Origin: Myxococcota bacterium
GTDB lineage: Bacteria > Myxococcota_A > UBA796 > UBA2385
Direction of reading: 5' to 3'
Length of the DNA stretch: 64,000 nt
Assembly (NCBI GenBank): GCA_023150805.1
Contig: JAKLKF010000005.1
Span: 1 to 64,000, forward strand
How positions within the stretch are numbered: position 1 is the first letter of the stretch; every line of letters starts with the position of its first letter. The notes under the pieces were generated by a model. That model was not told the origin of the DNA and searched no databases. It was given only the letters and a program-made list of their open reading frames with translations. Made by a program: the position numbers and the translations under genes. Below, piece by piece: positions 1-64,000 of the stretch.

Positions 1-167
1 TTTTCGATGTTCGCCGTGTTTCGACCGGCTTCGATGCGGGCGAGCAGGCTGCGGTCCCAGGTGAGCCGGCCTGCGAGCACAGCCTGGGACGCGCCCTGCT
101 CCTGGCGCAGCGCGGCGACGATGCGCCCGAAGATGCTGGCGAGATCGACGGCGTGGGGGATGGTCAT
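1..167 (-). CDS. Xre-family helix-turn-helix regulator, N-terminal part (runs off window)
   Basis: Reading the minus strand from an ATG at 167 gives about 55 residues before the window edge. The segment contains the canonical HTH_3 pattern: LRQEQGASQAVLAGRLTWD, then SLLARIEAGRNTANIE. Proteins of this family bind short palindromic operators as dimers and often repress their own promoter, and two such palindromes lie just upstream (187-201 and 230-246). The gene diverges from the unknown ORF and integrase at 362-2047, so it may be the repressor of that mobile element. Everything after the HTH is outside the window, so any effector domain is unknown. The HTH assignment is seen in the sequence; the regulatory role is inferred. 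Confidence 0.75.
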   Translation of the reverse strand, partial: MTIPHAVDLASIFGRIVAALRQEQGASQAVLAGRLTWDRSLLARIEAGRNTANIE

Positions 168-186
168 GGGGTGGGCCTCGCATCTT

Positions 187-201
187 GGGTGAAATCTACC
201 C
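187..201. promoter_or_regulatory. Imperfect operator-like palindrome
   Basis: GGGTGAAATCTACCC is an imperfect inverted repeat sharing the GGGT...TCTACCC core with the perfect palindrome at 230-246, about 44 bp away centre to centre. It lies 20 bp upstream of the Xre-type gene start, where an autoregulatory operator would sit. This is inference from position and symmetry. Confidence 0.45.
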
Positions 202-229
202 AGGTGGGCTTGCGTGAAGCAAGAGCGTT

Positions 230-246
230 CGGGTAGATTCTACCCG
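230..246. promoter_or_regulatory. Perfect 8+1+8 palindrome, candidate Xre operator
   Basis: CGGGTAGATTCTACCCG is a perfect palindrome around a central T. It lies between the divergent Xre-type gene (start 167) and the ORF starting at 362, and is AT-richer than its surroundings. Together with 187-201 it looks like a paired operator for the divergently encoded HTH protein. Confidence 0.55.
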
Positions 247-361
247 AGCGGTCGCCGTGCGACAGGGCGTTCCCCCGCTCGCGGAGGCCCGGCTTCAGGA
301 AGACGGTCGCGAAAGCGCTGCGATTACGTCAACCTCGCCGGGTCCCCCTGGGAGGCCCGCT

Positions 362-925
362 ATGAACCTCGTCCCCGCCACCGCCCTGCGCCGCGATGAC
401 GCCGATCCCGTCGGCACCTTCGCGGTCCAGCACGCCCCGCGCCGCGACCGCGCGGTGCTCCTCGTCGGCTCCACCGTCTACGTCTGGCCCATGCCCGCGC
501 GCCCCGACGCGCTGCGCGTGCGCCGCGTCCACCTCGACGCCCCGGTGCGCCGCGCGCCGGACGGCCCCGTGTTCGGCGGCGACGACGAGCCCGACGCCCC
601 CGCGACCCGCCGCGTCCAGGCCGACCGGCTGCGCCGCCTCCAGGCCCGCGCCGCGCTGTACGCCACGCCCACGACCCTGTGCAGCACCCAGGACATCGCA
701 GACGTGTTCGCGCTCCGCGAGTCCGACGTGCGCGCCTCCCGCCCTGCGAGCGCCCGCCGCATCGGCCGCGCGTGGATGGCCCCGTTCGGCGACTGGCTCG
801 TGGCGCTCGGCGTGGACCTCGAAGGGCTCGCCGCACAGGCCGAGGCGCCGCGCGTCGTCCGCGCCCGCGCGCCTGCCTCGCCCACGCTGCGCCCCCTCGG
901 CGGTCCGTCCGCCGGTCGGAGGTGA
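362..925 (+). CDS. Hypothetical protein upstream of integrase
   Basis: A 187-residue protein of unknown function. The ATG at 362 is preceded by GGGAGG at 350-355, a good ribosome-binding site, so this start is preferred over upstream in-frame starts. The N-terminal half (VLLVGSTVYVWPMPARPDAL) looks like a small beta-rich domain. The C-terminal half is Arg/Ala-rich and contains a helical stretch (TQDIADVFALRESDVRASRP) that could be a degenerate helix-turn-helix. Its stop is 3 bp before the integrase ATG, so the two are probably co-transcribed, and it may be an accessory or excisionase-like protein of the element. No family is recognised. Confidence 0.6.
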   Translation: MNLVPATALRRDDADPVGTFAVQHAPRRDRAVLLVGSTVYVWPMPARPDALRVRRVHLDAPVRRAPDGPVFGGDDEPDAPATRRVQADRLRRLQARAALYATPTTLCSTQDIADVFALRESDVRASRPASARRIGRAWMAPFGDWLVALGVDLEGLAAQAEAPRVVRARAPASPTLRPLGGPSAGRR

Positions 926-928
926 CCG

Positions 929-2047
929 ATGGCCAAGGCCACCCGCCCGAAGCCCATCGAGATCGGTCCCGTCCGCGCCTCGCCGATGAACCGCAGCCGC
1001 GAGCAGGACGGCGTGATGCGCTGGTACTGGCGCGCCCGCCGCAAGGGCGTCCGCGACCTCGTGTGGGCAGGTTGGGCCACCCGCGACGAGGCCCAGCACC
1101 TCCTCGCCGACCGCGTGACGCGCGGCCTGCCGCCCCCGGCGAGCAAGGTCGCGACCGGCCCGGTGAACACCGTCGGCGAGCTCATCGACCGCTGGCACGC
1201 CCGCCAGCAGGAGCGCGCCGACCTCTCCGACCGCACGCTGGCCCACTACGACAAGGCCGCGCGCCACCTCGTCGCCTGGGTGCGCGAGGTCGGCGTCCAC
1301 CGCCTCGACCGCGACACGGTGGAGCGGTACCGCGACCACCGGCTGCGCGAGGGCGCGTCCCCACGGCTGATCGTGCAGGAGCTGCGCGTCTGGTCGATGG
1401 CGTGGCGCTGGGCGCAGGAGGCCGCGATGGTCCCCGCCCGCGCCTTCCCCACTGTCCCGGTGAAGGTCGAGGGCTACGTCGCCAACCACCACACGCCGGA
1501 CCCGGCCGACGTCCGCAAGGTGCTCGACGCCTGCACCGGCGAGACGCGCCTCGCGATCGAGCTGCTGGCGATCACCGGCGCGCGGGTGTCGGAGGTCGCC
1601 GACTTGCGCCGCTGCGACATCGAGGTCGACGGCCGGCGTGTCCACCTGCGGCTCACCGGCAAGACCGGCACCCGGCGCTTCCCGCTGCCCGAGCCCATCG
1701 CGGAGACGATGCGGCTGCGGGCGGGGAGCGAGGAGACGTCGGCGTTCCCGAGCTTCGGCAACCCGCGCGACCAGGCGCTCCGTGGGCGCCTCGCGCGGGC
1801 CTGCAAGCGGGCCGGAGTGCGGGCGTTCACGCCGCACGGGCTGCGGCGCATGGTCGTCGACCGGATGCTGCGCGCGGGCGTGGACCCGGCGACGGCGGCG
1901 AGCCTGACGGGGCACTCCGTGGTCGTGATGCTGCGGTTCTACCGGCAGGTGACGGAGGCGGACCGGGAGGCGGCGGTGGCGAAGGCGGCGCTGGCGGCGT
2001 TCCCAGCCACGGTATCCGCGACGACCGCAGCGGAGAGCGGAGCGTGA
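929..2047 (+). CDS. Tyrosine recombinase / phage-type integrase
   Basis: A 372-residue site-specific recombinase. The catalytic set of the tyrosine recombinase family is visible: Arg219 (ITGARVSEVADL), Lys245 in the beta-hairpin (LTGKTGTRRFPL), His303/Arg306 (TPHGLRR), His329 (LTGHS) and the nucleophile Tyr338 (MLRFYRQV). The N-terminal part (about 78-185) resembles the SAM-like core-binding domain. GGAGGT at 918-923 supports the ATG at 929, three bases after the preceding stop. It would integrate or excise the element whose other genes lie to the left of the window. All catalytic residues are present, so it is probably functional. Confidence 0.92.
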   Translation: MAKATRPKPIEIGPVRASPMNRSREQDGVMRWYWRARRKGVRDLVWAGWATRDEAQHLLADRVTRGLPPPASKVATGPVNTVGELIDRWHARQQERADLSDRTLAHYDKAARHLVAWVREVGVHRLDRDTVERYRDHRLREGASPRLIVQELRVWSMAWRWAQEAAMVPARAFPTVPVKVEGYVANHHTPDPADVRKVLDACTGETRLAIELLAITGARVSEVADLRRCDIEVDGRRVHLRLTGKTGTRRFPLPEPIAETMRLRAGSEETSAFPSFGNPRDQALRGRLARACKRAGVRAFTPHGLRRMVVDRMLRAGVDPATAASLTGHSVVVMLRFYRQVTEADREAAVAKAALAAFPATVSATTAAESGA

Positions 2048-2209
2048 GGGCCAGCCTCTTCGCTTCCGCGCGGGAGAAATCACAGACACTGTCTGGGAAA
2101 TCTCGATGCCGCGTCGGAGGGAACCTGTATGCGCGGCTGATGAGTTGGTCCGGGTGTCCTCGTCGCTCGGCTCCGCGAGGCGACGTCGTGAGCGCGAACC
2201 GGGAAGGAC

Positions 2210-2236
2210 CTCACGCAAAGACGCAAAGACGCAAAG
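2210..2236. repeat. Left inverted arm: triplicated 8-mer beside GxxExxY gene
   Basis: CTC followed by three perfect tandem copies of ACGCAAAG (2213-2236). The same 27 bp occurs in inverted orientation at 2639-2665, so the two arms bracket the GxxExxY coding region. The repeat is AT-rich in a GC-rich context. Confidence 0.85.
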
Positions 2237-2245
2237 CCTGAGGCG

Positions 2246-2683
2246 TCAGCGGTTGAGGCCGTTCACGACGCGGGTGATGCCGTCCTTGATGAGCGGTGCA
2301 CCGAAGTTGATGAGCAGGCCGAGCTTGCGGTGGGAGAGCCGCAGGTAGGTCAGAAGCTGCTTCTTGTGGACCGGACGGACGGCCTCGATCGACTTCAGCT
2401 CGACGATGACAAGGTCCTCGACGAGCAGGTCGGCACGGAACGCCTCGTCAAAGCGCATCCCCTCGTACTCGATGGCGATCGGGACCTGTCGCGCGACCCG
2501 GAGCCCACGGACGCTCAGCTCGTGCGCGAGCACCGTCTCGTACACGGACTCCAGCAGCCCAGGCCCCAGCGCCGTGTGGACCCTGAACGCCGCATCCACG
2601 ACGATCTTGGCGACCTCGTTCTCGGTCAGCCTGCCCTCCTTTGCGTCTTTGCGTCTTTGCGTGAGACCCCGCCCCGCCACCAT
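2246..2683 (-). CDS. GxxExxY family protein
   Basis: Shows the family signature GPGLLESVYE followed by VLAHELSVRGL and the conserved core FRADLLVEDLVIVELKSIE, a PD-(D/E)xK-like Asp...Glu-x-Lys arrangement, ending YLRLSHRKLGLLINFG. The biochemical role of the family is not established; a nuclease-like fold is suggested by the ELK motif. The ATG at 2683 makes residues 8-15 (LTQRRKDA...) a translation of the flanking 8-mer repeat. The likelier start is a CTG at 2629 preceded by AAGGAGG, giving about 127 residues, close to the usual size of this family. The gene sits between inverted copies of the ACGCAAAG triplet, as if carried as a small cassette. Confidence 0.88.
   Translation of the reverse strand: MVAGRGLTQRRKDAKEGRLTENEVAKIVVDAAFRVHTALGPGLLESVYETVLAHELSVRGLRVARQVPIAIEYEGMRFDEAFRADLLVEDLVIVELKSIEAVRPVHKKQLLTYLRLSHRKLGLLINFGAPLIKDGITRVVNGLNR
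2639..2665. repeat. Right inverted arm: triplicated 8-mer beside GxxExxY gene
   Basis: Three perfect copies of CTTTGCGT (2639-2662) followed by GAG, the exact reverse complement of the left arm at 2210-2236. It overlaps the 5' end of the annotated GxxExxY reading frame if the ATG at 2683 is used. Confidence 0.85.
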
Positions 2684-2715
2684 CGTACCGCGCCGCCCGC
2701 CGCGAGCAGCCCACC

Positions 2716-2728
2716 GGGAACTGTTCCC
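2716..2728. other. Short palindrome with repeated half-sites
   Basis: GGGAACTGTTCCC is a 6+1+6 palindrome. The half-site GGGAACAG recurs twice within the next 45 bp. It lies between the 3' end of the sulfatase gene and the 5' end of the GxxExxY gene. It could be an operator or a terminator remnant; there is no T-tract. Function unknown. Confidence 0.35.
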
Positions 2729-2822
2729 ACTCCGGGCGGGAACAGGCCCCCTCGGGCCGGGAACAGCCCCCTCCGACGCGCCGAGAACACCGTCCCCACC
2801 GCCCTCGCGCGCCACGCCGAGG

Positions 2823-4742
2823 CTACTCCATGTACCCCAGCGCCTTGAGCGCCTCGATCTCCTCGGCGCTGAGGTTCTCGGGCATGCCCTTGGGGGCGTC
2901 GATGGGGGCGTCCAGGGCCGGCAGGGCCAGCTTGGCCTGCCAGTCGGCCAGCTCGGCCTGCAGGGCGGCGACCTTGTCGGGGGCCTGGGCGGCGATGTCG
3001 GTGCTCTCGCCCGGGTCCTTGCGCAGGTCGAACAGGACGGTGCCGTCGGTGATGTGCTGCACCAGCTTGTGGTCGCCCGAGCGGTAGGTGCGGAAGCGGC
3101 CGCGGGGGTTGACCAGGGGGCCCTTGCCGTTGGCCTCACCCGGGTTGAAGCGCGCGGAGAGCATGTGCTCCTCGAAGCGCTCGGCCAGCACGGGCTTGCC
3201 GACGTCCTGGCCGTCCAGGCCGGGCATCAGGCTGCCGACCTGGTTCACGCCGGGAGCCTCCACGCCGGCCAGGTCGAGCACGGTGGCGTAGGTGCCGACG
3301 GTCGAGACGGCGGTCGTGACCACGCTGCCGGCGGGGATGCGGGCCGGGTAGCGCAGGGCCAGGGGGACGCGCAGGATCTGCTCGCTGACCGGCGTGACGT
3401 GGCCGAAGGAGCCCTGCTCGCCGACCGCCTCGCCGTGGTCGCCCACCACGATGACGACCGTGTTGTCCAGGCGGCCCGACTCGCGCCAGATGTCGATCAC
3501 CTCGCCCACCAGGTGGTCGGTGTAGAGCACGCCCGCGTCGTACAGGTCGATCAGCGGCTGGTGGACCTGCTGGTACTCGGCGTCGGTGAGCTGGCGGCCG
3601 AACTGCACGCCGAAGGCGATCTGGTTGATCTCGCGCAGCTCGGACATCGGCCGGTCCTGGTAGGCCGTCACGAACTCGTGGGGGAGCTGGTGGAAGGGGA
3701 AGTGGGCCTCGAGGAAGTTGACGAACACGAACTGCGGGGGGCCGTCGGCCGGCCGGTCGTCCATCCAGCGCTTGATGTTGCCCACCACCATCTGTCCACC
3801 CTTGTCCTCGGCGCCGCCCATGGGGGTCGTGTCGATCAGGCGGTAGATGAAGCTGAAGTTGCGGGCGCTGGTGCCGGTGGACCAGGCCTTGTCGTTGGCC
3901 ATGAAGCCGCGGGTCAGGCCGAAGCTGTCGCTGATGTGCGGGTTGGCCGAGAAGCAGCGGGTCTGCCAGCCGGCGTCCGCCAGGGTCTCGGCCAGCGTCG
4001 GCAGCTTGTCGTCGAGGAAGCGCGTCTCGTCGTTGGCGTTGTTCCAGGACGGGAAGGTGCCGGTGAACAGCGCGGCGTGGGCCGGCAGGGACCAGGTGGC
4101 CGGGCTGTTGGCGTCGGCGAAGAGCACGCCTTCCTTCGCCAGCCGGTCGAAGTTGGGCGTGGTCTGGCGGCTGTAGCCGTAGGCCGACGAGGACTGGGCT
4201 CGCACCGTGTCCATCACGATGTAGAGCACGTCGGGCGCGCCCGCCGGCGCGGTCTTGGCCCCCTCGCGCACCGGCAGCGGCGCCTTGTTGGCCTCGATGA
4301 CCTCGGGGATGGCCAGGGTGACGGCGGGGATCACGGTGGCCAGCGCCACGGCCGAGGCCGGCTTCCAGCGCCACAGGGCGCGGCCGATGGCGAAGACCAG
4401 CAAGCCCGCGAAGGTGGGCGCGATCCACATGGCCAGCTTGCTGGGGTCGACGGCGACGTAGCGCTCGAGCCCGATCCAGACGGCCGCGAGCAGCAGCGGG
4501 TGGGCCCACTCGCCGCGGGGCAGGCGGGTGGCCGGCGACAGCAGCAGGCCCACCACCACGCCCAGCAGGATCTCCATCGGGATCGTGCGGGCGGCGAAGG
4601 CGGTCAGCGGGGGCACCCCCAGGGCGACGATCAGGCCGATGCCCTGGGCGAGGTGGACGATGGTGATGGCCACGCCCCAGCCCAGGCCACCGAGGAGGCC
4701 GGCCTTGAGCATGGAGACGGGCGAGGAGCTGGCAGAGGACAC
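2823..4742 (-). CDS. Membrane-anchored sulfatase-family hydrolase
   Basis: A 639-residue protein: about five N-terminal membrane segments (roughly 15-145) followed by an alkaline-phosphatase-superfamily sulfatase domain from about 170, expected outside the membrane. Metal-site motifs are seen: IVMDTVRA (Asp178) and VGDHGEAVGEQGSFGH. The position of the catalytic Cys/Ser (C-x-P-x-R in true sulfatases) reads S-L-P-A-H (218-222), followed by AALFTG. Without that Cys and Arg, formylglycine-dependent sulfatase chemistry is doubtful; phosphodiesterase or phosphoglycerol-transferase-like activity is an alternative. The C-terminus EALKALGYME is common in this group. The Fur-like pseudogene lies 33 bp upstream on the same strand. 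Confidence 0.85.
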   Translation of the reverse strand: MSSASSSPVSMLKAGLLGGLGWGVAITIVHLAQGIGLIVALGVPPLTAFAARTIPMEILLGVVVGLLLSPATRLPRGEWAHPLLLAAVWIGLERYVAVDPSKLAMWIAPTFAGLLVFAIGRALWRWKPASAVALATVIPAVTLAIPEVIEANKAPLPVREGAKTAPAGAPDVLYIVMDTVRAQSSSAYGYSRQTTPNFDRLAKEGVLFADANSPATWSLPAHAALFTGTFPSWNNANDETRFLDDKLPTLAETLADAGWQTRCFSANPHISDSFGLTRGFMANDKAWSTGTSARNFSFIYRLIDTTPMGGAEDKGGQMVVGNIKRWMDDRPADGPPQFVFVNFLEAHFPFHQLPHEFVTAYQDRPMSELREINQIAFGVQFGRQLTDAEYQQVHQPLIDLYDAGVLYTDHLVGEVIDIWRESGRLDNTVVIVVGDHGEAVGEQGSFGHVTPVSEQILRVPLALRYPARIPAGSVVTTAVSTVGTYATVLDLAGVEAPGVNQVGSLMPGLDGQDVGKPVLAERFEEHMLSARFNPGEANGKGPLVNPRGRFRTYRSGDHKLVQHITDGTVLFDLRKDPGESTDIAAQAPDKVAALQAELADWQAKLALPALDAPIDAPKGMPENLSAEEIEALKALGYME

Positions 4743-4775
4743 GGGCGCACCTGGGAGGGGGTGTCGGCCAGCGGT

Positions 4776-5332
4776 CTACCCTGTCGAGGGGCAGGGCCGC
4801 GAGGGCTTGCACAGGATCCGCGCGAGGCAGCCCGGGGGACTGCGCGTCTGCGCCTGGGGGGGGCCGTCGGTCGCGCCGTCGGGGCAGTGGCCCTTCAGCT
4901 CCAGTGTCGCTGCCGCCAGGGACTGGCTCCAGCGCGGGCCCGCCTCCAGCGTCGGGACCGGCTGCTCGGGCAGGCAGGAGACCGTGCCGCAGTCGGTGCA
5001 GACGAAGTGCGGGTGCGTGTGCCGAGCGTGCTCGGGGCTGCCCGCCGCCTCGAAGCGCCCGACCCCACCGTCCCGGCTGGCCAGCCGCGCCAGGCCCGCC
5101 TCCACCAGCTTGTCCAGGTTCCGGGAGACCGTCACCCGGTCGAGCGGCACGGCCCGCGGGCGCTCGGTCGCTGTGGCGCTGCTCGAGGGGCGGTCTGCGG
5201 CCGGCAGGCCTCCCGCACGGCCAGGCGCGGCGCAGTGATCCGCAGGCCGTGGGCCTGGAGCAGGGCGCGCAGGGTGTCGGGGGAGGGGTGGTTGGCGGGC
5301 AGGGAGGGGTCCTGGGCGAGGAGATCTTGCAC
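4776..5332 (-). pseudogene. Fur-family metalloregulator with frameshift (degenerate)
   Basis: From the ATG at 5332 the N-terminal helix is Fur-like (LRALLQAHGLRITAPRLAV). The frame then diverges, and the rest of a Fur protein continues one frame over: VPLDRVTVSRNLDKLVEAGL (recognition helix), HPHFVCTDCGTVSCLP with the first zinc CxxC, ending near 4776. A single missing base around 5205-5222 would restore one continuous protein. The second zinc CxxC has become CPDG. Fur/Zur/PerR proteins repress metal or oxidative-stress genes; this copy looks inactivated, unless the frameshift is a sequencing error. It lies on the same strand just upstream of the sulfatase gene. Confidence 0.7.
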
Positions 5333-5370
5333 GCGGGCTGCAGATCCGCGACGACCGACTGCCTAACCTA

Positions 5371-5432
5371 CCCCCGGTCGTAGTCCTCGATGGCCACGAT
5401 GATGGCCGCGTCATCAGCAAAGGACCCGGCCT
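5371..5432 (-). pseudogene. Fragment of a caspase-like gene
   Basis: The minus strand reads GSFADDAAIIVAIEDYDRG and then stop, matching the start of the caspase domain of the gene at 8430-9560 (PFAEDAALIVAIEDYDR). The DNA shares a run of about 28 identical bases with 9426-9453. No His or Cys catalytic segment follows; the sequence breaks into the Fur pseudogene. It is the remnant of a fifth or sixth caspase paralogue, lost by deletion or rearrangement. Confidence 0.75.
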
Positions 5433-5521
5433 GGCAGCCTGTGGGGCATGGCGCCCGTTGTGGCGCCGGAGGGGCCGGCCAGAGCTCGCCGCGGGCATGC
5501 GACGGCCTGTTCCGCGCAAGA

Positions 5522-5569
5522 CCCCGACGCAAGTGGGTTGGATGATGCGTCCAGTCGAGTTGCATCGGG
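5522..5569. repeat. REP-like palindromic element (full), block 1
   Basis: Arms CCCCGACGCAAGT and AGTTGCATCGGG pair with two mismatches around an inner TTGGAT/TCCAG partial stem. First member of a full-half-full triplet at 5522-5686 that is matched, with the same order and nearly the same spacing, at 21141-21300 beside the RAYT gene. Confidence 0.7.
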
Positions 5570-5584
5570 AATAGATGCCCGAAA

Positions 5585-5607
5585 CCCCGACGCAAGTGGG
5601 TTGGATG
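5585..5607. repeat. REP-like half element, block 1
   Basis: Left arm only (CCCCGACGCAAGTGGGTTGG...), starting 63 bp after the first element. It corresponds to the half element at 21201-21223. Confidence 0.65.
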
Positions 5608-5637
5608 GCCTGGATCGGGTCGGAAATGGGGCTTGGA

Positions 5638-5686
5638 CCCCGACGCAAGTGGGGTGCATGTTTCATCCAATCGAGTTGCATCGGGG
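5638..5686. repeat. REP-like palindromic element (full), block 1
   Basis: CCCCGACGCAAGT at the left and GAGTTGCATCGGGG at the right form an imperfect hairpin. Third member of the block-1 triplet, 53 bp after the half element, the same spacing as in block 2. Confidence 0.7.
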
Positions 5687-5896
5687 TGGCCCCGACCCAA
5701 GGCCGGATTGCCGCGTCCGGAGTCCGGCCCGCTGGGCGAGGAGCCCGCCTCTCCCGCTCCGGCTGCGTGCCGCCCTGCGCCACGGCTTCGTCGAGGTCCT
5801 CGACCCACCCGGCCAGCACCGCGCTCGACTGGGCCAGCCTGGGGGTCTTGGTGCTCCTGGAGCTGGCGTCGGGCTGGCGCCAGGGGCCGCCGTGCA
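5687..5896. other. Gene-free stretch between REP block and IS-like end
   Basis: No intact gene. The minus strand carries a short open stretch (AQSSAVLAGWVEDLDEAVAQ) that reads like real protein but matches nothing recognised and has no start or stop context. It may be a remnant of a disrupted gene. Confidence 0.35.
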
Positions 5897-5940
5897 GTCC
5901 GGAAATTCTGGCGGGTAGGCGTCCGGAAATTCTGGCGGGT
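5897..5940. repeat. Tandem 20-bp repeats, IS21-like terminal repeats
   Basis: GTCCGGAAATTCTGGCGGGT occurs at 5897-5916 and identically at 5921-5940 (period 24). Multiple short terminal repeats next to istA are typical of IS21-family ends, and an istA-like reading frame begins 63 bp further on. Confidence 0.6.
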
Positions 5941-6003
5941 TCCCCCCGCCAGCCGCCTCCCGGGGGCTCCGGTAGCTGGTGGGTCCACGCAGGAGCCCCG
6001 CTG

Positions 6004-6261
6004 GTGATCGACGTCATGTCCCGCCTGAAGATCCACCACATACCCGAGGGGGGCACGCCCCAGGCCGCCATCGCCGAGAAGTGCCGGACGAACCTGCGCT
6101 CGGTGCAGCGCGTCCTCTCGGATCCCGAGCCGATGCTGCCGGAGGTTGCCGCCAACCAGAGGCAGGCTGCTCCTCGCCGAGGACGGCTGCCGAAGGCGGA
6201 CCCGGCCGTCGTCGAGCAGGTGCGCGGGCTGCTGGCGGAGGCCAGCGGCCTGTCCGGGACC
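6004..6261 (+). pseudogene. IS21-family transposase IstA, N-terminal remnant
   Basis: From a GTG at 6004 (CAGGAG 10 bp upstream) the frame reads VIDVMSRLKIHHIPEGG, then QAAIAEKCRTNLRSVQRVL, an N-terminal helix-turn-helix, followed by GRLPKADPAVVEQVRGLLAE. This resembles the DNA-binding start of IstA transposases. No DDE catalytic domain follows; homology stops where the MopE-type gene on the opposite strand ends (6262), and no istB helper is present. Together with the terminal-like repeats at 5897-5940 it marks a truncated insertion sequence. Assignment rests on recalled family resemblance. Confidence 0.55.
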
Positions 6262-8430
6262 CTATGGTCCTCCGCCACGGAGCAGATAGACGGCGCCTCC
6301 GTCCTCGGCTCCGCGGTCGGAACCGTATGATCCGACGAGAAGGTCGTCGAATCCGTCACCATTGGTGTCCCCGGGGGCGGCACGGTACAGGCCAGCGCCA
6401 TCACCTTCTCGTTCACCGATGAGGATTGCGTCCGCGTCGGCGACTGAAGTCACTCCCGAGTGTGGCGGATCGTAAAGCAGATAGACGCCACCGCGTTCCT
6501 CGTCTCCCATGTTGTGCCCGTATGATGCAAGCGCGAGGTCGAGTTGGGCATCACCATTGAGATCACCAGCGACCGCGCCGTCCAGCCACCCGTCTCCGAC
6601 CAGTCCGGTGAATCGTGCATCGGAAATGGATAGGAGGTTGTCCCCCATGGGAAGCGGTGACAATACGAGGTAGGCAGTTCCCGTGTTGTCTTCTGTGGTG
6701 TCGTGGTAACTGCCGATAATGACATCCGGGCGCCCATCTCCGTCCAGATCCTCGCCTGCGCCCAACGTGCCGATGCCGGCGTGTGCGCTCTCCGACTCTC
6801 CGCGGAGAACCAAGTCGGCGTCTTCCAGCGACAGCATCGAGGAGACCGGTCCGTTGACCAAGTATACCGCGCCCGCTTCTGCCCCTCCGGAGGAGTCGCT
6901 CATCCAAGCTCCCACAAGCAGATCTGCGATTCCGTCGCCATCGGTGTCTCCGGCAGCAGCAAGCGAGCTTGCTGCGTAGTCATACTCCTCGACTCCATAC
7001 AGCCATGCAAAGCAGTCATCCGAGGCCCCGTCAAGGCGCCAACCGGATGCCCAGACACACGCGCCGCCGCAGTAGGCGGGATCGCGATCGCCCAGTCGGG
7101 CGCTGATCACCACATCAGCGATCGTGTCCCCCGTCAGGTCTCCGACGGTGACCACACTTTCCCCCAGGTACTCGTACGTAGCCGACCCTGTGATCGAGGC
7201 TATTGCGTCGGTTTCGTCCAGTTCGCCCGTGATGGGTCCGGGGAATACCCAGGCGGTACCGCTTGTGTTGCCTGTTGTCTCTGTAGCTGCGCCGACAATC
7301 AGATCGGGCTCGCCATCTCCGTTCACATCCGCCCATGCGGAGTTGGTGGAGAGCTGTGTGTGGTTGCTGGGCGTGAGGATTGCGACGGCACTGGAGCTTT
7401 CCACGGAGCCGGCCACGGTTCCAGAATACCAACGCCAACCCGTCTGCGATCCGACTTGGATGTCTGGCAGTCCATCCCCGTCGATGTCAGGGGTGGCGAC
7501 GACGACTGCTTCAAGCGCGCGCGCTTCGACCCCTACGATGATCGCATCCGCATCCCCCAGGTCCACCTCCCCGCTCCACACGCACGCCCCCGGTCCCCCG
7601 TCGCAGTCCTGGTCTACGCCGTCGTCGCAGATCTCCTCCACCCCAGGGTTCACCCCGTCGTCGTCGTCATCGCAGTCGTCCCCGTTCTCTGCTGCACCAT
7701 CTGGCAGGTCACACGCGACAATCTCCACTGCCGCATCGCCGTACCCGTCGCCATCCACGTCGGCGTACCAGATCGACGCATCATCTGCATCCGCTTCGTC
7801 GACCTCGTCATCGCAGTCGTCGTCAATCTCGTTGCATTTCTCGGTCGCCCCAGGATTCACCGCGTCATCGTTGTCGTCGCAGTCACCGCCGTCGACCACG
7901 GCCCCATCTGGCAGTGGTGGGCAGGACACGGTCAGTGTCGCTGGATCTCCCCAGGTGTCCTCGTCGGCGTCCAGGTACCACGGGACGGCCTCCTCCGCCT
8001 CCGCTCCGTCCACGACATCGTCGCAGTCGTCGTCCGTCCCGTTGCAGACCTCCTCGGCGTCTGGGTGGATCGCCGCGTTTCCGTCTGCGCAGTCGCCGCC
8101 GATTTCGATGTAGCCGTCACCTGGAGGTTCGCACGCCTCGACCACGCCATCGTCGTCGCCGTAGCCGTCCTCGTCGATGTCCGGGTACCATCGGGGCATG
8201 GGCACCGTGTCCACATCGGTGTCGCCATCACAGTCGTCGTCGATTCCGTTGCAGATCTCGACCGCCCCCGGAAACACCGCGTCGTTCCCATCATCGCAGT
8301 CGGTGGTCCCGTACCCGTCGCCGTCCAGGTCCTGCCCGCCGTCCTGGACGCCCCACTGGTCGTCCCAGGCGGCGCGGTCCTGGGGACCGAGGAGGCATCC
8401 TGCCAGCATTCCGATGAGCAGCCCGTGCAT
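6262..8430 (-). CDS. MopE-type metal-binding-motif lipoprotein with FG-GAP repeats
   Basis: A 722-residue surface lipoprotein. The lipobox signal MHGLLIGMLAGC is followed by four to five copies of the MopE-like motif (DCDD...NPGA.E.CN.IDDDCD), then seven or so FG-GAP-like repeats (DINGDGxxDLxVG, for example GDTDGDGIADLLVGA). Both modules bind divalent cations, probably Ca2+, and build propellers or rigid stalks on the cell surface. The ATG shares its A with the stop of the caspase gene (TGATG at 8428-8432), so translation is coupled. The 3' half is visibly less GC-rich than its neighbours, suggesting different ancestry. The exact ligand is unknown. Confidence 0.85.
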   Translation of the reverse strand: MHGLLIGMLAGCLLGPQDRAAWDDQWGVQDGGQDLDGDGYGTTDCDDGNDAVFPGAVEICNGIDDDCDGDTDVDTVPMPRWYPDIDEDGYGDDDGVVEACEPPGDGYIEIGGDCADGNAAIHPDAEEVCNGTDDDCDDVVDGAEAEEAVPWYLDADEDTWGDPATLTVSCPPLPDGAVVDGGDCDDNDDAVNPGATEKCNEIDDDCDDEVDEADADDASIWYADVDGDGYGDAAVEIVACDLPDGAAENGDDCDDDDDGVNPGVEEICDDGVDQDCDGGPGACVWSGEVDLGDADAIIVGVEARALEAVVVATPDIDGDGLPDIQVGSQTGWRWYSGTVAGSVESSSAVAILTPSNHTQLSTNSAWADVNGDGEPDLIVGAATETTGNTSGTAWVFPGPITGELDETDAIASITGSATYEYLGESVVTVGDLTGDTIADVVISARLGDRDPAYCGGACVWASGWRLDGASDDCFAWLYGVEEYDYAASSLAAAGDTDGDGIADLLVGAWMSDSSGGAEAGAVYLVNGPVSSMLSLEDADLVLRGESESAHAGIGTLGAGEDLDGDGRPDVIIGSYHDTTEDNTGTAYLVLSPLPMGDNLLSISDARFTGLVGDGWLDGAVAGDLNGDAQLDLALASYGHNMGDEERGGVYLLYDPPHSGVTSVADADAILIGEREGDGAGLYRAAPGDTNGDGFDDLLVGSYGSDRGAEDGGAVYLLRGGGP

Positions 8431-9560
8431 CACCACTCCCACTGGACGACGGCGGCCAGGCCCAGGCCGGTGGCGGCGGCGACCAGGCCGTAGCCCGAGG
8501 CGCCGGTGACGCGGTTCATCTCGTAGAGGGCATCGGCCTTCGCAGCATCGGGCTCGTCCAGGTAGGCGCCGTGGCTCCAGGCGGTGTAGGCCAGCGCCCC
8601 TCCTGCCAGCAGGCCCGCGGCGCCGCCGGCGATGGCGAGGCCGCGGGAGCGGTGCCGGGGTGCCGCGACCTCGGCCTTGGGCAGGGGCGCGGGGCCCCGC
8701 AGCCGGGCCTCGGCGACGATGGCGGCGATGTCGGGCGCGGCCTCGGGCCGGTCGAGCTGGGCCAGGACGGTCTCGGCGCGGCCGGCCAGCTCGGGGGACT
8801 GGGTGCGGCCGTTGAGGTGGGTAGAGAGTACCTGCTCGGTGTAGGTCTGGACCTCGTGGGCGCGCACGGCGCCGTCGCCGTCGATGTCGGCCCAGCCGCG
8901 CAGGGCGCCGAGCACGAGGTAGCTGAAGGCGGGCTGCGACCCGCCCGGCAGGGCGCCGGCGACCTGGTCGCTGCGGGCGGCGAGCAGCAGGGTGCTCTCG
9001 GCGGCGACGCGGGCGGTGACGGGGACCAGGGGCTGCACGCCGGGCATCAGGGGGCCGGACTCGGTGCGGCCGCTGTAGCAGGCGTCGATGACGGCGATCA
9101 CGGGCGCGCCGCGGCCCCCGGCCAGGGCGAGCAGGCTCTGCTGGGAGACGCCGCGCTCGGCGATGCTGTCGGGGGTCTGGCGGACATCCGCGCCCAGGAG
9201 CAGGCCGTCGCCGGTGGCGGGGTCGGGGGCGCCGTGGCCGATGAAGATGACCCAGACCCGGCCGCCCGGCCCGGCCGCCTGGGCCGCGCGCTCGGCCTCC
9301 TTCAGGATCTCGGTGCGGGTGGCGTCGCCATCGACCAGGGGCTGGACGTGGCCCAGGCCCAGGCCCTCGCGCAGCCACGTCTGCCAGGCGCTGGCGTTGG
9401 CGCGGGCGCCGGGGATGTCCTGGACGCGGTCGTAGTCCTCGATGGCCACGATGAGGGCGGCGTCCTCGGCGAAGGGGCCGGCCTTGGGAAGGTCGGCGTC
9501 CAGCGAGGGCCAGGCGGGACCGGCCAGGGCGAGGGAGGAGAGCAGGAGCAAGGGGAGCAT
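8430..9560 (-). CDS. Caspase-like (C14) exported protein with C-terminal membrane segments
   Basis: A 376-residue protein: signal peptide (MLPLLLLSSLALAGPAWP), caspase domain about 30-250, then two C-terminal hydrophobic segments (GLAIAGGAAGLLAGGALAY and near the end). Catalytic dyad His109 (IFIGHGAP) and Cys161 (VIDACYSG). A DxDxDG loop (ADIDGDGAVRAHE) follows the catalytic Cys, as in the other caspases here, suggesting calcium control. Part of a minus-strand operon: DUF4384-like gene (110 bp upstream), caspase, MopE-type lipoprotein. The fragment at 5371-5432 is its closest relative in the window. Substrate unknown. Confidence 0.85.
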   Translation of the reverse strand: MLPLLLLSSLALAGPAWPSLDADLPKAGPFAEDAALIVAIEDYDRVQDIPGARANASAWQTWLREGLGLGHVQPLVDGDATRTEILKEAERAAQAAGPGGRVWVIFIGHGAPDPATGDGLLLGADVRQTPDSIAERGVSQQSLLALAGGRGAPVIAVIDACYSGRTESGPLMPGVQPLVPVTARVAAESTLLLAARSDQVAGALPGGSQPAFSYLVLGALRGWADIDGDGAVRAHEVQTYTEQVLSTHLNGRTQSPELAGRAETVLAQLDRPEAAPDIAAIVAEARLRGPAPLPKAEVAAPRHRSRGLAIAGGAAGLLAGGALAYTAWSHGAYLDEPDAAKADALYEMNRVTGASGYGLVAAATGLGLAAVVQWEW

Positions 9561-9670
9561 GGGCGGCTCAGTATTCCAGACGCTCGGGGGGCTGGTCTGC
9601 AGTGAGTGGTTATCTTGCTCTGCCCGAGCATTGGGGACAGGGTGGAGACACGAACCGAGGTCTGGATTCG

Positions 9671-10969
9671 CTACCCGCCGCATCGGGGTGGGCTGGAGTG
9701 GACCGGCAGCGTCCGCGGCCCGTCGGCGCAGGCGCCCTGCCCCGGTGGCAGGACCAGGAAGTTGGCCCCGACCGAGGCCGCCCCGGCGGGGATCCAGTCG
9801 TCCTGCCAGGTCCCCGGCGCCTTGCACCAGCCCTGCCAGGCCCGGGTCGCACCGAAGGTCCCGTCGGCGGGCACGGCGACGGCGACCAGGCGCTCCTCGC
9901 CGGTGGTGGGGTCGTACAGGACATCTTGGGGCCCCAGGGACAGCTCGCGCTCGACCAGGTCGCTCTGCCCCTCGGCGGGGAAGTACAGCCAGGCCTCGCC
10001 CTTGGCGTTGACCGCGTAGACCTGCACGCGCGCGGGCTGGCTGACCCGAACGACCGGCTCGACCACCTCGCCGGGGCAGTAGACGCCGACCCGCCCGTCC
10101 AGCATGGTCGGCAGGTCGACCTCCACCTGCAGGGCGCCGGCGCAGGAGCCCCAGGCCGTGGTGCCCAGCAGCGCGTCGGTGGCGCAGCGGCCAAGGTCGC
10201 CGGCGGCGACCCCCAGGAGCTGGGCCGGGAAGCCCAGGCTTCCCACCGGTCGCTCGGTCGCACAGTCGCCGTCCAGGATGGAGGCGCTGACCAGGACGGT
10301 GCCGCGCTGCTCGTCCAGGACCAGGCGGACGCGACGCAGGTCGGCGGGGGCCTTCGCGACGCCGGTCAGCAGGGTGGGCTTCTGCGGAAGCCGGCTGAAG
10401 GCGCCTCGCAGGCGGGCGGAGACGTCGGCGCCGACCGTGCCGGCGGCGCATCCCGACTCCCACACGGTGGTCATCAGGTAGATCGGGCCGCCCGACGCCG
10501 CCGCGGTGAGCTCGGCGCCCAGCGCCGCCATCTCCGCGTCCAGGGTCGCGCCCGCCTGCTCCAGCAGGCCCATGGTCGCGTCGGGCACGGCGGCGGTGGC
10601 GCAGGCCTCCCAGGTCTTCTTGTGGACCTGCCGCGTGTTGCCCCGGTAGGCGACGACGCTGGCCCGCACCTGGTCGCAGTAGGCGCTGGCGCCAGAGGCG
10701 ACCTCGGCGCAGCTCAGGCGCGCGAGCAGGCGCGCCTCGGCGTCGGCGTGGGCCAACGAGATGGCCTCGGCCGAGGTGGCGGCCTTCCCATAGCCGGGCT
10801 CGTAGGCGAAGAGGTTGAGGGCCTCGGCGCTCTGGAGCGACTCGCTGCCAGCGCCGGGCAGCAGGCCCTCGAAGCTGCAGGGGTCCTGCTCGTGCGGGTC
10901 CGCCTGTCGCGCGGCCTCCGCGGTGTTCGTCGCCAGCAGGAGTCCCATCAGTGTCCCGAGAGTGTGCAT
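9671..10969 (-). CDS. Secreted protein with DUF4384-like C-terminal domain
   Basis: A 432-residue exported protein with a signal-like N-terminus (MHTLGTLMGLLLATNTAEAA). The middle has several paired cysteines. The C-terminal third (VVEPVVRVSQPARVQVYAV, then GEAWLYFPAEGQSD) resembles DUF4384, a beta-sandwich domain that often accompanies caspase-like proteins and kinases. GGAGGA upstream of the ATG at 10969 supports the start. It heads the operon with the caspase and the MopE-type lipoprotein and diverges from the LPP20-like gene at 11057. The start regions are 88 bp apart and probably share a control region. No enzymatic motif is seen. Confidence 0.65.
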   Translation of the reverse strand: MHTLGTLMGLLLATNTAEAARQADPHEQDPCSFEGLLPGAGSESLQSAEALNLFAYEPGYGKAATSAEAISLAHADAEARLLARLSCAEVASGASAYCDQVRASVVAYRGNTRQVHKKTWEACATAAVPDATMGLLEQAGATLDAEMAALGAELTAAASGGPIYLMTTVWESGCAAGTVGADVSARLRGAFSRLPQKPTLLTGVAKAPADLRRVRLVLDEQRGTVLVSASILDGDCATERPVGSLGFPAQLLGVAAGDLGRCATDALLGTTAWGSCAGALQVEVDLPTMLDGRVGVYCPGEVVEPVVRVSQPARVQVYAVNAKGEAWLYFPAEGQSDLVERELSLGPQDVLYDPTTGEERLVAVAVPADGTFGATRAWQGWCKAPGTWQDDWIPAGAASVGANFLVLPPGQGACADGPRTLPVHSSPPRCGG

Positions 10970-11056
10970 CGCTCCTCCGTCTTGGAGAGCACTATACGCC
11001 GTGCGCCGAGTGCTACACTCCGCGCCGTCTCGGGGATGTCCCCACGGAGAAGCCCA

Positions 11057-12202
11057 ATGATCCCATCCCATCGCGCCACCTTCGCCACCGCCATGCTCCT
11101 GCTGGTGCCTGGACCCGCCCTCGCCGGCAAGAAGAAGGACAAGGACGGCCCCGCCGTCACGCCGGCGATGATGACGATCTCCCCGCCCCAGAACGTCTTC
11201 GTGCGCAACGCCTGGGACACCGACCCCAGTCGCTACCTCGGCCGCTTCCTGCCGGAAGGCACGGCCGCCCTGGACGAGGCCAGCAGCGCCAAGAAGCAGT
11301 GCTCGACCTTCGTGAGCTGGACGAAGATCGGCGCCGGCGGGGTGCAGTACGACGAGCTGTTCCAGGTCAGCGACACCGCGGCCGCCAGCCTGGGCTTTCC
11401 GCCCTTCCTGAGCGCCAGCGGCAGCGGCAGCCAGACCCGGATGGCGCGCATCAGGTACACGGCCACCAACAAGATGGTCAGCGACATCGAAGACCCGGCC
11501 GCCTTCGAGGCCTGCTGCAAGCAGGCGCCCGACCAGTGCACCAGCCGCTACGTGGGCGAGTTCCTGGAGGGCGCCCAGGGCCAGGTCTACTTCGCCGTCG
11601 GCAACGCCTCCGACGTCCAGGCCGACGGCCTGCTCAAGGGCGTGGCCGGCCAGGTGGAGGTCAGCCACGGCATGGCCTGGCAGCAGGGCCGGACCTGGGA
11701 CGCGCCGGTGTACTTCGCCTTCAAGGCCTACGAGTCCGGCTGGAACGACGGCGGCGTGGTCGCAGCCGCCGGCTGCGGCGACTGGGTGAACGCCCCGCCG
11801 CGCAGCAGCCAGGGCATGTACTTCGTCGGCGTCTCCGAGTTCCTGCCCAGCGAGAGCAAGGCCCGCGAGGCGGCGCTGTTGGAGGCCCGCGAGAGCGTGG
11901 TCAAGTGGGTCGGAGAGAGCATCACCACCGGCTCCAGCGAGGTGAGCGGCTACACCGGCGACGTGGGCGCTCTGTCCATCCAGCTCCAGCAGGAGAGCTT
12001 CCTGCAGGCCGCGGCCTCGGGCGTGGCCAGCATGGTCAAGGACGAGAACTGGTGCCTGGAGCCCGCGGGCTCGCCGGGCGGCGTGCTGACCAAGGCCAAG
12101 GTGCTCGCCTTCCTGCCGAAGTCCCAGTACACCGCCGCGGCCGGAGCGCTGGCCGGCGCGGGCCCCGGGTCGGGACCGGGCCCCGGTGCGGGGGCGCCGT
12201 AG
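11057..12202 (+). CDS. Secreted protein with LPP20-like segment
   Basis: A 381-residue protein with a clear signal peptide (MIPSHRATFATAMLLLVPGPALAG). The C-terminal part reads MYFVGVSEFLPSESKAREAA, continuing as a long amphipathic helix, a pattern typical of LPP20/FlgT-like envelope proteins. Several cysteines (ACCKQAPDQC) suggest disulfides in the periplasm. The tail is Gly/Pro-rich. It diverges from the DUF4384-like gene; both encode exported proteins next to the caspase cluster. The family assignment is tentative and the function is unknown. Confidence 0.6.
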   Translation: MIPSHRATFATAMLLLVPGPALAGKKKDKDGPAVTPAMMTISPPQNVFVRNAWDTDPSRYLGRFLPEGTAALDEASSAKKQCSTFVSWTKIGAGGVQYDELFQVSDTAAASLGFPPFLSASGSGSQTRMARIRYTATNKMVSDIEDPAAFEACCKQAPDQCTSRYVGEFLEGAQGQVYFAVGNASDVQADGLLKGVAGQVEVSHGMAWQQGRTWDAPVYFAFKAYESGWNDGGVVAAAGCGDWVNAPPRSSQGMYFVGVSEFLPSESKAREAALLEARESVVKWVGESITTGSSEVSGYTGDVGALSIQLQQESFLQAAASGVASMVKDENWCLEPAGSPGGVLTKAKVLAFLPKSQYTAAAGALAGAGPGSGPGPGAGAP

Positions 12203-12272
12203 CGTGTCCCCAGCGTGTCCCGGGGTGGGGGAGGGGATCCACGTCGATGGGGCATCCACCAAGGAGCTCCCC

Positions 12273-12698
12273 ATGACGCCCATCCAGGTCCAGGCCGCTC
12301 TCTCGTCCGCTCGCACCGTTCACGGCATGTCCGTCTTCGTCGCCCCCGATGGCCCCGTGGCGCTGTTGTGTGCGCACGCGGCCAGCGAGCGCGCGGCGCT
12401 ACAGGAGGCGCTCTCCCTGCTCGACGAGCTGGGCGTGCCCACGGTGGTCGTGGCGCTCGACGACGCCGGCCGGCTCGACGCCGTGGTCGAGCTGGCCCAG
12501 GCCCTGCCCGTGCCGGTGGTGAGCGATCCCTACCGGCGCCTGCGCGGCCGGCTCGGCCTCTCGGGCTCCGGACTGCTGCTGTCCTGCGAGGCCGGGGTCT
12601 CCGCCCGCTTCGAGCTGGACCGCATCCGCCGTCGCACGCTGTTCTCCGTGCTCTTCGACGCTGCCTGGCGCGACGCGGGCGACTCCGCCGCGAAGTGA
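12273..12698 (+). CDS. Small protein with redoxin-like fold, no catalytic Cys
   Basis: A 141-residue cytosolic protein with AAGGAG 7 bp before the ATG. The order of elements (VALLCAH...LLDELGVPTVVVALDD...LPVPVVSDPYRRLRGRLGL) resembles the AhpC/TSA peroxiredoxin fold, in which a strand ends in the peroxidatic Cys and the later SDP motif precedes a substrate helix. The PxxxTxxC active site is absent, so peroxidase activity is unlikely. It is 7 bp upstream of the FHA regulator gene and probably in the same operon. The fold call is inference from pattern only. Confidence 0.45.
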   Translation: MTPIQVQAALSSARTVHGMSVFVAPDGPVALLCAHAASERAALQEALSLLDELGVPTVVVALDDAGRLDAVVELAQALPVPVVSDPYRRLRGRLGLSGSGLLLSCEAGVSARFELDRIRRRTLFSVLFDAAWRDAGDSAAK

Positions 12699-12705
12699 GG
12701 TCGAC

Positions 12706-13626
12706 ATGACACCCTCCCTGCTCCTGCGCTGCTCCGGCCTCCCCGACACGCGCCTGTCCGTCGGCGGCATGATCGGCCGGGCGCCGGGCTCCGCCCTGTG
12801 CGTCGACCAACCCACCATCAGCGAGGCCCACGCCATCGTGAGCCTTCGCGGCGGCCGGCTCGTGCTGCTGGGGCTGCGTGGTGCGCTGGAGGTGGACGGG
12901 GAGCGCGTGGCCGAGGTCGTGCTGCGGGAGGGGCAGGATCTGCGGCTGGGCGGGAGTGTCACTGTCCACGTCCTGTCCGTCGACCTGCCTCGCACCGTGC
13001 TGGCCGTGCAGATCGGCCGGGATCGCACGGTCCTCGACTCGGGGACCTGGTCGGTGCTGGCCGGGCCGCGGCTGGTGCGTGGGGACGTCGAGGGCGCCCT
13101 GGGGCGGCTGCGGCCCCGGGAGGGGGGCTGGCTGTGGGACCAGGGCGGGGATGTGCGCGCGGTGGGAGCGGGGGCCCAGGTGGACCTTGCCGAGGGCGTG
13201 CTGCGGTTCGTCGACCTGCCCCTGTCCGAGGCCTCCCGGCCCCGCACCGTCGGCGCCGACGCGCCCGTCTCGCTGCCGCTGCGGATCGAGGTCTGGCGGG
13301 AGCTGTCGCGGATCACCACGGCCGACGGCCGGCGGCTGGACCTGGTCGGCCACCCCGCGCGCATCCTGCGCGAGCTGGTGCTCAACGGCGAGCCCACCCA
13401 CTGGGAGGAGCTGGCCGGCACCATCTGGGAGGGCACCGAGGTCCACCTGCGCGACTCCTGGCGCCGCCAGCTCCAGGTCCTGCGCCGCAAGCTGCGCGCC
13501 GCCGGTGTGCGGGTGGACCTGGTGCAGTCCCTGGGCGACGGGCGGGCCATGCTCGACCTGCGGAGCGGGGACGTGCTGGAGGACCGGACTTTCGACGCCC
13601 GCGAGGGGCCGGGCGGAAGGGTGTAG
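12706..13626 (+). CDS. FHA-domain protein with C-terminal winged-helix
   Basis: A 306-residue cytosolic protein. Residues about 8-95 form an FHA domain: GR in MIGRAPGSALCVDQ, then TISEAHAIVSL with the conserved Ser and His that contact phosphothreonine. Residues about 215-300 (LVGHPARILRELVLNG, then WRRQLQVLRRKLRAAGVRVD) resemble an OmpR/SARP-type winged helix. Such proteins couple Ser/Thr kinase signalling to transcription. The caspase-FGE gene starts 27 bp downstream, and kinase genes lie at 22775-25206, so a kinase-to-FHA-to-caspase-locus control chain is plausible but not shown. Confidence 0.7.
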   Translation: MTPSLLLRCSGLPDTRLSVGGMIGRAPGSALCVDQPTISEAHAIVSLRGGRLVLLGLRGALEVDGERVAEVVLREGQDLRLGGSVTVHVLSVDLPRTVLAVQIGRDRTVLDSGTWSVLAGPRLVRGDVEGALGRLRPREGGWLWDQGGDVRAVGAGAQVDLAEGVLRFVDLPLSEASRPRTVGADAPVSLPLRIEVWRELSRITTADGRRLDLVGHPARILRELVLNGEPTHWEELAGTIWEGTEVHLRDSWRRQLQVLRRKLRAAGVRVDLVQSLGDGRAMLDLRSGDVLEDRTFDAREGPGGRV

Positions 13627-13652
13627 TCTCGTCCTTCACATCGGGGAGTCTC

Positions 13653-15707
13653 ATGCTCGCATTCCTGTCCCTGGCCCTGCTGTTGACCCTGCCCGTCCAC
13701 GCGGCGGAGTGGCCGGACCTGTCCGCACCTCCGCCCGCCAGCCGCGAGGGCGCGAAGGACGCCGCGCTGGTGGTGGGCATCGGCAGCTACGCGGCCGCCC
13801 AGCCGATCCCAGGGGCGCGGGACAACGCGCTGGCCTGGGTGAGCTGGCTCCAGGCGCGCGGCGTTCCGCTGGTCAAGCCGCTGCTGGACCGGCAGGCGGT
13901 GAAGGAGGAGCTGCTGGCAGCCGCACGGCAGGTGGCCAGCAAGGTGCAGCCCGGCGGCACGCTGTGGCTGGTCTATATCGGGCACGGCGCGCCCGCGCGG
14001 GAGGGCGACGACGGGCTGCTGGTGGGCTGGGACGCGCAGCAGACGGCCAGCAGCATCGAGGCGCGGGGCCTGTCGCAGGCGGCGCTGGTGGCGGAGCTCG
14101 AGGCCGTGCTGCCCACCGGCGCGCGGGCGGTGGTGGTGCTGGACGCGTGCTTCAGCGGCAAGACGGCGGCGGGCGACCTGGCCCCGGGGCTGGCGCCGAT
14201 GAAGCCCGTGTCTGCCCGGGTGGGCTCGTCGCGGGTGACGGTGCTGACCGCGGCGGCGGGCAACGAGTACGCGGGCCCGCTGTCGGACGGCAGCCGGCCG
14301 GCCTTCAGCTACCTGGCGCTGGGTGCCCTGCGGGGCTGGGGCGACGGTGACGGCGACGGCACGGTGCGGGCCAGCGAGGTGCACGCCTACGTGGAGCGGG
14401 CGCTCCTGCAGACGGTGACGGGCCGCAGCCAGACGCCCAGCCTGGACGGCCCGGACCTGGCGCTTGCGCGGGGGAGGGAGGCGGGGCCGGACCTGGTGGG
14501 GTTGGCGGTCCGGGGCACGGCGGCGCCGGTGACGGCGGGGGTGGCGACCATCGACCTGGGCGGGGGGGAGACGGACTTCGCTTCGCTGGCGGCCCGGGCC
14601 CAGGCGGCGGAGCAGGCGAAGCGCCAGGCCGAGGCGGCGGCGGCGGCGGCGGCGGCGGCGCTGGAGCGGGAGGAGCGGCGGCAGCTCGACGCGGCGGCGG
14701 CGACGGTTCGGTCGCAGGCCAGCCGGGACTTCGCGGCCTTGAAGGCGCTGGTGGAGGCGCCCTCGGAGGCGGGCAAGCCGGTGCTGGAGGCCTACGTCGC
14801 GCGGTACGGTTCGGCGAAGGTGACGGTGGGGGCGAGGTCGGAGGCGGTGGACGTGCCGGAGGTGGCGAAGGTGCGGGCGGCGCTGGCGGTGGTGGTGTCG
14901 CCGGCGGCGGTGGGAGCGCCGACGGGGGTAGTGGCGCCGGCGACCGGGCGGGCGGGGGAGCAGGTGGTGACGAAGTCGGGGATGAAGATGCGGGTGATTC
15001 CGGCGGGGACCTTCACAATGGGGTGCACGCCGGGGGCGGGGGAGTGCGACGACGATGAGAAGCCTGCGCACAGGGTGACGCTGATGCGGAGCTACCTGCT
15101 GGGCGAGACGGAGGTGACGCAGGGGCAGTGGTTGGCGGTGATGGGGAGCAATCCATCGCACTTCTCGTCCTGCGGGTCGGACTGCCCGGTGGAGAAGGTG
15201 TCCTGGCTGGACGCGGTGGCCTTCGCGAACGCGCTGTCGAAGAAGGAGGGTCTGGAGGCCTGCTACGTGGTCTCGGGAGAGACGGCGAGCTGGCCCAAGG
15301 GCGCCGCGTGCACGGGCTACCGGCTGCCGACCGAGGCGGAGTGGGAGTACGCGGCGCGGGCGGGGAAGGACAGCCGGTATTCGGGAGGGTCGGAACTGGG
15401 TGCCGTGGGGTGGTTCTCCGACAACCCGTATGGCAAGACCCACCGCGTGGCGCAGAAACAGGCCAACGCCTGGGGTCTGTTCGACATGAGCGGCAACGTC
15501 TGCGAGTGGAGCTGGGACTGGCACGGTGCCTACTCGGCCAGCGCATTGACCGACCCGGTGGGCGCATCCGACGGCCGCTTCCGGGTCTACCGGGGCGGGA
15601 GCTGGTTCGACTCCGCTCGCTACGCGCGCCTCGCGTATCGCGGCTGGGTCTACCCCGGCTACCGCTACAACTACCTCGGCCTGCGCCTGGCAAGGTCGAT
15701 CCCTTGA
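13653..15707 (+). CDS. Caspase / coiled-coil / FGE-lectin protein with DGR-type variable tail (copy 1)
   Basis: A 684-residue exported protein. Signal peptide 1-18; caspase domain 30-250 with His111 (YIGHGAP) and Cys166 (LDACFSG); DxDxDG loop 231-242 (GDGDGDGTVRASE); Ala/Glu-rich coiled coil 310-365; FGE-sulfatase (formylglycine-generating-enzyme-like, C-type-lectin fold) domain 443-682 (MRVIPAGTFTMGC, GYRLPTEAEWEYAARAG, YRGGSW). The C-terminal codons form a variable region (15576-15689). In known DGR targets this fold displays diversified ligand-binding residues, so the FGE domain here is probably a sensor rather than a sulfatase activator. GGGGAG precedes the ATG. Paralogues follow at 16021 and 18185. 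Confidence 0.85.
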   Translation: MLAFLSLALLLTLPVHAAEWPDLSAPPPASREGAKDAALVVGIGSYAAAQPIPGARDNALAWVSWLQARGVPLVKPLLDRQAVKEELLAAARQVASKVQPGGTLWLVYIGHGAPAREGDDGLLVGWDAQQTASSIEARGLSQAALVAELEAVLPTGARAVVVLDACFSGKTAAGDLAPGLAPMKPVSARVGSSRVTVLTAAAGNEYAGPLSDGSRPAFSYLALGALRGWGDGDGDGTVRASEVHAYVERALLQTVTGRSQTPSLDGPDLALARGREAGPDLVGLAVRGTAAPVTAGVATIDLGGGETDFASLAARAQAAEQAKRQAEAAAAAAAAALEREERRQLDAAAATVRSQASRDFAALKALVEAPSEAGKPVLEAYVARYGSAKVTVGARSEAVDVPEVAKVRAALAVVVSPAAVGAPTGVVAPATGRAGEQVVTKSGMKMRVIPAGTFTMGCTPGAGECDDDEKPAHRVTLMRSYLLGETEVTQGQWLAVMGSNPSHFSSCGSDCPVEKVSWLDAVAFANALSKKEGLEACYVVSGETASWPKGAACTGYRLPTEAEWEYAARAGKDSRYSGGSELGAVGWFSDNPYGKTHRVAQKQANAWGLFDMSGNVCEWSWDWHGAYSASALTDPVGASDGRFRVYRGGSWFDSARYARLAYRGWVYPGYRYNYLGLRLARSIP
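15576..15689 (+). other. Putative DGR variable region (VR), copy 1
   Basis: 114 bp, 38 codons, aligned without gaps to 17941-18054. Thirteen codons differ (starting at 15576, 15579, 15588, 15606, 15609, 15621, 15642, 15645, 15648, 15651, 15666, 15669 and 15672). Twelve are NNC in both copies and one is NGG. All 18 differences are in codon positions 1-2; the other 25 codons are identical at every base. That pattern is expected when AAC codons of a template repeat are adenine-mutagenised during retrohoming. Confidence 0.8.
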
Positions 15708-16020
15708 CCCTTGAACCCCTGATCCCTTGTCCGCGTTCGCATTCCCCGTCCGCCCGGAGCGTCGCCGGGTCGGACCAGGCCGGGCAGCGCCCCCGCCGCG
15801 AAGCGGAGACCGGGGGCAGCGACCGGACGGGCCGGCTCGGCGACGCGCAGGGCGGCCACCATCCGTGCGAGCGGCGATCCAAAGCGAGCGGAGCGAGCGC
15901 CCGCCTCTTCCTCCCACTGCGAAGCGGGGGGAGGTGCCCCCGCAGGGGGCGGAGGGGGGCAAGAAAGCACAATCATGCCCGCATCCCCACCGCCCCCTCC
16001 TCCCTCCCTCGGACCGCCCC
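15708..16020. other. Intergenic region downstream of VR copy 1, with hairpins
   Basis: No convincing gene. It contains a nested hairpin at 15790-15816 (CCCCCG/CGGGGG outer and CCGC/GCGG inner stem, GAA loop) about 100 bp after the variable region, and a second hairpin at 15937-15951 (GCCCCCGCAGGGGGC). They could be terminators, or structures assisting retrohoming as described downstream of some DGR variable regions. There is no clear ribosome-binding site before the next gene. Confidence 0.4.
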
Positions 16021-18072
16021 GTGCCGCTCCTCCTCTCCCTCTCCCTGCTCCTGACCTCCCCGGCGCGCGCCGCGGACTGGCCGGACCTGTCCACCCCGCC
16101 GCCAGCCCCCGGCAGCGCCGCCAACGACGCCGCCCTGGTCGTCGGCATCGAGGACTACGCCTTCGCCCAGGACATCCCCGGGGCTCGGGACAACGCGCTC
16201 TCCTGGGTGCGATGGCTCCAGGCGCGCAAGGTGACCCTGGTGAAGCCCCTGCTCGACCAGCAGGCCACGCGGGAGGAGCTCCTCAGCTCCGCGGCCCAGG
16301 TCGCGGCGAAGGTGAAGCCCGGAGGCACTCTCTGGCTCGTGTACATCGGCCACGGCGCACCGTCGCGCACGGAAGACGACGGGCTGCTGGTGGGTGTGGA
16401 CGCGCAACAGACGTCCAGCAGCCTGCAGGCGCGGGGCCTCTCCCAGCGGGAGCTGGTGGCGGCCATCGAGGGCGCCCTGCCCTCCGGCGCGCAGGCGGTG
16501 CTGGTGCTGGACGCCTGCTTCAGCGGCAAGACGGCCAGTGGTGACCTGGCGCCCGGCCTGGCACCCCTGAATCCCGTCTCGGCGCGGCTCTCCTCGGGCC
16601 GCGTGACCGCGCTGACGGCAGCCCGAAGCGACGAGTACGCCGGCCCCCTCCCCGACGGCCGGCGCCCCGCCTTCAGCTACCTGGTGCTCGGCGCCCTGCG
16701 CGGCTGGGGGGACGGTGACGGCGACGGTCGGGTGAGCGCCCAGGAGGCCGTGTCCTACGCGGGAGACGCCATGCTCCAGACCGTGACCGGTCGCAGCCAG
16801 ACACCGACGCTTTCGGGCGACGGCAGCCTGGTCCTGGGGAGCGGAGCCGAGGTGGGGCCGGACCTGGTGGAGCTGTCGGTGGCGGCGCGGACGGCGCGCG
16901 CGGATGGGGTCACGGCGACAATCAACTTGGGGTCCGGGAGCATGGACTTCGCAGAGCTGACGGCCCGAGCACAGGCAGCGGAGCTGCTGAAGCGTCAGGC
17001 CGAGGCAGCGGCTGAAGCGGCTGCGGCGGCATTGGCGGCCGAGGAGCGGCGTCGGCTCGACGCGGCGGCAGCGGCAGCGAGGGCCCAGGCCAGCCGAGAC
17101 TTCGCCGCGTTGGAGGCGTTGGTGGAGTCGCCGACCCAGTCGGGAAAGCCGGTGCTGGAGGCCTACCTGGCGAAATACGGGGCCGCGACCGTCACGGTGG
17201 GGCCGCGGTCAGAGCCGGTGACGGTGCCGGAGGTGGCGCGGGTGCGGGCGGCGTTGGCGGTGGTGGCGGCGCCAGCGACAGCGGGGACGCCGGTCCAGAC
17301 GGCGCTGACCGGTCGGGCCGGCGAGCAACTGGTCACGGAGTCGGGGATGAAGATGCGGGTGATTCCGGCGGGGACGTTCACGATGGGCTGTACGCCCGGG
17401 GCGGGGGAGTGCGAGGACGACGAGAAGCCGGCGCACAAGGTGACGCTGACGCGGAGCTTCCTGCTGGGTGAGACCGAGGTGACGCAGGGGCAGTGGATGG
17501 CGGTGATGGGGAGCAACCCGTCGAGGTTCTCGTCCTGCGGGTCGGACTGCCCGGTGGAGAACGTGTCCTGGCTGGACGCGGTGGCCTTCGCGAACGCGCT
17601 GTCGAAGAAGGAGGGGCTGGAGGCCTGCTACGCGGTGTCGGGCGAGGCGGTGAGCTGGCGAAAGGGCGCTGCCTGCACGGGCTACCGGCTGCCGACGGAG
17701 GCGGAGTGGGAGTACGCGGCGCGAGCGGGAAGGGACAGCCTGTACGCCGGCGGCGACGAGTTGGGGGCGGTCGGGTGGTTCACGGACAACGCGGGTGGCA
17801 CGACGCACCGCGTGGCGCAGAAGGGGGCCAACGACTGGGGCCTGTTCGACGTGACGGGCAACGTCTGGGAGTGGAACTGGGACAGGTACGGAGCCTACCC
17901 GACCGGCACAGTGAGTGACCCGGCGGGCGCGTCAGACGGCCTCGGCCGGGTCGCCCGGGGCGGGAGCTGGCTCAACTCCGCTCGCTCCGCGCGCCTCGCG
18001 TATCGCGACGGGGACCTCCCCGGCTACCGCATCAGCGTCCTCGGCCTGCGCCTGGCCAGGTCCCTTCCGTAA
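16021..18072 (+). CDS. Caspase / coiled-coil / FGE-lectin protein with DGR-type variable tail (copy 2)
   Basis: A 683-residue paralogue of the preceding gene with the same domain order: signal peptide 1-18, caspase with His111 (IGHGAP) and Cys166 (LDACFSG), DxDxDG loop (GDGDGDGRVSAQE), coiled coil, FGE-type domain and variable tail. The GTG at 16021 is chosen because the protein then starts VPLLLSLSLLLTSPARA, matching the signal peptide of copy 3; the in-frame extension upstream is Pro/Arg-rich and unnatural. No good Shine-Dalgarno site precedes it. Outside the tail the two copies differ at many synonymous sites, so the duplication is not recent. Confidence 0.85.
   Translation: MPLLLSLSLLLTSPARAADWPDLSTPPPAPGSAANDAALVVGIEDYAFAQDIPGARDNALSWVRWLQARKVTLVKPLLDQQATREELLSSAAQVAAKVKPGGTLWLVYIGHGAPSRTEDDGLLVGVDAQQTSSSLQARGLSQRELVAAIEGALPSGAQAVLVLDACFSGKTASGDLAPGLAPLNPVSARLSSGRVTALTAARSDEYAGPLPDGRRPAFSYLVLGALRGWGDGDGDGRVSAQEAVSYAGDAMLQTVTGRSQTPTLSGDGSLVLGSGAEVGPDLVELSVAARTARADGVTATINLGSGSMDFAELTARAQAAELLKRQAEAAAEAAAAALAAEERRRLDAAAAAARAQASRDFAALEALVESPTQSGKPVLEAYLAKYGAATVTVGPRSEPVTVPEVARVRAALAVVAAPATAGTPVQTALTGRAGEQLVTESGMKMRVIPAGTFTMGCTPGAGECEDDEKPAHKVTLTRSFLLGETEVTQGQWMAVMGSNPSRFSSCGSDCPVENVSWLDAVAFANALSKKEGLEACYAVSGEAVSWRKGAACTGYRLPTEAEWEYAARAGRDSLYAGGDELGAVGWFTDNAGGTTHRVAQKGANDWGLFDVTGNVWEWNWDRYGAYPTGTVSDPAGASDGLGRVARGGSWLNSARSARLAYRDGDLPGYRISVLGLRLARSLP
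17941..18054 (+). other. Putative DGR variable region (VR), copy 2
   Basis: Partner of 15576-15689. Encodes the tail from LGRVARGGSW to LGLRL. Variable residues L,G,A,L,N,S,D,G,D,L,I,S,V replace R,F,Y,F,D,Y,G,W,V,Y,Y,N,Y of copy 1. The invariant framework codons are base-identical between copies, while the preceding 114 bp contain at least four purely synonymous differences and the codons after the VR also drift. Confidence 0.8.
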
Positions 18073-18184
18073 TCATCGAGCCTCCGGGTGCACGGCGCTC
18101 CATCAGACCGCCTCGCTCGAATCTCCCCACCTGCATTGGCCCTCTCCCCCCCGTCGCCAGCCAGTAGACTCCGCGCCTCCCCCA

Positions 18185-20290
18185 ATGGACCACCCCGTGC
18201 CCCTCCTCCTCTCCCTCGCTCTGCTCCTGACCTCCCCGGCTTTCGCCTCGGACTGGCCGGACCTGTCCACCCCGCCTGCCGCCACCCGTGACGGCGCCAA
18301 CGACGCGGCCCTGGTGGTCGGCATCCAGGACTACGCCAAGGTGGACGATGTCCTGGGCGCGCGGGAGAACGCGAACGACTGGTACGCCTGGCTGGTGAAG
18401 ACCCGCGGGGTGCCGCTGGCTCGCGTGCACGTGCTGCGCGACAGTCTCGCCGTCGACCACAAGATCGAGAGCGAGCTGGCGCTGGCGGTCTCCGAGGTGC
18501 AGCCGGGAGGGACGCTGTGGGTGGTGTTCATCGGGCACGGCGCGCCCTCGAAGGACGGGCGGGACGGGCTGCTGGTGGGGGCGGACGCGGACCGGAGCGC
18601 GGATGGCATCTACCAGCGCAGCGTGGCGCGCAGCGAGGTGCTGGCTGCAATCGAGCAGGGACGTCAAGGGCAGGCGGTGGTGGTGCTGGACACCTGCTTC
18701 TCGGGCCAGGGTCAAGGCGGCGGCGCCCTGGTGGAAGGCTTGCAGCCGCTGGTGCCGACCCGTGAGCGGGTGTCGAGCGGGCGGGTGACCCTGCTCACGG
18801 GGGCTGGCTCGGGCGAGTTCGCCGGGCGGCTGCCGGGCACCACACGGCCCGCCTTCAGCTACCTGGCGCTGGGCGCGCTGCGCGGCTGGGGCGACAGCGA
18901 TGGGGACGGCGTGGTGAGCGCATCCGAGGTGGCGGAGTACACGCTCGGGGCGCTGCGGGCGACGGTGCACGACCGCAGCCAGACGCCCAGCCTGGACGGC
19001 CCGGACCTGGCGCTTGCGCGGGGGAGGGAGCGGGGGCCGGACCTGGTGGCGCTGGCGGTGAAGGGAGCCGCGGCGCCGGTGACGACGGGGGTGGCGACCA
19101 TCGACCTGGGCGGTGGCAGCACGGACTTCGCGGCGCTCGCGGCGGAGGCCCAGGCGGCGGAGGCGGCGAAGCGCCAGGCCGAGGGGGCGGCGGCAGCGGC
19201 AGCGGCTGCGCTGGCGAAAGAGGAGCGGCGACAGCTCGACGCGGCGGCGGCGACGGTGCGGTCGCAGGCGAGCCGGGACTTCGCTGCGCTGAAGGCGCTG
19301 GTGGAGGCGCCGACGGCGTCGGGTAAGCCGGTGCTGGAGGCGTATGTCGCGCGGTATGGCGCGGCGAAGGTGACGGTGGGAGCGAAGACGGAGGCGGTGG
19401 ACGTGCCGGAGGTGGCGAAGGTGCGGGCGGCGCTGGCGGTGGTGGCGGCGCCGGCGGCGGTGGTGGCGGCGCCGACGGGGGTGGTGGCGCCGACGGGGGT
19501 GGTGGCGCCGACGACCGTGACGTCCACCGCGCGGGCGGGGGAGCAGGTGGTGACGAAGTCGGGGATGAAGATGCGGGTGATCCCGGCCGGGACGTTCACG
19601 ATGGGGTGCACGCCGGGGGCTTGGGTGTGCGACGCTGATGAGAAGCCCGCGCACGAGGTGACGCTGACGCGGAGCTACCTGCTGGCGGAGACGGAGGTGA
19701 CGCAGGGGCAGTGGTCGGCTGTGATGGGGAGCAACCCTTCGAAGTTCTCGTCCTGCGGGTCGGACTGCCCGGTGGAACGCGTGTCCTGGCTGGACGCGGT
19801 AGCCTTCGCGAACGCACTGTCAACGAAGGAGGGGCTGGATGCCTGCTATGTGATCTCGGGCGAGACGGTGGGCTGGCCGAAAGGTGCGGCGTGCACCGGC
19901 TACCGGTTGCCGACCGAGGCGGAGTGGGAGTACGCGGCGCGTGCGGGAGAAGCCAGCTCGCACGCAGATGGTGCGGAGATGGGTTCGGCGAGGTGGATGG
20001 CCGACTACGCAGGTGGGAAGACCCACCGCGTCGGGCAGGAGCAGGCCAACCCCTGGGGGTTGGCCGACATGACCGGCAACGTGTGGGAGTGGACATGGGA
20101 TTGGTTTGGACCGTACGGGGCGGGTGCGACCACGGACCCTTTGGGTGCTACAACCGGTCTGAACCGGGTCCGGCGGGGCGGGGGCTGGACTCTCACCGTT
20201 GACGGCGCGCGCTTTGCGGCCCGCGCGAGGAGTGACCCCGGCTCCAAGGTCAACGACATCGGCCTCCGCCTCGCCCGCACACTCCCCTGA
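18185..20290 (+). CDS. Caspase / coiled-coil / FGE-lectin protein (copy 3, diverged tail)
   Basis: A 701-residue exported paralogue. Signal peptide about 1-22 (VPLLLSLALLLTSPAFAS); caspase His118 (FIGHGAPS) and Cys171 (LDTCFSG, with Thr for the usual Ala); DSDGDG loop (GDSDGDGVVSASE); coiled coil; a linker with repeated VVAAPTGVVAPT; then the FGE-type domain. The C-terminal 38 codons (20159-20272) align without gaps to the variable regions of copies 1 and 2, but framework codons differ at synonymous and non-synonymous sites, so it has not recently been rewritten from the same template. It converges on the RAYT gene with a 7-bp gap. Confidence 0.85.
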   Translation: MDHPVPLLLSLALLLTSPAFASDWPDLSTPPAATRDGANDAALVVGIQDYAKVDDVLGARENANDWYAWLVKTRGVPLARVHVLRDSLAVDHKIESELALAVSEVQPGGTLWVVFIGHGAPSKDGRDGLLVGADADRSADGIYQRSVARSEVLAAIEQGRQGQAVVVLDTCFSGQGQGGGALVEGLQPLVPTRERVSSGRVTLLTGAGSGEFAGRLPGTTRPAFSYLALGALRGWGDSDGDGVVSASEVAEYTLGALRATVHDRSQTPSLDGPDLALARGRERGPDLVALAVKGAAAPVTTGVATIDLGGGSTDFAALAAEAQAAEAAKRQAEGAAAAAAAALAKEERRQLDAAAATVRSQASRDFAALKALVEAPTASGKPVLEAYVARYGAAKVTVGAKTEAVDVPEVAKVRAALAVVAAPAAVVAAPTGVVAPTGVVAPTTVTSTARAGEQVVTKSGMKMRVIPAGTFTMGCTPGAWVCDADEKPAHEVTLTRSYLLAETEVTQGQWSAVMGSNPSKFSSCGSDCPVERVSWLDAVAFANALSTKEGLDACYVISGETVGWPKGAACTGYRLPTEAEWEYAARAGEASSHADGAEMGSARWMADYAGGKTHRVGQEQANPWGLADMTGNVWEWTWDWFGPYGAGATTDPLGATTGLNRVRRGGGWTLTVDGARFAARARSDPGSKVNDIGLRLARTLP
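20159..20272 (+). other. Homologue of the variable region, not under the same signature
   Basis: Encodes LNRVRRGGGWTLTV...IGLRL. Same length and position as the two VRs, and it keeps the GG-W and GLRL framework, but codon choice in framework positions differs (for example GGC for AGC, and CTC for CTG in the final LRL). It may be an inactive or separately templated variable tail. Confidence 0.5.
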
Positions 20291-20297
20291 TCCCCCC

Positions 20298-21095
20298 TCA
20301 CCCCCACCCCACCTCCCCCTCGTACACCCCCATCACCGCCGCCTCCGGCCGCGCCGCCCGCACCCCCAACTGCCGCCGCACGGCCTGCACCAGCCCCTTG
20401 TCCGCCTCCTCGCCCCGAAGGCGGGTGACGGCACGGTCGCTCACGCCCAGCAGCCGGCCGGTCTCGGCACCGCTCAGCACCTCGCGGGCGGCGTGCACGG
20501 CGGCGCGGCGGGCGGCGACGACCTCGGCGGAGCGGCCGAGCAGGTCCGGAAGGCCCCCAGCAGCGGCGGCGGCCTCCGCGAGCAGGTCCCAGCTCGCTGG
20601 CAGCTCGGGCAGCTCGTCGATCCCCAGCGGCTGGAGCAGGTCGGCCCGGCGCAGGCGGGGCAGGGCGGCGCGAACGGTCTTGAGGCTGTGGTGGGCGAGC
20701 AGGCGCATGCCGAGCAGGTCGGGCAGGTTGCTGGCGTCGTGGAAGGGGTCGAGGTCGGTGCCGTGGTGCCGCTCCTGGCCCAGCACGTAGAAGAACAGGC
20801 TGCGCAGGTGGGCCTGGTCGTTCACGGGCCGGACGTGGGCGGCGTTGAAGCCGACGGGCAGGGCCAGGGCACGGACGAGGGCGATCTCGGCGCGGCGGCC
20901 CAGCTCGGCGGCCTCCCGCGCGGGGCAGAGGGCGACGATGTGCAGGTGGGTGTCGGCGGCGCGGAAGACGAGCAGGGAGAAGGGCTGGCCGGCCTTCGCC
21001 ACCGCGCGGGCGAGGGCGCGGCGTGCCGCGACGCTGGGGGCGATGACGCGGTCGTCACGCAGGCGGAGGATGACCTGGTGGGCGAGGGCAGGCAT
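20298..21095 (-). CDS. REP-associated tyrosine transposase (RAYT / Y1 HUH family)
   Basis: A 265-residue protein. The N-terminal about 115 residues match the IS200/Y1-transposase layout: HQVILRLRDD start, HUH motif DTHLHIV (His50, His52), and the nucleophile Tyr103 in FFYVLGQERHHG. HUH enzymes nick single-stranded hairpin ends and form a 5'-phosphotyrosine link. The C-terminal half is a long helical domain ending in an HTH-like segment (GRLLGVSDRAVTRLRG) not found in classical TnpA. GGAGGG precedes the ATG at 21095. Three REP-like palindromes begin 45 bp upstream, the usual RAYT-REP arrangement, and another REP block lies at 5522-5686. Confidence 0.72.
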   Translation of the reverse strand: MPALAHQVILRLRDDRVIAPSVAARRALARAVAKAGQPFSLLVFRAADTHLHIVALCPAREAAELGRRAEIALVRALALPVGFNAAHVRPVNDQAHLRSLFFYVLGQERHHGTDLDPFHDASNLPDLLGMRLLAHHSLKTVRAALPRLRRADLLQPLGIDELPELPASWDLLAEAAAAAGGLPDLLGRSAEVVAARRAAVHAAREVLSGAETGRLLGVSDRAVTRLRGEEADKGLVQAVRRQLGVRAARPEAAVMGVYEGEVGWG

Positions 21096-21140
21096 GCCCC
21101 TCCCTGACCCGCGCCGGCCGGGTCGGCAAGGCGCGAGCGG

Positions 21141-21185
21141 AGACGCAAGTGGACTGGATGACGTGTCCAATCGACTTGCGTCGGG
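21141..21185. repeat. REP-like palindromic element (full), block 2
   Basis: AGACGCAAGT and ACTTGCGTCGG arms enclose GGACTGGATGACGTGTCCAATCG, with an inner TGGA/TCCA stem. The outer arms pair almost perfectly. Closest element to the RAYT start. Confidence 0.78.
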
Positions 21186-21200
21186 GGTTGGAGGCCGAAA

Positions 21201-21223
21201 CCCCGACGCAAGTGGACTGGATG
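21201..21223. repeat. REP-like half element, block 2
   Basis: Only the left arm plus inner segment (CCCCGACGCAAGTGGACTGG...). About 60 bp after the first element, mirroring the half element of block 1. Confidence 0.7.
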
Positions 21224-21255
21224 GCCCGATTGCGGCCGTTTGCGGGGGGTGGATG

Positions 21256-21300
21256 CCGACGCAAGTGGACTGGATGACATGTTCAACCGACTTGCGTCGG
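21256..21300. repeat. REP-like palindromic element (full), block 2
   Basis: CCGACGCAAGT and ACTTGCGTCGG are perfect 11-bp inverted arms. Lies 20 bp from the 3' end of the caspase gene at 21320, so it may also sit in that transcript's tail. Confidence 0.78.
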
Positions 21301-21319
21301 GGGGGCTACGTCCCGACGC

Positions 21320-22726
21320 CTACCACCCCACCCACAAGGACTGCGCGGCCTGCACCACCTCCCAGGGCGCGCCGTTGGCCTGCAGCCACGCGATGTCCGC
21401 GGTCGTGTAGCAGGTCTGGTTGATCACCATCTGCTGGGCGACCTGGTCGGGCCTCATGCCGCTGTTCACCATCTGTGCGATCAACAGCAGCACGGCATCA
21501 CCCTGGGCAAGGCAGGTCGCCCCAGCCCCCCCGGTCGGCGCCGGTGCCCCGGTATCCACGGTGTCCGCCCCACCCTGCTGGAACCAGTCCCGGGCCTGCA
21601 GCGCGTACACCAACTCTGGCACCTCGACGGCACGGGTCTGGCCACCCGCGCTCACGGTGGCGCCCTGGTAGCTCTGGATGAATCGTTCGACCCGCTCCAC
21701 CACGTCGGTCGCACCGGCGTCGGACGCCGCCTCGATCGCCCGCCACTCCTGCGTGGCCCGCCCCCGCAGCGCCAGCTCGGCCGCGTCCAGGCCCCCCGCC
21801 GCCGGCACCGCCCCCGCCGCCGCCGCCACTGGCACCACCGCCGCCGGCGCCGCCACCACCGGCACCGCCGGCCGGCCGGCGAGCGCGATGGCCCCGAGGT
21901 CGGGCCCCTTCGCCGCCCCCTTCGCCAGCACCAGCCCCCCGTCGGCGGCCTCCAGGCTGGGCGTCTGTGTACGGTCGTTCACGGTGCGGAAGAGCGCGTC
22001 GCTGGCGTAGCGCACGGCCTCGTCGGCGGTGATGGCGCCGTTGCCGTCGGCGTCTCCCCAGCCCCACAGGGCACCGAGCACCAGGTAGCTGAAGGCCGGT
22101 CGGTCCTTCCCTGGAAGCGCCCCGGCGTATTGGTCGCTGGCGGCGGCGGTGAGCACGGTGGCCGTCCCGCTCGCCCGCGCGCTCACGGGCTTGAGCGGCT
22201 GCAGGCCGGGGACCAGGGCGCCGGCCGCGGTCTTGCCGCTGAAGCAGGCGTCGAGCACCACGACGGTCTGCGCCTGGGGCCCGGCGAGCAGCCCCAGCAG
22301 CTCGTCGCGCCGCACGCTGCGGGCCTCGATGCTGGTGGCCTTCTGCTGGGCGTCCACGCCGACGAGCAGGCCGTCGTCGGCCGAGGCGGTGGGTGCGCCG
22401 TGTCCGACGAAGACGACCCAGGTGGTGGCCCCGGGCTGCGCGCGGGCGGCCAGCGCCTTGGCGGCCTCGACGATGCCCTCGCGCGTGGCGTCAGTGTCGG
22501 TCAGGATCTTGATGGTCTGAACGCCGCGGCTGTCGTGCAGCCAGGTGTACCAGTCCCGCGCGTTGTCCCGCGCCCCGGGCACGTCGGGGGCGAAGGCGTA
22601 GTCCTCGATCCCGATGATGAGCGCCACGTCCTTTCCGCCGTCCCGGCTGCCGCGGGGCGGCGTGGACAGGTCCGGCCAGTCGGCCGCGGCAGCGACCCCG
22701 AGCAGGAGGGCGAGGGCGAGGAGCAT
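21320..22726 (-). CDS. Caspase-like exported protein with alternative C-terminal tail
   Basis: A 468-residue protein: signal peptide (MLLALALLLGVAAAADWP), caspase domain with His109 (FVGHGAPT) and Cys161 (LDACFSG), and a DADGNG loop (GDADGNGAITADE). The hinge after the caspase resembles that of the FGE-bearing paralogues (ATVSAGGQTRAVEVPELV). Instead of an FGE domain it ends with a short Cys-containing module of about 60 residues (CLAQGDAVLLLIAQMV...TCYTTADIAWLQANGAPWEV), probably a helical bundle with one disulfide. The ATG at 22726 has GGAGGT close upstream and yields a proper signal peptide, so it is preferred over the TTG at 22753. The kinase gene 48 bp upstream is on the same strand. Confidence 0.83.
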   Translation of the reverse strand: MLLALALLLGVAAAADWPDLSTPPRGSRDGGKDVALIIGIEDYAFAPDVPGARDNARDWYTWLHDSRGVQTIKILTDTDATREGIVEAAKALAARAQPGATTWVVFVGHGAPTASADDGLLVGVDAQQKATSIEARSVRRDELLGLLAGPQAQTVVVLDACFSGKTAAGALVPGLQPLKPVSARASGTATVLTAAASDQYAGALPGKDRPAFSYLVLGALWGWGDADGNGAITADEAVRYASDALFRTVNDRTQTPSLEAADGGLVLAKGAAKGPDLGAIALAGRPAVPVVAAPAAVVPVAAAAGAVPAAGGLDAAELALRGRATQEWRAIEAASDAGATDVVERVERFIQSYQGATVSAGGQTRAVEVPELVYALQARDWFQQGGADTVDTGAPAPTGGAGATCLAQGDAVLLLIAQMVNSGMRPDQVAQQMVINQTCYTTADIAWLQANGAPWEVVQAAQSLWVGW

Positions 22727-22774
22727 GGGACCTCCGAGGGGAACGTATCGCAATCCAGGCCCCCGCTCGGGGAC

Positions 22775-23710
22775 CTACTCCTCGTCCACCGGCAGGGTCC
22801 GCAGCGCTACGCCGCGCGCCGGCGCCTCGGCGGGCGCGACCGGAACCGCCGCCGCCCGCCGCGGAGCCGGCAACTCCTCGTCGAAGCCCAGGCCCCGGGC
22901 CACCTCGCCACAGTCCTTCGGACGATGGGCCGGGTCGGGCTCCAGGCATGCCTCGACGATCCGGACCACCTGGGAGGGCAGGTCCGGCTCCAGGCCCTGC
23001 AGGGGTGCGAAGCGCCGGGCCATGCTGTTGTTGAGCACCTGGACCCACTGCTCACCGGGGAAGGCAGGAGAGCTGGAGAGCACCTCGTAGGCGATGCAGC
23101 CGATGGACCACAGGTCAGCGCGGTGGTCGACGCGCTTGGCGTCGAGGCTCTGCTCGGGCGCCATGTAGCCGATGGTGCCCAGCGCCGTGTTGGTCCGGGT
23201 GAGGTGGCCGACCAGCTCGTCGGGCGCGAGCAGCTTGGCCAGGCCGAAGTCCGCCACCTTGGGGCGCAAGTCGGTCCCCCACTGGACGAGGAGCACGTTG
23301 GCGGGCTTCAGGTCTCTGTGCACGATGCCCTCGGCGTGGGCGGCGGCGACGCCACGCAGGATTCCCGCCAGCAGGTCCAGACGCTCGTCCACGGTGCTGG
23401 TCAGACCCTCGCCCCGCAGCCAGGTGAACAGATCCTCGCCCGTGGCCAGCTCGAGCAGCATCGCCGGATTCCCCCGGACCGACAGGAAGCCATGGCACCG
23501 CACGACGTTGCGGTGCTGCAAGCGGGTCAGGATGCCAGCCTCGGCCTGGAAGCGGCGGCTGTTGACCAGGGTGGGGTCGATGAGGACCTTGAGCGCGAAG
23601 TGGGCCCCGCTGCCCACGTCGCGCACGGCGTAGACCTCGCCGGCTGCGCCGCCGCCCAGGACCTGCTGCACCTCGTACGCGGCGACCCGGTCGCCGATGG
23701 AGAGGATCAC
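22775..23710 (-). CDS. Hanks-type Ser/Thr protein kinase (soluble)
   Basis: A 311-residue kinase with glycine loop LGGGAAGEVY, catalytic Lys41 (ALKVL), HRDLKPAN (Asp133), DFG (Asp154), TIGYMAPEQ activation segment and the late DLWSIGC motif. All catalytic residues are present. The about 40-residue Pro/Ala-rich tail has no membrane segment. The GTG start overlaps the stop of the upstream kinase gene by 4 bp (GTGA), so the two kinases are co-translated. It lies directly upstream of the caspase gene at 21320-22726, making that pathway a candidate target. Confidence 0.9.
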   Translation of the reverse strand: MILSIGDRVAAYEVQQVLGGGAAGEVYAVRDVGSGAHFALKVLIDPTLVNSRRFQAEAGILTRLQHRNVVRCHGFLSVRGNPAMLLELATGEDLFTWLRGEGLTSTVDERLDLLAGILRGVAAAHAEGIVHRDLKPANVLLVQWGTDLRPKVADFGLAKLLAPDELVGHLTRTNTALGTIGYMAPEQSLDAKRVDHRADLWSIGCIAYEVLSSSPAFPGEQWVQVLNNSMARRFAPLQGLEPDLPSQVVRIVEACLEPDPAHRPKDCGEVARGLGFDEELPAPRRAAAVPVAPAEAPARGVALRTLPVDEE

Positions 23711-25206
23711 CGCGACTCCGAGCTGCAGGTGACGACGTAGTTGGCCCGGGTGCAGGAGACGGTGACGGTGGCGCCGGCGGCCACGACGACCTGGGCCTGG
23801 GATGTGCCGTCGACGAGCACCCGGTAGGTGCCCGCCGGCACGGGGCCGGGGGGGAAGCGCGCCTTGCCGCGAGCGGCCTCGAGCTGGACGCCGGCGAGGT
23901 CGCCGGCGAGGGTCCAGGTGCCCCTGGCGGCCGCCGCGGCGTCGGTGGCGGCGTCTTGCAGCGCGGCGGCGGGGGTGGGGTCGGCCGGAGCCGGAGCGGT
24001 GGGGCCGGGCTTCGCAGTCCCCGGGCCGGGCGAGGGGGTGTGCGGGATGACCGGCGGCGGTGCGGCCGGGTCCGGCGCGGGGGCCGTGCTCCCTGCGGAA
24101 GGGGCGGGGCTCGACGGGGGCGGCGCCTCGCCTGGGTCAGCGACCTGCACCTGCTCGATGGGGGTCTGCTCCTCCACCGCCACGGGCGCCTGCTCGCCCT
24201 GCCGCAGCCCCCACCACAGCCCGCTGCCCGCCACCAGCACCCCCGCGCCCAGGGCGAGCAGGGCCGTGGGACCCCGACCCGAGCCCTTCGCGGCGGAAAG
24301 GGGGGCCACTGGGGGCGCTTCGGAAGGGCCGCGCACGGCCGGGCTCGGCGTTGAGAGGCGCTGCGGTGGGGGCGGCCGCGGCGTCACCGCTCGGGGCTCT
24401 GCCAGCAATGCTGCGACATCCTCGCAGCGCTGCAGGCGCTTCTCGCGGTCCACCGTCAGGCAGCCGCGGATGGCCGCAACCACTCCCGGCGGCAGCCCCG
24501 CGGGAGGCTCGGGGTAGTCCGCCCGGTCGATCTTGTTGAAGATCTGCAGGATGTCCTCGCCGTCGAAGGCCAGGCGGTCGGACACCACCAGGTAGAGCAG
24601 GCTGCCGAGCGCCCAGATGTCGGCGCGTTGATCGACGTCACTGGCGTCGCGCACCTGCTCGGGCGCCATGAAGGCGGGCGTGCCCATGGGGTGGCCGGCC
24701 CGGGTCTTGTGGGCCGCGGCGCGCTCGGGGTCGAGGACCTTGGCGATGCCGAAGTCGGTCACCTTGGGGTGGGGGCCGTCGGCGGTGCGCTGGACCAGGA
24801 TGTTGTGCGGCGACAGGTCCCGGTGCACCACGCCCAGGTCGTGGGCGGCGCGCACGCCGCGAAGGACGGCTCGGAACACCGCGAGGCGCTCCGAGATGGG
24901 TGGCCGGTCCTGCTCGAGCCACTCGACCAGGGACGGGCCGTCCACGTACTCCATGACCAGCCCCGGGCTGCCGGCGACATCGATGACGTCGGTGACGGCG
25001 ACGACATTGGGGTGGCGCAGCGCCGCCTGGACCCGCGCCTCTTGCATCAGGCGCTCTCGCACCTTCGGGTTTCCCGAGCGCAACACCTTGAGCGCGTGCA
25101 GGCCGTCGGTGGCGGTGTGACGGACCCGGAAGACGTCGGCCATGCCGCCGCTGCCGAGTGGCGCCTCGATGGTGTAGCGGTCGACGATGTCGCCTGGATT
25201 CGGCAT
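23707..25206 (-). CDS. Membrane Ser/Thr protein kinase with PEGA-like extracytoplasmic tail
   Basis: A 499-residue protein. Kinase domain about 10-270: LGSGGMADVF, Lys40, HRDLSPHN (Asp130; the usual Lys of HRDLKPxN is Ser, a variant common in myxobacterial kinases), DFG (Asp151), PAFMAPEQ. One transmembrane helix at about 313-335 is followed by a Pro-rich linker and a C-terminal small beta domain (PAGTYRVLVDGTSQAQVVV) resembling PEGA, likely outside the membrane. First gene of the kinase-kinase-caspase run. It may relay an envelope signal; the ligand is unknown. Confidence 0.9.
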   Translation of the reverse strand: MPNPGDIVDRYTIEAPLGSGGMADVFRVRHTATDGLHALKVLRSGNPKVRERLMQEARVQAALRHPNVVAVTDVIDVAGSPGLVMEYVDGPSLVEWLEQDRPPISERLAVFRAVLRGVRAAHDLGVVHRDLSPHNILVQRTADGPHPKVTDFGIAKVLDPERAAAHKTRAGHPMGTPAFMAPEQVRDASDVDQRADIWALGSLLYLVVSDRLAFDGEDILQIFNKIDRADYPEPPAGLPPGVVAAIRGCLTVDREKRLQRCEDVAALLAEPRAVTPRPPPPQRLSTPSPAVRGPSEAPPVAPLSAAKGSGRGPTALLALGAGVLVAGSGLWWGLRQGEQAPVAVEEQTPIEQVQVADPGEAPPPSSPAPSAGSTAPAPDPAAPPPVIPHTPSPGPGTAKPGPTAPAPADPTPAAALQDAATDAAAAARGTWTLAGDLAGVQLEAARGKARFPPGPVPAGTYRVLVDGTSQAQVVVAAGATVTVSCTRANYVVTCSSESR

Positions 25207-25283
25207 GGCCCTGCCCGCGGTGCGCGTACGTCAGGCTATCAGGCGCGTGTCCCAGGAGTGTTCCGCCCGCTGATCCGCCCCCC

Positions 25284-27389
25284 CTACTCGCAGCTCGTGT
25301 CCACCAGCGTCAGCAGGTTGTTGCTCTCCTCGCACTCCTCGGCGAAGTCGGCGCCGTGGTCGTCCTGGTCGGCCATGACGTACACGGGCCGGCCGGCCAG
25401 CGCGGCGGCGTCGACCTCGAAGCGGGCGACGGGGCTCATGGCGCCGGCCTCGGTGCGCTGTCCGGTCCAGCTCACGCCCAGGTAGACCCGCGCGCCGTCG
25501 TCCTCGTACCAGGCGGTGACGGGCACGCCCGCGCGCAGGGCGGCGGCGCCCTGGTTGGCCAGGGCGACGTCGAGCACCAGGCGGCCGGCGGCGCACTCGG
25601 CGTGGCACAGCTCGGCGACGGGCACGACGTCGGGCCAGAGGCCGGCGGACTGCGGGTTGGGGTCGCCGCTGCGGAAGCTGTTGTGCAGCGGCCAGTTGGG
25701 CTCGGGCGGCGAGGGGATGGTCAGGTCGTCGTGGATGTTGGTGACGCTGTAGGCGTGCTGGTTCCAGACCTGTCGCCCGGCCTGCCAGGTGCTGGTGAGG
25801 CTGCCCAGGGCGTAGACGCCGACCCGCGTGCGGTCGTAGTGGCCGCCGCCGTTGGGGACGATGATCTCGACCGAACCGTCCCCGTCGATGTCGGCGACGG
25901 TGGGGTAGTCGTGCAGGGTGCGCGAGGCGTGGCGCGTGTCCCGCAGGCGCACCCCGCCGGTCGGACCGTCGAAGACCCACAGGGTCATCTCGTCGGCGTA
26001 GACCAGCTCGGGCCGGCCGTCGCTCTCGAAGTCGAAGATGAGCGAGCCGGTGGCGTGCGAGGAGAAGTCGCTGACGGGCTGGCTCCAGATGAGGGTCCCG
26101 TCCACTTCGTAGGCGCTGTACAGCTCGGCCGCGCACAGTCCGATCTCGGGGCGTCCGTCCTGGTCGAGGTCGCCGATGGTGGGCGGGCCGCCGTTGCCGC
26201 CCCCGGCCAGCGGCCAGGCGTGCATGGGGGCGCAGTCGGTGTCGAAGGTCTGCACCTGGCCGGCGCCGACCAGGACGAACTCGCCCTGGCCGTCACCGTC
26301 CAGGTCGGCGACGGCGGTGAAGCCGTCGTGATCGCCGCCGGCAGTGCAGCGCACGGACCCGTCGGAACTGTACACGGTGCGGCCGGCGATCACCTCCTGG
26401 CGGCCGTCGCCGTCCAGGTCGGAGACGACCGGGTGGGTGCCCATCTCGGCGTAGGCATAGAAGCGGCCCTGGTCGCCTTGGCCCTGCCAGGCGACGGTGC
26501 CGTCCTCGCCGTTGAGCACGAGGTTGCCGATCACGACCTCGGGGTGGCCGTCCGCGTCCAGGTCGGCCAGGGCTGGCGCGTGGCCGGCGCAGTCCACGGC
26601 GGTCGCCGCGTTGACCCAGGTCAGCGAGCCGTCCGGCTCCAGGGCGACCACGCGGCACATCAGGTCGGCGCCGGCGGGATCGGCGGTGTCGGGCAGGGGG
26701 GCCATGGGCGAGGGCAGGGGCGAGGGCAGGGGCGGGGGCAGCATGATCGGGGAGCCCGTGTCGGGGATCTCGACGGCGCCGCCGGTGTCCTCGATCGGCT
26801 CGGTCGTGCCCGAGCCCCCGCCGCCGCCGTCGGTGGCCAGCACCAGCAACACCAGCTCGGGCCGCCCGTCGGCGTCCACGTCCCCCAGCGCGACGTTGCC
26901 GTAGCGGTAGGGCAGGAAGACGCCGACCCCGTCGGTGGCGCTCACGATTGAGCGCTGCACGCGGCCGTCGCGCCCGTCGAGGATCCGCAGGACCCCACCC
27001 TTGCCTGGCTCGCGCCCGGCGTCGTCGGTGACCACGACCACGTCGGGGACGTCGCCGGGCCCCAGGGTGCCGTCGCCGTCGTCGTCGTCGAGGTGGCCGA
27101 CCACGGGCGCCATGACGACCTGGTCGTAGTTCGGCTCTTCCTCGAACTGCTGGGTGCTCCACTCGACCGTGGCGTCGAGCTCCCCCTCCTGCACCACCGC
27201 CAGGCACGCCTCGTTGACCGAGACCGGGGCCAGCACGTCGGGCGCGGGGCACTCCCGCAGGCGCTCGGGCGGGCCGCCGTCCGGGTCGGGCTGCGTCGGG
27301 AGCTCGGTCACGTCCGGCTGCGGCTGGTCGGGGGAGACCAGGCCGTAGTCGACGCAGCCGACCAGCGCGAGCAGGGGGACGAGGGCCAC
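25284..27389 (-). CDS. FG-GAP/VCBS-repeat lipoprotein
   Basis: A 701-residue surface lipoprotein. The signal MALVPLLALVGC carries a lipobox (LVGC). Many DxDxDGxxEL/V repeats (ALGDVDADGRPELVLL, VSDLDGDGRQEVIAG, VADIDGDGSVEIIVP) form a predicted beta-propeller with Ca2+-binding loops. A Pro/Ser-rich insertion (PPPLPSPLPSPMAPLP) splits it. The C-terminal about 140 residues (HAECAAGRLVLDVALANQG, ending EESNNLLTLVDTSC) resemble a CARDB-like Ig domain. The GTG at 27389 is used with GGAGCC upstream. Probably an adhesin or surface scaffold. Confidence 0.82.
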   Translation of the reverse strand: MALVPLLALVGCVDYGLVSPDQPQPDVTELPTQPDPDGGPPERLRECPAPDVLAPVSVNEACLAVVQEGELDATVEWSTQQFEEEPNYDQVVMAPVVGHLDDDDGDGTLGPGDVPDVVVVTDDAGREPGKGGVLRILDGRDGRVQRSIVSATDGVGVFLPYRYGNVALGDVDADGRPELVLLVLATDGGGGGSGTTEPIEDTGGAVEIPDTGSPIMLPPPLPSPLPSPMAPLPDTADPAGADLMCRVVALEPDGSLTWVNAATAVDCAGHAPALADLDADGHPEVVIGNLVLNGEDGTVAWQGQGDQGRFYAYAEMGTHPVVSDLDGDGRQEVIAGRTVYSSDGSVRCTAGGDHDGFTAVADLDGDGQGEFVLVGAGQVQTFDTDCAPMHAWPLAGGGNGGPPTIGDLDQDGRPEIGLCAAELYSAYEVDGTLIWSQPVSDFSSHATGSLIFDFESDGRPELVYADEMTLWVFDGPTGGVRLRDTRHASRTLHDYPTVADIDGDGSVEIIVPNGGGHYDRTRVGVYALGSLTSTWQAGRQVWNQHAYSVTNIHDDLTIPSPPEPNWPLHNSFRSGDPNPQSAGLWPDVVPVAELCHAECAAGRLVLDVALANQGAAALRAGVPVTAWYEDDGARVYLGVSWTGQRTEAGAMSPVARFEVDAAALAGRPVYVMADQDDHGADFAEECEESNNLLTLVDTSCE

Positions 27390-27498
27390 GTGGCTCCCGG
27401 TGAGAGGGGCTGTCGGACACCCGCATGATGCCTCGCCGCGAGGCGATGTGCACGGGACATCGTGTCCCAGCGGTGAGCCGGCCGGCCCGGGCCGGCCT

Positions 27499-28668
27499 CT
27501 ACTCGGGTCGGGGCCCCTCCCAGATCAGGTAGACCACCCCGCCCGAGCCTCCCAGCCAGGCGTCCTCGAGCTGCTGGCGGTCGTACACCCGGGCCACGCC
27601 GTCGTCGCTCGACGCGGCGGGGTCGTTGACAGCCACGTCGCCGTCGGCCGTGAAGCCCCGCACGACCAGCAGGTGGCCGTCGGTCGAGGAGATCGCCGCG
27701 TCGTCCAGCTCCCCGGCCTCCCAGGCCGCCGAGATCACGACGGGGTGGCCGGCGGCGATCCAGGGCTCGACCTGGGACATGGCCCCCAGCCAGCCGACCT
27801 CGGCGGACAGGCCGCGCGTGGCGGCGAAGGCGGTGTTGAAGGGCCAGTTGCCGTTGCCTTCGTACACCGCGTCCCAGGTGGCGTCCGCGGCGTCGGGCAC
27901 GGTGACGTCGATGCCGGGGTCGCCCAGCCGGTCGGCGTGGAAGCCCAGCACCATCGAGACCGAGGTCGGGCTGCACCAGGCCTCGCCGGCGGAGAACTCC
28001 ATCTGGGAGCGGTCGGGCAGGTCGAGCTCGGTGCCCCAGGCTCGGCCGCCCTCGTCGTCGTCGCGGGCGCCCTGGTCGGCGACGGCCAGGGCCAGGCGGG
28101 AGACGGTGGCGTCGCCGTGGCGGACCACGCGCAGGCGGGCGGCGTCGGCGGGGCGGGACAGGACCAGGGTGTCGGTGTACACCCGGCCCCAGGCGTCGGA
28201 CTGTCCCTCTACCGACTGCCGCTCGATGGTGTCGTCGCCGCTGGCCCACTTGCCCAGCTCGTACCAGTCCGTCCAGGTGCCGTCGACCCGCACGGCGAGC
28301 TGCACCTCGATCCACGAGCCGGGCGGGGTCTCGGCGTTCCAGGAGGGCACGGCGGCGTCGAAGCGGATGCCGGGGACGAGGTCCTCGGTCTCGATGTCCC
28401 CGGCATGGTCGCCCGGATCGATGACCGTACACCTTGCCCGGGAGGAGGTGGCCACGCAGGTGCTCTGTTCACCTCCGCCGTCGCCTCCTCCCCCGTCCCC
28501 GGTGGCCCCCCCGTCGCCTCCTCCCCCGTCCCCGGCGGCGCCTCCGTCCCCGGTCGCGCCGCCGTCCGCGGCGCCGCCGTCGCCCTCGCCGGGCCCCTGC
28601 CGGGTACCGCCGTCAGGGTCGGGGGCGGCGCAGGCGGCCAGCAGCAGCAAGGCCAGGGCGGGCCGCAC
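27499..28668 (-). CDS. Lipoprotein with C39-like cysteine peptidase domain
   Basis: A 389-residue lipoprotein (MRPALALLLLAAC lipobox) with a long Gly/Asp/Ala-rich linker (21-68), a beta-rich domain (about 95-200) and a C39_2-type papain-fold domain (about 215-385). The active site is Cys232 (AGEAWCSPTSVSMVL) and His332 (STDGHLLVVRGF), with the following Asn/Asp (AVNDPAA). There is no ABC-exporter partner, so it is not a bacteriocin-processing C39; an envelope-associated protease or peptidoglycan/peptide hydrolase is likelier. The EVE-domain gene ends 5 bp upstream. Confidence 0.8.
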   Translation of the reverse strand: MRPALALLLLAACAAPDPDGGTRQGPGEGDGGAADGGATGDGGAAGDGGGGDGGATGDGGGGDGGGEQSTCVATSSRARCTVIDPGDHAGDIETEDLVPGIRFDAAVPSWNAETPPGSWIEVQLAVRVDGTWTDWYELGKWASGDDTIERQSVEGQSDAWGRVYTDTLVLSRPADAARLRVVRHGDATVSRLALAVADQGARDDDEGGRAWGTELDLPDRSQMEFSAGEAWCSPTSVSMVLGFHADRLGDPGIDVTVPDAADATWDAVYEGNGNWPFNTAFAATRGLSAEVGWLGAMSQVEPWIAAGHPVVISAAWEAGELDDAAISSTDGHLLVVRGFTADGDVAVNDPAASSDDGVARVYDRQQLEDAWLGGSGGVVYLIWEGPRPE

Positions 28669-28672
28669 GGCC

Positions 28673-29131
28673 TCAGCCCCGCGCCAGGGCCAGGACCCGC
28701 TGGAAGTGGGCCTCGGTCACGGGCTGGACGCTGAGGCGGCTGCCCTTGCGCAGCAGCTCCATCCCGTCCAGCGAGGGGTCGGCCTTGAGCAAGGGCAGGG
28801 GCACCTCGGCGGGGAAGCGCTCGACGAAGGCGAAGTCCACGAGCTGCCAGCGCGGGGCGGCCGGCGTGGACTTCGGGTCGTGGTAGAGCGAGGCCGGGTC
28901 GAACTGGGTGGGGTCGTCGTAGGGCGCCGAGGCGACCCGGGCCACGCCCGCCACCCCCGGCGGGTCGCCGTTGGAGTGGTAGAACAGGACCGGGTCGCCG
29001 GGCTTCATCTCGTCGCGCATCCAGTTCCGCGCCTGGTAGTTGCGCACGCCATCCCACATGGTCCGGCCGTCGCGGGCGAGGTCGTCGATGCTGTAGACGT
29101 CGGCCTCGCTCTTGATGAGCCAGCAGCGCAT
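28673..29131 (-). CDS. EVE domain-containing protein
   Basis: A 152-residue protein covering a complete EVE (PUA-like) domain: CWLIKSEADVYSIDDL at the start, WDGVRNYQARNWMRDEM, GDPVLFYHSN, GVAGVARVAS, and the C-terminal PVTEAHFQRVL. EVE domains bind modified bases in DNA or RNA; stand-alone copies are widespread and their physiological role is not settled. The ATG at 29131 lies 2 bp after the stop of the M16 gene upstream, so it is probably translated from the same transcript. Confidence 0.93.
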   Translation of the reverse strand: MRCWLIKSEADVYSIDDLARDGRTMWDGVRNYQARNWMRDEMKPGDPVLFYHSNGDPPGVAGVARVASAPYDDPTQFDPASLYHDPKSTPAAPRWQLVDFAFVERFPAEVPLPLLKADPSLDGMELLRKGSRLSVQPVTEAHFQRVLALARG

Positions 29132-29133
29132 GA

Positions 29134-30624
29134 TCACCAGACCTCGACCGGGTACCCCAGGTCCTTGAGGCCCTGGACGGTGTCGATCTCGACGCCGTCG
29201 TCGCCGGCGAAGCGGGCGGGGCCGACGACGACCACCGTCATCGCCGCGGGGTCCAGCCACCTGGTGGCGGCGGCGCCGATGGCGGCGGCGTCGTGCTTCA
29301 TCAGCTCGGTCGTGTAGGTGGCGTAGGCGTCGGCCGGCAGGCCGGTGGCGACCACGCTGGCGAAGGTGCTGGCGGTGAGGTTGTTGGTCTCGAAGGACCC
29401 GGCCAGGGACTTGGCCAGGTAGTCGCGCGTCAGCTTGAGCTCGGCGTCGGTCGGTGGGCGGCGGGCGGCCTGCAGCTCCTTGAGGATCTCGCCCACGGCC
29501 GGCGCGGTCTTGTCGGCCTGCACGCTGCTGCGGGCGGAGAAGATGCCGATGGCGCGGTCCTCGGTGAAGCCGCCGTAGGCGCCATACGACCAGCCGTGCT
29601 CCTCGCGCAGGTTCATGTTCAGCCGCGAGCCGAACATGCCCCCGAACAGCGTGCCGGCCAGGTTGGCGGGCCAGAACTCGGGGTCGGTGCGGGCCATCGA
29701 GGGCCGCCCCACGTAGATGACCGACTGCACGGCGCCGGGGTGCTCCTTGAAGATCACCTTGGTGCCGGTGGCGGCGGCGGGCACGTCCAGCTCGCCGCGG
29801 GTCCCCTTGCCCTTGGCCCACTTGCCCAGGCGGGCCTCCAGCAGGGGCTGCAGCTCGGCCTGGGTGGTGGCGCCCGCGACGACCAGGGTGGCGTTGCCGG
29901 CGTGCCACCAGGTCTTGTACAGGGCCTGGGCGTCGGTCAGCGACAGGCTGGCCACGCTCTGCGCGTCGCCGACGACGGCGTGGCCGAAGGGGTGGTCGGC
30001 GCCGAAGAGGGCCCGGTTGAAGGTGCGCTGGGCCACGTCGCGGGGCTCGGCGCCGTTGGCGGCGATCTGGTCCAGCGTCTGCTGCTTGACGCGGGCGAAG
30101 TCGCCCTTGTCGAAGCGGGGCTGCTGGAGCACCTCGGCCAGCAGGTCCAGGCTGGGGGCCAGCGCTGGCCCGCCCAGCATGTCGACGGAGACGAAGCTGT
30201 TGTCCCCGCTGCCGGACACGCTCAGCTCGGCGCCCAGGTCGGCCAGCGCGGCCGCCAGCTCGGCGCCGGTGCGCTTCTTGGTGCCCTCGTCCAGCATCGA
30301 GGCGGTCAGGGCGTGCAGGCCGGCCTTGCCCTGGGGGTTCGCCTGCCGGCCCACGGCCATGACGACGTTGACGGTGACCAGGGGCAGGCCCGGGTTCTCG
30401 ACCAGGTAGACCGGGATGCCGTTGGACAGGGTGAACTGCGTGGCGACCGGCGGGGTCCAGGTCGGCTCGGGGCCGGGGGCCGGCTGGGCGGCGCGCCAGG
30501 CCTGCGGGTCGGGGGCGGCGGCGACGGGAGCGGGCTCGGGGGCCTTCTTGCCGCCGCAGGCGGACAGCGACAGGACCAGGGGGAGGGCGGCGGTGGCGAG
30601 CACCACGGGGTGGACGCGGGTCAC
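29134..30624 (-). CDS. M16 peptidase-family lipoprotein, inactive partner
   Basis: A 496-residue lipoprotein (lipobox LSLSACGG). It has the M16 fold (FTLSNGIPVYLVENPGLPLV; YGAYGGFTEDRAIGIFSA in the second half) but the zinc motif HxxEH is replaced by HALTA (AGLHALTASMLDEGT), so it should not bind zinc. In two-gene M16 systems such a subunit pairs with an active one to form the closed chamber. The GTG at 30624 overlaps the stop of the active partner by 4 bp (GTGA). Membrane-anchored on the periplasmic side. Confidence 0.88.
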   Translation of the reverse strand: MTRVHPVVLATAALPLVLSLSACGGKKAPEPAPVAAAPDPQAWRAAQPAPGPEPTWTPPVATQFTLSNGIPVYLVENPGLPLVTVNVVMAVGRQANPQGKAGLHALTASMLDEGTKKRTGAELAAALADLGAELSVSGSGDNSFVSVDMLGGPALAPSLDLLAEVLQQPRFDKGDFARVKQQTLDQIAANGAEPRDVAQRTFNRALFGADHPFGHAVVGDAQSVASLSLTDAQALYKTWWHAGNATLVVAGATTQAELQPLLEARLGKWAKGKGTRGELDVPAAATGTKVIFKEHPGAVQSVIYVGRPSMARTDPEFWPANLAGTLFGGMFGSRLNMNLREEHGWSYGAYGGFTEDRAIGIFSARSSVQADKTAPAVGEILKELQAARRPPTDAELKLTRDYLAKSLAGSFETNNLTASTFASVVATGLPADAYATYTTELMKHDAAAIGAAATRWLDPAAMTVVVVGPARFAGDDGVEIDTVQGLKDLGYPVEVW

Positions 30625-31988
30625 TGGGCACCTCCGGTGCTGTCCTGCGGGGCGGGGGTCACGTGCACGACGACGCGGTTGTCGGGCTTGATCTGGTCGA
30701 CCAGGGCCTGCTTCACGGCGGCGGGGGTGACCGCCGACAACCGGGCCATGTCCTTGGACAGGTAGCCGGGGTCGCCCAGGTGGTGGTTGTAGTAGTTGAG
30801 CACGTCGGCCTTGCCGCCGAAGCCGCCCAGGGACTCCAGCCCCCGCAGGGTCTCGGCCTGCCAGCCACGCAGGGCGCGGGCCACCTCGGCGTCCGTCGGG
30901 CCGTCCTTGCGCAGCCCCTCGACCACCGCCCAGGCCGCGTCCTCCAGGGCCTTGGGGTCCTGGCCGGGCTTGCCCAGCACCTCGATCACGAAGACCGAGC
31001 CCTGGGTCAGCGGGTACTGGTAGGCGACGACGGACTGGGCGATCTGCTGCTTCTCGACCAGGGCGGTGTACAGCCGCGAGGACTTGCCGGTGGCCAGCAC
31101 GCGGCCGGCGAGCTGCAGCTCGGCGTCGCCCTGCTGGAAGGCGGGGGCGGTCACCCAGCCCATGAACACCTTGGGCAGCTCGACCTCGTCGGTCATGGCG
31201 ACCCGGCGCTCGGCCGTGATGGGCTGGGTCGTGATCTGCAGCTCCGGCGGCTCGGCCCCGCGCGGGATGTCGGCGTAGTACTTCTGGACCAGGGCCTTGG
31301 CCGCGGCCACGTCGAAGTCGCCCACGATCGCCAGGGTGGCGTTGTTGGGCGCGTACCAGGTCTGGAAGAAGGACCGCACATCGTGCAGGGTGGCGGCCTC
31401 CAGGTCGGTGTGCGATCCGATGACCACGCCGTTGTAGGGGTGCGGGGCGGGGAAGAGCGTCTGGTAGAAGCGCTCCTCGGCCGAGCCGTAGGGCACGTTC
31501 TCGAAGGACTGCTGCCGCTCCTTGCGCACGACGGCCTTCTGGTTGTCCAGCCGCTCCTGGGTCAGCGTGTCGAGCAGCCAGCCCATGCGGTCGCTCTCCA
31601 GCCACAGGGCCAGCTCGAGCTGGTTGCTGGGCACCGTCTCGAAGTAGTTGGTGCGGTCGAAGTCGGTCGTGCCGTTGACCATCGGCGCGCCCGCCCCCTC
31701 CAGGATGGGGAAGAAGGTGTCCTCGGCCACGTTCTTGCTGCCCTGGAACATGATGTGCTCGAACAGGTGCGCGAAGCCGCTGCGGCCGGGCACCTCGTTG
31801 CCGGCGCCCACGTGGTACCAGGTGTTCACCGCGACCAGGGGGATCCGATCGTCGTGCGCCAGCAGCACCTGCAGGCCGTTGTCCAGCGTGTACTGCTCGA
31901 AGGGGATGTCGGCGGTCAGCTCGGTGGCCTGGGCGGCGGGCGCCAGGGCCAGGATCGCCGCCAGGGGGGCGAGGAGGGCAGAGGGCAT
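30621..31988 (-). CDS. M16 zinc metallopeptidase, active subunit
   Basis: A 455-residue protein with signal peptide (MPSALLAPLAAILALAPAAQA). The zinc motif H74-LFE-H78 (GFAHLFEHIMF) with catalytic Glu77 and a downstream Glu in VVRKERQQ is intact, as are the M16 landmarks (TLDNGLQVLLAHDDRIPLV, YAPNNATLAIVGDF). Such peptidases degrade peptides in the periplasm. The following gene encodes the inactive partner with overlapping codons. GGAGA precedes the ATG at 31988. Confidence 0.92.
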   Translation of the reverse strand: MPSALLAPLAAILALAPAAQATELTADIPFEQYTLDNGLQVLLAHDDRIPLVAVNTWYHVGAGNEVPGRSGFAHLFEHIMFQGSKNVAEDTFFPILEGAGAPMVNGTTDFDRTNYFETVPSNQLELALWLESDRMGWLLDTLTQERLDNQKAVVRKERQQSFENVPYGSAEERFYQTLFPAPHPYNGVVIGSHTDLEAATLHDVRSFFQTWYAPNNATLAIVGDFDVAAAKALVQKYYADIPRGAEPPELQITTQPITAERRVAMTDEVELPKVFMGWVTAPAFQQGDAELQLAGRVLATGKSSRLYTALVEKQQIAQSVVAYQYPLTQGSVFVIEVLGKPGQDPKALEDAAWAVVEGLRKDGPTDAEVARALRGWQAETLRGLESLGGFGGKADVLNYYNHHLGDPGYLSKDMARLSAVTPAAVKQALVDQIKPDNRVVVHVTPAPQDSTGGAQ

Positions 31989-32062
31989 CGCTTCTCCGGG
32001 GAGGTGGGGGCGCCTATCCGGCCGGCGAGGTGTGGCGAGCGCGCGGAGTGCTAAGGGGGGGC

Positions 32063-32653
32063 ATGCTGCTGCTGTTCGTGATCCCTCCCGCCGTGGCCGG
32101 TGACCCGGGCCCCCTCTGCGACGCCGTCGCCTCCGCCTCCGTCGTCGCCGAGGTCACGCTGACGGCCCAGGGCGAGTACCCCTCGGCCTGGCGGCGCAAG
32201 CGCTGGGAGCCGCCGGCCGAGGCGGTCGCGCCCACGGTGGCGACCGCCCGGGTCAGCAGGGTTCTCAAGGGCGACGCGACGGGCTGGGTGCCCGAGCTGG
32301 ACGATCTCGACTTCAGCAACCAGGCGGCGACCTGGTGGGACGCCTTCTTCGCCGCCGGCGAGTTCCAGGCGCTGGTACTGCTGACCGGGACCGCGCCGGA
32401 GCTGGACGCCAGCGGCTGGTTGGCCGACGACGGCAGCTGCCACGTGAGCTGGTGCTGGCAGGAGCTGCGCACGGCGGTGGTGGCCTGCCTGGAGGCCCAG
32501 GGGGTCCAACCTCCGCCCGAGGTGGGGCGCCCGCCGCCCGCGCCGACTGCGGCCCCTGCGCCGACTGCGGCCCCTGCGCCCACAGCCCCGCCCGCCCCGC
32601 CCCCGCCCGATCCGGCCCCGGGCGGGTGGTTCAAGGGCTGCGCGGGGGGCTGA
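32063..32653 (+). CDS. Exported protein of unknown function, Pro/Ala-rich tail
   Basis: A 196-residue protein starting at the ATG at 32063 after a G-rich ribosome-binding site; MLLLFVIPPAVAG is a short signal peptide. The core (LCDAVASASVVAEVTLTAQG, ARVSRVLKGDATGWVPELDD, QALVLLTG) is beta-rich and resembles NTF2/TIMP-like small secreted domains only vaguely. Cysteine pairs (CHVSWCWQ) suggest a disulfide. The tail repeats APTAAP. It diverges from the M16 pair. No function can be assigned. Confidence 0.6.
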   Translation: MLLLFVIPPAVAGDPGPLCDAVASASVVAEVTLTAQGEYPSAWRRKRWEPPAEAVAPTVATARVSRVLKGDATGWVPELDDLDFSNQAATWWDAFFAAGEFQALVLLTGTAPELDASGWLADDGSCHVSWCWQELRTAVVACLEAQGVQPPPEVGRPPPAPTAAPAPTAAPAPTAPPAPPPPDPAPGGWFKGCAGG

Positions 32654-32808
32654 GCGCGGCGTTCACGTCCGGGAGCCACCCGCAGCGGGGCATTCCGGCC
32701 CGTGACAACTCGTGACGAAAGCGTGGATGCCAGGTGGCCGACCTGCGCCACTGTACAGGTACCGGCGCGCGCTCCCACTGCGGGCAGCAGCGCTCCGCGG
32801 GAGGCCCC

Positions 32809-33000
32809 ATGTCCGCTACCATCCACGGCCCCGTCCTCCCCCTCCGCCCGGTGCGCAGCCCCGCCATGCTCTTCCTGCTGGGGGCGCTGCTCGGCCTGCT
32901 CCTGGGCCTGCCGGCCTGGCTGGCCACCGCCGCCGGCGTCGCCGCGGTCGCCCGGCTGCCGCAGCCGGCGCACGCCAGCGGGGTGCTCGCCAGCCGCTGA
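32809..33000 (+). CDS. Small single-pass membrane protein
   Basis: A 63-residue protein with GGAGG 4-5 bp before the ATG. One strong hydrophobic segment (MLFLLGALLGLLLGLPAWLATA) is followed by a short polar tail. It lies just upstream of the DUF4349 pair, 42 bp from the next start. No family is recognised; codon use fits a real gene. Confidence 0.5.
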   Translation: MSATIHGPVLPLRPVRSPAMLFLLGALLGLLLGLPAWLATAAGVAAVARLPQPAHASGVLASR

Positions 33001-33042
33001 GCGGCGGCCGGCATAGGCTCGCCTCCCGCCCTGGGAGGCCCC

Positions 33043-34224
33043 ATGCTCCGCTGGCTGCTGCTCGCCACGCTGGCCTTGCTCTCCGCCTGCTCGGCCCACA
33101 AGCGGGCCGAGGCGTCCTACGACTACGCCCCGGCCGTGGAGATGGCCGGCGCCTACGACGAGTACGCCGACGCGGATCGCGCCCCGGCGCCCGCCGCGCC
33201 CTCGCGCTCCCGCAGCGCCGGCGCCGCCTGGGGCGCGGAGGAGGCCATGGCCGAGCCCGAGCCCGAAGAGGCCGCCAGCGCGGGCAGCCCGGGGCAGCCG
33301 GCCCCCGCCCGCATGGTCCACTACGACGGCTTCGCCCGCCTGCGGGTCACGCGGGTCGAGGAGGGCGTGGACCAGGTCCGCGCCGTGGCCGAGGGCCTGG
33401 GGGGTCACGTCGAGCGGGTGGGCGGCAGCAGCATCACCGTGCGGGTGCCGGTCGCCTCCTTCCGCGCCGCCTTCGACCAGGTGCTGGGCCTGGGCGAGGT
33501 GCTCGACAAGAGCCTGACCGCCCAGGACGTGACCGACGCCTTCACGGCCGTCGACCTGCGGCTGAAGACGGCCGAGGCCACCCGCGCCCGCCTGCAGGCC
33601 CTGCTGGCCCGGGCCGAGGAGGAGCAGGAGAAGCTGCAGCTCATCAAGCAGATCCAGCGCCTGACCGAGGAGATCGACCGCCTGCAGGCCCAGGTCCGCA
33701 CGCTGTCCGCCCTGGCCGAGCTGTCGCGCATCAGCGTCGAGCTGGTGCCGCGCGAGGCGCTGGCCTGGCAGGGGCCCGAGGCCGAGACGGCCGAGCTGGC
33801 GTGGATCCGGCAGCTCAGCCCGCTGCGCACCGACGCGCCGCTGGACGAGCGCGACCTGGAGCTTCCGGTGCCCGACGGCATGGTGCGCCTGGACGACAAG
33901 GGCCCCTTCGTGGCCGAGAGCCCCGACGGCGCCCGGATCTGGGCCTGGCGTGTCGAGAACCCGACCCAGGGCGACGCGGCCTTCTGGCTGGCGGCCCTCC
34001 AGGAGCGGCTGGCCGGTGACTTCGCCAGCGCCACGCCCCAGGCGATGGGCGGCTGGCAGGCGCTGCGCCTGGTGGATCGCGCCGACCCGCCCTACACCTG
34101 GCTGGTCGGCGTGCGGGTCGAGGGGAGGTGGCTGCACGTGGTCCAGGTCTTCCTGCCCTCGCCCGAGTCGGCGCAGCGCCACCATGCCGCCATCCAGGCC
34201 GCCTTGGCGGGAGGTGAGGCGTGA
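33043..34224 (+). CDS. DUF4349-type lipoprotein
   Basis: A 393-residue lipoprotein (LALLSACSAHK lipobox). After a charged linker, residues about 90-235 match DUF4349: a domain contributing an alpha/beta ring (FARLRVTRVEEGVDQV, SSITVRVPVASF) followed by a long coiled coil (about 165-230, LQALLARAEEEQEKLQLIKQ). The usual C-terminal membrane helix of the family is replaced here by a folded tail (WLAALQERLAGDFAS). The next gene overlaps its stop by 4 bp (GTGA) and encodes a second DUF4349 protein, so the pair probably assembles together. The physiological role of DUF4349 is unknown. Confidence 0.78.
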   Translation: MLRWLLLATLALLSACSAHKRAEASYDYAPAVEMAGAYDEYADADRAPAPAAPSRSRSAGAAWGAEEAMAEPEPEEAASAGSPGQPAPARMVHYDGFARLRVTRVEEGVDQVRAVAEGLGGHVERVGGSSITVRVPVASFRAAFDQVLGLGEVLDKSLTAQDVTDAFTAVDLRLKTAEATRARLQALLARAEEEQEKLQLIKQIQRLTEEIDRLQAQVRTLSALAELSRISVELVPREALAWQGPEAETAELAWIRQLSPLRTDAPLDERDLELPVPDGMVRLDDKGPFVAESPDGARIWAWRVENPTQGDAAFWLAALQERLAGDFASATPQAMGGWQALRLVDRADPPYTWLVGVRVEGRWLHVVQVFLPSPESAQRHHAAIQAALAGGEA

Positions 34225-35255
34225 TCCCCCTGCTCCTCGCCCTGCTGCTCGCCCCGGTGGCCCGGGCCGAGCCGACCCCCTCGCCCGACGCGGCGGAGGC
34301 CCCCGCCCCTCGCCCGACCCGCGTCGTCGCCGGGCTGACGCTGCGCGTCGACGACCAGGACGCCGCCGCCGCCGCCGCCGTGAAGGCCGCCGAGGCGCGG
34401 GGGGGCTGGTTCTCCAGCTTCGGCAGCCAGGCCGTGACCCTGCGGGTCCCGGTCGCCCAGGCCGACGCCCTGGTGACCGAGCTGCGGGGCCTGGGAGACC
34501 TGCTGGAGCGCAGCTACCAGTCCGACGACCTGACGGCCCAGGTGGTCGACCTGGAGAGCCGGCTGCAGGCCCGGCGCAAGATGCTGGACAAGTACCTGGA
34601 GGTGCTGGGCGCCGCCTCGCCCAAGGCCATCGTCCAGGTCGAGCGGGAGGTGACCCAGCTGGTCGCCGAGATCGAGGGCCTGGAGGGGCAACTGCGCTTC
34701 CTGCGCGACCGCGCCGCCTTCGCCGAGGTCGCCGTCTCCTTCCGGTACCGCGAGCGCCAGGCCCCCGTGCGGGACGGCTCCTCCTCCTTCGCCTGGCTGA
34801 ACACGCTGAACGTGGCCGACCTGCTCGCCGACCTGGAGCACGGCCGCCGCGCGGGCCGGTCGCACGCCGTCGCGGTCGCGCCCGAGGGCTTCGCCGCCTA
34901 CGACCGGCCGGCGCGCTTCCAGGCCGTCAGCCCCGACGACGTCGCCTTCCGGGTGCGCAGCGAGGAGCACGAGCCCCAGGCGGACCTGCCCTTCTGGACC
35001 GAGGCGCTGCGCAACCGGATGGTGGCGGCCGGCTACCACCTGGACGGGGAGCAGGCGGTGCAGAGCGCCGACGGCACGCCGGGCGTGGTGCTCCAGCTCG
35101 GCGCCGCCAACGGGGAGCAGGACCAGGCCTACCTGGTCGGCCTGTTCGTGACCGACCGGCGGCTGGTGCTCGTCGAGGCGACCGGCGAGGCCGAGCGCCT
35201 GCAGGCCCGTCGCGAGGCGATCCTGGCGGCGATCGGCGCGCTGCGGCTCGAGTAG
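34221..35255 (+). CDS. DUF4349-type exported protein (second of pair)
   Basis: A 344-residue protein with a cleavable signal peptide (MIPLLLALLLAPVARAEP) instead of a lipobox. The DUF4349 core (AVTLRVPVAQADALVTELRG) and coiled coil (LESRLQARRKMLDKYLEVL ... VQVEREVTQLVAEIEGLEGQ) parallel the preceding gene, and both share the same tail type, consistent with tandem duplication and heteromeric assembly. The GTG at 34221 overlaps the upstream stop. It converges on the WD40 kinase gene. Confidence 0.78.
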   Translation: MIPLLLALLLAPVARAEPTPSPDAAEAPAPRPTRVVAGLTLRVDDQDAAAAAAVKAAEARGGWFSSFGSQAVTLRVPVAQADALVTELRGLGDLLERSYQSDDLTAQVVDLESRLQARRKMLDKYLEVLGAASPKAIVQVEREVTQLVAEIEGLEGQLRFLRDRAAFAEVAVSFRYRERQAPVRDGSSSFAWLNTLNVADLLADLEHGRRAGRSHAVAVAPEGFAAYDRPARFQAVSPDDVAFRVRSEEHEPQADLPFWTEALRNRMVAAGYHLDGEQAVQSADGTPGVVLQLGAANGEQDQAYLVGLFVTDRRLVLVEATGEAERLQARREAILAAIGALRLE

Positions 35256-35308
35256 GAGCGGCTGGAGCAGGAGCGGCTGGGGTAGGGCCGCGCGCGGGGA
35301 CGGCCCGG

Positions 35309-38300
35309 TCAGCCCTCGCGGCAGCGCTCGGGCGGCGCCCAGGGTGAGGGGCCCGGGTGCGAGACGGCGACCACCTTCATGTCGTCGCTGCACACGCGCA
35401 GGTTGGTCAGGGCCAGGGGCTCGGGGGCGGCGCCGGGGACCTCCCACACCCAGGCGTCGTCGTTGCCGACGCCCACGACGTGGTCGGCGCCCAGCCAGCC
35501 CAGGCTGTGCAGCAGGCCGCGCCGCGCGCGGTCGACGACCCGCAGGGCGCGGCCCGACGGGATGTCGATGACGGACAGGCCGGCGTAGTCGGTGCCCACG
35601 AGCAGGCGCTGGCCGTCGGGGGAGGGCGCGAGGTGGGTGGCGGTCGCGGTGCCCGGCAGCGAGAGCTCGTGGAGCAGCGCGCCGTCCTGGAGGATCCGCA
35701 CGTGGCCGTCGCCGTCCCCCAGGACGAGCAGCCCCTCGCGGGCGGCCAGGGCGCCGATGGGGCTGCCGTGGGCGTCGTCGAGGAGCACCTGCGCCTCGCC
35801 CGGCGGGTCGAGCGGGAAGGCGCGCACCCGCCCCTGGTCGTCGCCGACCAGCAGGCGGTCTCCGTCCAGCGCCCAGCCCAGGTTGATTCGGCTGACCTGC
35901 CACGGAGGGACCCGGAGCGCGACCCGCCCCTGGACCAGGTCGAGCACCACCAGGCCTCCACCCTCGTCCAGCCACGAGGCGTACCGGTCCAGGGGGTGGT
36001 GCCGGGTCCAGCCGGGCCAGCCCACCAGGGCCAGGCGCCAGGGTGCGTCGGCGGTGCCCCCCTGCAGCAGGCCGCGCGTGTCGATGGTCGCCGGGGGACC
36101 GCTGGGGGGCAGCAGCAGGGAGCTGGCGCCCCGGGCCGCGGCCAGGGTCCGGGGGGCGCGCGCGCCGTCCAGGTCGATCTCGACGACCTGGTCTCCCCGC
36201 AGGCCCACCAGGTCGCCGGCGGCGTCCACCGCAGCGGCCCGCAGCTCGGGGTGCCGGGTGCGCTGGCCGGTCAGCAGGTCCACCGTGCAGACGCCATCTC
36301 CCCCGGTGAGCACCCACCGGCGGCCGTCGGGCTGGGGATCGGCCCGCAGGCTCGGGCAGGCGGGCAGGGCCACGACCGGCAGCGAGGCGGGCGACCACAG
36401 CGACAGGTCGCGGGTGGTGGCCACCGCCAGGACCCGCCCGTCCGGCGAGAAGGCCAGGGACTCGACCTGGCCCCCGATGCCGGCCAGGCGCGCGATCACC
36501 CGGCCGCTGTCGACCTCCCACACCAGGACCTCGTCGTCGTAGCCGCCCGAGGCGAGCAGACGCCCGCTGCCGTGGAAGGCGACGGCGTGGACCGGGCGGT
36601 CGTGGCCCTCGAAGGTCCGGACCAGGCGGCCGTCCTCGAGATCGATCACCCGGACCAGGTTGTCGAAGCCGCCGGCGGCGAGCAGGGAGCCGTCCGGCGA
36701 GGGGGTGGTGACGGTGACGCCCGGCCCGGTGCCCCGCAGCCGCGTCAGCTCGCGCCCCCCCGCGTCGTAGAGGGTGACCCCGCCGACGTGGTCGCCGACC
36801 CACAGGCGCCGCCGGTCGGGGAGGGTGCCGTGGACCGCCCAGGCGCTGCGCACGCGCAGCAGCAGCTCCACGGGCGGGTCGTCCAGGCTGGCGACGTGGA
36901 TCCCCTCGCCGACCCAGGTGCGGTGCAGGCCGCTGGGGTCCAGGTGCTCGTCGGGACGACGAGGGGCATGCAGCCGGCGGGTGGGCTGCCCGGCCTCGTC
37001 CAGCCAGACCAGCTCCTGGGGTCCGCGCAGCAGCAGGTCGGCGGGCCAGGCCAGCTCGTGGTCGGGCCAGGTGCCCAGCCCGGTCTGCGTGTCGTCGTCC
37101 CCGCGTACCAGCCGGCCGTCCCGGTGCAGCCAGGCCAGCCGGTGGCCGGCGGGGGCCCACGCGAAGGCCTGGACCTGCTCGGCCCGGGCGCGGACGGCAC
37201 CGTCGGCCTCGTGGATGGTCAGGCGCCCCTCGACGTCCAGCGTGGCCAGCCGCGTGCCGTCGGCGCTCCAGGCGACCTCTCCACCGCCCTCCATCGGCAG
37301 GCGCAGCATGCCACCCACCCGCGCGGCCAGGTCTCGAGCCTCGGGCGCCGGCTTGCCGGTGAGATCCTGCCACGCGGTCTCCAGCACCATCGCGGCGTGG
37401 TCGTCGCCGGCCAGGCGCTGGCGGGCGGCCTCGGCCTTGAGCGCCCGGGCCCTCGCGGTCTGCACCGCCGCCGCCTCGGCCGCGCGGGCGTCCTCGGCGC
37501 GGCGCCACTGGGTCGTCGAGGCGACGGTCGAGGCCAGCAGCACCAGCACCAGGGCGGCGAGCGCGCCGCGCAGGGCCGCCCGGCGCCGGCTGGCCGTCCG
37601 GGCGCTGGCGCGCAGGAAGGCGCGCTCTCGGGGCGAGAGCAGGGGTCGGCGCTGCTCGACCCAGGCCGTCGCGCGCTGCACGACCTCGCCCCGCCACAGG
37701 TCGCGCCGCTCGTGGCCCCGGTCCACCCAGCCGGCGGCCGCGACGGCGAGCTCGTGGCGGATCCGCTGGCCGGGCCGGTCGGCGGCGATCCAGGCCAGCA
37801 GGCGGGTCCAGCCGGCCACGGCGGGCTCGGCGCGGGCGCGCCCCTCCTGGACCGTGACGATGCCCGCCTCGACCAGGGCGCGCAGCCCGGCGGGATCGAG
37901 CTCGTCGACCGCGCGGGGGCGCGCGGCCCCCTCGGCGTCGACCAGGGCCAGCAGCACCTCCCGCGTCCGCTCCCGCAGGTCGGCGGGCAGGGCCGCGTAG
38001 GCGTCTTCGACCGCCTGCAGGCGGGCCTGGTGCTCGGCGAGGGTCGCGGTGCGGTCGAGCCAGGCGCGCACGGCCTCGCCCAGCTCTCCCGCGTCCCGGG
38101 GGCGCCGCGCGGGGTCGGGGTCCAGGGCCACCTCGACCAGGGCCCGGAGGCCCTCGGGCACCCGCGGCAGGTCGAGCAGGGCCGCGTCGGGGCCCTGGGG
38201 TCCCGGCTGGCGCCCCGTGAGGATGCAGGAGAGCACCCCGCCCAGGGCGAACACGTCCGAGGCCGGCGAGAGGCGGTGCAACTCGCCCCGCGCCTGCTCG

Positions 38301-39085
38301 GGCGGCATGTAGCCCACCGTGCCGGCGGCCTGCCCCGGGCGCGTCGGGCCCGAGCCGGGCGTGACCGCCAGCGCCGGCAGCGCCTCGGCAGGGATCACCT
38401 GCTCCTCGCTGCTCTCGCCGACCACCTTGACCAGGCCCCAGTCGACGACCAGCACCTCGCCGAAGTCGCCGAGCATGACGTTGTCGGGCTTCAGGTCCCG
38501 GTGGATCACGTCGCGGGCGTGGGCGTAGGCGACCGCCTCGCAGGCCAGCAGGAAGGCCTCGACCAGGCGGCGCAGGGTCCAGCCCTCGCCGGAGGGCGCC
38601 CAGGCGTCGAGCGTGCTGGCCTCGTGCACCTCGCGGATCCGCTCCCGCAGCGTGGTGCCGCGGATCTCGCGCATCACGTAGCAGGGGCGGCCGTCGGCCA
38701 TGCGGCCCGCCTCGTGCACGGCGACGATGCCGGGGTGGTCCAGGGCGGCCGTGGCGCGCGCCTCGTACAGGAAGCGGCCGGCCAGGGTGCGTGGCAGGTC
38801 GGGGCGCAGGATCTTCAGCGCGACGACGCGGCCCAGCTCGAGGTCGCGGGCGCGCCAGACCTCGCCCATGCCGCCGCGGCCCAGCAGGGTGAGCAGCTCA
38901 AAGCGGTCGTCGACGGGCCGCCCGGCCAGGGGAGGAGGGGCGCCACGCTCGGTGCGCGGGGTGGGGCGGCCGGTGGAGGCGAGGTCGGCGGGACCCTCGC
39001 TGCGGGGCAGGTCCTCGGGCAGCCAGGTCTCGGGCGAGTCGGGGGGCGGCGCGGGCGGCGGCAGGGCAGGGGGCGGGGGGGCCAC
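35309..39085 (-). CDS. Ser/Thr kinase with transmembrane helix and WD40-like propeller
   Basis: A 1258-residue receptor-like kinase. Kinase domain about 60-345: LGRGGMGEVW, Lys91, HRDLKPDN (Asp197), DWG in place of DFG (VVDWGLVK, Asp215), GTVGYMPPEQ. A helical region with conserved Arg/Glu leads to a membrane helix near 515-535 (ALAALVLVLLASTVAST), then a short coiled coil, then about ten WD40-like repeats (VHAVAFHGSGRLLASGGYDD, VESLAFSPDGRVLAVA). The DWG variant with C-terminal WD40 is a recurrent architecture in Planctomycetes and Myxococcota. GTG start at 39085. The 147 bp upstream hold no gene. Confidence 0.88.
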   Translation of the reverse strand: MAPPPPALPPPAPPPDSPETWLPEDLPRSEGPADLASTGRPTPRTERGAPPPLAGRPVDDRFELLTLLGRGGMGEVWRARDLELGRVVALKILRPDLPRTLAGRFLYEARATAALDHPGIVAVHEAGRMADGRPCYVMREIRGTTLRERIREVHEASTLDAWAPSGEGWTLRRLVEAFLLACEAVAYAHARDVIHRDLKPDNVMLGDFGEVLVVDWGLVKVVGESSEEQVIPAEALPALAVTPGSGPTRPGQAAGTVGYMPPEQARGELHRLSPASDVFALGGVLSCILTGRQPGPQGPDAALLDLPRVPEGLRALVEVALDPDPARRPRDAGELGEAVRAWLDRTATLAEHQARLQAVEDAYAALPADLRERTREVLLALVDAEGAARPRAVDELDPAGLRALVEAGIVTVQEGRARAEPAVAGWTRLLAWIAADRPGQRIRHELAVAAAGWVDRGHERRDLWRGEVVQRATAWVEQRRPLLSPRERAFLRASARTASRRRAALRGALAALVLVLLASTVASTTQWRRAEDARAAEAAAVQTARARALKAEAARQRLAGDDHAAMVLETAWQDLTGKPAPEARDLAARVGGMLRLPMEGGGEVAWSADGTRLATLDVEGRLTIHEADGAVRARAEQVQAFAWAPAGHRLAWLHRDGRLVRGDDDTQTGLGTWPDHELAWPADLLLRGPQELVWLDEAGQPTRRLHAPRRPDEHLDPSGLHRTWVGEGIHVASLDDPPVELLLRVRSAWAVHGTLPDRRRLWVGDHVGGVTLYDAGGRELTRLRGTGPGVTVTTPSPDGSLLAAGGFDNLVRVIDLEDGRLVRTFEGHDRPVHAVAFHGSGRLLASGGYDDEVLVWEVDSGRVIARLAGIGGQVESLAFSPDGRVLAVATTRDLSLWSPASLPVVALPACPSLRADPQPDGRRWVLTGGDGVCTVDLLTGQRTRHPELRAAAVDAAGDLVGLRGDQVVEIDLDGARAPRTLAAARGASSLLLPPSGPPATIDTRGLLQGGTADAPWRLALVGWPGWTRHHPLDRYASWLDEGGGLVVLDLVQGRVALRVPPWQVSRINLGWALDGDRLLVGDDQGRVRAFPLDPPGEAQVLLDDAHGSPIGALAAREGLLVLGDGDGHVRILQDGALLHELSLPGTATATHLAPSPDGQRLLVGTDYAGLSVIDIPSGRALRVVDRARRGLLHSLGWLGADHVVGVGNDDAWVWEVPGAAPEPLALTNLRVCSDDMKVVAVSHPGPSPWAPPERCREG

Positions 39086-39232
39086 GCCTCAGGCCCCGTC
39101 GAGGTGCGCGCGACGGCCAGCCACCTCCACCACCGGGCACGGCCGGGGCCGCCGCCGCCCGGTCGGCGGCACGGCGTGCGGCGCGGGGCGGCAGGGGCCC
39201 GGGGTGTGGAGGTGCCGCGGCATCGGCCCAGG

Positions 39233-41110
39233 CTATCCCCGAGGGGCGGGTCCCGCGTCCGGCCGGGTCCGGCCGGCCAGCCCGACCGCGACCAGCCCCA
39301 GGGCGGCCAGCAGCCAGGGCCAGGGCTGCTCGGGCCCGGGCAGGCGCTCGCCCAGGGTCGCGGCGAGCAGGTTGTGGGCGGCGTGGGCGACGATGGCCGG
39401 CCACAGGGAGCCGGTGCGCAGGGTCAGCAGGCCGAAGAGCAGTCCCAGGCCAAAGGTGTAGGGCAGGCGGACCGCCAGGCCGTGCGCCAGCGCGAACAGC
39501 GCCGCCTGGCCGACCAGCGCCGCCCAGGGGGGCCAGCCCCTGCGCAGCAGGCCCAGGACGGCGCCCCGGTAGAGCAGCTCCTCGCCCAGGCCCGGCAGCA
39601 CCGAGATCACGACCAGGCCCAGGGGCGAGTCGAAGCCGGCCATCGCCTCGGCGTAGAGGGCCAGGGTCTCGTTGGCCGGGACCAGGGCCAGGCCCAGGTG
39701 CCACAGCAGCGTCGCCAGCGACAGGCTGCCGGCGACGACGAAGGGCAGGAGCGCCCAGGCCCGGGCCGGGGGGGGCCGCCAGGAGAGCAGCTCGCCCCGG
39801 GGCAGGCCCAGCGGGGCGGAGACGAGCAGCGCGGGCGCCAGCACGAAGGCCGACAGCGAGAGCAGCGTGGAGAGGACGAGGTCGTCGCCCAGCAGGGGGG
39901 CGGGCACCCAGGAGGTGGAGCCGGCCATCGCGACCAGGGCGAGCAGCAGCACCTCGGGGCGGTAGTCGCCCGCCGCCCGGCGCGTCGCCGTCCGGGACAA
40001 GGCGCCGGTGCGCGCCGGCAGGCTCTCCAGCAGGCGCAGGCTGCTGGCCAGCAGCAGGGCCGTCGTGAACACCGCGCTGACCATGGCCAGGCCGGTGCCC
40101 GCGGGGGTGGCGCGTCCGGCCATCGCCAGTCCCAGGCCCGCCACCGGCACCAGGCCGGCCAGGTCCGGCCAGCGCTCCTGGACCCACAGCGCGAGCCCCG
40201 CCAGCAGGGTCACCGAGAAGACCACCGGCATCGAGCGGCTGATCGCCGTGCGCATGTCCTCGACGTCCAGGAAGGTGCGGACGCCGATCGCGGCGGCCAG
40301 TGGGACCATGAAGGGCACGGTGGTCCAGACCACCGGCTCTGCCGGAAGGCCCGAGAAGGCCGCGCCGACCAGGTGGCCCAGCAGGACCAGGCCGACGCCG
40401 GCCGCGCCCGAGGACAGCCCGACCAGCCACCAGGCCCAGACCAGGTCACCCCGCCGCCCCGGCAGGCTGAGCCAGGCCTCGACGAAGCCCGAGGCCCGCG
40501 CGCGCGGCCCCAGCTCCAGGTAGAGCGAGACGAGCAGCAGGAACAGGCCGGCGGCCAGGGCCGCCCCCAGCGGGGCGGCGGTCGGCTGGTCGGCGCGCGC
40601 GCCGGCCTCGTCCAGGGGAAGGGCCGCCTCCAGGCGGGCCAGGGTGGCGGGCTGCTCGGTGATGCCCAGCGCCCGCAGGCGCCGCCCTCGCTCCGCGGAG
40701 CGCCGGCTGAGGACGCAGCGCTCCACGCGCGCGACCGGCGCGTCCTCGTGCAGCGCGACGACCTCGATCCGCGGCGGCGTGGCGCCGTCCACGCGCAGCA
40801 GCACCTCGGCCAGGTCCTCGGCCACCCAGGCGTCGGGCCAGGACAGCCAGCCGGGGGCCGTGCCGGCCAGGGCCACGGCGCCCAGCTCGCCAGGGGCGCA
40901 GGGCCACGCGGCGGGCGCCTGCTCCTCCTCGGCGTCGGGCGCCTCGTCCTCGCCGCCGGGCAGCCAGGCGCCCAGGTGCGCGCCGAAGCCCACGAAGACG
41001 AGCATGAGGACCAGCGAGAGGGTGGTCCACCGGTCGCGCGCCAGCGCCAGCCCCTCGGCCCGCAGCAGCGCCCGGATCCGTGGCCAGGACTTGAGGTTCG
41101 CTCCGCTCAC
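39233..41110 (-). CDS. ABC-2 type permease fused to CPBP-family membrane protease
   Basis: A 625-residue integral membrane protein. The N-terminal half (RIRALLRAEGLALARDRWTT, a TM near 25-45, a large extracytoplasmic loop, then a TM bundle) matches ABC-2/NatB permeases. The C-terminal about 200 residues match CPBP/Abi intramembrane peptidases: LPGLGEELLYRGAVLGLL (EExxxR), FALAHG and the late HAAHNLLAA. CPBP enzymes cleave membrane substrates such as prenylated or bacteriocin-leader proteins. Start is ambiguous: the GTG at 41110, or a GTG at 41194 that overlaps the upstream stop (GTGA). Both are preceded by the same SD because of a 26-bp direct repeat. Third gene of an ABC operon. Confidence 0.82.
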   Translation of the reverse strand: MSGANLKSWPRIRALLRAEGLALARDRWTTLSLVLMLVFVGFGAHLGAWLPGGEDEAPDAEEEQAPAAWPCAPGELGAVALAGTAPGWLSWPDAWVAEDLAEVLLRVDGATPPRIEVVALHEDAPVARVERCVLSRRSAERGRRLRALGITEQPATLARLEAALPLDEAGARADQPTAAPLGAALAAGLFLLLVSLYLELGPRARASGFVEAWLSLPGRRGDLVWAWWLVGLSSGAAGVGLVLLGHLVGAAFSGLPAEPVVWTTVPFMVPLAAAIGVRTFLDVEDMRTAISRSMPVVFSVTLLAGLALWVQERWPDLAGLVPVAGLGLAMAGRATPAGTGLAMVSAVFTTALLLASSLRLLESLPARTGALSRTATRRAAGDYRPEVLLLALVAMAGSTSWVPAPLLGDDLVLSTLLSLSAFVLAPALLVSAPLGLPRGELLSWRPPPARAWALLPFVVAGSLSLATLLWHLGLALVPANETLALYAEAMAGFDSPLGLVVISVLPGLGEELLYRGAVLGLLRRGWPPWAALVGQAALFALAHGLAVRLPYTFGLGLLFGLLTLRTGSLWPAIVAHAAHNLLAATLGERLPGPEQPWPWLLAALGLVAVGLAGRTRPDAGPAPRG

Positions 41111-41119
41111 CGGCGCTCC
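41094..41119. repeat. 26-bp direct repeat carrying SD and GTG (copy 1)
   Basis: AGGTTCGCTCCGCTCACCGG... identical to 41178-41203, exactly 84 bp (28 codons) apart. On the minus strand each copy supplies GGAG and a GTG start. Confidence 0.8.
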
Positions 41120-41177
41120 CAAGGGGGGAACCCCTCCAGGTTCCCCCCGGCCGCCGAGCGGCCGCCCCCCTCCGGGT

Positions 41178-41203
41178 AGGTTCGCTCCGCTCACCGGCGC
41201 TCC
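41178..41203. repeat. 26-bp direct repeat carrying SD and GTG (copy 2)
   Basis: Spans the stop codon of the ABC permease and the upstream alternative GTG start of the fused permease-protease. Identical to 41094-41119. Confidence 0.8.
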
Positions 41204-42306
41204 GCTGCCAGCTTGAGGTCGACGCGGCGGTCGAGGGCGGCGGCGGTCGCGGCGACCACGAGCAGGCTGAGCAGGGCGGAGCTGCCGGTCGCCTGCAGGT
41301 GCTCGACCGGGGTGCTCGCCGCCGCGACCCCGGCCAGGGGCAGCCAGGCGGGCGCCAGGTCGGCCACCCCCAGGCCCAGCAGGCCCAGGATGCCCGTCAT
41401 CACCAGGCCTCCCAGGTTGTTGGCGGCCTTGGCGTTCGGGCTCCACGTCCCCACCATCAGGTAGAGGGCGTCGCACAGGGCCGAGGCCGTGACCAGCGAA
41501 GCGACCTGGGCAGGCCCCCGCAGCAGGTCCTGGTGCGGCCCCTCCACCTGCGCCAGCAGCAGGACCACGTTGCCGACGAAGAGCAGGCAGGCGACCACCT
41601 GCAGCCCCAGGGTCGCCAGCAGGCGGGCCAGCAGCACCTGCCAGGCGCGCGCCGGCGTGACCAGCAGGGCCTCGGTCACCCCCTCGTTGCGGTCGGCCAC
41701 GCCCGCCAGGGCCAGCATGAAGAAGCCCACCAGGCTGACCAGGAAGACCGCGTAGGCCCACAGCCCCGCCTCGACCGGAAACACCGGGGGCTCCTCGACG
41801 TCGAGCACCTCGACGTGGGCCACCTCCAGGTCGCGCTCCAGGTCGCCGCCGGCCAGCACGACCAGGTCGGTGAGCACGTCGTCGCCGGCCCGCTCCACCG
41901 CTGCCTCCAGGCGCGCCTGCGCCTCGTCGTCGGTCGCGAGCACGCGCACCACCCAGGCGGCGGGGTCCACGCCCTCCAGCGCCGGGTTGCCGGCGGCCAG
42001 GCCCTCGCGGCGCTCCACGGCGATCACCGCCGCGTCCACCTCGCCCGAGAGCCAGGCCGCCGCGGGGTCCTCGACCGGCCGCGGGGCCAGGTCCTCGCGC
42101 GACAGCGCCCAGGCCAGTGGCAGCTCGGCCGGCAGGTGCGCGGGCACGGCGACCGGGTCGGGCTGGTCGAGGCTGACGACCGTCACGCCCAGGAAGACCC
42201 CGACCGGCAGCAGCAGCAGCGCGGGTAGCAGCACGAAGGTGTAGACCTGGGCGGTCCGAGAGAGCCGCCGCACCTCCAGGCGCAGCAAGGTCCACAGCGC
42301 GCGCAC
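41191..42306 (-). CDS. ABC-2 type transporter permease (NatB-like)
   Basis: A 371-residue membrane protein: one N-terminal TM (VYTFVLLPALLLLPVGVFLG), a long extracytoplasmic domain (about 45-190), then five to six TMs (AVFLVSLVGFFMLALAG, GLQVVACLLFVGNVVLLL, LLSLLVVAATAAAL). The layout matches NatB/ABC-2 permeases that export Na+, drugs or peptides. GTG start 1 bp after the ATPase stop. The C-terminus LAAERR overlaps the duplicated 26-bp repeat. Confidence 0.85.
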   Translation of the reverse strand: MRALWTLLRLEVRRLSRTAQVYTFVLLPALLLLPVGVFLGVTVVSLDQPDPVAVPAHLPAELPLAWALSREDLAPRPVEDPAAAWLSGEVDAAVIAVERREGLAAGNPALEGVDPAAWVVRVLATDDEAQARLEAAVERAGDDVLTDLVVLAGGDLERDLEVAHVEVLDVEEPPVFPVEAGLWAYAVFLVSLVGFFMLALAGVADRNEGVTEALLVTPARAWQVLLARLLATLGLQVVACLLFVGNVVLLLAQVEGPHQDLLRGPAQVASLVTASALCDALYLMVGTWSPNAKAANNLGGLVMTGILGLLGLGVADLAPAWLPLAGVAAASTPVEHLQATGSSALLSLLVVAATAAALDRRVDLKLAAERR

Positions 42307-42307
42307 C

Positions 42308-43081
42308 TCAGCCCTCGCCCGCGGACGGCTCCTGCCGCACCACCCGACGGAAGGCCTCGGCCAGGGTCGGCGCCCCGGTGCGCTCCCGCAGCGCGGTGGG
42401 CGAGGCGACCACGCGCAGCCGCCCCTCGTAGAGGACGGCGATGCGGTCGCAGAGCCGGTCGGCCTCGTCCATCAGGTGCGTGCTGTAGAGCACGGCGGCG
42501 CCCTCGTCGCGCAGCGCCTCGACCTCGCGCAGCAGGTCGTCGGTCGCCATCAGGTCCAGGCCCGCGGTGGGCTCGTCGAGCACCAGCACCGGCGGGCGGT
42601 GCACGGCGGCGCAGGCGATCCGCAGGCGCTGGCGCATCCCGGTGGACAGGCCCTCGACGAAGCGGTCGGCGAAGGCGCCCAGCCGGAAGCGACCGATGGC
42701 CTCGTCGGCGGCGGCGCGGGGGTGGGGCAGTCCGTGCAGCTCGGCGAACAGGCCCAGCGCCTCGCGGCAGGTCAGCCGCGCCGGCAGCCCCGAGGTGGTG
42801 CTCAGGTAGCCCAGGTGGGCGCGCACCCGGCCTGGCGCCCGCACCACGTCGAAGCCGGCGACGGCGGCCGACCCCGAGGTCGGCGGCGTCAGCGTGGCCA
42901 GCACCTGCATCAGGGTGGTCTTGCCCGCCCCGTTCGGCCCCAGCAGGCCGACGATCTCGCCCGGCGCCACGGTGAAGCTGGCCCCGTCCACGGCCAGCAG
43001 GGGCGGGCCCGCGGGTTGGGGCCAGGCCCGCGTCAGGTCGCGGACCTCGATGGCGGGGGCCTGCGGGGGGTGGGTGGACAC
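42308..43081 (-). CDS. ABC transporter ATP-binding protein (NatA-like)
   Basis: A 257-residue ATPase with complete motifs: Walker A GPNGAGKTT (48-56), Q-loop region (LGYLSTTSGLP), signature LSTGMRQRL, Walker B VLVLDEPTAGLD and H-loop STHLMDEA. The GTG at 43081 starts just before the ABC core; longer in-frame extension upstream is Arg/Gly-rich and unlikely. It drives export with the two downstream permeases (operon order ATPase, NatB-like permease, permease-CPBP fusion). The cargo is not identifiable. Confidence 0.9.
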   Translation of the reverse strand: MSTHPPQAPAIEVRDLTRAWPQPAGPPLLAVDGASFTVAPGEIVGLLGPNGAGKTTLMQVLATLTPPTSGSAAVAGFDVVRAPGRVRAHLGYLSTTSGLPARLTCREALGLFAELHGLPHPRAAADEAIGRFRLGAFADRFVEGLSTGMRQRLRIACAAVHRPPVLVLDEPTAGLDLMATDDLLREVEALRDEGAAVLYSTHLMDEADRLCDRIAVLYEGRLRVVASPTALRERTGAPTLAEAFRRVVRQEPSAGEG

Positions 43082-43119
43082 GGGCGCGATGCTACCCCAG
43101 CCGCCCCTCACGCCGCCCC

Positions 43120-44487
43120 TCAGGCCGCTGCGGGCAGCACCAGCTCCAGCACCCGCTCGCCCGGGCCCTCGCTCTCCACCGCGCGCGCCGCCTCCTCGGC
43201 TTGCACCGCCTTGCGGATCTCCTCGCCCAGCCAGCCGGTGAGCGCGCTGTAGCGGGCCGGCGGCACGCACCACCAGCCGTCGCGCACCACCAGCCAGCCC
43301 AGGCGCGGGTGGCGGAGCCGGTCGGCGAGCATGCGCGCCGCGATGCGGAAGCTCGGGTTCTCGTGGGCCAGCAGGGCGGCCAGCGCGACCTCGCCGGTCT
43401 CGGGGTGGATGGCCTCGTAGAGCGCCGACAGGAAGTCGCTGCCGCGGCCCTGGATGCGCAGCAGCACCACTTGCATCGGGTCCTCCAGCTCGGCCTTGGC
43501 CCGGCTGCGCGGCGCGGCCTCCTGCAACAGCGGGCGCGGCACCCCCGGGCGGTCCCAGGCGGCGCGCACCTGGGCGGCGCCGTCCTTGGCCGACTCGACC
43601 AGGCTGGCCGCGCGCGCCGTGACCGTCTCCACCACCGGCGCCGACCGGCCGGTGATCGCCGTGCCCAGCAGGATGGCCATGCCGTCGACCAGGGCCGCGA
43701 TCAGCAGGGCGACCACGGCGGGCAGCTCGCCGCGCTGGACCTTGTAGAAGGGGGTGAGCAGGCCGACCTGCTGCTCCAGGTCGACGTAGGCGGCGCGGGT
43801 GGGGGTGGGCGCCGCGGCCTTCCAGGCGTCGGGCGCGGCCTGCCAGGCGGCCAGGTCTCCCTGGTAGACCTGCTCGGCCGTCTGGCCCGCCAGGTCCCGC
43901 TCGAACAGCGGCGCCAGCCTGTCCAGGTCGCGCTGGAGCACGGCGGCCTGGGTGCGCTTCTCGCGGGCCTGCGCGGCGTACTCCCGCGCCTGGGGCCCGT
44001 AGCCCACCGCCCCCGTCGTCACGCCCGCCTTGGCCTCGTCTCGCGTCAGCGCGTCGAGCGCGGCCGCCTCCTCATGGAGCCGCCCGGCCTGGGTCACGGT
44101 CGGCTGCCAGGCCGCCGAGACGAAGGCCGCGTGGGCCTGGTGGGCGCGGTCCAGCCCGTCCGCCGTCACCGCCTGGCCGGCCAGCGTCTCGTAGTAGGTG
44201 AAGAAGCTGGTGTAGACGCTCAGCCCGGCGAAGACGCCGACCACCAGCCACTTGCGCACCGGCGCGTGCCGGGCGGTCGCGCCCGCCAGCAGCAGGAAGA
44301 GCATGATCTGCACGGTCAGGCCCAGGATCTCCGCCAGGGGCGAGGGCAGGACCTGCCGCGCGCCCAGCACGGTCGTCCAGCCGCTGCCCAGGTTGAGCAC
44401 CAGCAGCAGGAAGAGCAGGACCTTGTCGCTCCGGGGGCGGTCGAGGTCGGGGTGCGGGCGGCCCGGTGCCGGCGAGGGGTGGTCCAC
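43120..44487 (-). CDS. Membrane protein of unknown function with coiled coil
   Basis: A 455-residue protein. Three N-terminal TMs (LLFLLLVLNLGSGWTTVL; AEILGLTVQIMLFLLLAGA; WLVVGVFAGLSVYTSFFTYY) precede an extracytoplasmic helical segment (about 105-240), a fourth TM (VVALLIAALVDGMAILLGTAI) and a cytosolic C-terminal domain (about 330-455, VVLLRIQGRGSDFLSALYE). The topology resembles DUF4407-like membrane proteins, but no family is firmly recognised. GTG start at 44487. The 255 bp to the divergent kinase at 44743 hold no visible gene. Confidence 0.6.
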   Translation of the reverse strand: MDHPSPAPGRPHPDLDRPRSDKVLLFLLLVLNLGSGWTTVLGARQVLPSPLAEILGLTVQIMLFLLLAGATARHAPVRKWLVVGVFAGLSVYTSFFTYYETLAGQAVTADGLDRAHQAHAAFVSAAWQPTVTQAGRLHEEAAALDALTRDEAKAGVTTGAVGYGPQAREYAAQAREKRTQAAVLQRDLDRLAPLFERDLAGQTAEQVYQGDLAAWQAAPDAWKAAAPTPTRAAYVDLEQQVGLLTPFYKVQRGELPAVVALLIAALVDGMAILLGTAITGRSAPVVETVTARAASLVESAKDGAAQVRAAWDRPGVPRPLLQEAAPRSRAKAELEDPMQVVLLRIQGRGSDFLSALYEAIHPETGEVALAALLAHENPSFRIAARMLADRLRHPRLGWLVVRDGWWCVPPARYSALTGWLGEEIRKAVQAEEAARAVESEGPGERVLELVLPAAA

Positions 44488-44742
44488 GGCGTCCTCCAGA
44501 GGGGGGGTGCCGCCGCTACGCCGCCCGTCGGCAGGCTATTCGCCGGGTTCGGATCTTCGTCGGGGCGGGGTCCAAGGCAGATCCGGGTCGATCGGAGCCG
44601 GCGCGCCCGCGGCGGGAAGCGGCCGGGCCGGGGGGGTCCCCTGCGCGCCCCCTCTGGTAGGCTCGGCCCGATGCGGTCCGCCCCCTGCTCCACGTCCCCG
44701 CCCTCCGGCCCCCCGCGGCCGGGGGCGTCCTGAGCCGCGCCC

Positions 44743-47700
44743 GTGGAGCGCATCGACGGCTTCGTGATCGAGGAGCGCATCGGCGCCGGTGGGCTGGCCG
44801 ACGTGTACCGGGCGGTGCCGGCCGAGGGGGGGCGGCCCGTGGCGCTCAAGGTGCTGCGCGAGGCGGATCGCTCGGCGGCGCACCGCAAGCGCTTCCTGCG
44901 CGAGGGGCGGCTGCTGGCGCGCATGTCGCACCCGGGCCTGCCGCGCTGCATGGGCGCCATCGACGGGCACCAGCCCTACCTGGTGCTGGAGCTGCTGCGG
45001 GGCCGCACGCTGTCCGAGCGCATCAAGGCGGGCGGGGCCCTGGACCCGGGCCAGGCCAGCATCGTGGCGATGGGCATCCTGCGGGTGCTGGCCTACCTGC
45101 ACGAGGCGGGCATCGTGCACCGCGACGTCAAGTCCAGCAACGTGTACCTGGCGGACGACCGGCGCGTGATGCTCCTGGACCTGGGGCTGGCGGCCGACCC
45201 GGCCGACCCGCTGTCCACCACGCTGGGCGACGTGATGGGCACCTACGCCTACATGGCGCCCGAGCAGCTCTCCGGCGCCGAGGTCGACCACCGCTGCGAC
45301 CTCTACAGCCTGGGGGTGACGCTCTACGAGGCGCTGGCGGGCGTGCGGCCCTACCAGGCGCGGGGCGCGGCCGGCTACCTGCAGGCGGGCCGCGAGAGCG
45401 AGCCGCCGCCCCTGTCGGAGCTCTGCCCGGACGCGCCGGCGCGGCTGCTCGACACGGTGGCGCGGCTGATGGCGCGGGATCCGACGGCCCGGCCCTCCTC
45501 GGCGGGCATCGCGCTGGCGATGCTGACCGGCACGGGCGGCGCCAAGCGGTCGCTGGAGCAGCCGCCCCTGGTGGGACGGGCGGCGGCGATGGGCGCCATC
45601 CAGGCGGCGATGGACGCGGGCGGCACGGTGCTGATCACGGGCGAGATCGGCTCGGGCACCAGCCGGATGGCGAACTGGGCGCTGGAGACGGCGCGCAAGG
45701 AGGGCTTCGAGACCATCGCCCTGCGCTGCTCGAACCGCGGGCCGCCGCAGGACGTGATCGACCAGCTCGCCCGGGACCTCTCCCGCATGGCCGGCCCGGT
45801 GGACGCAGATCCCCAGGCGCTGGGCCCGGCGCTGGCGGCCCAGGCCGGCGAGGGGCCGCTGCTGCTGGTGCTGGAGGGCGCCGAGCAGTGCGCGCCCGAC
45901 ACGGGGCTCACGCTCAGCCGGATCCTGCGCGCGGCGCCCCAGGCGGCGGTGGTGGTGACCGGCGTGCGCCCGCCGCCGCACCTGCCCGGGCACGAGGTGC
46001 CGCTGCGCGCGCTCTCGGTGAACGAGGTCAACCAGCTCCTGCGCGGGATGCTCGACACGCTCACGCCGCCAGCGGGCCTGGCGGCCCAGCTCCACCGGAT
46101 GTCGGGCGGCCTGCCGGCCATCGTGGTGCTGGCGGTCAAGGAGCTGGTGGCGCGCCAGGCGCTGTGGTTCGAGGGCATCGGCGACGACGGCGCCTCGATG
46201 TGGCGGCTGGACCGGACCGTGCCGCTGACGCCGACGACGGGGCTGGTGCGGCTGTTCGGCGAGGTGCTGGCCAGCCTGAGCGAGCCGGCGCGGTCGCTGC
46301 TGGAACTGCTCAGCGTGGTGGGCGAGGCGCTGCCGCTAGAGGTGGCCCTGGAGGTCGCGGGCCTGGACCCGTCGGGGATGGAGCAGGGCCCGCTGCTCTC
46401 GACGGGGCTGGCCCAGATCGAGGAGCGGCCGGACGGCGAGTGGATCAGCCTGCGCCGCCCGGCGGTCGGCACCCTCGCGGTGCGACAGGTGCCGGTGGCG
46501 CGGCAGGTGGCCCTGCACCGCGGGGTGGCCGACGCGCTCGCGCGGCTGCCGGCCTCGGCCTGGCGCGACCAGCGGGTCGCCTGGCACCACGCGCACGGCG
46601 CCGAGCCGGGGCAGGCGCCCTCGGCGCTGCTGGGCCTGGCCGAGGATCTGCACGAGGCGGGCAACGACGCCTCGGCCCTGGACGTGCTGCACCGCGCCAG
46701 CGCCCAGCCCAGCCTGTCCCCCCCGGTGGCGGCCCGGATCGCCGTGCTGCGCGGCGAGGCCCTGGAGGCCCTGGGGCGGCGCGAGGAGGCGGCCGAGGCG
46801 CTCAACGCCGGGCGGCGCCTGGCCGAGGACCTGGCGGACGACGGGCTGCTCGCCCGCGCCCTGGTCGACCTGGCCACCGTCTACCAGGGCCTGGGGGACG
46901 AGCGGCGCGCCGCCACCCTGGCCGACGAGGCGCTGGACGTGCTCGACAACCTGCCCCGGGACCCGACCCTGCCGCGGGCGCTGCTGCTGTCGGCCGAGAA
47001 CCTGCACGCGGCGGCGCGGCCGGACGAGGCGGCCGACCTGTTCCACCGCTGCATCGACGCCGCGCTGCAGCAGGGGCGGCCGCGCTTCGCGGCGCTGGCC
47101 CACGGGGCGCTGGGGGTCATGCTGGCCGAGGAGGGGCAGCTCAGCGACGCGCTGCGCCACCTGGAGCAGGAGGCGGGCTTCCTGCGCGGGCACGGCCTGC
47201 GCCGCGAGCTGGTCGAGGTGCTCTACCGGCTGGCCTCCTGCCGGCTGCGCCTGGGTCACGTCGACCAGGCGGCGGAGGCCCTGGCCGAGGCCGAGGACCT
47301 GGCCAGCTCGGCGGACCTGCCCTACGAGCGGGCGCTGGTGCGCATCGGCATGGCGGCGATGCTGCTGTGCGTCGGCGATCACGACGGCGCGCGCCGCGAG
47401 CTGAAGCAGGCCCGGCACGCCCTGGAGCCGGACGCGCGCTCCACGATCCGGCTGGCCTACCGCGAGGTGCAGCTCCTGCTGCGCCTGCAGGCGGCCGACC
47501 ACCAGGCGGCGCTGGCCACCTGCCAGGCGGCGGAGGTGGAGGCCGCGCGCGCCGGCCAGCTTGCGGTGGGGTCCTGGTTCCTGGGGATCATGGGCGTGCT
47601 GACGGCGGACGCCGACGCGCTCACCGAGGCGATGGAGGTGCTGGCGCGCGGCGGCGACCGTCGCCTGGCGGCCCGCCTGCTGCTGCTGGGCGCCTCGGTC

Positions 47701-47922
47701 GGCGGCGACGCCGAGGTCCTGCGCTCGGCCGAGGAGGAGGCGCGCGCCTGCGGGGACGTCTTCGTGCTGCTGGAGGTGCTGCACGCCTCGGGCACGGGCG
47801 AGCACCGGCGCGAGGCGGCCGCGCTCGTCCTGGCGCTCCAGGCGCACGTGCCCGCGCCGCTGGTCGACGCCTTCGACCGGCTGCCCGCGGTCCGCTGGGC
47901 GCGCGAGCTCCGCGCGGGTTGA
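44743..47922 (+). CDS. Ser/Thr kinase fused to ATPase and TPR array
   Basis: A 1059-residue cytosolic protein. Kinase about 5-265: IGAGGLADVY, Lys36, HRDVKSSN (Asp128), DLG replacing DFG (MLLDLGLA, Asp146), TYAYMAPEQ. Then an AAA/STAND-like ATPase with a P-loop at about 300-308 (ITGEIGSGTSR) and LLLVLEGAEQ as a Walker B candidate. From about 600 to the end, TPR-type repeats (AALADEALDVLDNL, AADLFHRCIDAALQQG, DALRHLEQEAGF). Resembles the PknK/MalT-like kinase-ATPase-TPR proteins that integrate protein-protein cues. GTG start at 44743. Confidence 0.85.
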   Translation: MERIDGFVIEERIGAGGLADVYRAVPAEGGRPVALKVLREADRSAAHRKRFLREGRLLARMSHPGLPRCMGAIDGHQPYLVLELLRGRTLSERIKAGGALDPGQASIVAMGILRVLAYLHEAGIVHRDVKSSNVYLADDRRVMLLDLGLAADPADPLSTTLGDVMGTYAYMAPEQLSGAEVDHRCDLYSLGVTLYEALAGVRPYQARGAAGYLQAGRESEPPPLSELCPDAPARLLDTVARLMARDPTARPSSAGIALAMLTGTGGAKRSLEQPPLVGRAAAMGAIQAAMDAGGTVLITGEIGSGTSRMANWALETARKEGFETIALRCSNRGPPQDVIDQLARDLSRMAGPVDADPQALGPALAAQAGEGPLLLVLEGAEQCAPDTGLTLSRILRAAPQAAVVVTGVRPPPHLPGHEVPLRALSVNEVNQLLRGMLDTLTPPAGLAAQLHRMSGGLPAIVVLAVKELVARQALWFEGIGDDGASMWRLDRTVPLTPTTGLVRLFGEVLASLSEPARSLLELLSVVGEALPLEVALEVAGLDPSGMEQGPLLSTGLAQIEERPDGEWISLRRPAVGTLAVRQVPVARQVALHRGVADALARLPASAWRDQRVAWHHAHGAEPGQAPSALLGLAEDLHEAGNDASALDVLHRASAQPSLSPPVAARIAVLRGEALEALGRREEAAEALNAGRRLAEDLADDGLLARALVDLATVYQGLGDERRAATLADEALDVLDNLPRDPTLPRALLLSAENLHAAARPDEAADLFHRCIDAALQQGRPRFAALAHGALGVMLAEEGQLSDALRHLEQEAGFLRGHGLRRELVEVLYRLASCRLRLGHVDQAAEALAEAEDLASSADLPYERALVRIGMAAMLLCVGDHDGARRELKQARHALEPDARSTIRLAYREVQLLLRLQAADHQAALATCQAAEVEAARAGQLAVGSWFLGIMGVLTADADALTEAMEVLARGGDRRLAARLLLLGASVGGDAEVLRSAEEEARACGDVFVLLEVLHASGTGEHRREAAALVLALQAHVPAPLVDAFDRLPAVRWARELRAG

Positions 47923-47958
47923 GGGCCCCCCGGATCGGTCCCTCCCTCTCCCTGCGCT

Positions 47959-48588
47959 ATGCTCCCGCGGTTCGCCGGCAGCAGCGCCAAGGTCCCTCCC
48001 CGGTCCTGCTCACGCCGGGGGAGGTGTGAGACCTACATCATCGACGTCCCCACGGCGTTCCTCGCCGGCTCCGTCCTGGCCTTCGTCGGCCGCCGCCTGC
48101 TGGTGGCCCGGCGGCCGGATCCCTTCGGCCCGAGCTTCCAGGCGGCGCTCCTGTTTGCGACGGTCTACGCCCTGGGCGTGGGCTGGGCGGCGTGGCGCGC
48201 GCCGGACTGGATGCTCAACTACTTCGTGCCGGTCCAGGAGCTGCCGGTGCCGCTGCCGGTGGTGCATGCGCTCTTCGTGGTGGCGTGCTGGATGGGCGCG
48301 GCGGCGGGCCACGTGCTGACCGCGGTCTGCCTGCAGCGCGGCTGGACCCTGCGCGCCGCGGCCGTGCTGGGCAGCGGGCTCTTGATGCTCGGGGGGCTGT
48401 GGGGGGTCACCCTGGACAGCTACCTGCACGTCGGCACCTGGGCCGAGTACCGTGCCGGCACCGCCGTGGCGCTGCCGGACAGCGGGATCGCGGCGGGCTT
48501 CAACCTGCTCGGCGTGCTCTTCGCCTTCACCTTCGCCGGGCCCGCCGTGGGCCTGCACCGCGCCGGCAAGCGCCTGGCGGCGACCTGA
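47959..48588 (+). CDS. Small integral membrane protein upstream of ALDH
   Basis: Up to 209 residues with four to five predicted TMs (VPTAFLAGSVLAFVGRRLLV, AALLFATVYALGVGWAAW, VVHALFVVACWMGAAAGHV, AVLGSGLLMLGGLWGV, AGFNLLGVLFAFTFAGPAV). The start is uncertain. The ATG at 47959 gives a Ser/Arg/Cys-rich leader with no ribosome-binding site, whereas GGGGGAGG at 48017-48024 sits before an ATCATC where the membrane domain begins. Its stop overlaps the ALDH ATG by one base (TGATG). Function unknown. Confidence 0.6.
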   Translation: MLPRFAGSSAKVPPRSCSRRGRCETYIIDVPTAFLAGSVLAFVGRRLLVARRPDPFGPSFQAALLFATVYALGVGWAAWRAPDWMLNYFVPVQELPVPLPVVHALFVVACWMGAAAGHVLTAVCLQRGWTLRAAAVLGSGLLMLGGLWGVTLDSYLHVGTWAEYRAGTAVALPDSGIAAGFNLLGVLFAFTFAGPAVGLHRAGKRLAAT

Positions 48589-50141
48589 TGGCCGGCGTGC
48601 TGCAGCAGGACCCCGACGGGTCCACGGTCATCGCCTGCCTCGACCCTCGCAGCGGGCAGCAGGTGGCGACGGTGCCGGTGACCCCGGTGGACCAGGTGGG
48701 CGCGGCGGTGGCGCGGGCGCGCGCCGCGCAGCCGGACTGGCACGGGCTGGGGCTGGCGCGCCGCAAGGTGCTGGTCGAGGCGCTGCGGCAGGCCTTCCTG
48801 GCCGCCGCGCCGCGGGTGGTCTCGCTGCTGGCCGAGGAGTGCGGGCGCCCCGGCGGCGAGGCGTGGACCAGCGAGGTGGTCGCCAACAACGACCTGTTCG
48901 CGTGGTGGCTGGGCCAGATCGACGACCTGCTCACCGCCGACCCGATCTCGCTGAACCCGGTGAACTACCCGCGCAAGGGCGGGCGGGTGCAGCTCGAGCC
49001 CGTGGGCGTGGTGGGGCTGATCACGCCCTGGAACCTGCCCGTCGCGATCCCCCTGCGCTGCCTGGTGCCCGCCCTGCTGGCGGGCAACACCGTAGCCTGG
49101 AAGCCCAGCGAGCACAGCCCGCGCACAGGTGCCCTGCTGCACGAGCTGTGCCGGCAGGTGCTGCCGCCGGGGGTGGTCGAGCTGGTGCAGGGCGACGGCG
49201 CCCAGGGGCAGGCCCTGGTCACGGCCGGGGTCGACGCGGTGGTCTTCACCGGCAGCGTGCGCACCGGGCGCAGGGTGGCGGCCCTGTGCGGCGAGCGGCT
49301 GGTCCCGTGCAGCCTGGAGCTGGGCGGCAAGGACGCCGCCGTGGTGCTGGCCGACGCCGACCTGGAGCGCGCGGTCGAGGGCATCGTGTGGGCCGCCTTC
49401 GGGTTGGCCGGGCAGAACTGCGCCGCGGTCGAGCGCTGCTTCGTGGACGCGGCCCTCTACGAGCGCTTCGTCGACGCGGTGGTGGCCCGGACCCGCAAGC
49501 TGCGGCCGCTGCTGGATGTCGGGCCGCTCATCACGCCGGCCCAGCTCGAGATCGTGAAGGCGCACGTGGCCGAGGCGGTGGACCGGGGCGCGGTCGTGCG
49601 CTGCGGCGGCGGGGCCCCCGGGCCCGGCTGGTACCACGAGCCCACCGTGCTGACCGGCGTCCAGGACGACATGCTCGTCATGGCCGAGGAGACCTTCGGC
49701 CCCGTCCTGCCCATCGTGCCCTTCGACGATCTCGAGCAGGCGCTGGCCCGGGTCGACGGCACCCCCTACGGGCTGACCACCTCGATCTGGACCCGCGACC
49801 TGGCCCTGGGCGAGGCCCTGGGCCTGGGCCTGCGCTGCGGCGTGGTGACGGTGAACAACCACGCCTTCACCGGGGCCCTGCCGATGGCCGCCTGGGGCGG
49901 TCCCAAGGACACCGGTGGCGGCGTCACCAGCTCCCGCTTCGCGCTCTACCACCTGACCCGGCCCCGGACCGTCGTGCTCGACGCGCTGGGCCAGCCCCAC
50001 GAGATGTGGTGGTTCCCCTACAACGAGGCCCTGGAGCGGCTCAGCGGCGGCCTGGTCGAGCTGGCCCGCCGAGGGGGCGCCCGGTTGCCGGGGGCCCGTG
50101 CCGCGCTATCAGGCTTCATCGCCCGCTGGAAGGACTCGTGA
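48588..50141 (+). CDS. Aldehyde dehydrogenase family protein
   Basis: A 517-residue NAD(P)+-dependent aldehyde dehydrogenase. Conserved residues: Asn149 (ITPWNLP), Lys172 (WKPSEHSPRTG), Glu244 (LELGGKDAAVV) and catalytic Cys278 (GLAGQNCAAVERC), and EETFGPVLPIV near 380. The C-terminal about 60 residues (EMWWFPYNEALERLSGGLVE) are longer than in classical ALDHs and resemble the succinate-semialdehyde/medium-chain type. It is translationally coupled to its neighbours by overlapping start and stop codons on both sides. Substrate unknown. Confidence 0.93.
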   Translation: MAGVLQQDPDGSTVIACLDPRSGQQVATVPVTPVDQVGAAVARARAAQPDWHGLGLARRKVLVEALRQAFLAAAPRVVSLLAEECGRPGGEAWTSEVVANNDLFAWWLGQIDDLLTADPISLNPVNYPRKGGRVQLEPVGVVGLITPWNLPVAIPLRCLVPALLAGNTVAWKPSEHSPRTGALLHELCRQVLPPGVVELVQGDGAQGQALVTAGVDAVVFTGSVRTGRRVAALCGERLVPCSLELGGKDAAVVLADADLERAVEGIVWAAFGLAGQNCAAVERCFVDAALYERFVDAVVARTRKLRPLLDVGPLITPAQLEIVKAHVAEAVDRGAVVRCGGGAPGPGWYHEPTVLTGVQDDMLVMAEETFGPVLPIVPFDDLEQALARVDGTPYGLTTSIWTRDLALGEALGLGLRCGVVTVNNHAFTGALPMAAWGGPKDTGGGVTSSRFALYHLTRPRTVVLDALGQPHEMWWFPYNEALERLSGGLVELARRGGARLPGARAALSGFIARWKDS

Positions 50142-50905
50142 CCGGCTCCCCGAAGTACCGCTCCCCCCGCTACCTCGGCCTCGACCTCGCCTGGGCTCCC
50201 AGGAAGAGCTCGGGCGGCGCGGTGATGGAGGTGGACGAGGACGGCACGCTGACGCTGAAGTCGACGGCCTCCCTGCGCGCGCACGAGGACATCCTGTCCT
50301 GGCTGGCCCGCAACCGCGGCCGCAACGGCTGCATCGTGGCGATCAACGGCCCGCTCATCGTGGAGAACGTCAGCGGGCAGCGGCCCTGCGATCTCGCGCT
50401 GCACGAGCACTTCGCCCGCAACTTCATCGACGAGTACCACGTCAACATCACGAACGCCTCGCACCCCCGGACCATCAGCCGGGCGCTGCAGCGCATGGGC
50501 TTCGACCTCGACCCGACGGCCGAGGGCGACCGCATCGTCGAGACCTTCAACCAGCCGGCCCAGGTGCTGCTCTTCGACCTCGAGCGCCCCATCAAGCTGA
50601 AGGTCGGGCCGGTCGGCGCGCGCAAGGACGCCGTCGCCCGCTTCCGCGAGCTGATCGAGGAGAAGCTCGACGACGCCACGCCTCCGCTCAACCCCAGCGG
50701 CGCCCTGCAGGCCCTGCTGGAGGCCGACCTGCCCGACAGCAACGGCAGCCGGGTGGGCGAGCTGGAGGAGCAGCTCGAGGCGGTGCTCAGCGCGTATACG
50801 GCGGCCTTCCTCGACATCCGGGGGCCCGAGGCCTGCGCCTTCTTCGGCGACCTGCGCGACGGCTACGTGCTGCTGCCGACCGGGCGCCACCCCGAGGCCC
50901 GGTAG
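50138..50905 (+). CDS. DUF429 domain-containing protein
   Basis: A 255-residue protein starting at the GTG that overlaps the ALDH stop (GTGA). The DUF429 layout is visible: LGLDLAWAPRKSSGGAVM at the start (RNase H-like fold first strand), GCIVAINGPLIV, RTISRALQRMGFDL, ARKDAVARFRELIEE and a final HPEAR. DUF429 is thought to be a predicted nuclease of the RNase H-like fold; the function is unproven. Coupled expression with ALDH is unusual and unexplained. Confidence 0.82.
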   Translation: MTGSPKYRSPRYLGLDLAWAPRKSSGGAVMEVDEDGTLTLKSTASLRAHEDILSWLARNRGRNGCIVAINGPLIVENVSGQRPCDLALHEHFARNFIDEYHVNITNASHPRTISRALQRMGFDLDPTAEGDRIVETFNQPAQVLLFDLERPIKLKVGPVGARKDAVARFRELIEEKLDDATPPLNPSGALQALLEADLPDSNGSRVGELEEQLEAVLSAYTAAFLDIRGPEACAFFGDLRDGYVLLPTGRHPEAR

Positions 50906-50989
50906 CGCCGCCGGTCGGGCGCCTGGGCCCACGACGCTCCCCCTCGCCGACCGCTCCCCTCGCTCCGCTCTCCCCGCTCGGAGGCCGCC

Positions 50990-53719
50990 ATGGCCCACCG
51001 CTCCTCGTCCAGCCTGACCGGCGCCTGCCAGGTCGCCATGGAGGCCCGCTGCGGTGGGCTCCTGCTCGCCCACGCCGGCGCGGAGGGCCGCGCCTTCCCC
51101 GAGCCGGGGGCTCCCCCCTCCTACGCGCCCGACCGCGGCTTCGACATCGGCCAGATCCGCGTGGCGCTGACCGTGGCGCCGGCCGAGGGCACGCTGGCCG
51201 GCGTCGCCGAGGTCGACGTCCTGCCCCTGCCGGGCGGGCTCGGGGCCGTGGCGCTGGACCTGGACGACGTCGTGGTGGACGAGGTGACCGACGCCGCGGG
51301 CGGCGCGCTCTCCTACCGCTACGGCGACGGCCGGCTGGTGGTGAAGGGCCTGCCCGCGCAGGGCGGCACCGTGCGCGTGCGCTACCACGGCCGCCCGATC
51401 CGCGGGTTGTACTTCACCGGCCCCAACGCCGCGCACCCCGACCGGCAGCCCATGGCCTGGACCCAGTGCCAGGACGAGGACGCGCACTACTTCGTGCCCT
51501 GCCTGGACCAGCCGGGGATCAAGCACCCCTGGCGGGTCACCGTCACGGTCGCTGCCCCGGACGCGGCGGAGTGGACGGTGGTCGGCAACGGCAGCCTGGC
51601 CCGCCGCGACGGCGCCACCTGGACCTGGGACCAGCCCGAGGCGATCCCCGCCTACCTGCTGACCGTGGTCGTCGCGAAGATGCTGGTGGTGCAGGACCAG
51701 CCCGGCGACGGCCGGCCGGTGCGCTACCTGGTGCCCGCCGTCGACGTCTCCGGCCAGCCCGCGGACGAGGCCCAGGTGCGGCGGATCTTCGGCCGCACGC
51801 CCGCGATGATGGACTTCCTGGCCGCCCGGCTGGGCGTGCCCTACCCCTGGCCCCGCTACGACCAGGTCATCGTGCACGACTTCATCTTCGGCGGCATGGA
51901 GAACGTCGCGGCGACCACGCTGACCGACGTGATGCTGACCGACGACCGCGCCGCCCTGGACAACCCCTGGGACGACCTGGTGGTGCACGAGCTGATGCAC
52001 CAGTGGTTCGGCGACCTGGTCACCTGCCAGGACTGGAGCCAGGGCTGGCTGAACGAGGGCTGGGCGACCTACAGCGAGCAGCTCTGGAAGGCGCACGCCG
52101 AGGGCCAGGACGAGGGCGACCTGCACGGCTGGCACGCGCTGGCCAACTACCTGGCCGAGGACGGCGGCCGCTACCGCCGCGCCATCGTCAGCTACCGCTT
52201 CCGCGAGCCCATCGACGTCTTCGACCGGCACCTCTACGAGAAGGGCTCGCTGGTGCTGCGCACCCTGCGGGCCGAGCTGGGCGAGGCGGCCTTCTGGGTC
52301 GGCGTGACGGCCTACCTGCGGACCCACGCCCATGGTCCGGTCCACACCCGCGACTTCCAGCGGGCGATGGAGCGGGCCAGCGGCCGCAACCTGGACCGCT
52401 TCTTCCAGCAGTGGGTGCTGGGCGCGGGGCACCCGACGCTCAAGGTCAAGCTGGCGCACGAGGACGGGCTGCTCACCATCAAGGTGGACCAGGCCCAGGC
52501 CGCGGGCACCGTGGCCGACGACCCCGAGCAGGTGGTCGCCGAGGCCTTCGCCTTCACCCTGCCGGTCGCGGTCGTGCACCGCGACGCCGCCGGCGTCGAG
52601 ACCGTGCAGCGCCACCGCCTGCCGGTCAAGACCCGCGCCGCCGGCTTCACGCTGCCCTGCGCCGAGGCGCCGACCCGGGTCGAGGTCGATCCCGGCCTGG
52701 ACCTGCTGTCGGATCTCTCGGTCGACGGGCCGCGGGACTGGCTCATCGCCTCGCTGTCGGGCGACTCGGGCGCCGTGGGGCGCATCCGCGCCGCCAGGGC
52801 CCTGGCCAAGGAGGGCAGCCCCATCGCGATCCGCGCCCTGTGCGCCGCGCTGGCCGCCGAGCCCTGCTGGGGCGTGCGCACCGAGCTGGCGGCCCTGCTG
52901 GGCACCCACGGCGGCCCCGAGGCCCGCGCGGCCCTGCTGCTGGCCCTGGGCGAGGCCGACCCGCGCGTGCGGCGCGCCGTGGTCGAGGCCCTGGCCCCGC
53001 TTCGCCAGCCCGAGGTGGCGGCGGCCCTGGTCAAGGTCGCCCGCGAGGGCGATCCGAGCGTCCAGGTCGAGGGCGCGGCCCTGGTCGCCCTGGGCGGGAT
53101 CGTCGCCCAGCTCGACGTGGCCGATCCCTCGCTGGGCACCGAGCTGCAGGCCGACGAGCTGGTCGCCCTGCTGCGCGAGGCCCTGCACCGCCCGGCCTGG
53201 GCGGACGTGCTGACCCAGCGGGCGCTGGACGGCCTGTCGCGGACCCGCCGGGCCGAGGTGCTCGACCTGCTGATCGAGCACACGGGGGAGCGCTTCCCCG
53301 ACCGGGTGCGGGCCACGGCCGCCCAGGGCCTGGGCCGGCTGGCCGAGGCGGTGAGCGAGGCGCGCAAGGCGGCGGTGGACCGGCTGGTCGACCTGGCCCG
53401 GAACGCCTCCTGGCGGGTCCGCTACTTCTCGCTGCAGGCGCTGGGCGGCTGCCGCGATCCCCGCGCCCTGGGCCCGCTGCACGAGCTCCACCAGACCGCG
53501 CTGGAGGGCCGCCTGCGCCGCACCGCCTTCGAGAGCGCGGCGCGCCTGGGCCGGGACGCCGCCGACCCGGTCGCCGGCCTGCGCGACCAGCTCGAGAAGC
53601 TGCGGGACGAGGGGCGCACCCTGCGGGAGCGGCTGGACAAGCTCGAGGGCAAGACCGGCGCGGCCCCCGCGACCGAGGCCGGGGCCGGGTCGACGCCGGC
53701 CGCGGGCGGCGAGACCTGA
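50990..53719 (+). CDS. M1-family aminopeptidase with HEAT-like C-terminal domain
   Basis: A 909-residue zinc aminopeptidase. The exopeptidase motif GGMEN (IFGGMENVAATT) and zinc site H333-ELM-H337...E356 (VHELMHQWFGD, LNEGWATYSEQLW) are intact. N-terminal beta domain about 50-240. From about 590 the C-terminal half contains HEAT-like helical repeats (RAARALAKEGSPIAIRALCA, RRAVVEALAPLRQPEVAAAL, RYFSLQALGGCRDPRALGPL) rather than the standard ERAP domain. No signal peptide is clear. The stop CTGA overlaps the next gene's putative CTG start. Confidence 0.93.
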   Translation: MAHRSSSSLTGACQVAMEARCGGLLLAHAGAEGRAFPEPGAPPSYAPDRGFDIGQIRVALTVAPAEGTLAGVAEVDVLPLPGGLGAVALDLDDVVVDEVTDAAGGALSYRYGDGRLVVKGLPAQGGTVRVRYHGRPIRGLYFTGPNAAHPDRQPMAWTQCQDEDAHYFVPCLDQPGIKHPWRVTVTVAAPDAAEWTVVGNGSLARRDGATWTWDQPEAIPAYLLTVVVAKMLVVQDQPGDGRPVRYLVPAVDVSGQPADEAQVRRIFGRTPAMMDFLAARLGVPYPWPRYDQVIVHDFIFGGMENVAATTLTDVMLTDDRAALDNPWDDLVVHELMHQWFGDLVTCQDWSQGWLNEGWATYSEQLWKAHAEGQDEGDLHGWHALANYLAEDGGRYRRAIVSYRFREPIDVFDRHLYEKGSLVLRTLRAELGEAAFWVGVTAYLRTHAHGPVHTRDFQRAMERASGRNLDRFFQQWVLGAGHPTLKVKLAHEDGLLTIKVDQAQAAGTVADDPEQVVAEAFAFTLPVAVVHRDAAGVETVQRHRLPVKTRAAGFTLPCAEAPTRVEVDPGLDLLSDLSVDGPRDWLIASLSGDSGAVGRIRAARALAKEGSPIAIRALCAALAAEPCWGVRTELAALLGTHGGPEARAALLLALGEADPRVRRAVVEALAPLRQPEVAAALVKVAREGDPSVQVEGAALVALGGIVAQLDVADPSLGTELQADELVALLREALHRPAWADVLTQRALDGLSRTRRAEVLDLLIEHTGERFPDRVRATAAQGLGRLAEAVSEARKAAVDRLVDLARNASWRVRYFSLQALGGCRDPRALGPLHELHQTALEGRLRRTAFESAARLGRDAADPVAGLRDQLEKLRDEGRTLRERLDKLEGKTGAAPATEAGAGSTPAAGGET

Positions 53720-55224
53720 TCCCGTCGGCGCTGGCCCTGCTCGGCCTGCTGGCCTGCGCGCCCAAGAGCGGCGGCGCGCCGGCCGGGGGCTCTGACGGCG
53801 GCGGGCCCGACGGCGGCGACAGCGACGGGGGCAGCCCGGACAGCGGCCAGGCCGACGGCGGCCCGGACAGCGGCAGCCCCGACGGCGGCAGCCCCGACGG
53901 CGGCGGCGACGCCGGCGGCGACGCTGGCGGGGCCGATGGGGGCGACGAGGGGGTGGACGTGGGCGGCCTGGTGGCCTTCGTCGGGCCGGTGGAGTCCGAG
54001 CTGGGCAGCGCGCTGGGCGGCGGCGCGCTCGGCCCGGTCGCCCAGGGACGGGTGGCCCTGGGCGCGCCCGCGGCCGAGGCGGGGGCCGGGCGGGTGGAGC
54101 TGTGGGGCCCGGACGGAGACGCCTGGGCGCTGGCCGGCGCGTGGGTCGGGCGGGCGGAGGACGACGCGGCCGGCGCCGCTCTGGTGGTGGGGGATCTCGA
54201 CGGCGACGGCCTCGCCGACCTGGCGGTGGGCTCGCGACGCGCCGACACGGGCGGCGAGGACGCGGGGCTGGTGGACCTCCTCTTCGGCCCGCTGACGGGC
54301 GACGGGTCCCTCGCCCTGGCCGACGCCACCTGGGCTGGGGCCCAGGCGGGGGACTTCGCCGGGGGGGCCCTGGCCCTGGTGGACACCGACGGCCTGGGCG
54401 GGCGGGGGCTGCTCGTCGGGGCCGGCCAGGTCGATGGCCCGGCTGGCGTCGACTGCGGCGGCGCCTGGCTCCTCGCGCTCCCCCTGGCCGCGGGCGTCCT
54501 CGACGAGGTGACGCCGATGGCGCGGATCACCGGGCCGGCCCCGGGGGCCCTGGCCGGCACCGCGCTGGCGGCCGGGGACCTGGACGGCGACGGCCTGGCC
54601 GAGGTCGTGCTGGGCGCCTTCGGGTGGGAGGGCTTCGCCGGCGGGGCCTGGGTGGCCGAGGGCCCGGTGCAAGGCGAGGTCTCCCTGGAGGTCGCGCCGC
54701 GGGCCTGGCTGCTGGGCGAGGCGTCCTTCGACCTGGCCGGCCAGGCCGTGGCCATCGGCGACCTGGACGGCGACGGGGCGGGCGAGCTGGTCGTCTCGGT
54801 GCCCGGACAGGACGGCGCCGGCTCGCTGGGGGGGGCCGAGGCGGGCGTGGTGCTGGTCTTCCCCGATCCGCGCGGGGCCCTGTCCGCCGCGGAGGCGGCC
54901 GGCGCGCTGTGGGGCACCTCCTATGCCCGGGCAGGCTGGGACCTGTCGGCGGCCGGCGACCTGGACGACGACGGGCACGGCGACCTGGTGGTGGGCGCTC
55001 CGGGCGAGGAGGACGCGGCGGGCGGTGCCTGGCTCGTCTCGGGCCCCGTCGAGGGGGTGCGCGCGTTGGACCCGTCGCGGGATCTGCGCGCCGCGGGCGC
55101 GCCGGTCGGCGCGGGCCTGGGGGACGCGGTCGCCGGACCGGGGGACCTGACCGGGGACGGCCGGCCCGACCTGCTGCTGGGCGCGCCGGGGGCCGCGACC
55201 GCCTGGCTGTGGCCGGGCGACTGA
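53716..55224 (+). CDS. FG-GAP repeat lipoprotein (probable CTG start)
   Basis: A 502-residue lipoprotein. A CTG at 53716 overlapping the M1 stop gives a compact lipoprotein signal (LIPSALALLGLLAC). The upstream in-frame codons are all Gly/Arg/Asp with no ATG, GTG or TTG nearby, so a CTG start is the best reading. A Gly/Asp/Ser linker (about 25-75) leads into seven FG-GAP-like repeats (VVGDLDGDGLADLAVGS, AAGDLDGDGLAEVVLGA, AIGDLDGDGAGELVVSV), a predicted Ca2+-binding propeller on the cell surface. Annotation pipelines may miss it because of the start codon. Confidence 0.72.
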   Translation: MIPSALALLGLLACAPKSGGAPAGGSDGGGPDGGDSDGGSPDSGQADGGPDSGSPDGGSPDGGGDAGGDAGGADGGDEGVDVGGLVAFVGPVESELGSALGGGALGPVAQGRVALGAPAAEAGAGRVELWGPDGDAWALAGAWVGRAEDDAAGAALVVGDLDGDGLADLAVGSRRADTGGEDAGLVDLLFGPLTGDGSLALADATWAGAQAGDFAGGALALVDTDGLGGRGLLVGAGQVDGPAGVDCGGAWLLALPLAAGVLDEVTPMARITGPAPGALAGTALAAGDLDGDGLAEVVLGAFGWEGFAGGAWVAEGPVQGEVSLEVAPRAWLLGEASFDLAGQAVAIGDLDGDGAGELVVSVPGQDGAGSLGGAEAGVVLVFPDPRGALSAAEAAGALWGTSYARAGWDLSAAGDLDDDGHGDLVVGAPGEEDAAGGAWLVSGPVEGVRALDPSRDLRAAGAPVGAGLGDAVAGPGDLTGDGRPDLLLGAPGAATAWLWPGD

Positions 55225-55234
55225 AGGAGGCGAG

Positions 55235-56086
55235 ATGGACACGCAGCTCCAGGACCAGACGGTCCTCATCACGGGCGCCAGCGGCGGCATCGGGCGGGCG
55301 CTGGCCCGGGTCTTCGGGGGCGAGGGCGCGCGGCTGGTGCTGCACGCCGGCAGCCGCCCCGACGAGCTGGCCGCCTGGACGGCCAGCCAGCCGTGGGCCG
55401 ACCGCGCCATCTGCGTGCAGGCCGACGTGCGGGACCCCGACGCGGTCGCGGGCGCGTTCCGGCAAGGCGAGGCCCGCTTCGGGCGCATCGACGTGGCCGT
55501 CGCCAACGCCGGCCGCTGGCCGCCCGCCGACCAGCGCCTGCACCAGGCGCCGGTGGACCGGATCCGGGAGACGGTCGAGATCAACCTGCTCGGCGCCGCC
55601 TGGACCGCGCGCGCCTGGATGGACGGCCTGTCCCGCCATGGCCCCCGCCCCGACGGCCTGGGCGCCTCGCTCTGCTTCATCGGCAGCACCGCCGGCCGCT
55701 TCGGCGAGGCCGGCCACGCCGACTACAGCCTGTCCAAGGCCGGCCTGTACGGCCTGGTGCGCAGCCTGAAGAACGAGGTGGTCCACCTGGACCCCTTCGC
55801 GCGGGTCCACATGGTGGAGCCCGGCTGGACCGTGACCGAGATGGCGCGGGAGGCGCTGGACCAGGCGGGCACCATCACGCGGGTCACGCGGACCATGCCC
55901 CTGCGCCAGCTCGCGCGCGCCGCCGACATCGCGCGCGCCGTCGCCTTCCTGTGCAGCCCGGCGCTGGCCCGGCACATCTCGGGCGAGGTGCTGACGGTGG
56001 CCGGGGGCATGGAGGGCCGCGTGCAGTGGGCGCCCGAGGACATCGACGAGGCGGCGGTGCGGACCCGGGCCCGGGAGGGCGGTTGA
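55235..56086 (+). CDS. Short-chain dehydrogenase/reductase
   Basis: A 283-residue classical SDR. Cofactor motif TGASGGIG (13-20), NAG (91-93), catalytic Ser151, Tyr164 and Lys168 (GSTAGRFGEAGHADYSLSK), and the substrate-loop PGWTVTEMAREAL. AAGGAGG 4 bp before the ATG is the strongest ribosome-binding site in this part of the window. Together with PlsX downstream (58 bp) a lipid or 3-oxoacyl reductase role is possible, but residues do not fix the substrate. Confidence 0.92.
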   Translation: MDTQLQDQTVLITGASGGIGRALARVFGGEGARLVLHAGSRPDELAAWTASQPWADRAICVQADVRDPDAVAGAFRQGEARFGRIDVAVANAGRWPPADQRLHQAPVDRIRETVEINLLGAAWTARAWMDGLSRHGPRPDGLGASLCFIGSTAGRFGEAGHADYSLSKAGLYGLVRSLKNEVVHLDPFARVHMVEPGWTVTEMAREALDQAGTITRVTRTMPLRQLARAADIARAVAFLCSPALARHISGEVLTVAGGMEGRVQWAPEDIDEAAVRTRAREGG

Positions 56087-56144
56087 GCCGGCGGTGGGGC
56101 ACCACGGGGTACGGCTGGGGTAGCCTGCGGGGGGAGGAGCACGC

Positions 56145-57190
56145 ATGAGCCCTGGCCTGGAGCGACCGGTCCGCGTGGCGCTGGACGCCATGGGGGGCGA
56201 CGAGGGGCTGGCCGCCGCCGTCGAGGGCGCCGCCCGCCTGACCACCGAGGACCGCCCGGTCCAGGTGCTGCTGGTCGGCGACGAGCCGCAGCTCAGCGCC
56301 GCCCTGGCCCAGCAGCGCTACGACCCGGCCTGGCTGCAGCTCGTGCACGCCCATGACTGGGTGCGCCAGGACGAGAAGCCCCACGAGGCCCTGGAGCGGC
56401 GGCCCCAGGCCAGCATCCACGTCGCCGCCGACCTGGTGAAGCAGGGGCACGCCGACGCCCTGGTCAGCGCGGGCAACACGGGCTGCACCGTGCTGGCCGC
56501 CAGCCAGCGCTTCGAGCGCCTGCCGGGGATCCGCCGGGCCGCGCTGGCCAGCGTGTACCCGACCGAGCAGCGCCACGGCGAGCGGGGGGACCCCTTCGCG
56601 CTCATGCTCGACGTGGGCGCCACGTTGAACGCCAGCGCCGAGGACCTGGTCGGCTTCGCGGTGATGGGCAGCGCGTATGCGCGCATCATCTCGGACAACC
56701 CGGCGCCCCGGGTCGCCCTGCTCAGCAACGGCACCGAGCCGACCAAGGGCACGCCGGCCATCATCGCCGCCCACCAGGTGCTGGCCGGGATGCGGTCGGT
56801 CAACTTCGCCGGCAACGTCGAGGGCCTGGACATCCCGCGCGGCTCGGTCGACGTGATCGTGACCGAGGGCTTCCTGGGCAACGTCGTGCTCAAGATGCTG
56901 GAGGGGGTCTCCGAGGTGGTCGTCGACCTGGCGCGCGACGCCTACGCCCGGAAGTTCCTGTACCGGATGGGGCTGACGATGCTCTCGCAGGGCATCCGCC
57001 AGCTGCGCACCATGACGGACTGGAAGCAGTACGGCGGCGCCCCGCTGCTGGGCCTGGACCACGTCGTCATCAAGGCGCACGGCCGCAGCAACGCCCGCGC
57101 CTTCCGCAACGCCGTCAAGGTGGCGGCCAAGGCGGTGGACCGCGACCTCGCGGGGCAGATCCGGGCCGGCATGTCGCCTCCGGGGGCCGG

Positions 57191-57212
<22 letters not shown>
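56145..57212 (+). CDS. plsX: Phosphate acyltransferase PlsX
   Basis: A 355-residue PlsX, which converts acyl-ACP to acyl-phosphate for phospholipid synthesis. Family landmarks: RVALDAMGGDEG at the start, SAGNTGCTVLAA, FALMLDVGATLNA, RVALLSNGTEPTKGTP, VNFAGNVEGLDIPRG, VDVIVTEGFLGNVVLK, LLGLDHVVIKAHGRSN. Usual length. It is not next to rpmF/fabH here; the SDR upstream is the only possible lipid partner. The last 22 bp overlap the convergent regulator gene. Confidence 0.95.
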
Positions 57213-58570
<1,358 letters not shown>

Positions 58571-58605
58571 GCCGGGCCCCGGTCAGGCCGCGGAGCGGGC
58601 AAGGC

Positions 58606-58995
58606 TCAGTCCTCCTCCTCGCCCATCTCCTCGCCTTCCTCGTCGTCCTCGCCGGGGCCGTCCTCCTCGTCCTCGCCGTCCTCGTCGTCGAAGTCGTCGT
58701 CGTCGTCGTCGTCGCTGACGCCCACGTCGTCGTCGGCGTCGTCGTCCATCCAGCGCTCCTCCTCCTCGTCCTCCTCCTCGTCGTCGTCGATGTCGGCCGA
58801 GCCATCCCAGCCCACGGCCTCGACCATGTCGCTCTTGAGCTCCCAGTAGTTGATGCCCTCCTCGCGGCAGAGCTCCTTGAGCGTCATGGCCATCACCTCG
58901 TCGGTGACCTCGACGCCGTAGTTCTCGAAGACCTCGTCGACCTCGGGGTGCTCTTCCATCAGGTCGAGGATGCGCATGCGGGCATGGATCGCCAC
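58606..58995 (-). CDS. DUF1858-like small protein with hyperacidic tail
   Basis: A 129-residue protein. The N-terminal about 62 residues (RMRILDLMEEHPEVDEVFEN, VTDEVMAMTLKELCREEGI) resemble the ScdA/DUF1858 fold, but its usual GMHC-type cysteine motif is absent (only one Cys). The remaining about 65 residues are almost entirely Asp/Glu (DDDDDDDFDDEDGEDEEDGP). Such tails can bind cations or basic partners. The GTG at 58995 has AGGAG 8 bp upstream. The tail's base composition (gac/gag repeats) is normal coding use, not a spurious shadow. Confidence 0.65.
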   Translation of the reverse strand: MAIHARMRILDLMEEHPEVDEVFENYGVEVTDEVMAMTLKELCREEGINYWELKSDMVEAVGWDGSADIDDDEEEDEEEERWMDDDADDDVGVSDDDDDDDFDDEDGEDEEDGPGEDDEEGEEMGEEED

Positions 58996-59138
58996 GGGGG
59001 AACTCCTGGGTGCCGGCCGGGCCGGCGAGGGGGGTGCCGGCGGTGCCGGTCAGGGGGAAGCCGTCGCCCAAGCAACGCGCGTGCCAGGCCGATGGAGGCC
59101 TGGAGGCGGTCGAGAGGGGGTGGGTGGGGCGGTTTGCC

Positions 59139-59171
59139 GTAGCGAAATGCATCGGTGGGGCATTTCGCTAC
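59139..59171. other. Perfect 12-bp inverted repeat (AT-rich hairpin)
   Basis: GTAGCGAAATGC (59139-59150) and GCATTTCGCTAC (59160-59171) pair perfectly around a 9-bp loop. It stands between the 3' end of the ABC exporter gene and the start of the acidic-tailed gene. There is no downstream T-run for either strand, so it is not a classic terminator; it could be an operator or a Rho-assisted terminator. Confidence 0.6.
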
Positions 59172-59182
59172 AGTTGCCGTGA

Positions 59183-61018
<1,836 letters not shown>

Positions 61019-61064
61019 GGGCGGAGCCTAAGCGCCGCCCGGCCCGAGGCCAGCGGGGGGGGCC

Positions 61065-64000
61065 TCAGCCCTCGGTCGACCCGCCCGCGGCGGCCTTCTC
61101 GGCCTTCTCCTTCTCTTCCTTGGCCTTGCGCTTCTGCCAGGCCTTCAGCTCCTTCTTGTCGAGCTGGGCGACGTGCAGGGCCTCCCAGTCCACCACCTCG
61201 TAGGGGATGCCCTCCTTCGTGAGCTGGGCCTCGGCGTACTCCTTGGGGCCGACCAGGGTCACGACCTCGTGGCCGACGCAGGGGGAGAGCACGTCGTCGA
61301 AGTCGGTGACGTCGACCTTGGCCAGGTCCTTGGGGTAGTGCTCGAAGAAGTCGAAGTTGCCCACATCCGTCGAGATCAGGCGGCTGAGCATCTGGGCGCC
61401 GGACTGCTGGCCCAGGCCGTACTGGCGCGCGCGGGTCCACTTGGCCGCGAGCACCGCGTCGGCGTCGACGTTGCCCTTGCTGGCCTGGTCGACGATCTCG
61501 TACATCGACTTCACGGCGAAGCCGACGGCGTCGTTCTGCACGAGCGAGTTCATGTAGAGCGCGGCGGTCCCGCCCTTCCACTGCTGGGCGTAGGCGTAGG
61601 CGCCGTAGGTCACGCCGGCGTCCTCGCGCAGCACCTTCCACAGCCGCTCGCTCATCACGTCGGAGACGACCTGGGCGCGGGCGGTCTGGGTGTCGTCGTC
61701 GCGCACGATCTGGCAGCCCAGCAGCACGTCGGTCTGGGTGGCGATCGGGTTGTCGAAGACCAGCACCTGCCGGTCGGGCCGGGCCGCGGGCTTGGGCATG
61801 GGCGGGACCGGCCCCGCCTGGCTCGTGTTGCCGGCCCAGCCCGAGAAGTACTTGTCGACGGCGGCCTGGGCGGCGGCGGCGTCCACCTTGCCGACGACCA
61901 CCAGCTCGGCGTTGGCCGGCTGCCACTTGCGGGCGATCCAGGCCTTGGCCTGGTCCAGGCTCCAGGTCTCCGCGGCCGCGTAGGCCTCGTTCGTCCACCA
62001 GTTGCCCAGCGCGTGGCCGGGGAAGAGCCGCTCGCTCATGAAGCGGTCGGCCCAGTTCTCCGGCTTCTCGCTGTCCTTCTTGGTGCTGGACTGCCACTTC
62101 TTGAGCATCTCCCGCTTCTCGGCGGGGGTCCACTCGTAGCCCTCGACGTAGTGGCGCAGCTGGTGCAACAGGGCCTCGAGGTTGCCCGCGGGGCCCTCGA
62201 CCACGATCTGGTTCTCGCCGTTGGCGTAGGCGCGGCCGGCGACCTTCAGCAGGTTCTCGTCGTCACCCAGGTTGTTGCCCGTCGAGTAGAGGGCCTCGGC
62301 GACCCGGTTGAGGCCCCACGGCTCGCTGGTGGTGTTGCCGCCTTCGACCTCCAGGCCGACGCGCACGATGGGCGCCTCGCCGTAGGGCATGATCGCCACG
62401 CGCAGCCCGTTGGGCAGGGTCAGCTCCTGGATGTCGGCGCGGTCCGGCGTGATGGTCACGCGCTCGATGGCCTCGGGCGTCAGCGACTCGCGCGCGAAGA
62501 CCAGCCGGAAGCGATCCTCGGCCTTGGCGGCGTGGTAGGCCGACTCGTTGCCCTCTCCCTTGGAGGCGGCGGCCTCGGCCTCGCGGCGGGCGCGCTCCTC
62601 CTCGTCCATCGGCTCGACGATGACGCCGATCATCCGGTCGCGGGTGATGTACTTCTGCGCCAGCGCCTGGACCTGGTCGAACCGGACCGAGCTGACCTCG
62701 TTCATCTGCGTGGAGAAGTAGGCGGGGTTGGCCGTGAAGTGCGTGAACATGGCCGTCTGCGTGGCGCGGCCGCTGAGGCTGCTGACCTCGTCGACCGACA
62801 GCAGCGTGTCCGTCATCTGGCTCATCTTGGCCTGGTTGAAGGACCAGTCGAAGAAGGCCTTGTAGATGGGGTTGGCGTTGAGCGAGCGGTCCCACTGCAG
62901 GTACAGCGCGTCGCCCGCCTTCTCGATCAGCCGCTCGCCCTTGTTGCCACCGGCCGCCTTGGGCTCGATGAAGCAGTACATCGTCGTGTTGTACTCGTCG
63001 GAGCCCGGGAAGCAGCCGATGCCCTCCAGGCTGCCGTCGCTGTCGGCGAAGTTCCAGCCCGAGTTCAGCGTGTAGTAGATCTGGTTCGCGAGGTTGTTCG
63101 CCGCGACGTAGTTGAGCATGTCCTCGCCGCAGTACCCGCCGGGCAGCGACCACGCGAGCACCACGGTCTCCACGTCGACCATGCCCTTGACCCGGGCGAT
63201 CTCGGTGCTCTGCCGGGCCGGCGGCTCGGTCCGCTCGCCGCAGGCCACGCGGGGCTGGGGCCGGTTGCCCTCCATGAAGGACTGCAGGCGGGGCACCCAG
63301 CCCTCGATGAAGCGCGCCCGCTCATCCTCGGTCTTCAGCTCGCCGTAGGCCTTGGCGTCCTCGGGCGTCATCAGCAGGTCCAGCTCGGTCTCGAAGGCCT
63401 GCAGGATGGCCGGCCAGGTGTCCTCGGGCTTGAAGTCGCCGACGACCACGACGGTGGCGTACTCGGGCCGGTAGTTGTCCCGCACGAACTCCTGGACGTG
63501 GGGCAGGTCCAGCCGCGACAGCGTCTCGTGGTTGCCGATGGTGCTGCGGGTGTAGGGGTGGCCCTGCGGGTAGAGCGCCTGCGCGACGGCGTCCCAGGCG
63601 GCGCCGATGGCGGCGTTCTCGTAGCGCATGCGCAGCTCGTTGCGGGCGATCTCGCTCTCCAGGCGGACCACCTCCTGCGTGACGTTGGCCACGCCGTCCT
63701 TCATGCGCAGCGCCTCCAGGCGCAACAGCGGGATCATGGCGTCGGCGGGCGCCACGGTCATGTAGTTGGTCCAGTCGTTGGACGTCGACGCGTTGATGTT
63801 GCCGCCGAGCTGGGAGATCAGGTCCCAGTTCTTGGGCAGGCCGGCGTGCTCGGCGCGGAAGGCCAGGTGCTCGACGACGTGGGCGATGCCTTCGTAGCCG
63901 GGCTGGTCGAACTCGCTGCCGCGGTCGAAGACCAGGGTGATCGCCACGATGGGCTGGCTGTGCTCGGACTGGAACATCACCCGCAGGCCGCTGGGGAAGT
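61065..64000 (-). CDS. M16-family zinc peptidase, full-length two-lobe type (N-terminus outside window)
   Basis: At least 977 residues; the frame runs off the right edge before its start (LRVMFQSEHSQPIVAI is close to the mature N-terminus). Zinc motif HVVEHLAF (HxxEH) is present, with downstream Glu in VVRLESEIARNELRM. A second M16 half (LTLPNGLRVAIMPYGEAPIV) shows that both lobes are on one polypeptide, unlike the split pair at 29134-31988. Contains several cysteines in extracytoplasmic-looking loops, so probably a periplasmic or outer-membrane-associated protease. Ends with a Lys/Glu-rich coiled tail. Confidence 0.9.
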   Translation of the reverse strand, partial: FPSGLRVMFQSEHSQPIVAITLVFDRGSEFDQPGYEGIAHVVEHLAFRAEHAGLPKNWDLISQLGGNINASTSNDWTNYMTVAPADAMIPLLRLEALRMKDGVANVTQEVVRLESEIARNELRMRYENAAIGAAWDAVAQALYPQGHPYTRSTIGNHETLSRLDLPHVQEFVRDNYRPEYATVVVVGDFKPEDTWPAILQAFETELDLLMTPEDAKAYGELKTEDERARFIEGWVPRLQSFMEGNRPQPRVACGERTEPPARQSTEIARVKGMVDVETVVLAWSLPGGYCGEDMLNYVAANNLANQIYYTLNSGWNFADSDGSLEGIGCFPGSDEYNTTMYCFIEPKAAGGNKGERLIEKAGDALYLQWDRSLNANPIYKAFFDWSFNQAKMSQMTDTLLSVDEVSSLSGRATQTAMFTHFTANPAYFSTQMNEVSSVRFDQVQALAQKYITRDRMIGVIVEPMDEEERARREAEAAASKGEGNESAYHAAKAEDRFRLVFARESLTPEAIERVTITPDRADIQELTLPNGLRVAIMPYGEAPIVRVGLEVEGGNTTSEPWGLNRVAEALYSTGNNLGDDENLLKVAGRAYANGENQIVVEGPAGNLEALLHQLRHYVEGYEWTPAEKREMLKKWQSSTKKDSEKPENWADRFMSERLFPGHALGNWWTNEAYAAAETWSLDQAKAWIARKWQPANAELVVVGKVDAAAAQAAVDKYFSGWAGNTSQAGPVPPMPKPAARPDRQVLVFDNPIATQTDVLLGCQIVRDDDTQTARAQVVSDVMSERLWKVLREDAGVTYGAYAYAQQWKGGTAALYMNSLVQNDAVGFAVKSMYEIVDQASKGNVDADAVLAAKWTRARQYGLGQQSGAQMLSRLISTDVGNFDFFEHYPKDLAKVDVTDFDDVLSPCVGHEVVTLVGPKEYAEAQLTKEGIPYEVVDWEALHVAQLDKKELKAWQKRKAKEEKEKAEKAAAGGSTEG

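What the first reader, a model, noticed from the sequence alone, without database searches (positions are those of the whole stretch)
15576..18054. Paired DGR-type variable regions in tandem caspase-FGE genes
The 114-bp tails of the genes at 13653 and 16021 align without gaps. Eighteen nucleotide differences hit 13 codons, all at positions 1 or 2. Twelve of these codons end in C in both copies (NNC), one is NGG. The remaining 25 codons are identical at all 75 bases. The 114 bp just before show ordinary drift, including at least four purely synonymous changes, and codons after the VR also drift. This mirrors adenine-specific mutagenesis of AAC codons during mutagenic retrohoming. FGE/C-lectin domains are known DGR targets, but here they sit on caspases with signal peptides.
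Basis: partly seen in the sequence, partly recalled or inferred. Interest (0 to 1): 0.93.

Follow-up and report, generated by a model that had tools for sequence, protein, structure and literature searches.

The report
Hypervariable tails on secreted-looking bacterial caspases
Two neighbouring bacterial genes for caspase-like proteins that look exported end in patches bearing the marks of a known retroelement that rewrites chosen codons, although the retroelement itself was not found in the available genome assembly.

Summary
In detail: the 114-bp tails at 15576-15689 and 17941-18054 differ at 18 bases in 13 codons, never at a third position. Stretches of the same two genes that change as much carry 6-23 third-position differences. 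Best reading: two diversity-generating retroelement (DGR) variable regions. A same-family genome has a DGR cassette (RT, Avd, HRDC protein, template) whose target is a 57%-identical caspase-FGE. In that template and two others, 12 of the 13 variable codons have adenine at position 1 or 2, and the odd NGG codon is AGG in one. In one relative, two variable regions of one template differ from each other the same way (17 bases, 13 codons, third positions 0). The window's own assembly (91% complete, 398 contigs) shows no template, DGR RT or Avd, so present activity is unproven. New here: a CTTGA direct-repeat element at the end of the first tail. All 13 exact matches in 63 genomes of the order adjoin FGE tails; 0 of 22 viral matches do. 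It lies where the prototype DGR needs a hairpin. The second tail lacks it, as do 3 of 7 template-proven variable regions. Caspase-type and remote DGR targets are already published.

The parts
13653..15707 (+). g1: signal-peptide-like N-terminus, caspase domain (aa 37-252), helical linker, FGE domain (aa 445-681)
   Evidence: PF03781 E 4.8e-45; NF047832 caspase E 7.2e-15, 55 bits, below its 140-bit cut-off; His111/Cys166 conserved in 4 of 4 aligned proteins; signal peptide by eye
15576..15689 (+). VR1, variable region of g1
15693..15717 (+). CTTGA direct-repeat element at the end of VR1, overlapping the stop codon (15705-15707); putative retrohoming target element
16021..18072 (+). g2: same architecture as g1 (GTG start assumed)
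   Evidence: PF03781 E 2.5e-45; NF047832 E 1.6e-15, below cut-off; 74% identical to g1
17941..18054 (+). VR2, variable region of g2; not followed by the element (best match 4 mismatches)
18185..20290 (+). g3: third tandem caspase-FGE paralogue, tail without the pattern and without the element

Best explanation
The tails of g1 and g2 are DGR variable regions in a TvpA-like FGE/C-type-lectin domain at the C-terminus of caspase-like proteins that look exported. A DGR reverse transcriptase with Avd copies a template RNA, misreads its adenines (mostly AAC codons, one probably AGG), and the cDNA replaces the 3' end of the gene. The framework stays identical while about 13 residues change. Both copies carry the framework of one template, set recently compared with the divergence of the rest of the genes. 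The machinery is not in the assembly: it is more likely unassembled, unbinned or acting in trans, less likely lost. The CTTGA element after VR1 may mark where retrohoming starts, in the place where the BPP-1 target has a hairpin. Function, inferred only: exported sensors whose variable lectin domain binds changing foreign or cell-surface ligands, coupled to a caspase. Shown: the sequence pattern, homologous templates and cassettes, the element's association with FGE gene ends. Inferred: activity in this organism, the element's role, export, proteolysis, ligand.
For: Zero third-position differences against 6-23 in equally changed windows. Identical framework tract 15570-15691, close to the TR/VR limits in G008 and G016. 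Of the 18 variable bases, 16, 16 and 15 fall on template A in G008, G016 and G002, where 29, 30 and 28 of 114 bases are A (p 6e-10, 1e-9, 1e-8). 12 of 13 variable codons have A at position 1 or 2 in each of the three templates; TGG/GGG aligns with AGG in G008. G008 cassette: caspase-FGE target 57% identical to g1, HRDC, bAvd, RT, template, 14 differences at A and 0 elsewhere. Two G016 VRs: 15 and 17 differences to the template at A, 0 elsewhere; between them 11/6/0 by position in 13 codons. The closest solved sequence is the DGR variable protein TvpA, 2y3c, E 1.4e-45, next best 1.8e-16.
Against: No template, DGR RT or Avd in the own assembly. Codon 2 has no A at positions 1/2 in any of the three templates, and 2-3 of the 18 variable bases are not A there. 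g2 lacks the element. No reads or strains were available to show present diversification.
Confidence: 0.9

Rival explanations
1. Frozen variable regions: a DGR wrote these tails, but RT and template have since been lost, leaving fossils.
For: Nothing found in the assembly. Of 13 genomes of the order with an element-bearing FGE tail, only 4 have a strong match to the DGR RT profile, and 5 of the other 9 have no RVT_1 match. RT genes look broken in G002 and beside the second template of G008.
Against: The framework has not drifted at 96 of 96 shared bases while the flanks have, so writing was recent. Assemblies of 84-95% completeness in hundreds of contigs can miss mobile or repeat-rich loci.
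Confidence: 0.3
2. Only g1 is a DGR target; VR2 was copied from an older VR1 by gene conversion, after which VR1 went on changing.
For: Only g1 has the CTTGA element; it is the only match in the genome at up to 1 mismatch.
Against: The shared tract ends close to the VR limits of relatives, which gene conversion would not require. Three of seven template-proven VRs lack the element, so g2's lack is weak evidence. It still needs a DGR.
Confidence: 0.2
3. No DGR: ordinary positive selection on surface loops of the FGE domain after gene conversion, with C-ending codons due to G+C bias.
For: FGE tails without the element also use more C-ending codons at these columns than elsewhere (0.70 against 0.53, 26 tails); these columns vary in FGE proteins generally.
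Against: Does not explain zero third-position change, the coincidence with template adenines in three relatives, or the TGG/GGG to AGG match.
Confidence: 0.03

Closest known systems
[quoted passage not shown]
   Same: Caspase-type N-terminus, C-type-lectin VR at the 3' end, targets away from the RT; a few predicted exported
   Different: Other phylum; most predicted cytosolic; there a template was found in the genome, here not
Thiohalocapsa PB-PSB1 DGRs (PMC10907252, passages)
   Same: FGE-type C-lectin VR in putative conflict proteins, incomplete or remote target loci, one likely exported target, one caspase-like CHAT target
   Different: NTPase/MoxR/TIR settings with nearby partners; diversification seen in natural populations
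Metacaspase-FGE fusions (PMC3501461, passages)
   Same: Same domain pair, in 33 sequences of a survey of 671
   Different: The term retroelement does not occur in the text held
BPP-1 DGR target site (PMC3240598, passages)
   Same: An element directly downstream of the VR; there shown to be needed for retrohoming
   Different: There a hairpin/cruciform; here a direct-repeat sequence whose region folds no better than shuffles
T. denticola TvpA (2y3c)
   Same: FGE/C-lectin domain aligned through the variable segment
   Different: No caspase domain aligned; only the FGE part of g1 was compared

Membership tests
DGR target gene (variable region) | Differences between copies confined to codon positions 1/2 with a constant framework | tested here: met
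DGR target gene (variable region) | Template in the same genome with A at the variable positions | tested here: not met
   none in an incomplete assembly; templates of relatives fit at 12 of 13 codons
DGR target gene (variable region) | C-type-lectin/FGE fold, VR at the 3' end | tested here: met
   by sequence only; AF2 model too poor
DGR (complete retroelement) | DGR-type RT and Avd in the genome | tested here: not met
   incomplete assembly; so not filed as a complete DGR
DGR target site | Hairpin/cruciform downstream of the VR | tested here: not met
   z 0.08 (g1), 0.70 (g2), -0.83 (G008 target) as DNA
Active DGR | Diversification within the population | not testable with these tools
   no reads or strains
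Caspase (clan CD peptidase) | His/Cys dyad in a caspase domain | tested here: met
   (below the curated cut-off; no Pfam C14 match)
Exported protein | Signal peptide | tested here: inconclusive
   hydrophobic N-termini by eye; no predictor run

The most novel reading that the evidence does not exclude
A bacterial order keeps libraries of remote, often orphan DGR targets, including exported caspases, many of them tagged by a CTTGA direct-repeat sequence in place of the known hairpin. A trans-acting, possibly mobile DGR could recognise the tag and rewrite many sensor genes, so that any gene acquiring tag and VR joins the repertoire.
Probability: 0.25. Interest if true: 0.75.

Novelty: new variant of a known kind. 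Interest (0 to 1): 0.52.

Why it matters
DGRs are among the few known systems that rewrite chosen codons. A variable surface on a caspase that looks exported suggests a sensor-effector that meets its ligand outside the cytoplasm (exported DGR targets as such are common: PMC8144416, passages). The CTTGA element offers a simple sequence tag for finding remote targets with no RT nearby, a class which that large survey says it could not detect, and makes target recognition in this group directly testable.

Tried and rejected
The only RT matched in the own genome (C222) was considered as the missing DGR RT and rejected: QGAPLSP rather than a (L/I/V)GxxxSQ-type motif, a stronger group II-type match than the DGR RTs give (154 against 112 and 107 bits, all below cut-off), only 54 bits to the DGR RT profile, and no template-like repeat in the 18 kb around it. 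g3 and a caspase-FGE on C81 were considered as further targets and rejected: framework bases differ and no element follows. The C335 hit to the G002 template is an ordinary FGE tail.

A viral template was sought with a framework pattern in viral contigs: 0 matches. The element gave 22 exact viral matches, none beside an FGE tail. Of the 80 genome-contig loci (the best 80 of a capped search), 0 had the exact element, one had a DGR-motif RT (L197), and my phmmer screen for g1's caspase domain at 1e-3 found none, although the tblastn spans of L123 and L166 reach into the caspase part. The AF2 model of g1 was too poor to use (mean pLDDT 47.9), so no fold search was made. The G016 template count was misaligned by one codon and is replaced. 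An earlier count said that all 13 variable codons have A in the G008 template; recounted it is 12 of 13 (a column outside the VR had been counted).

Full report
OBSERVATION. The two 114-bp tails (15576-15689, 17941-18054) differ at 18 bases in 13 codons, 8/10/0 by codon position; 25 codons are identical. The gene pair is otherwise old: 38-codon blocks are 62-95% identical, and 47 of 213 FGE codons before the tail differ at the third position. Of 602 sliding 38-codon windows that end before the tail, none has fewer than 3 third-position differences, and windows as rich in position-1/2 changes have 6-23. The shared framework runs from 15570 to 15691. Neighbour g3 diverges ordinarily there.

THE GENES. 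g1, g2 and g3 have N-termini that look like signal peptides (by eye), a caspase domain (NF047832, E 7e-15, 1.6e-15, 5e-17, all below the curated cut-off; no Pfam caspase match), conserved His111 and Cys166, and a C-terminal FGE domain (E about 1e-45). The nearest solved sequence to the FGE part of g1 is T. denticola TvpA (2y3c, E 1.4e-45; next 1.8e-16), aligned through the variable segment.

RELATIVES WITH THE MACHINERY. RVT_1 matched in 29 of 58 genomes searched (own included). In G008 (same family), G016 (same order) and G002 (same genus) an RT with GLPIGNLxSQ lies on the same contig as a template and an FGE gene with a variable region. In G008 the order is caspase-FGE target, HRDC protein, bAvd, RT, template; the target is 57% identical to g1 over residues 4-684. 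TR/VR differences in 114 nt, at A and elsewhere: G008 14/0; G016 15/0 and 17/0 for VRs on two contigs; G002 19/6. The G002 RT is interrupted. G044 and G020 also have TR/VR pairs, in FGE proteins that are not caspases as far as I can see by eye, and G008 has a second pair.

LINK TO THE WINDOW. Aligned on RGGSW, the 18 variable window bases fall on template A at 16, 16 and 15 positions in G008, G016 and G002 (A in 29, 30, 28 of 114; p 6e-10, 1e-9, 1e-8). In each template 12 of the 13 variable codons have A at position 1 or 2; codon 2 does not. The odd TGG/GGG codon aligns with AGG in G008. As control, the two G016 VRs differ from each other at 17 bases in 13 codons, 11/6/0. Eight within-genome pairs of tails from six genomes, window included (only tails with 240 nt held upstream), have third-position differences of 0 (three pairs), 1 (two), 2 (two) and 5 (G003, where one tail is not directly followed by the element); the 80 codons upstream have 21-42, except 3 in G016.

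WHAT IS MISSING. The own assembly (7.77 Mb, 398 contigs, 90.7% complete) has no third copy of the framework: the best other blastn hit of VR1 is a 45-base match in the C81 caspase-FGE, and a wildcard pattern with up to 3 mismatches finds only the two tails. No DGR RT and no bAvd were found. The contig is 113,024 bases long, so no DGR was found near the genes. This is the main gap.

THE CTTGA ELEMENT. At the 3' limit of the VR, overlapping the stop codon of g1, lies AGGTCGATCCCTTGACCCTTGAACC (15693-15717). A like element follows the VRs of G008, G016 (both), G044 and two VR-like tails of G032, but not the templates printed, g2, g3 or C81. AGGNCNNNNNCTTGANNCTTGANCC has 32 matches at 0-1 mismatch in 63 genomes of the order; the reversed pattern has 7. 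Of the 30 loci held, 13 of 13 exact matches adjoin FGE tails: 12 directly at the gene end, the 13th (L243) after a partial duplicate of the tail. Of 17 one-mismatch loci 7 do so by my pattern, one more (L239) by eye, and one (L236) is masked. Of 51 tails collected (two are non-FGE frames), 19 have it at 0-1 mismatch, none at 2, one at 3, g2 at 4, the rest at 5 or more; part of this set was collected with the element itself. Against generality: of seven variable regions with a template found, four have it (G008 C161, two in G016, G044) and three do not (G002, G020, G008 C113). C-ending codons at the variable columns are commoner with the element (0.87 of 19 tails against 0.70 of 26; p=0.002, sequences not independent). 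In viral contigs 0 of 22 exact matches adjoin an FGE tail. BPP-1 needs a hairpin/cruciform here (PMC3240598, passages); this region folds no better than shuffles. Of 13 genomes with an element-bearing FGE tail, 4 (G016, G008, G044, G050) have a DGR RT profile match above 400 bits; G036 and G057 have only matches of 85-89 bits; 7 have none at 1e-15. So tails without a detected RT are common in this order.

READING. Mutagenic retrohoming most likely wrote both tails from one template, recently on the scale of the genes' divergence; whether it still can is open. In print: caspase-type DGR targets and remote targets in cyanobacteria (PMC7517822, passages), FGE-type DGR conflict proteins (PMC7159879, passages; PMC10907252, passages), metacaspase-FGE fusions (PMC3501461, passages). 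PMC10053308 and PMC6642488 (passage search only) gave nothing on caspases. I saw no mention of a direct-repeat target element in the passages read or the listings, which is not an exhaustive search. Hence a new variant of a known kind.

Noticed in passing
window 8433-10463 (-), 21323-22753 (-), 12706-13626 (+), 23710-25206 (-): Two further caspase-domain genes (Pfam C14), an FHA-domain gene and a protein kinase gene flank the tandem caspase-FGE genes.
   Followed up: no
L069 (G002:C313) 1251-4653: A DGR RT gene in the same genus is interrupted by a 715-aa ORF on the other strand that looks like a serine recombinase (by eye).
   Followed up: partly
L218 (G008:C113), reverse complement 6006-7424: A second template/variable pair in G008 (9 differences at A, 0 elsewhere in 120 nt), with what looks like an RT remnant nearby.
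   Followed up: partly
L105 (G032:C147) and L225 (G032:C86): Kinase-FGE and other FGE genes with variable-region-like tails and the CTTGA element in a genome with no DGR RT profile match at 1e-15.
   Followed up: partly
L022 (G000:C222) 7851-8753 and L063 (G001:C272): The only RT found in the own genome is group II-like; a similar one in G001 sits on a contig whose ORFs look like CRISPR genes (by eye).
   Followed up: no
L088 (G001:C84) 1-1818: A caspase-FGE homologue in the same genus is cut by the contig end at query residue 619, about 23 codons before the VR, as might happen if the VR broke the assembly; could be chance.
   Followed up: no
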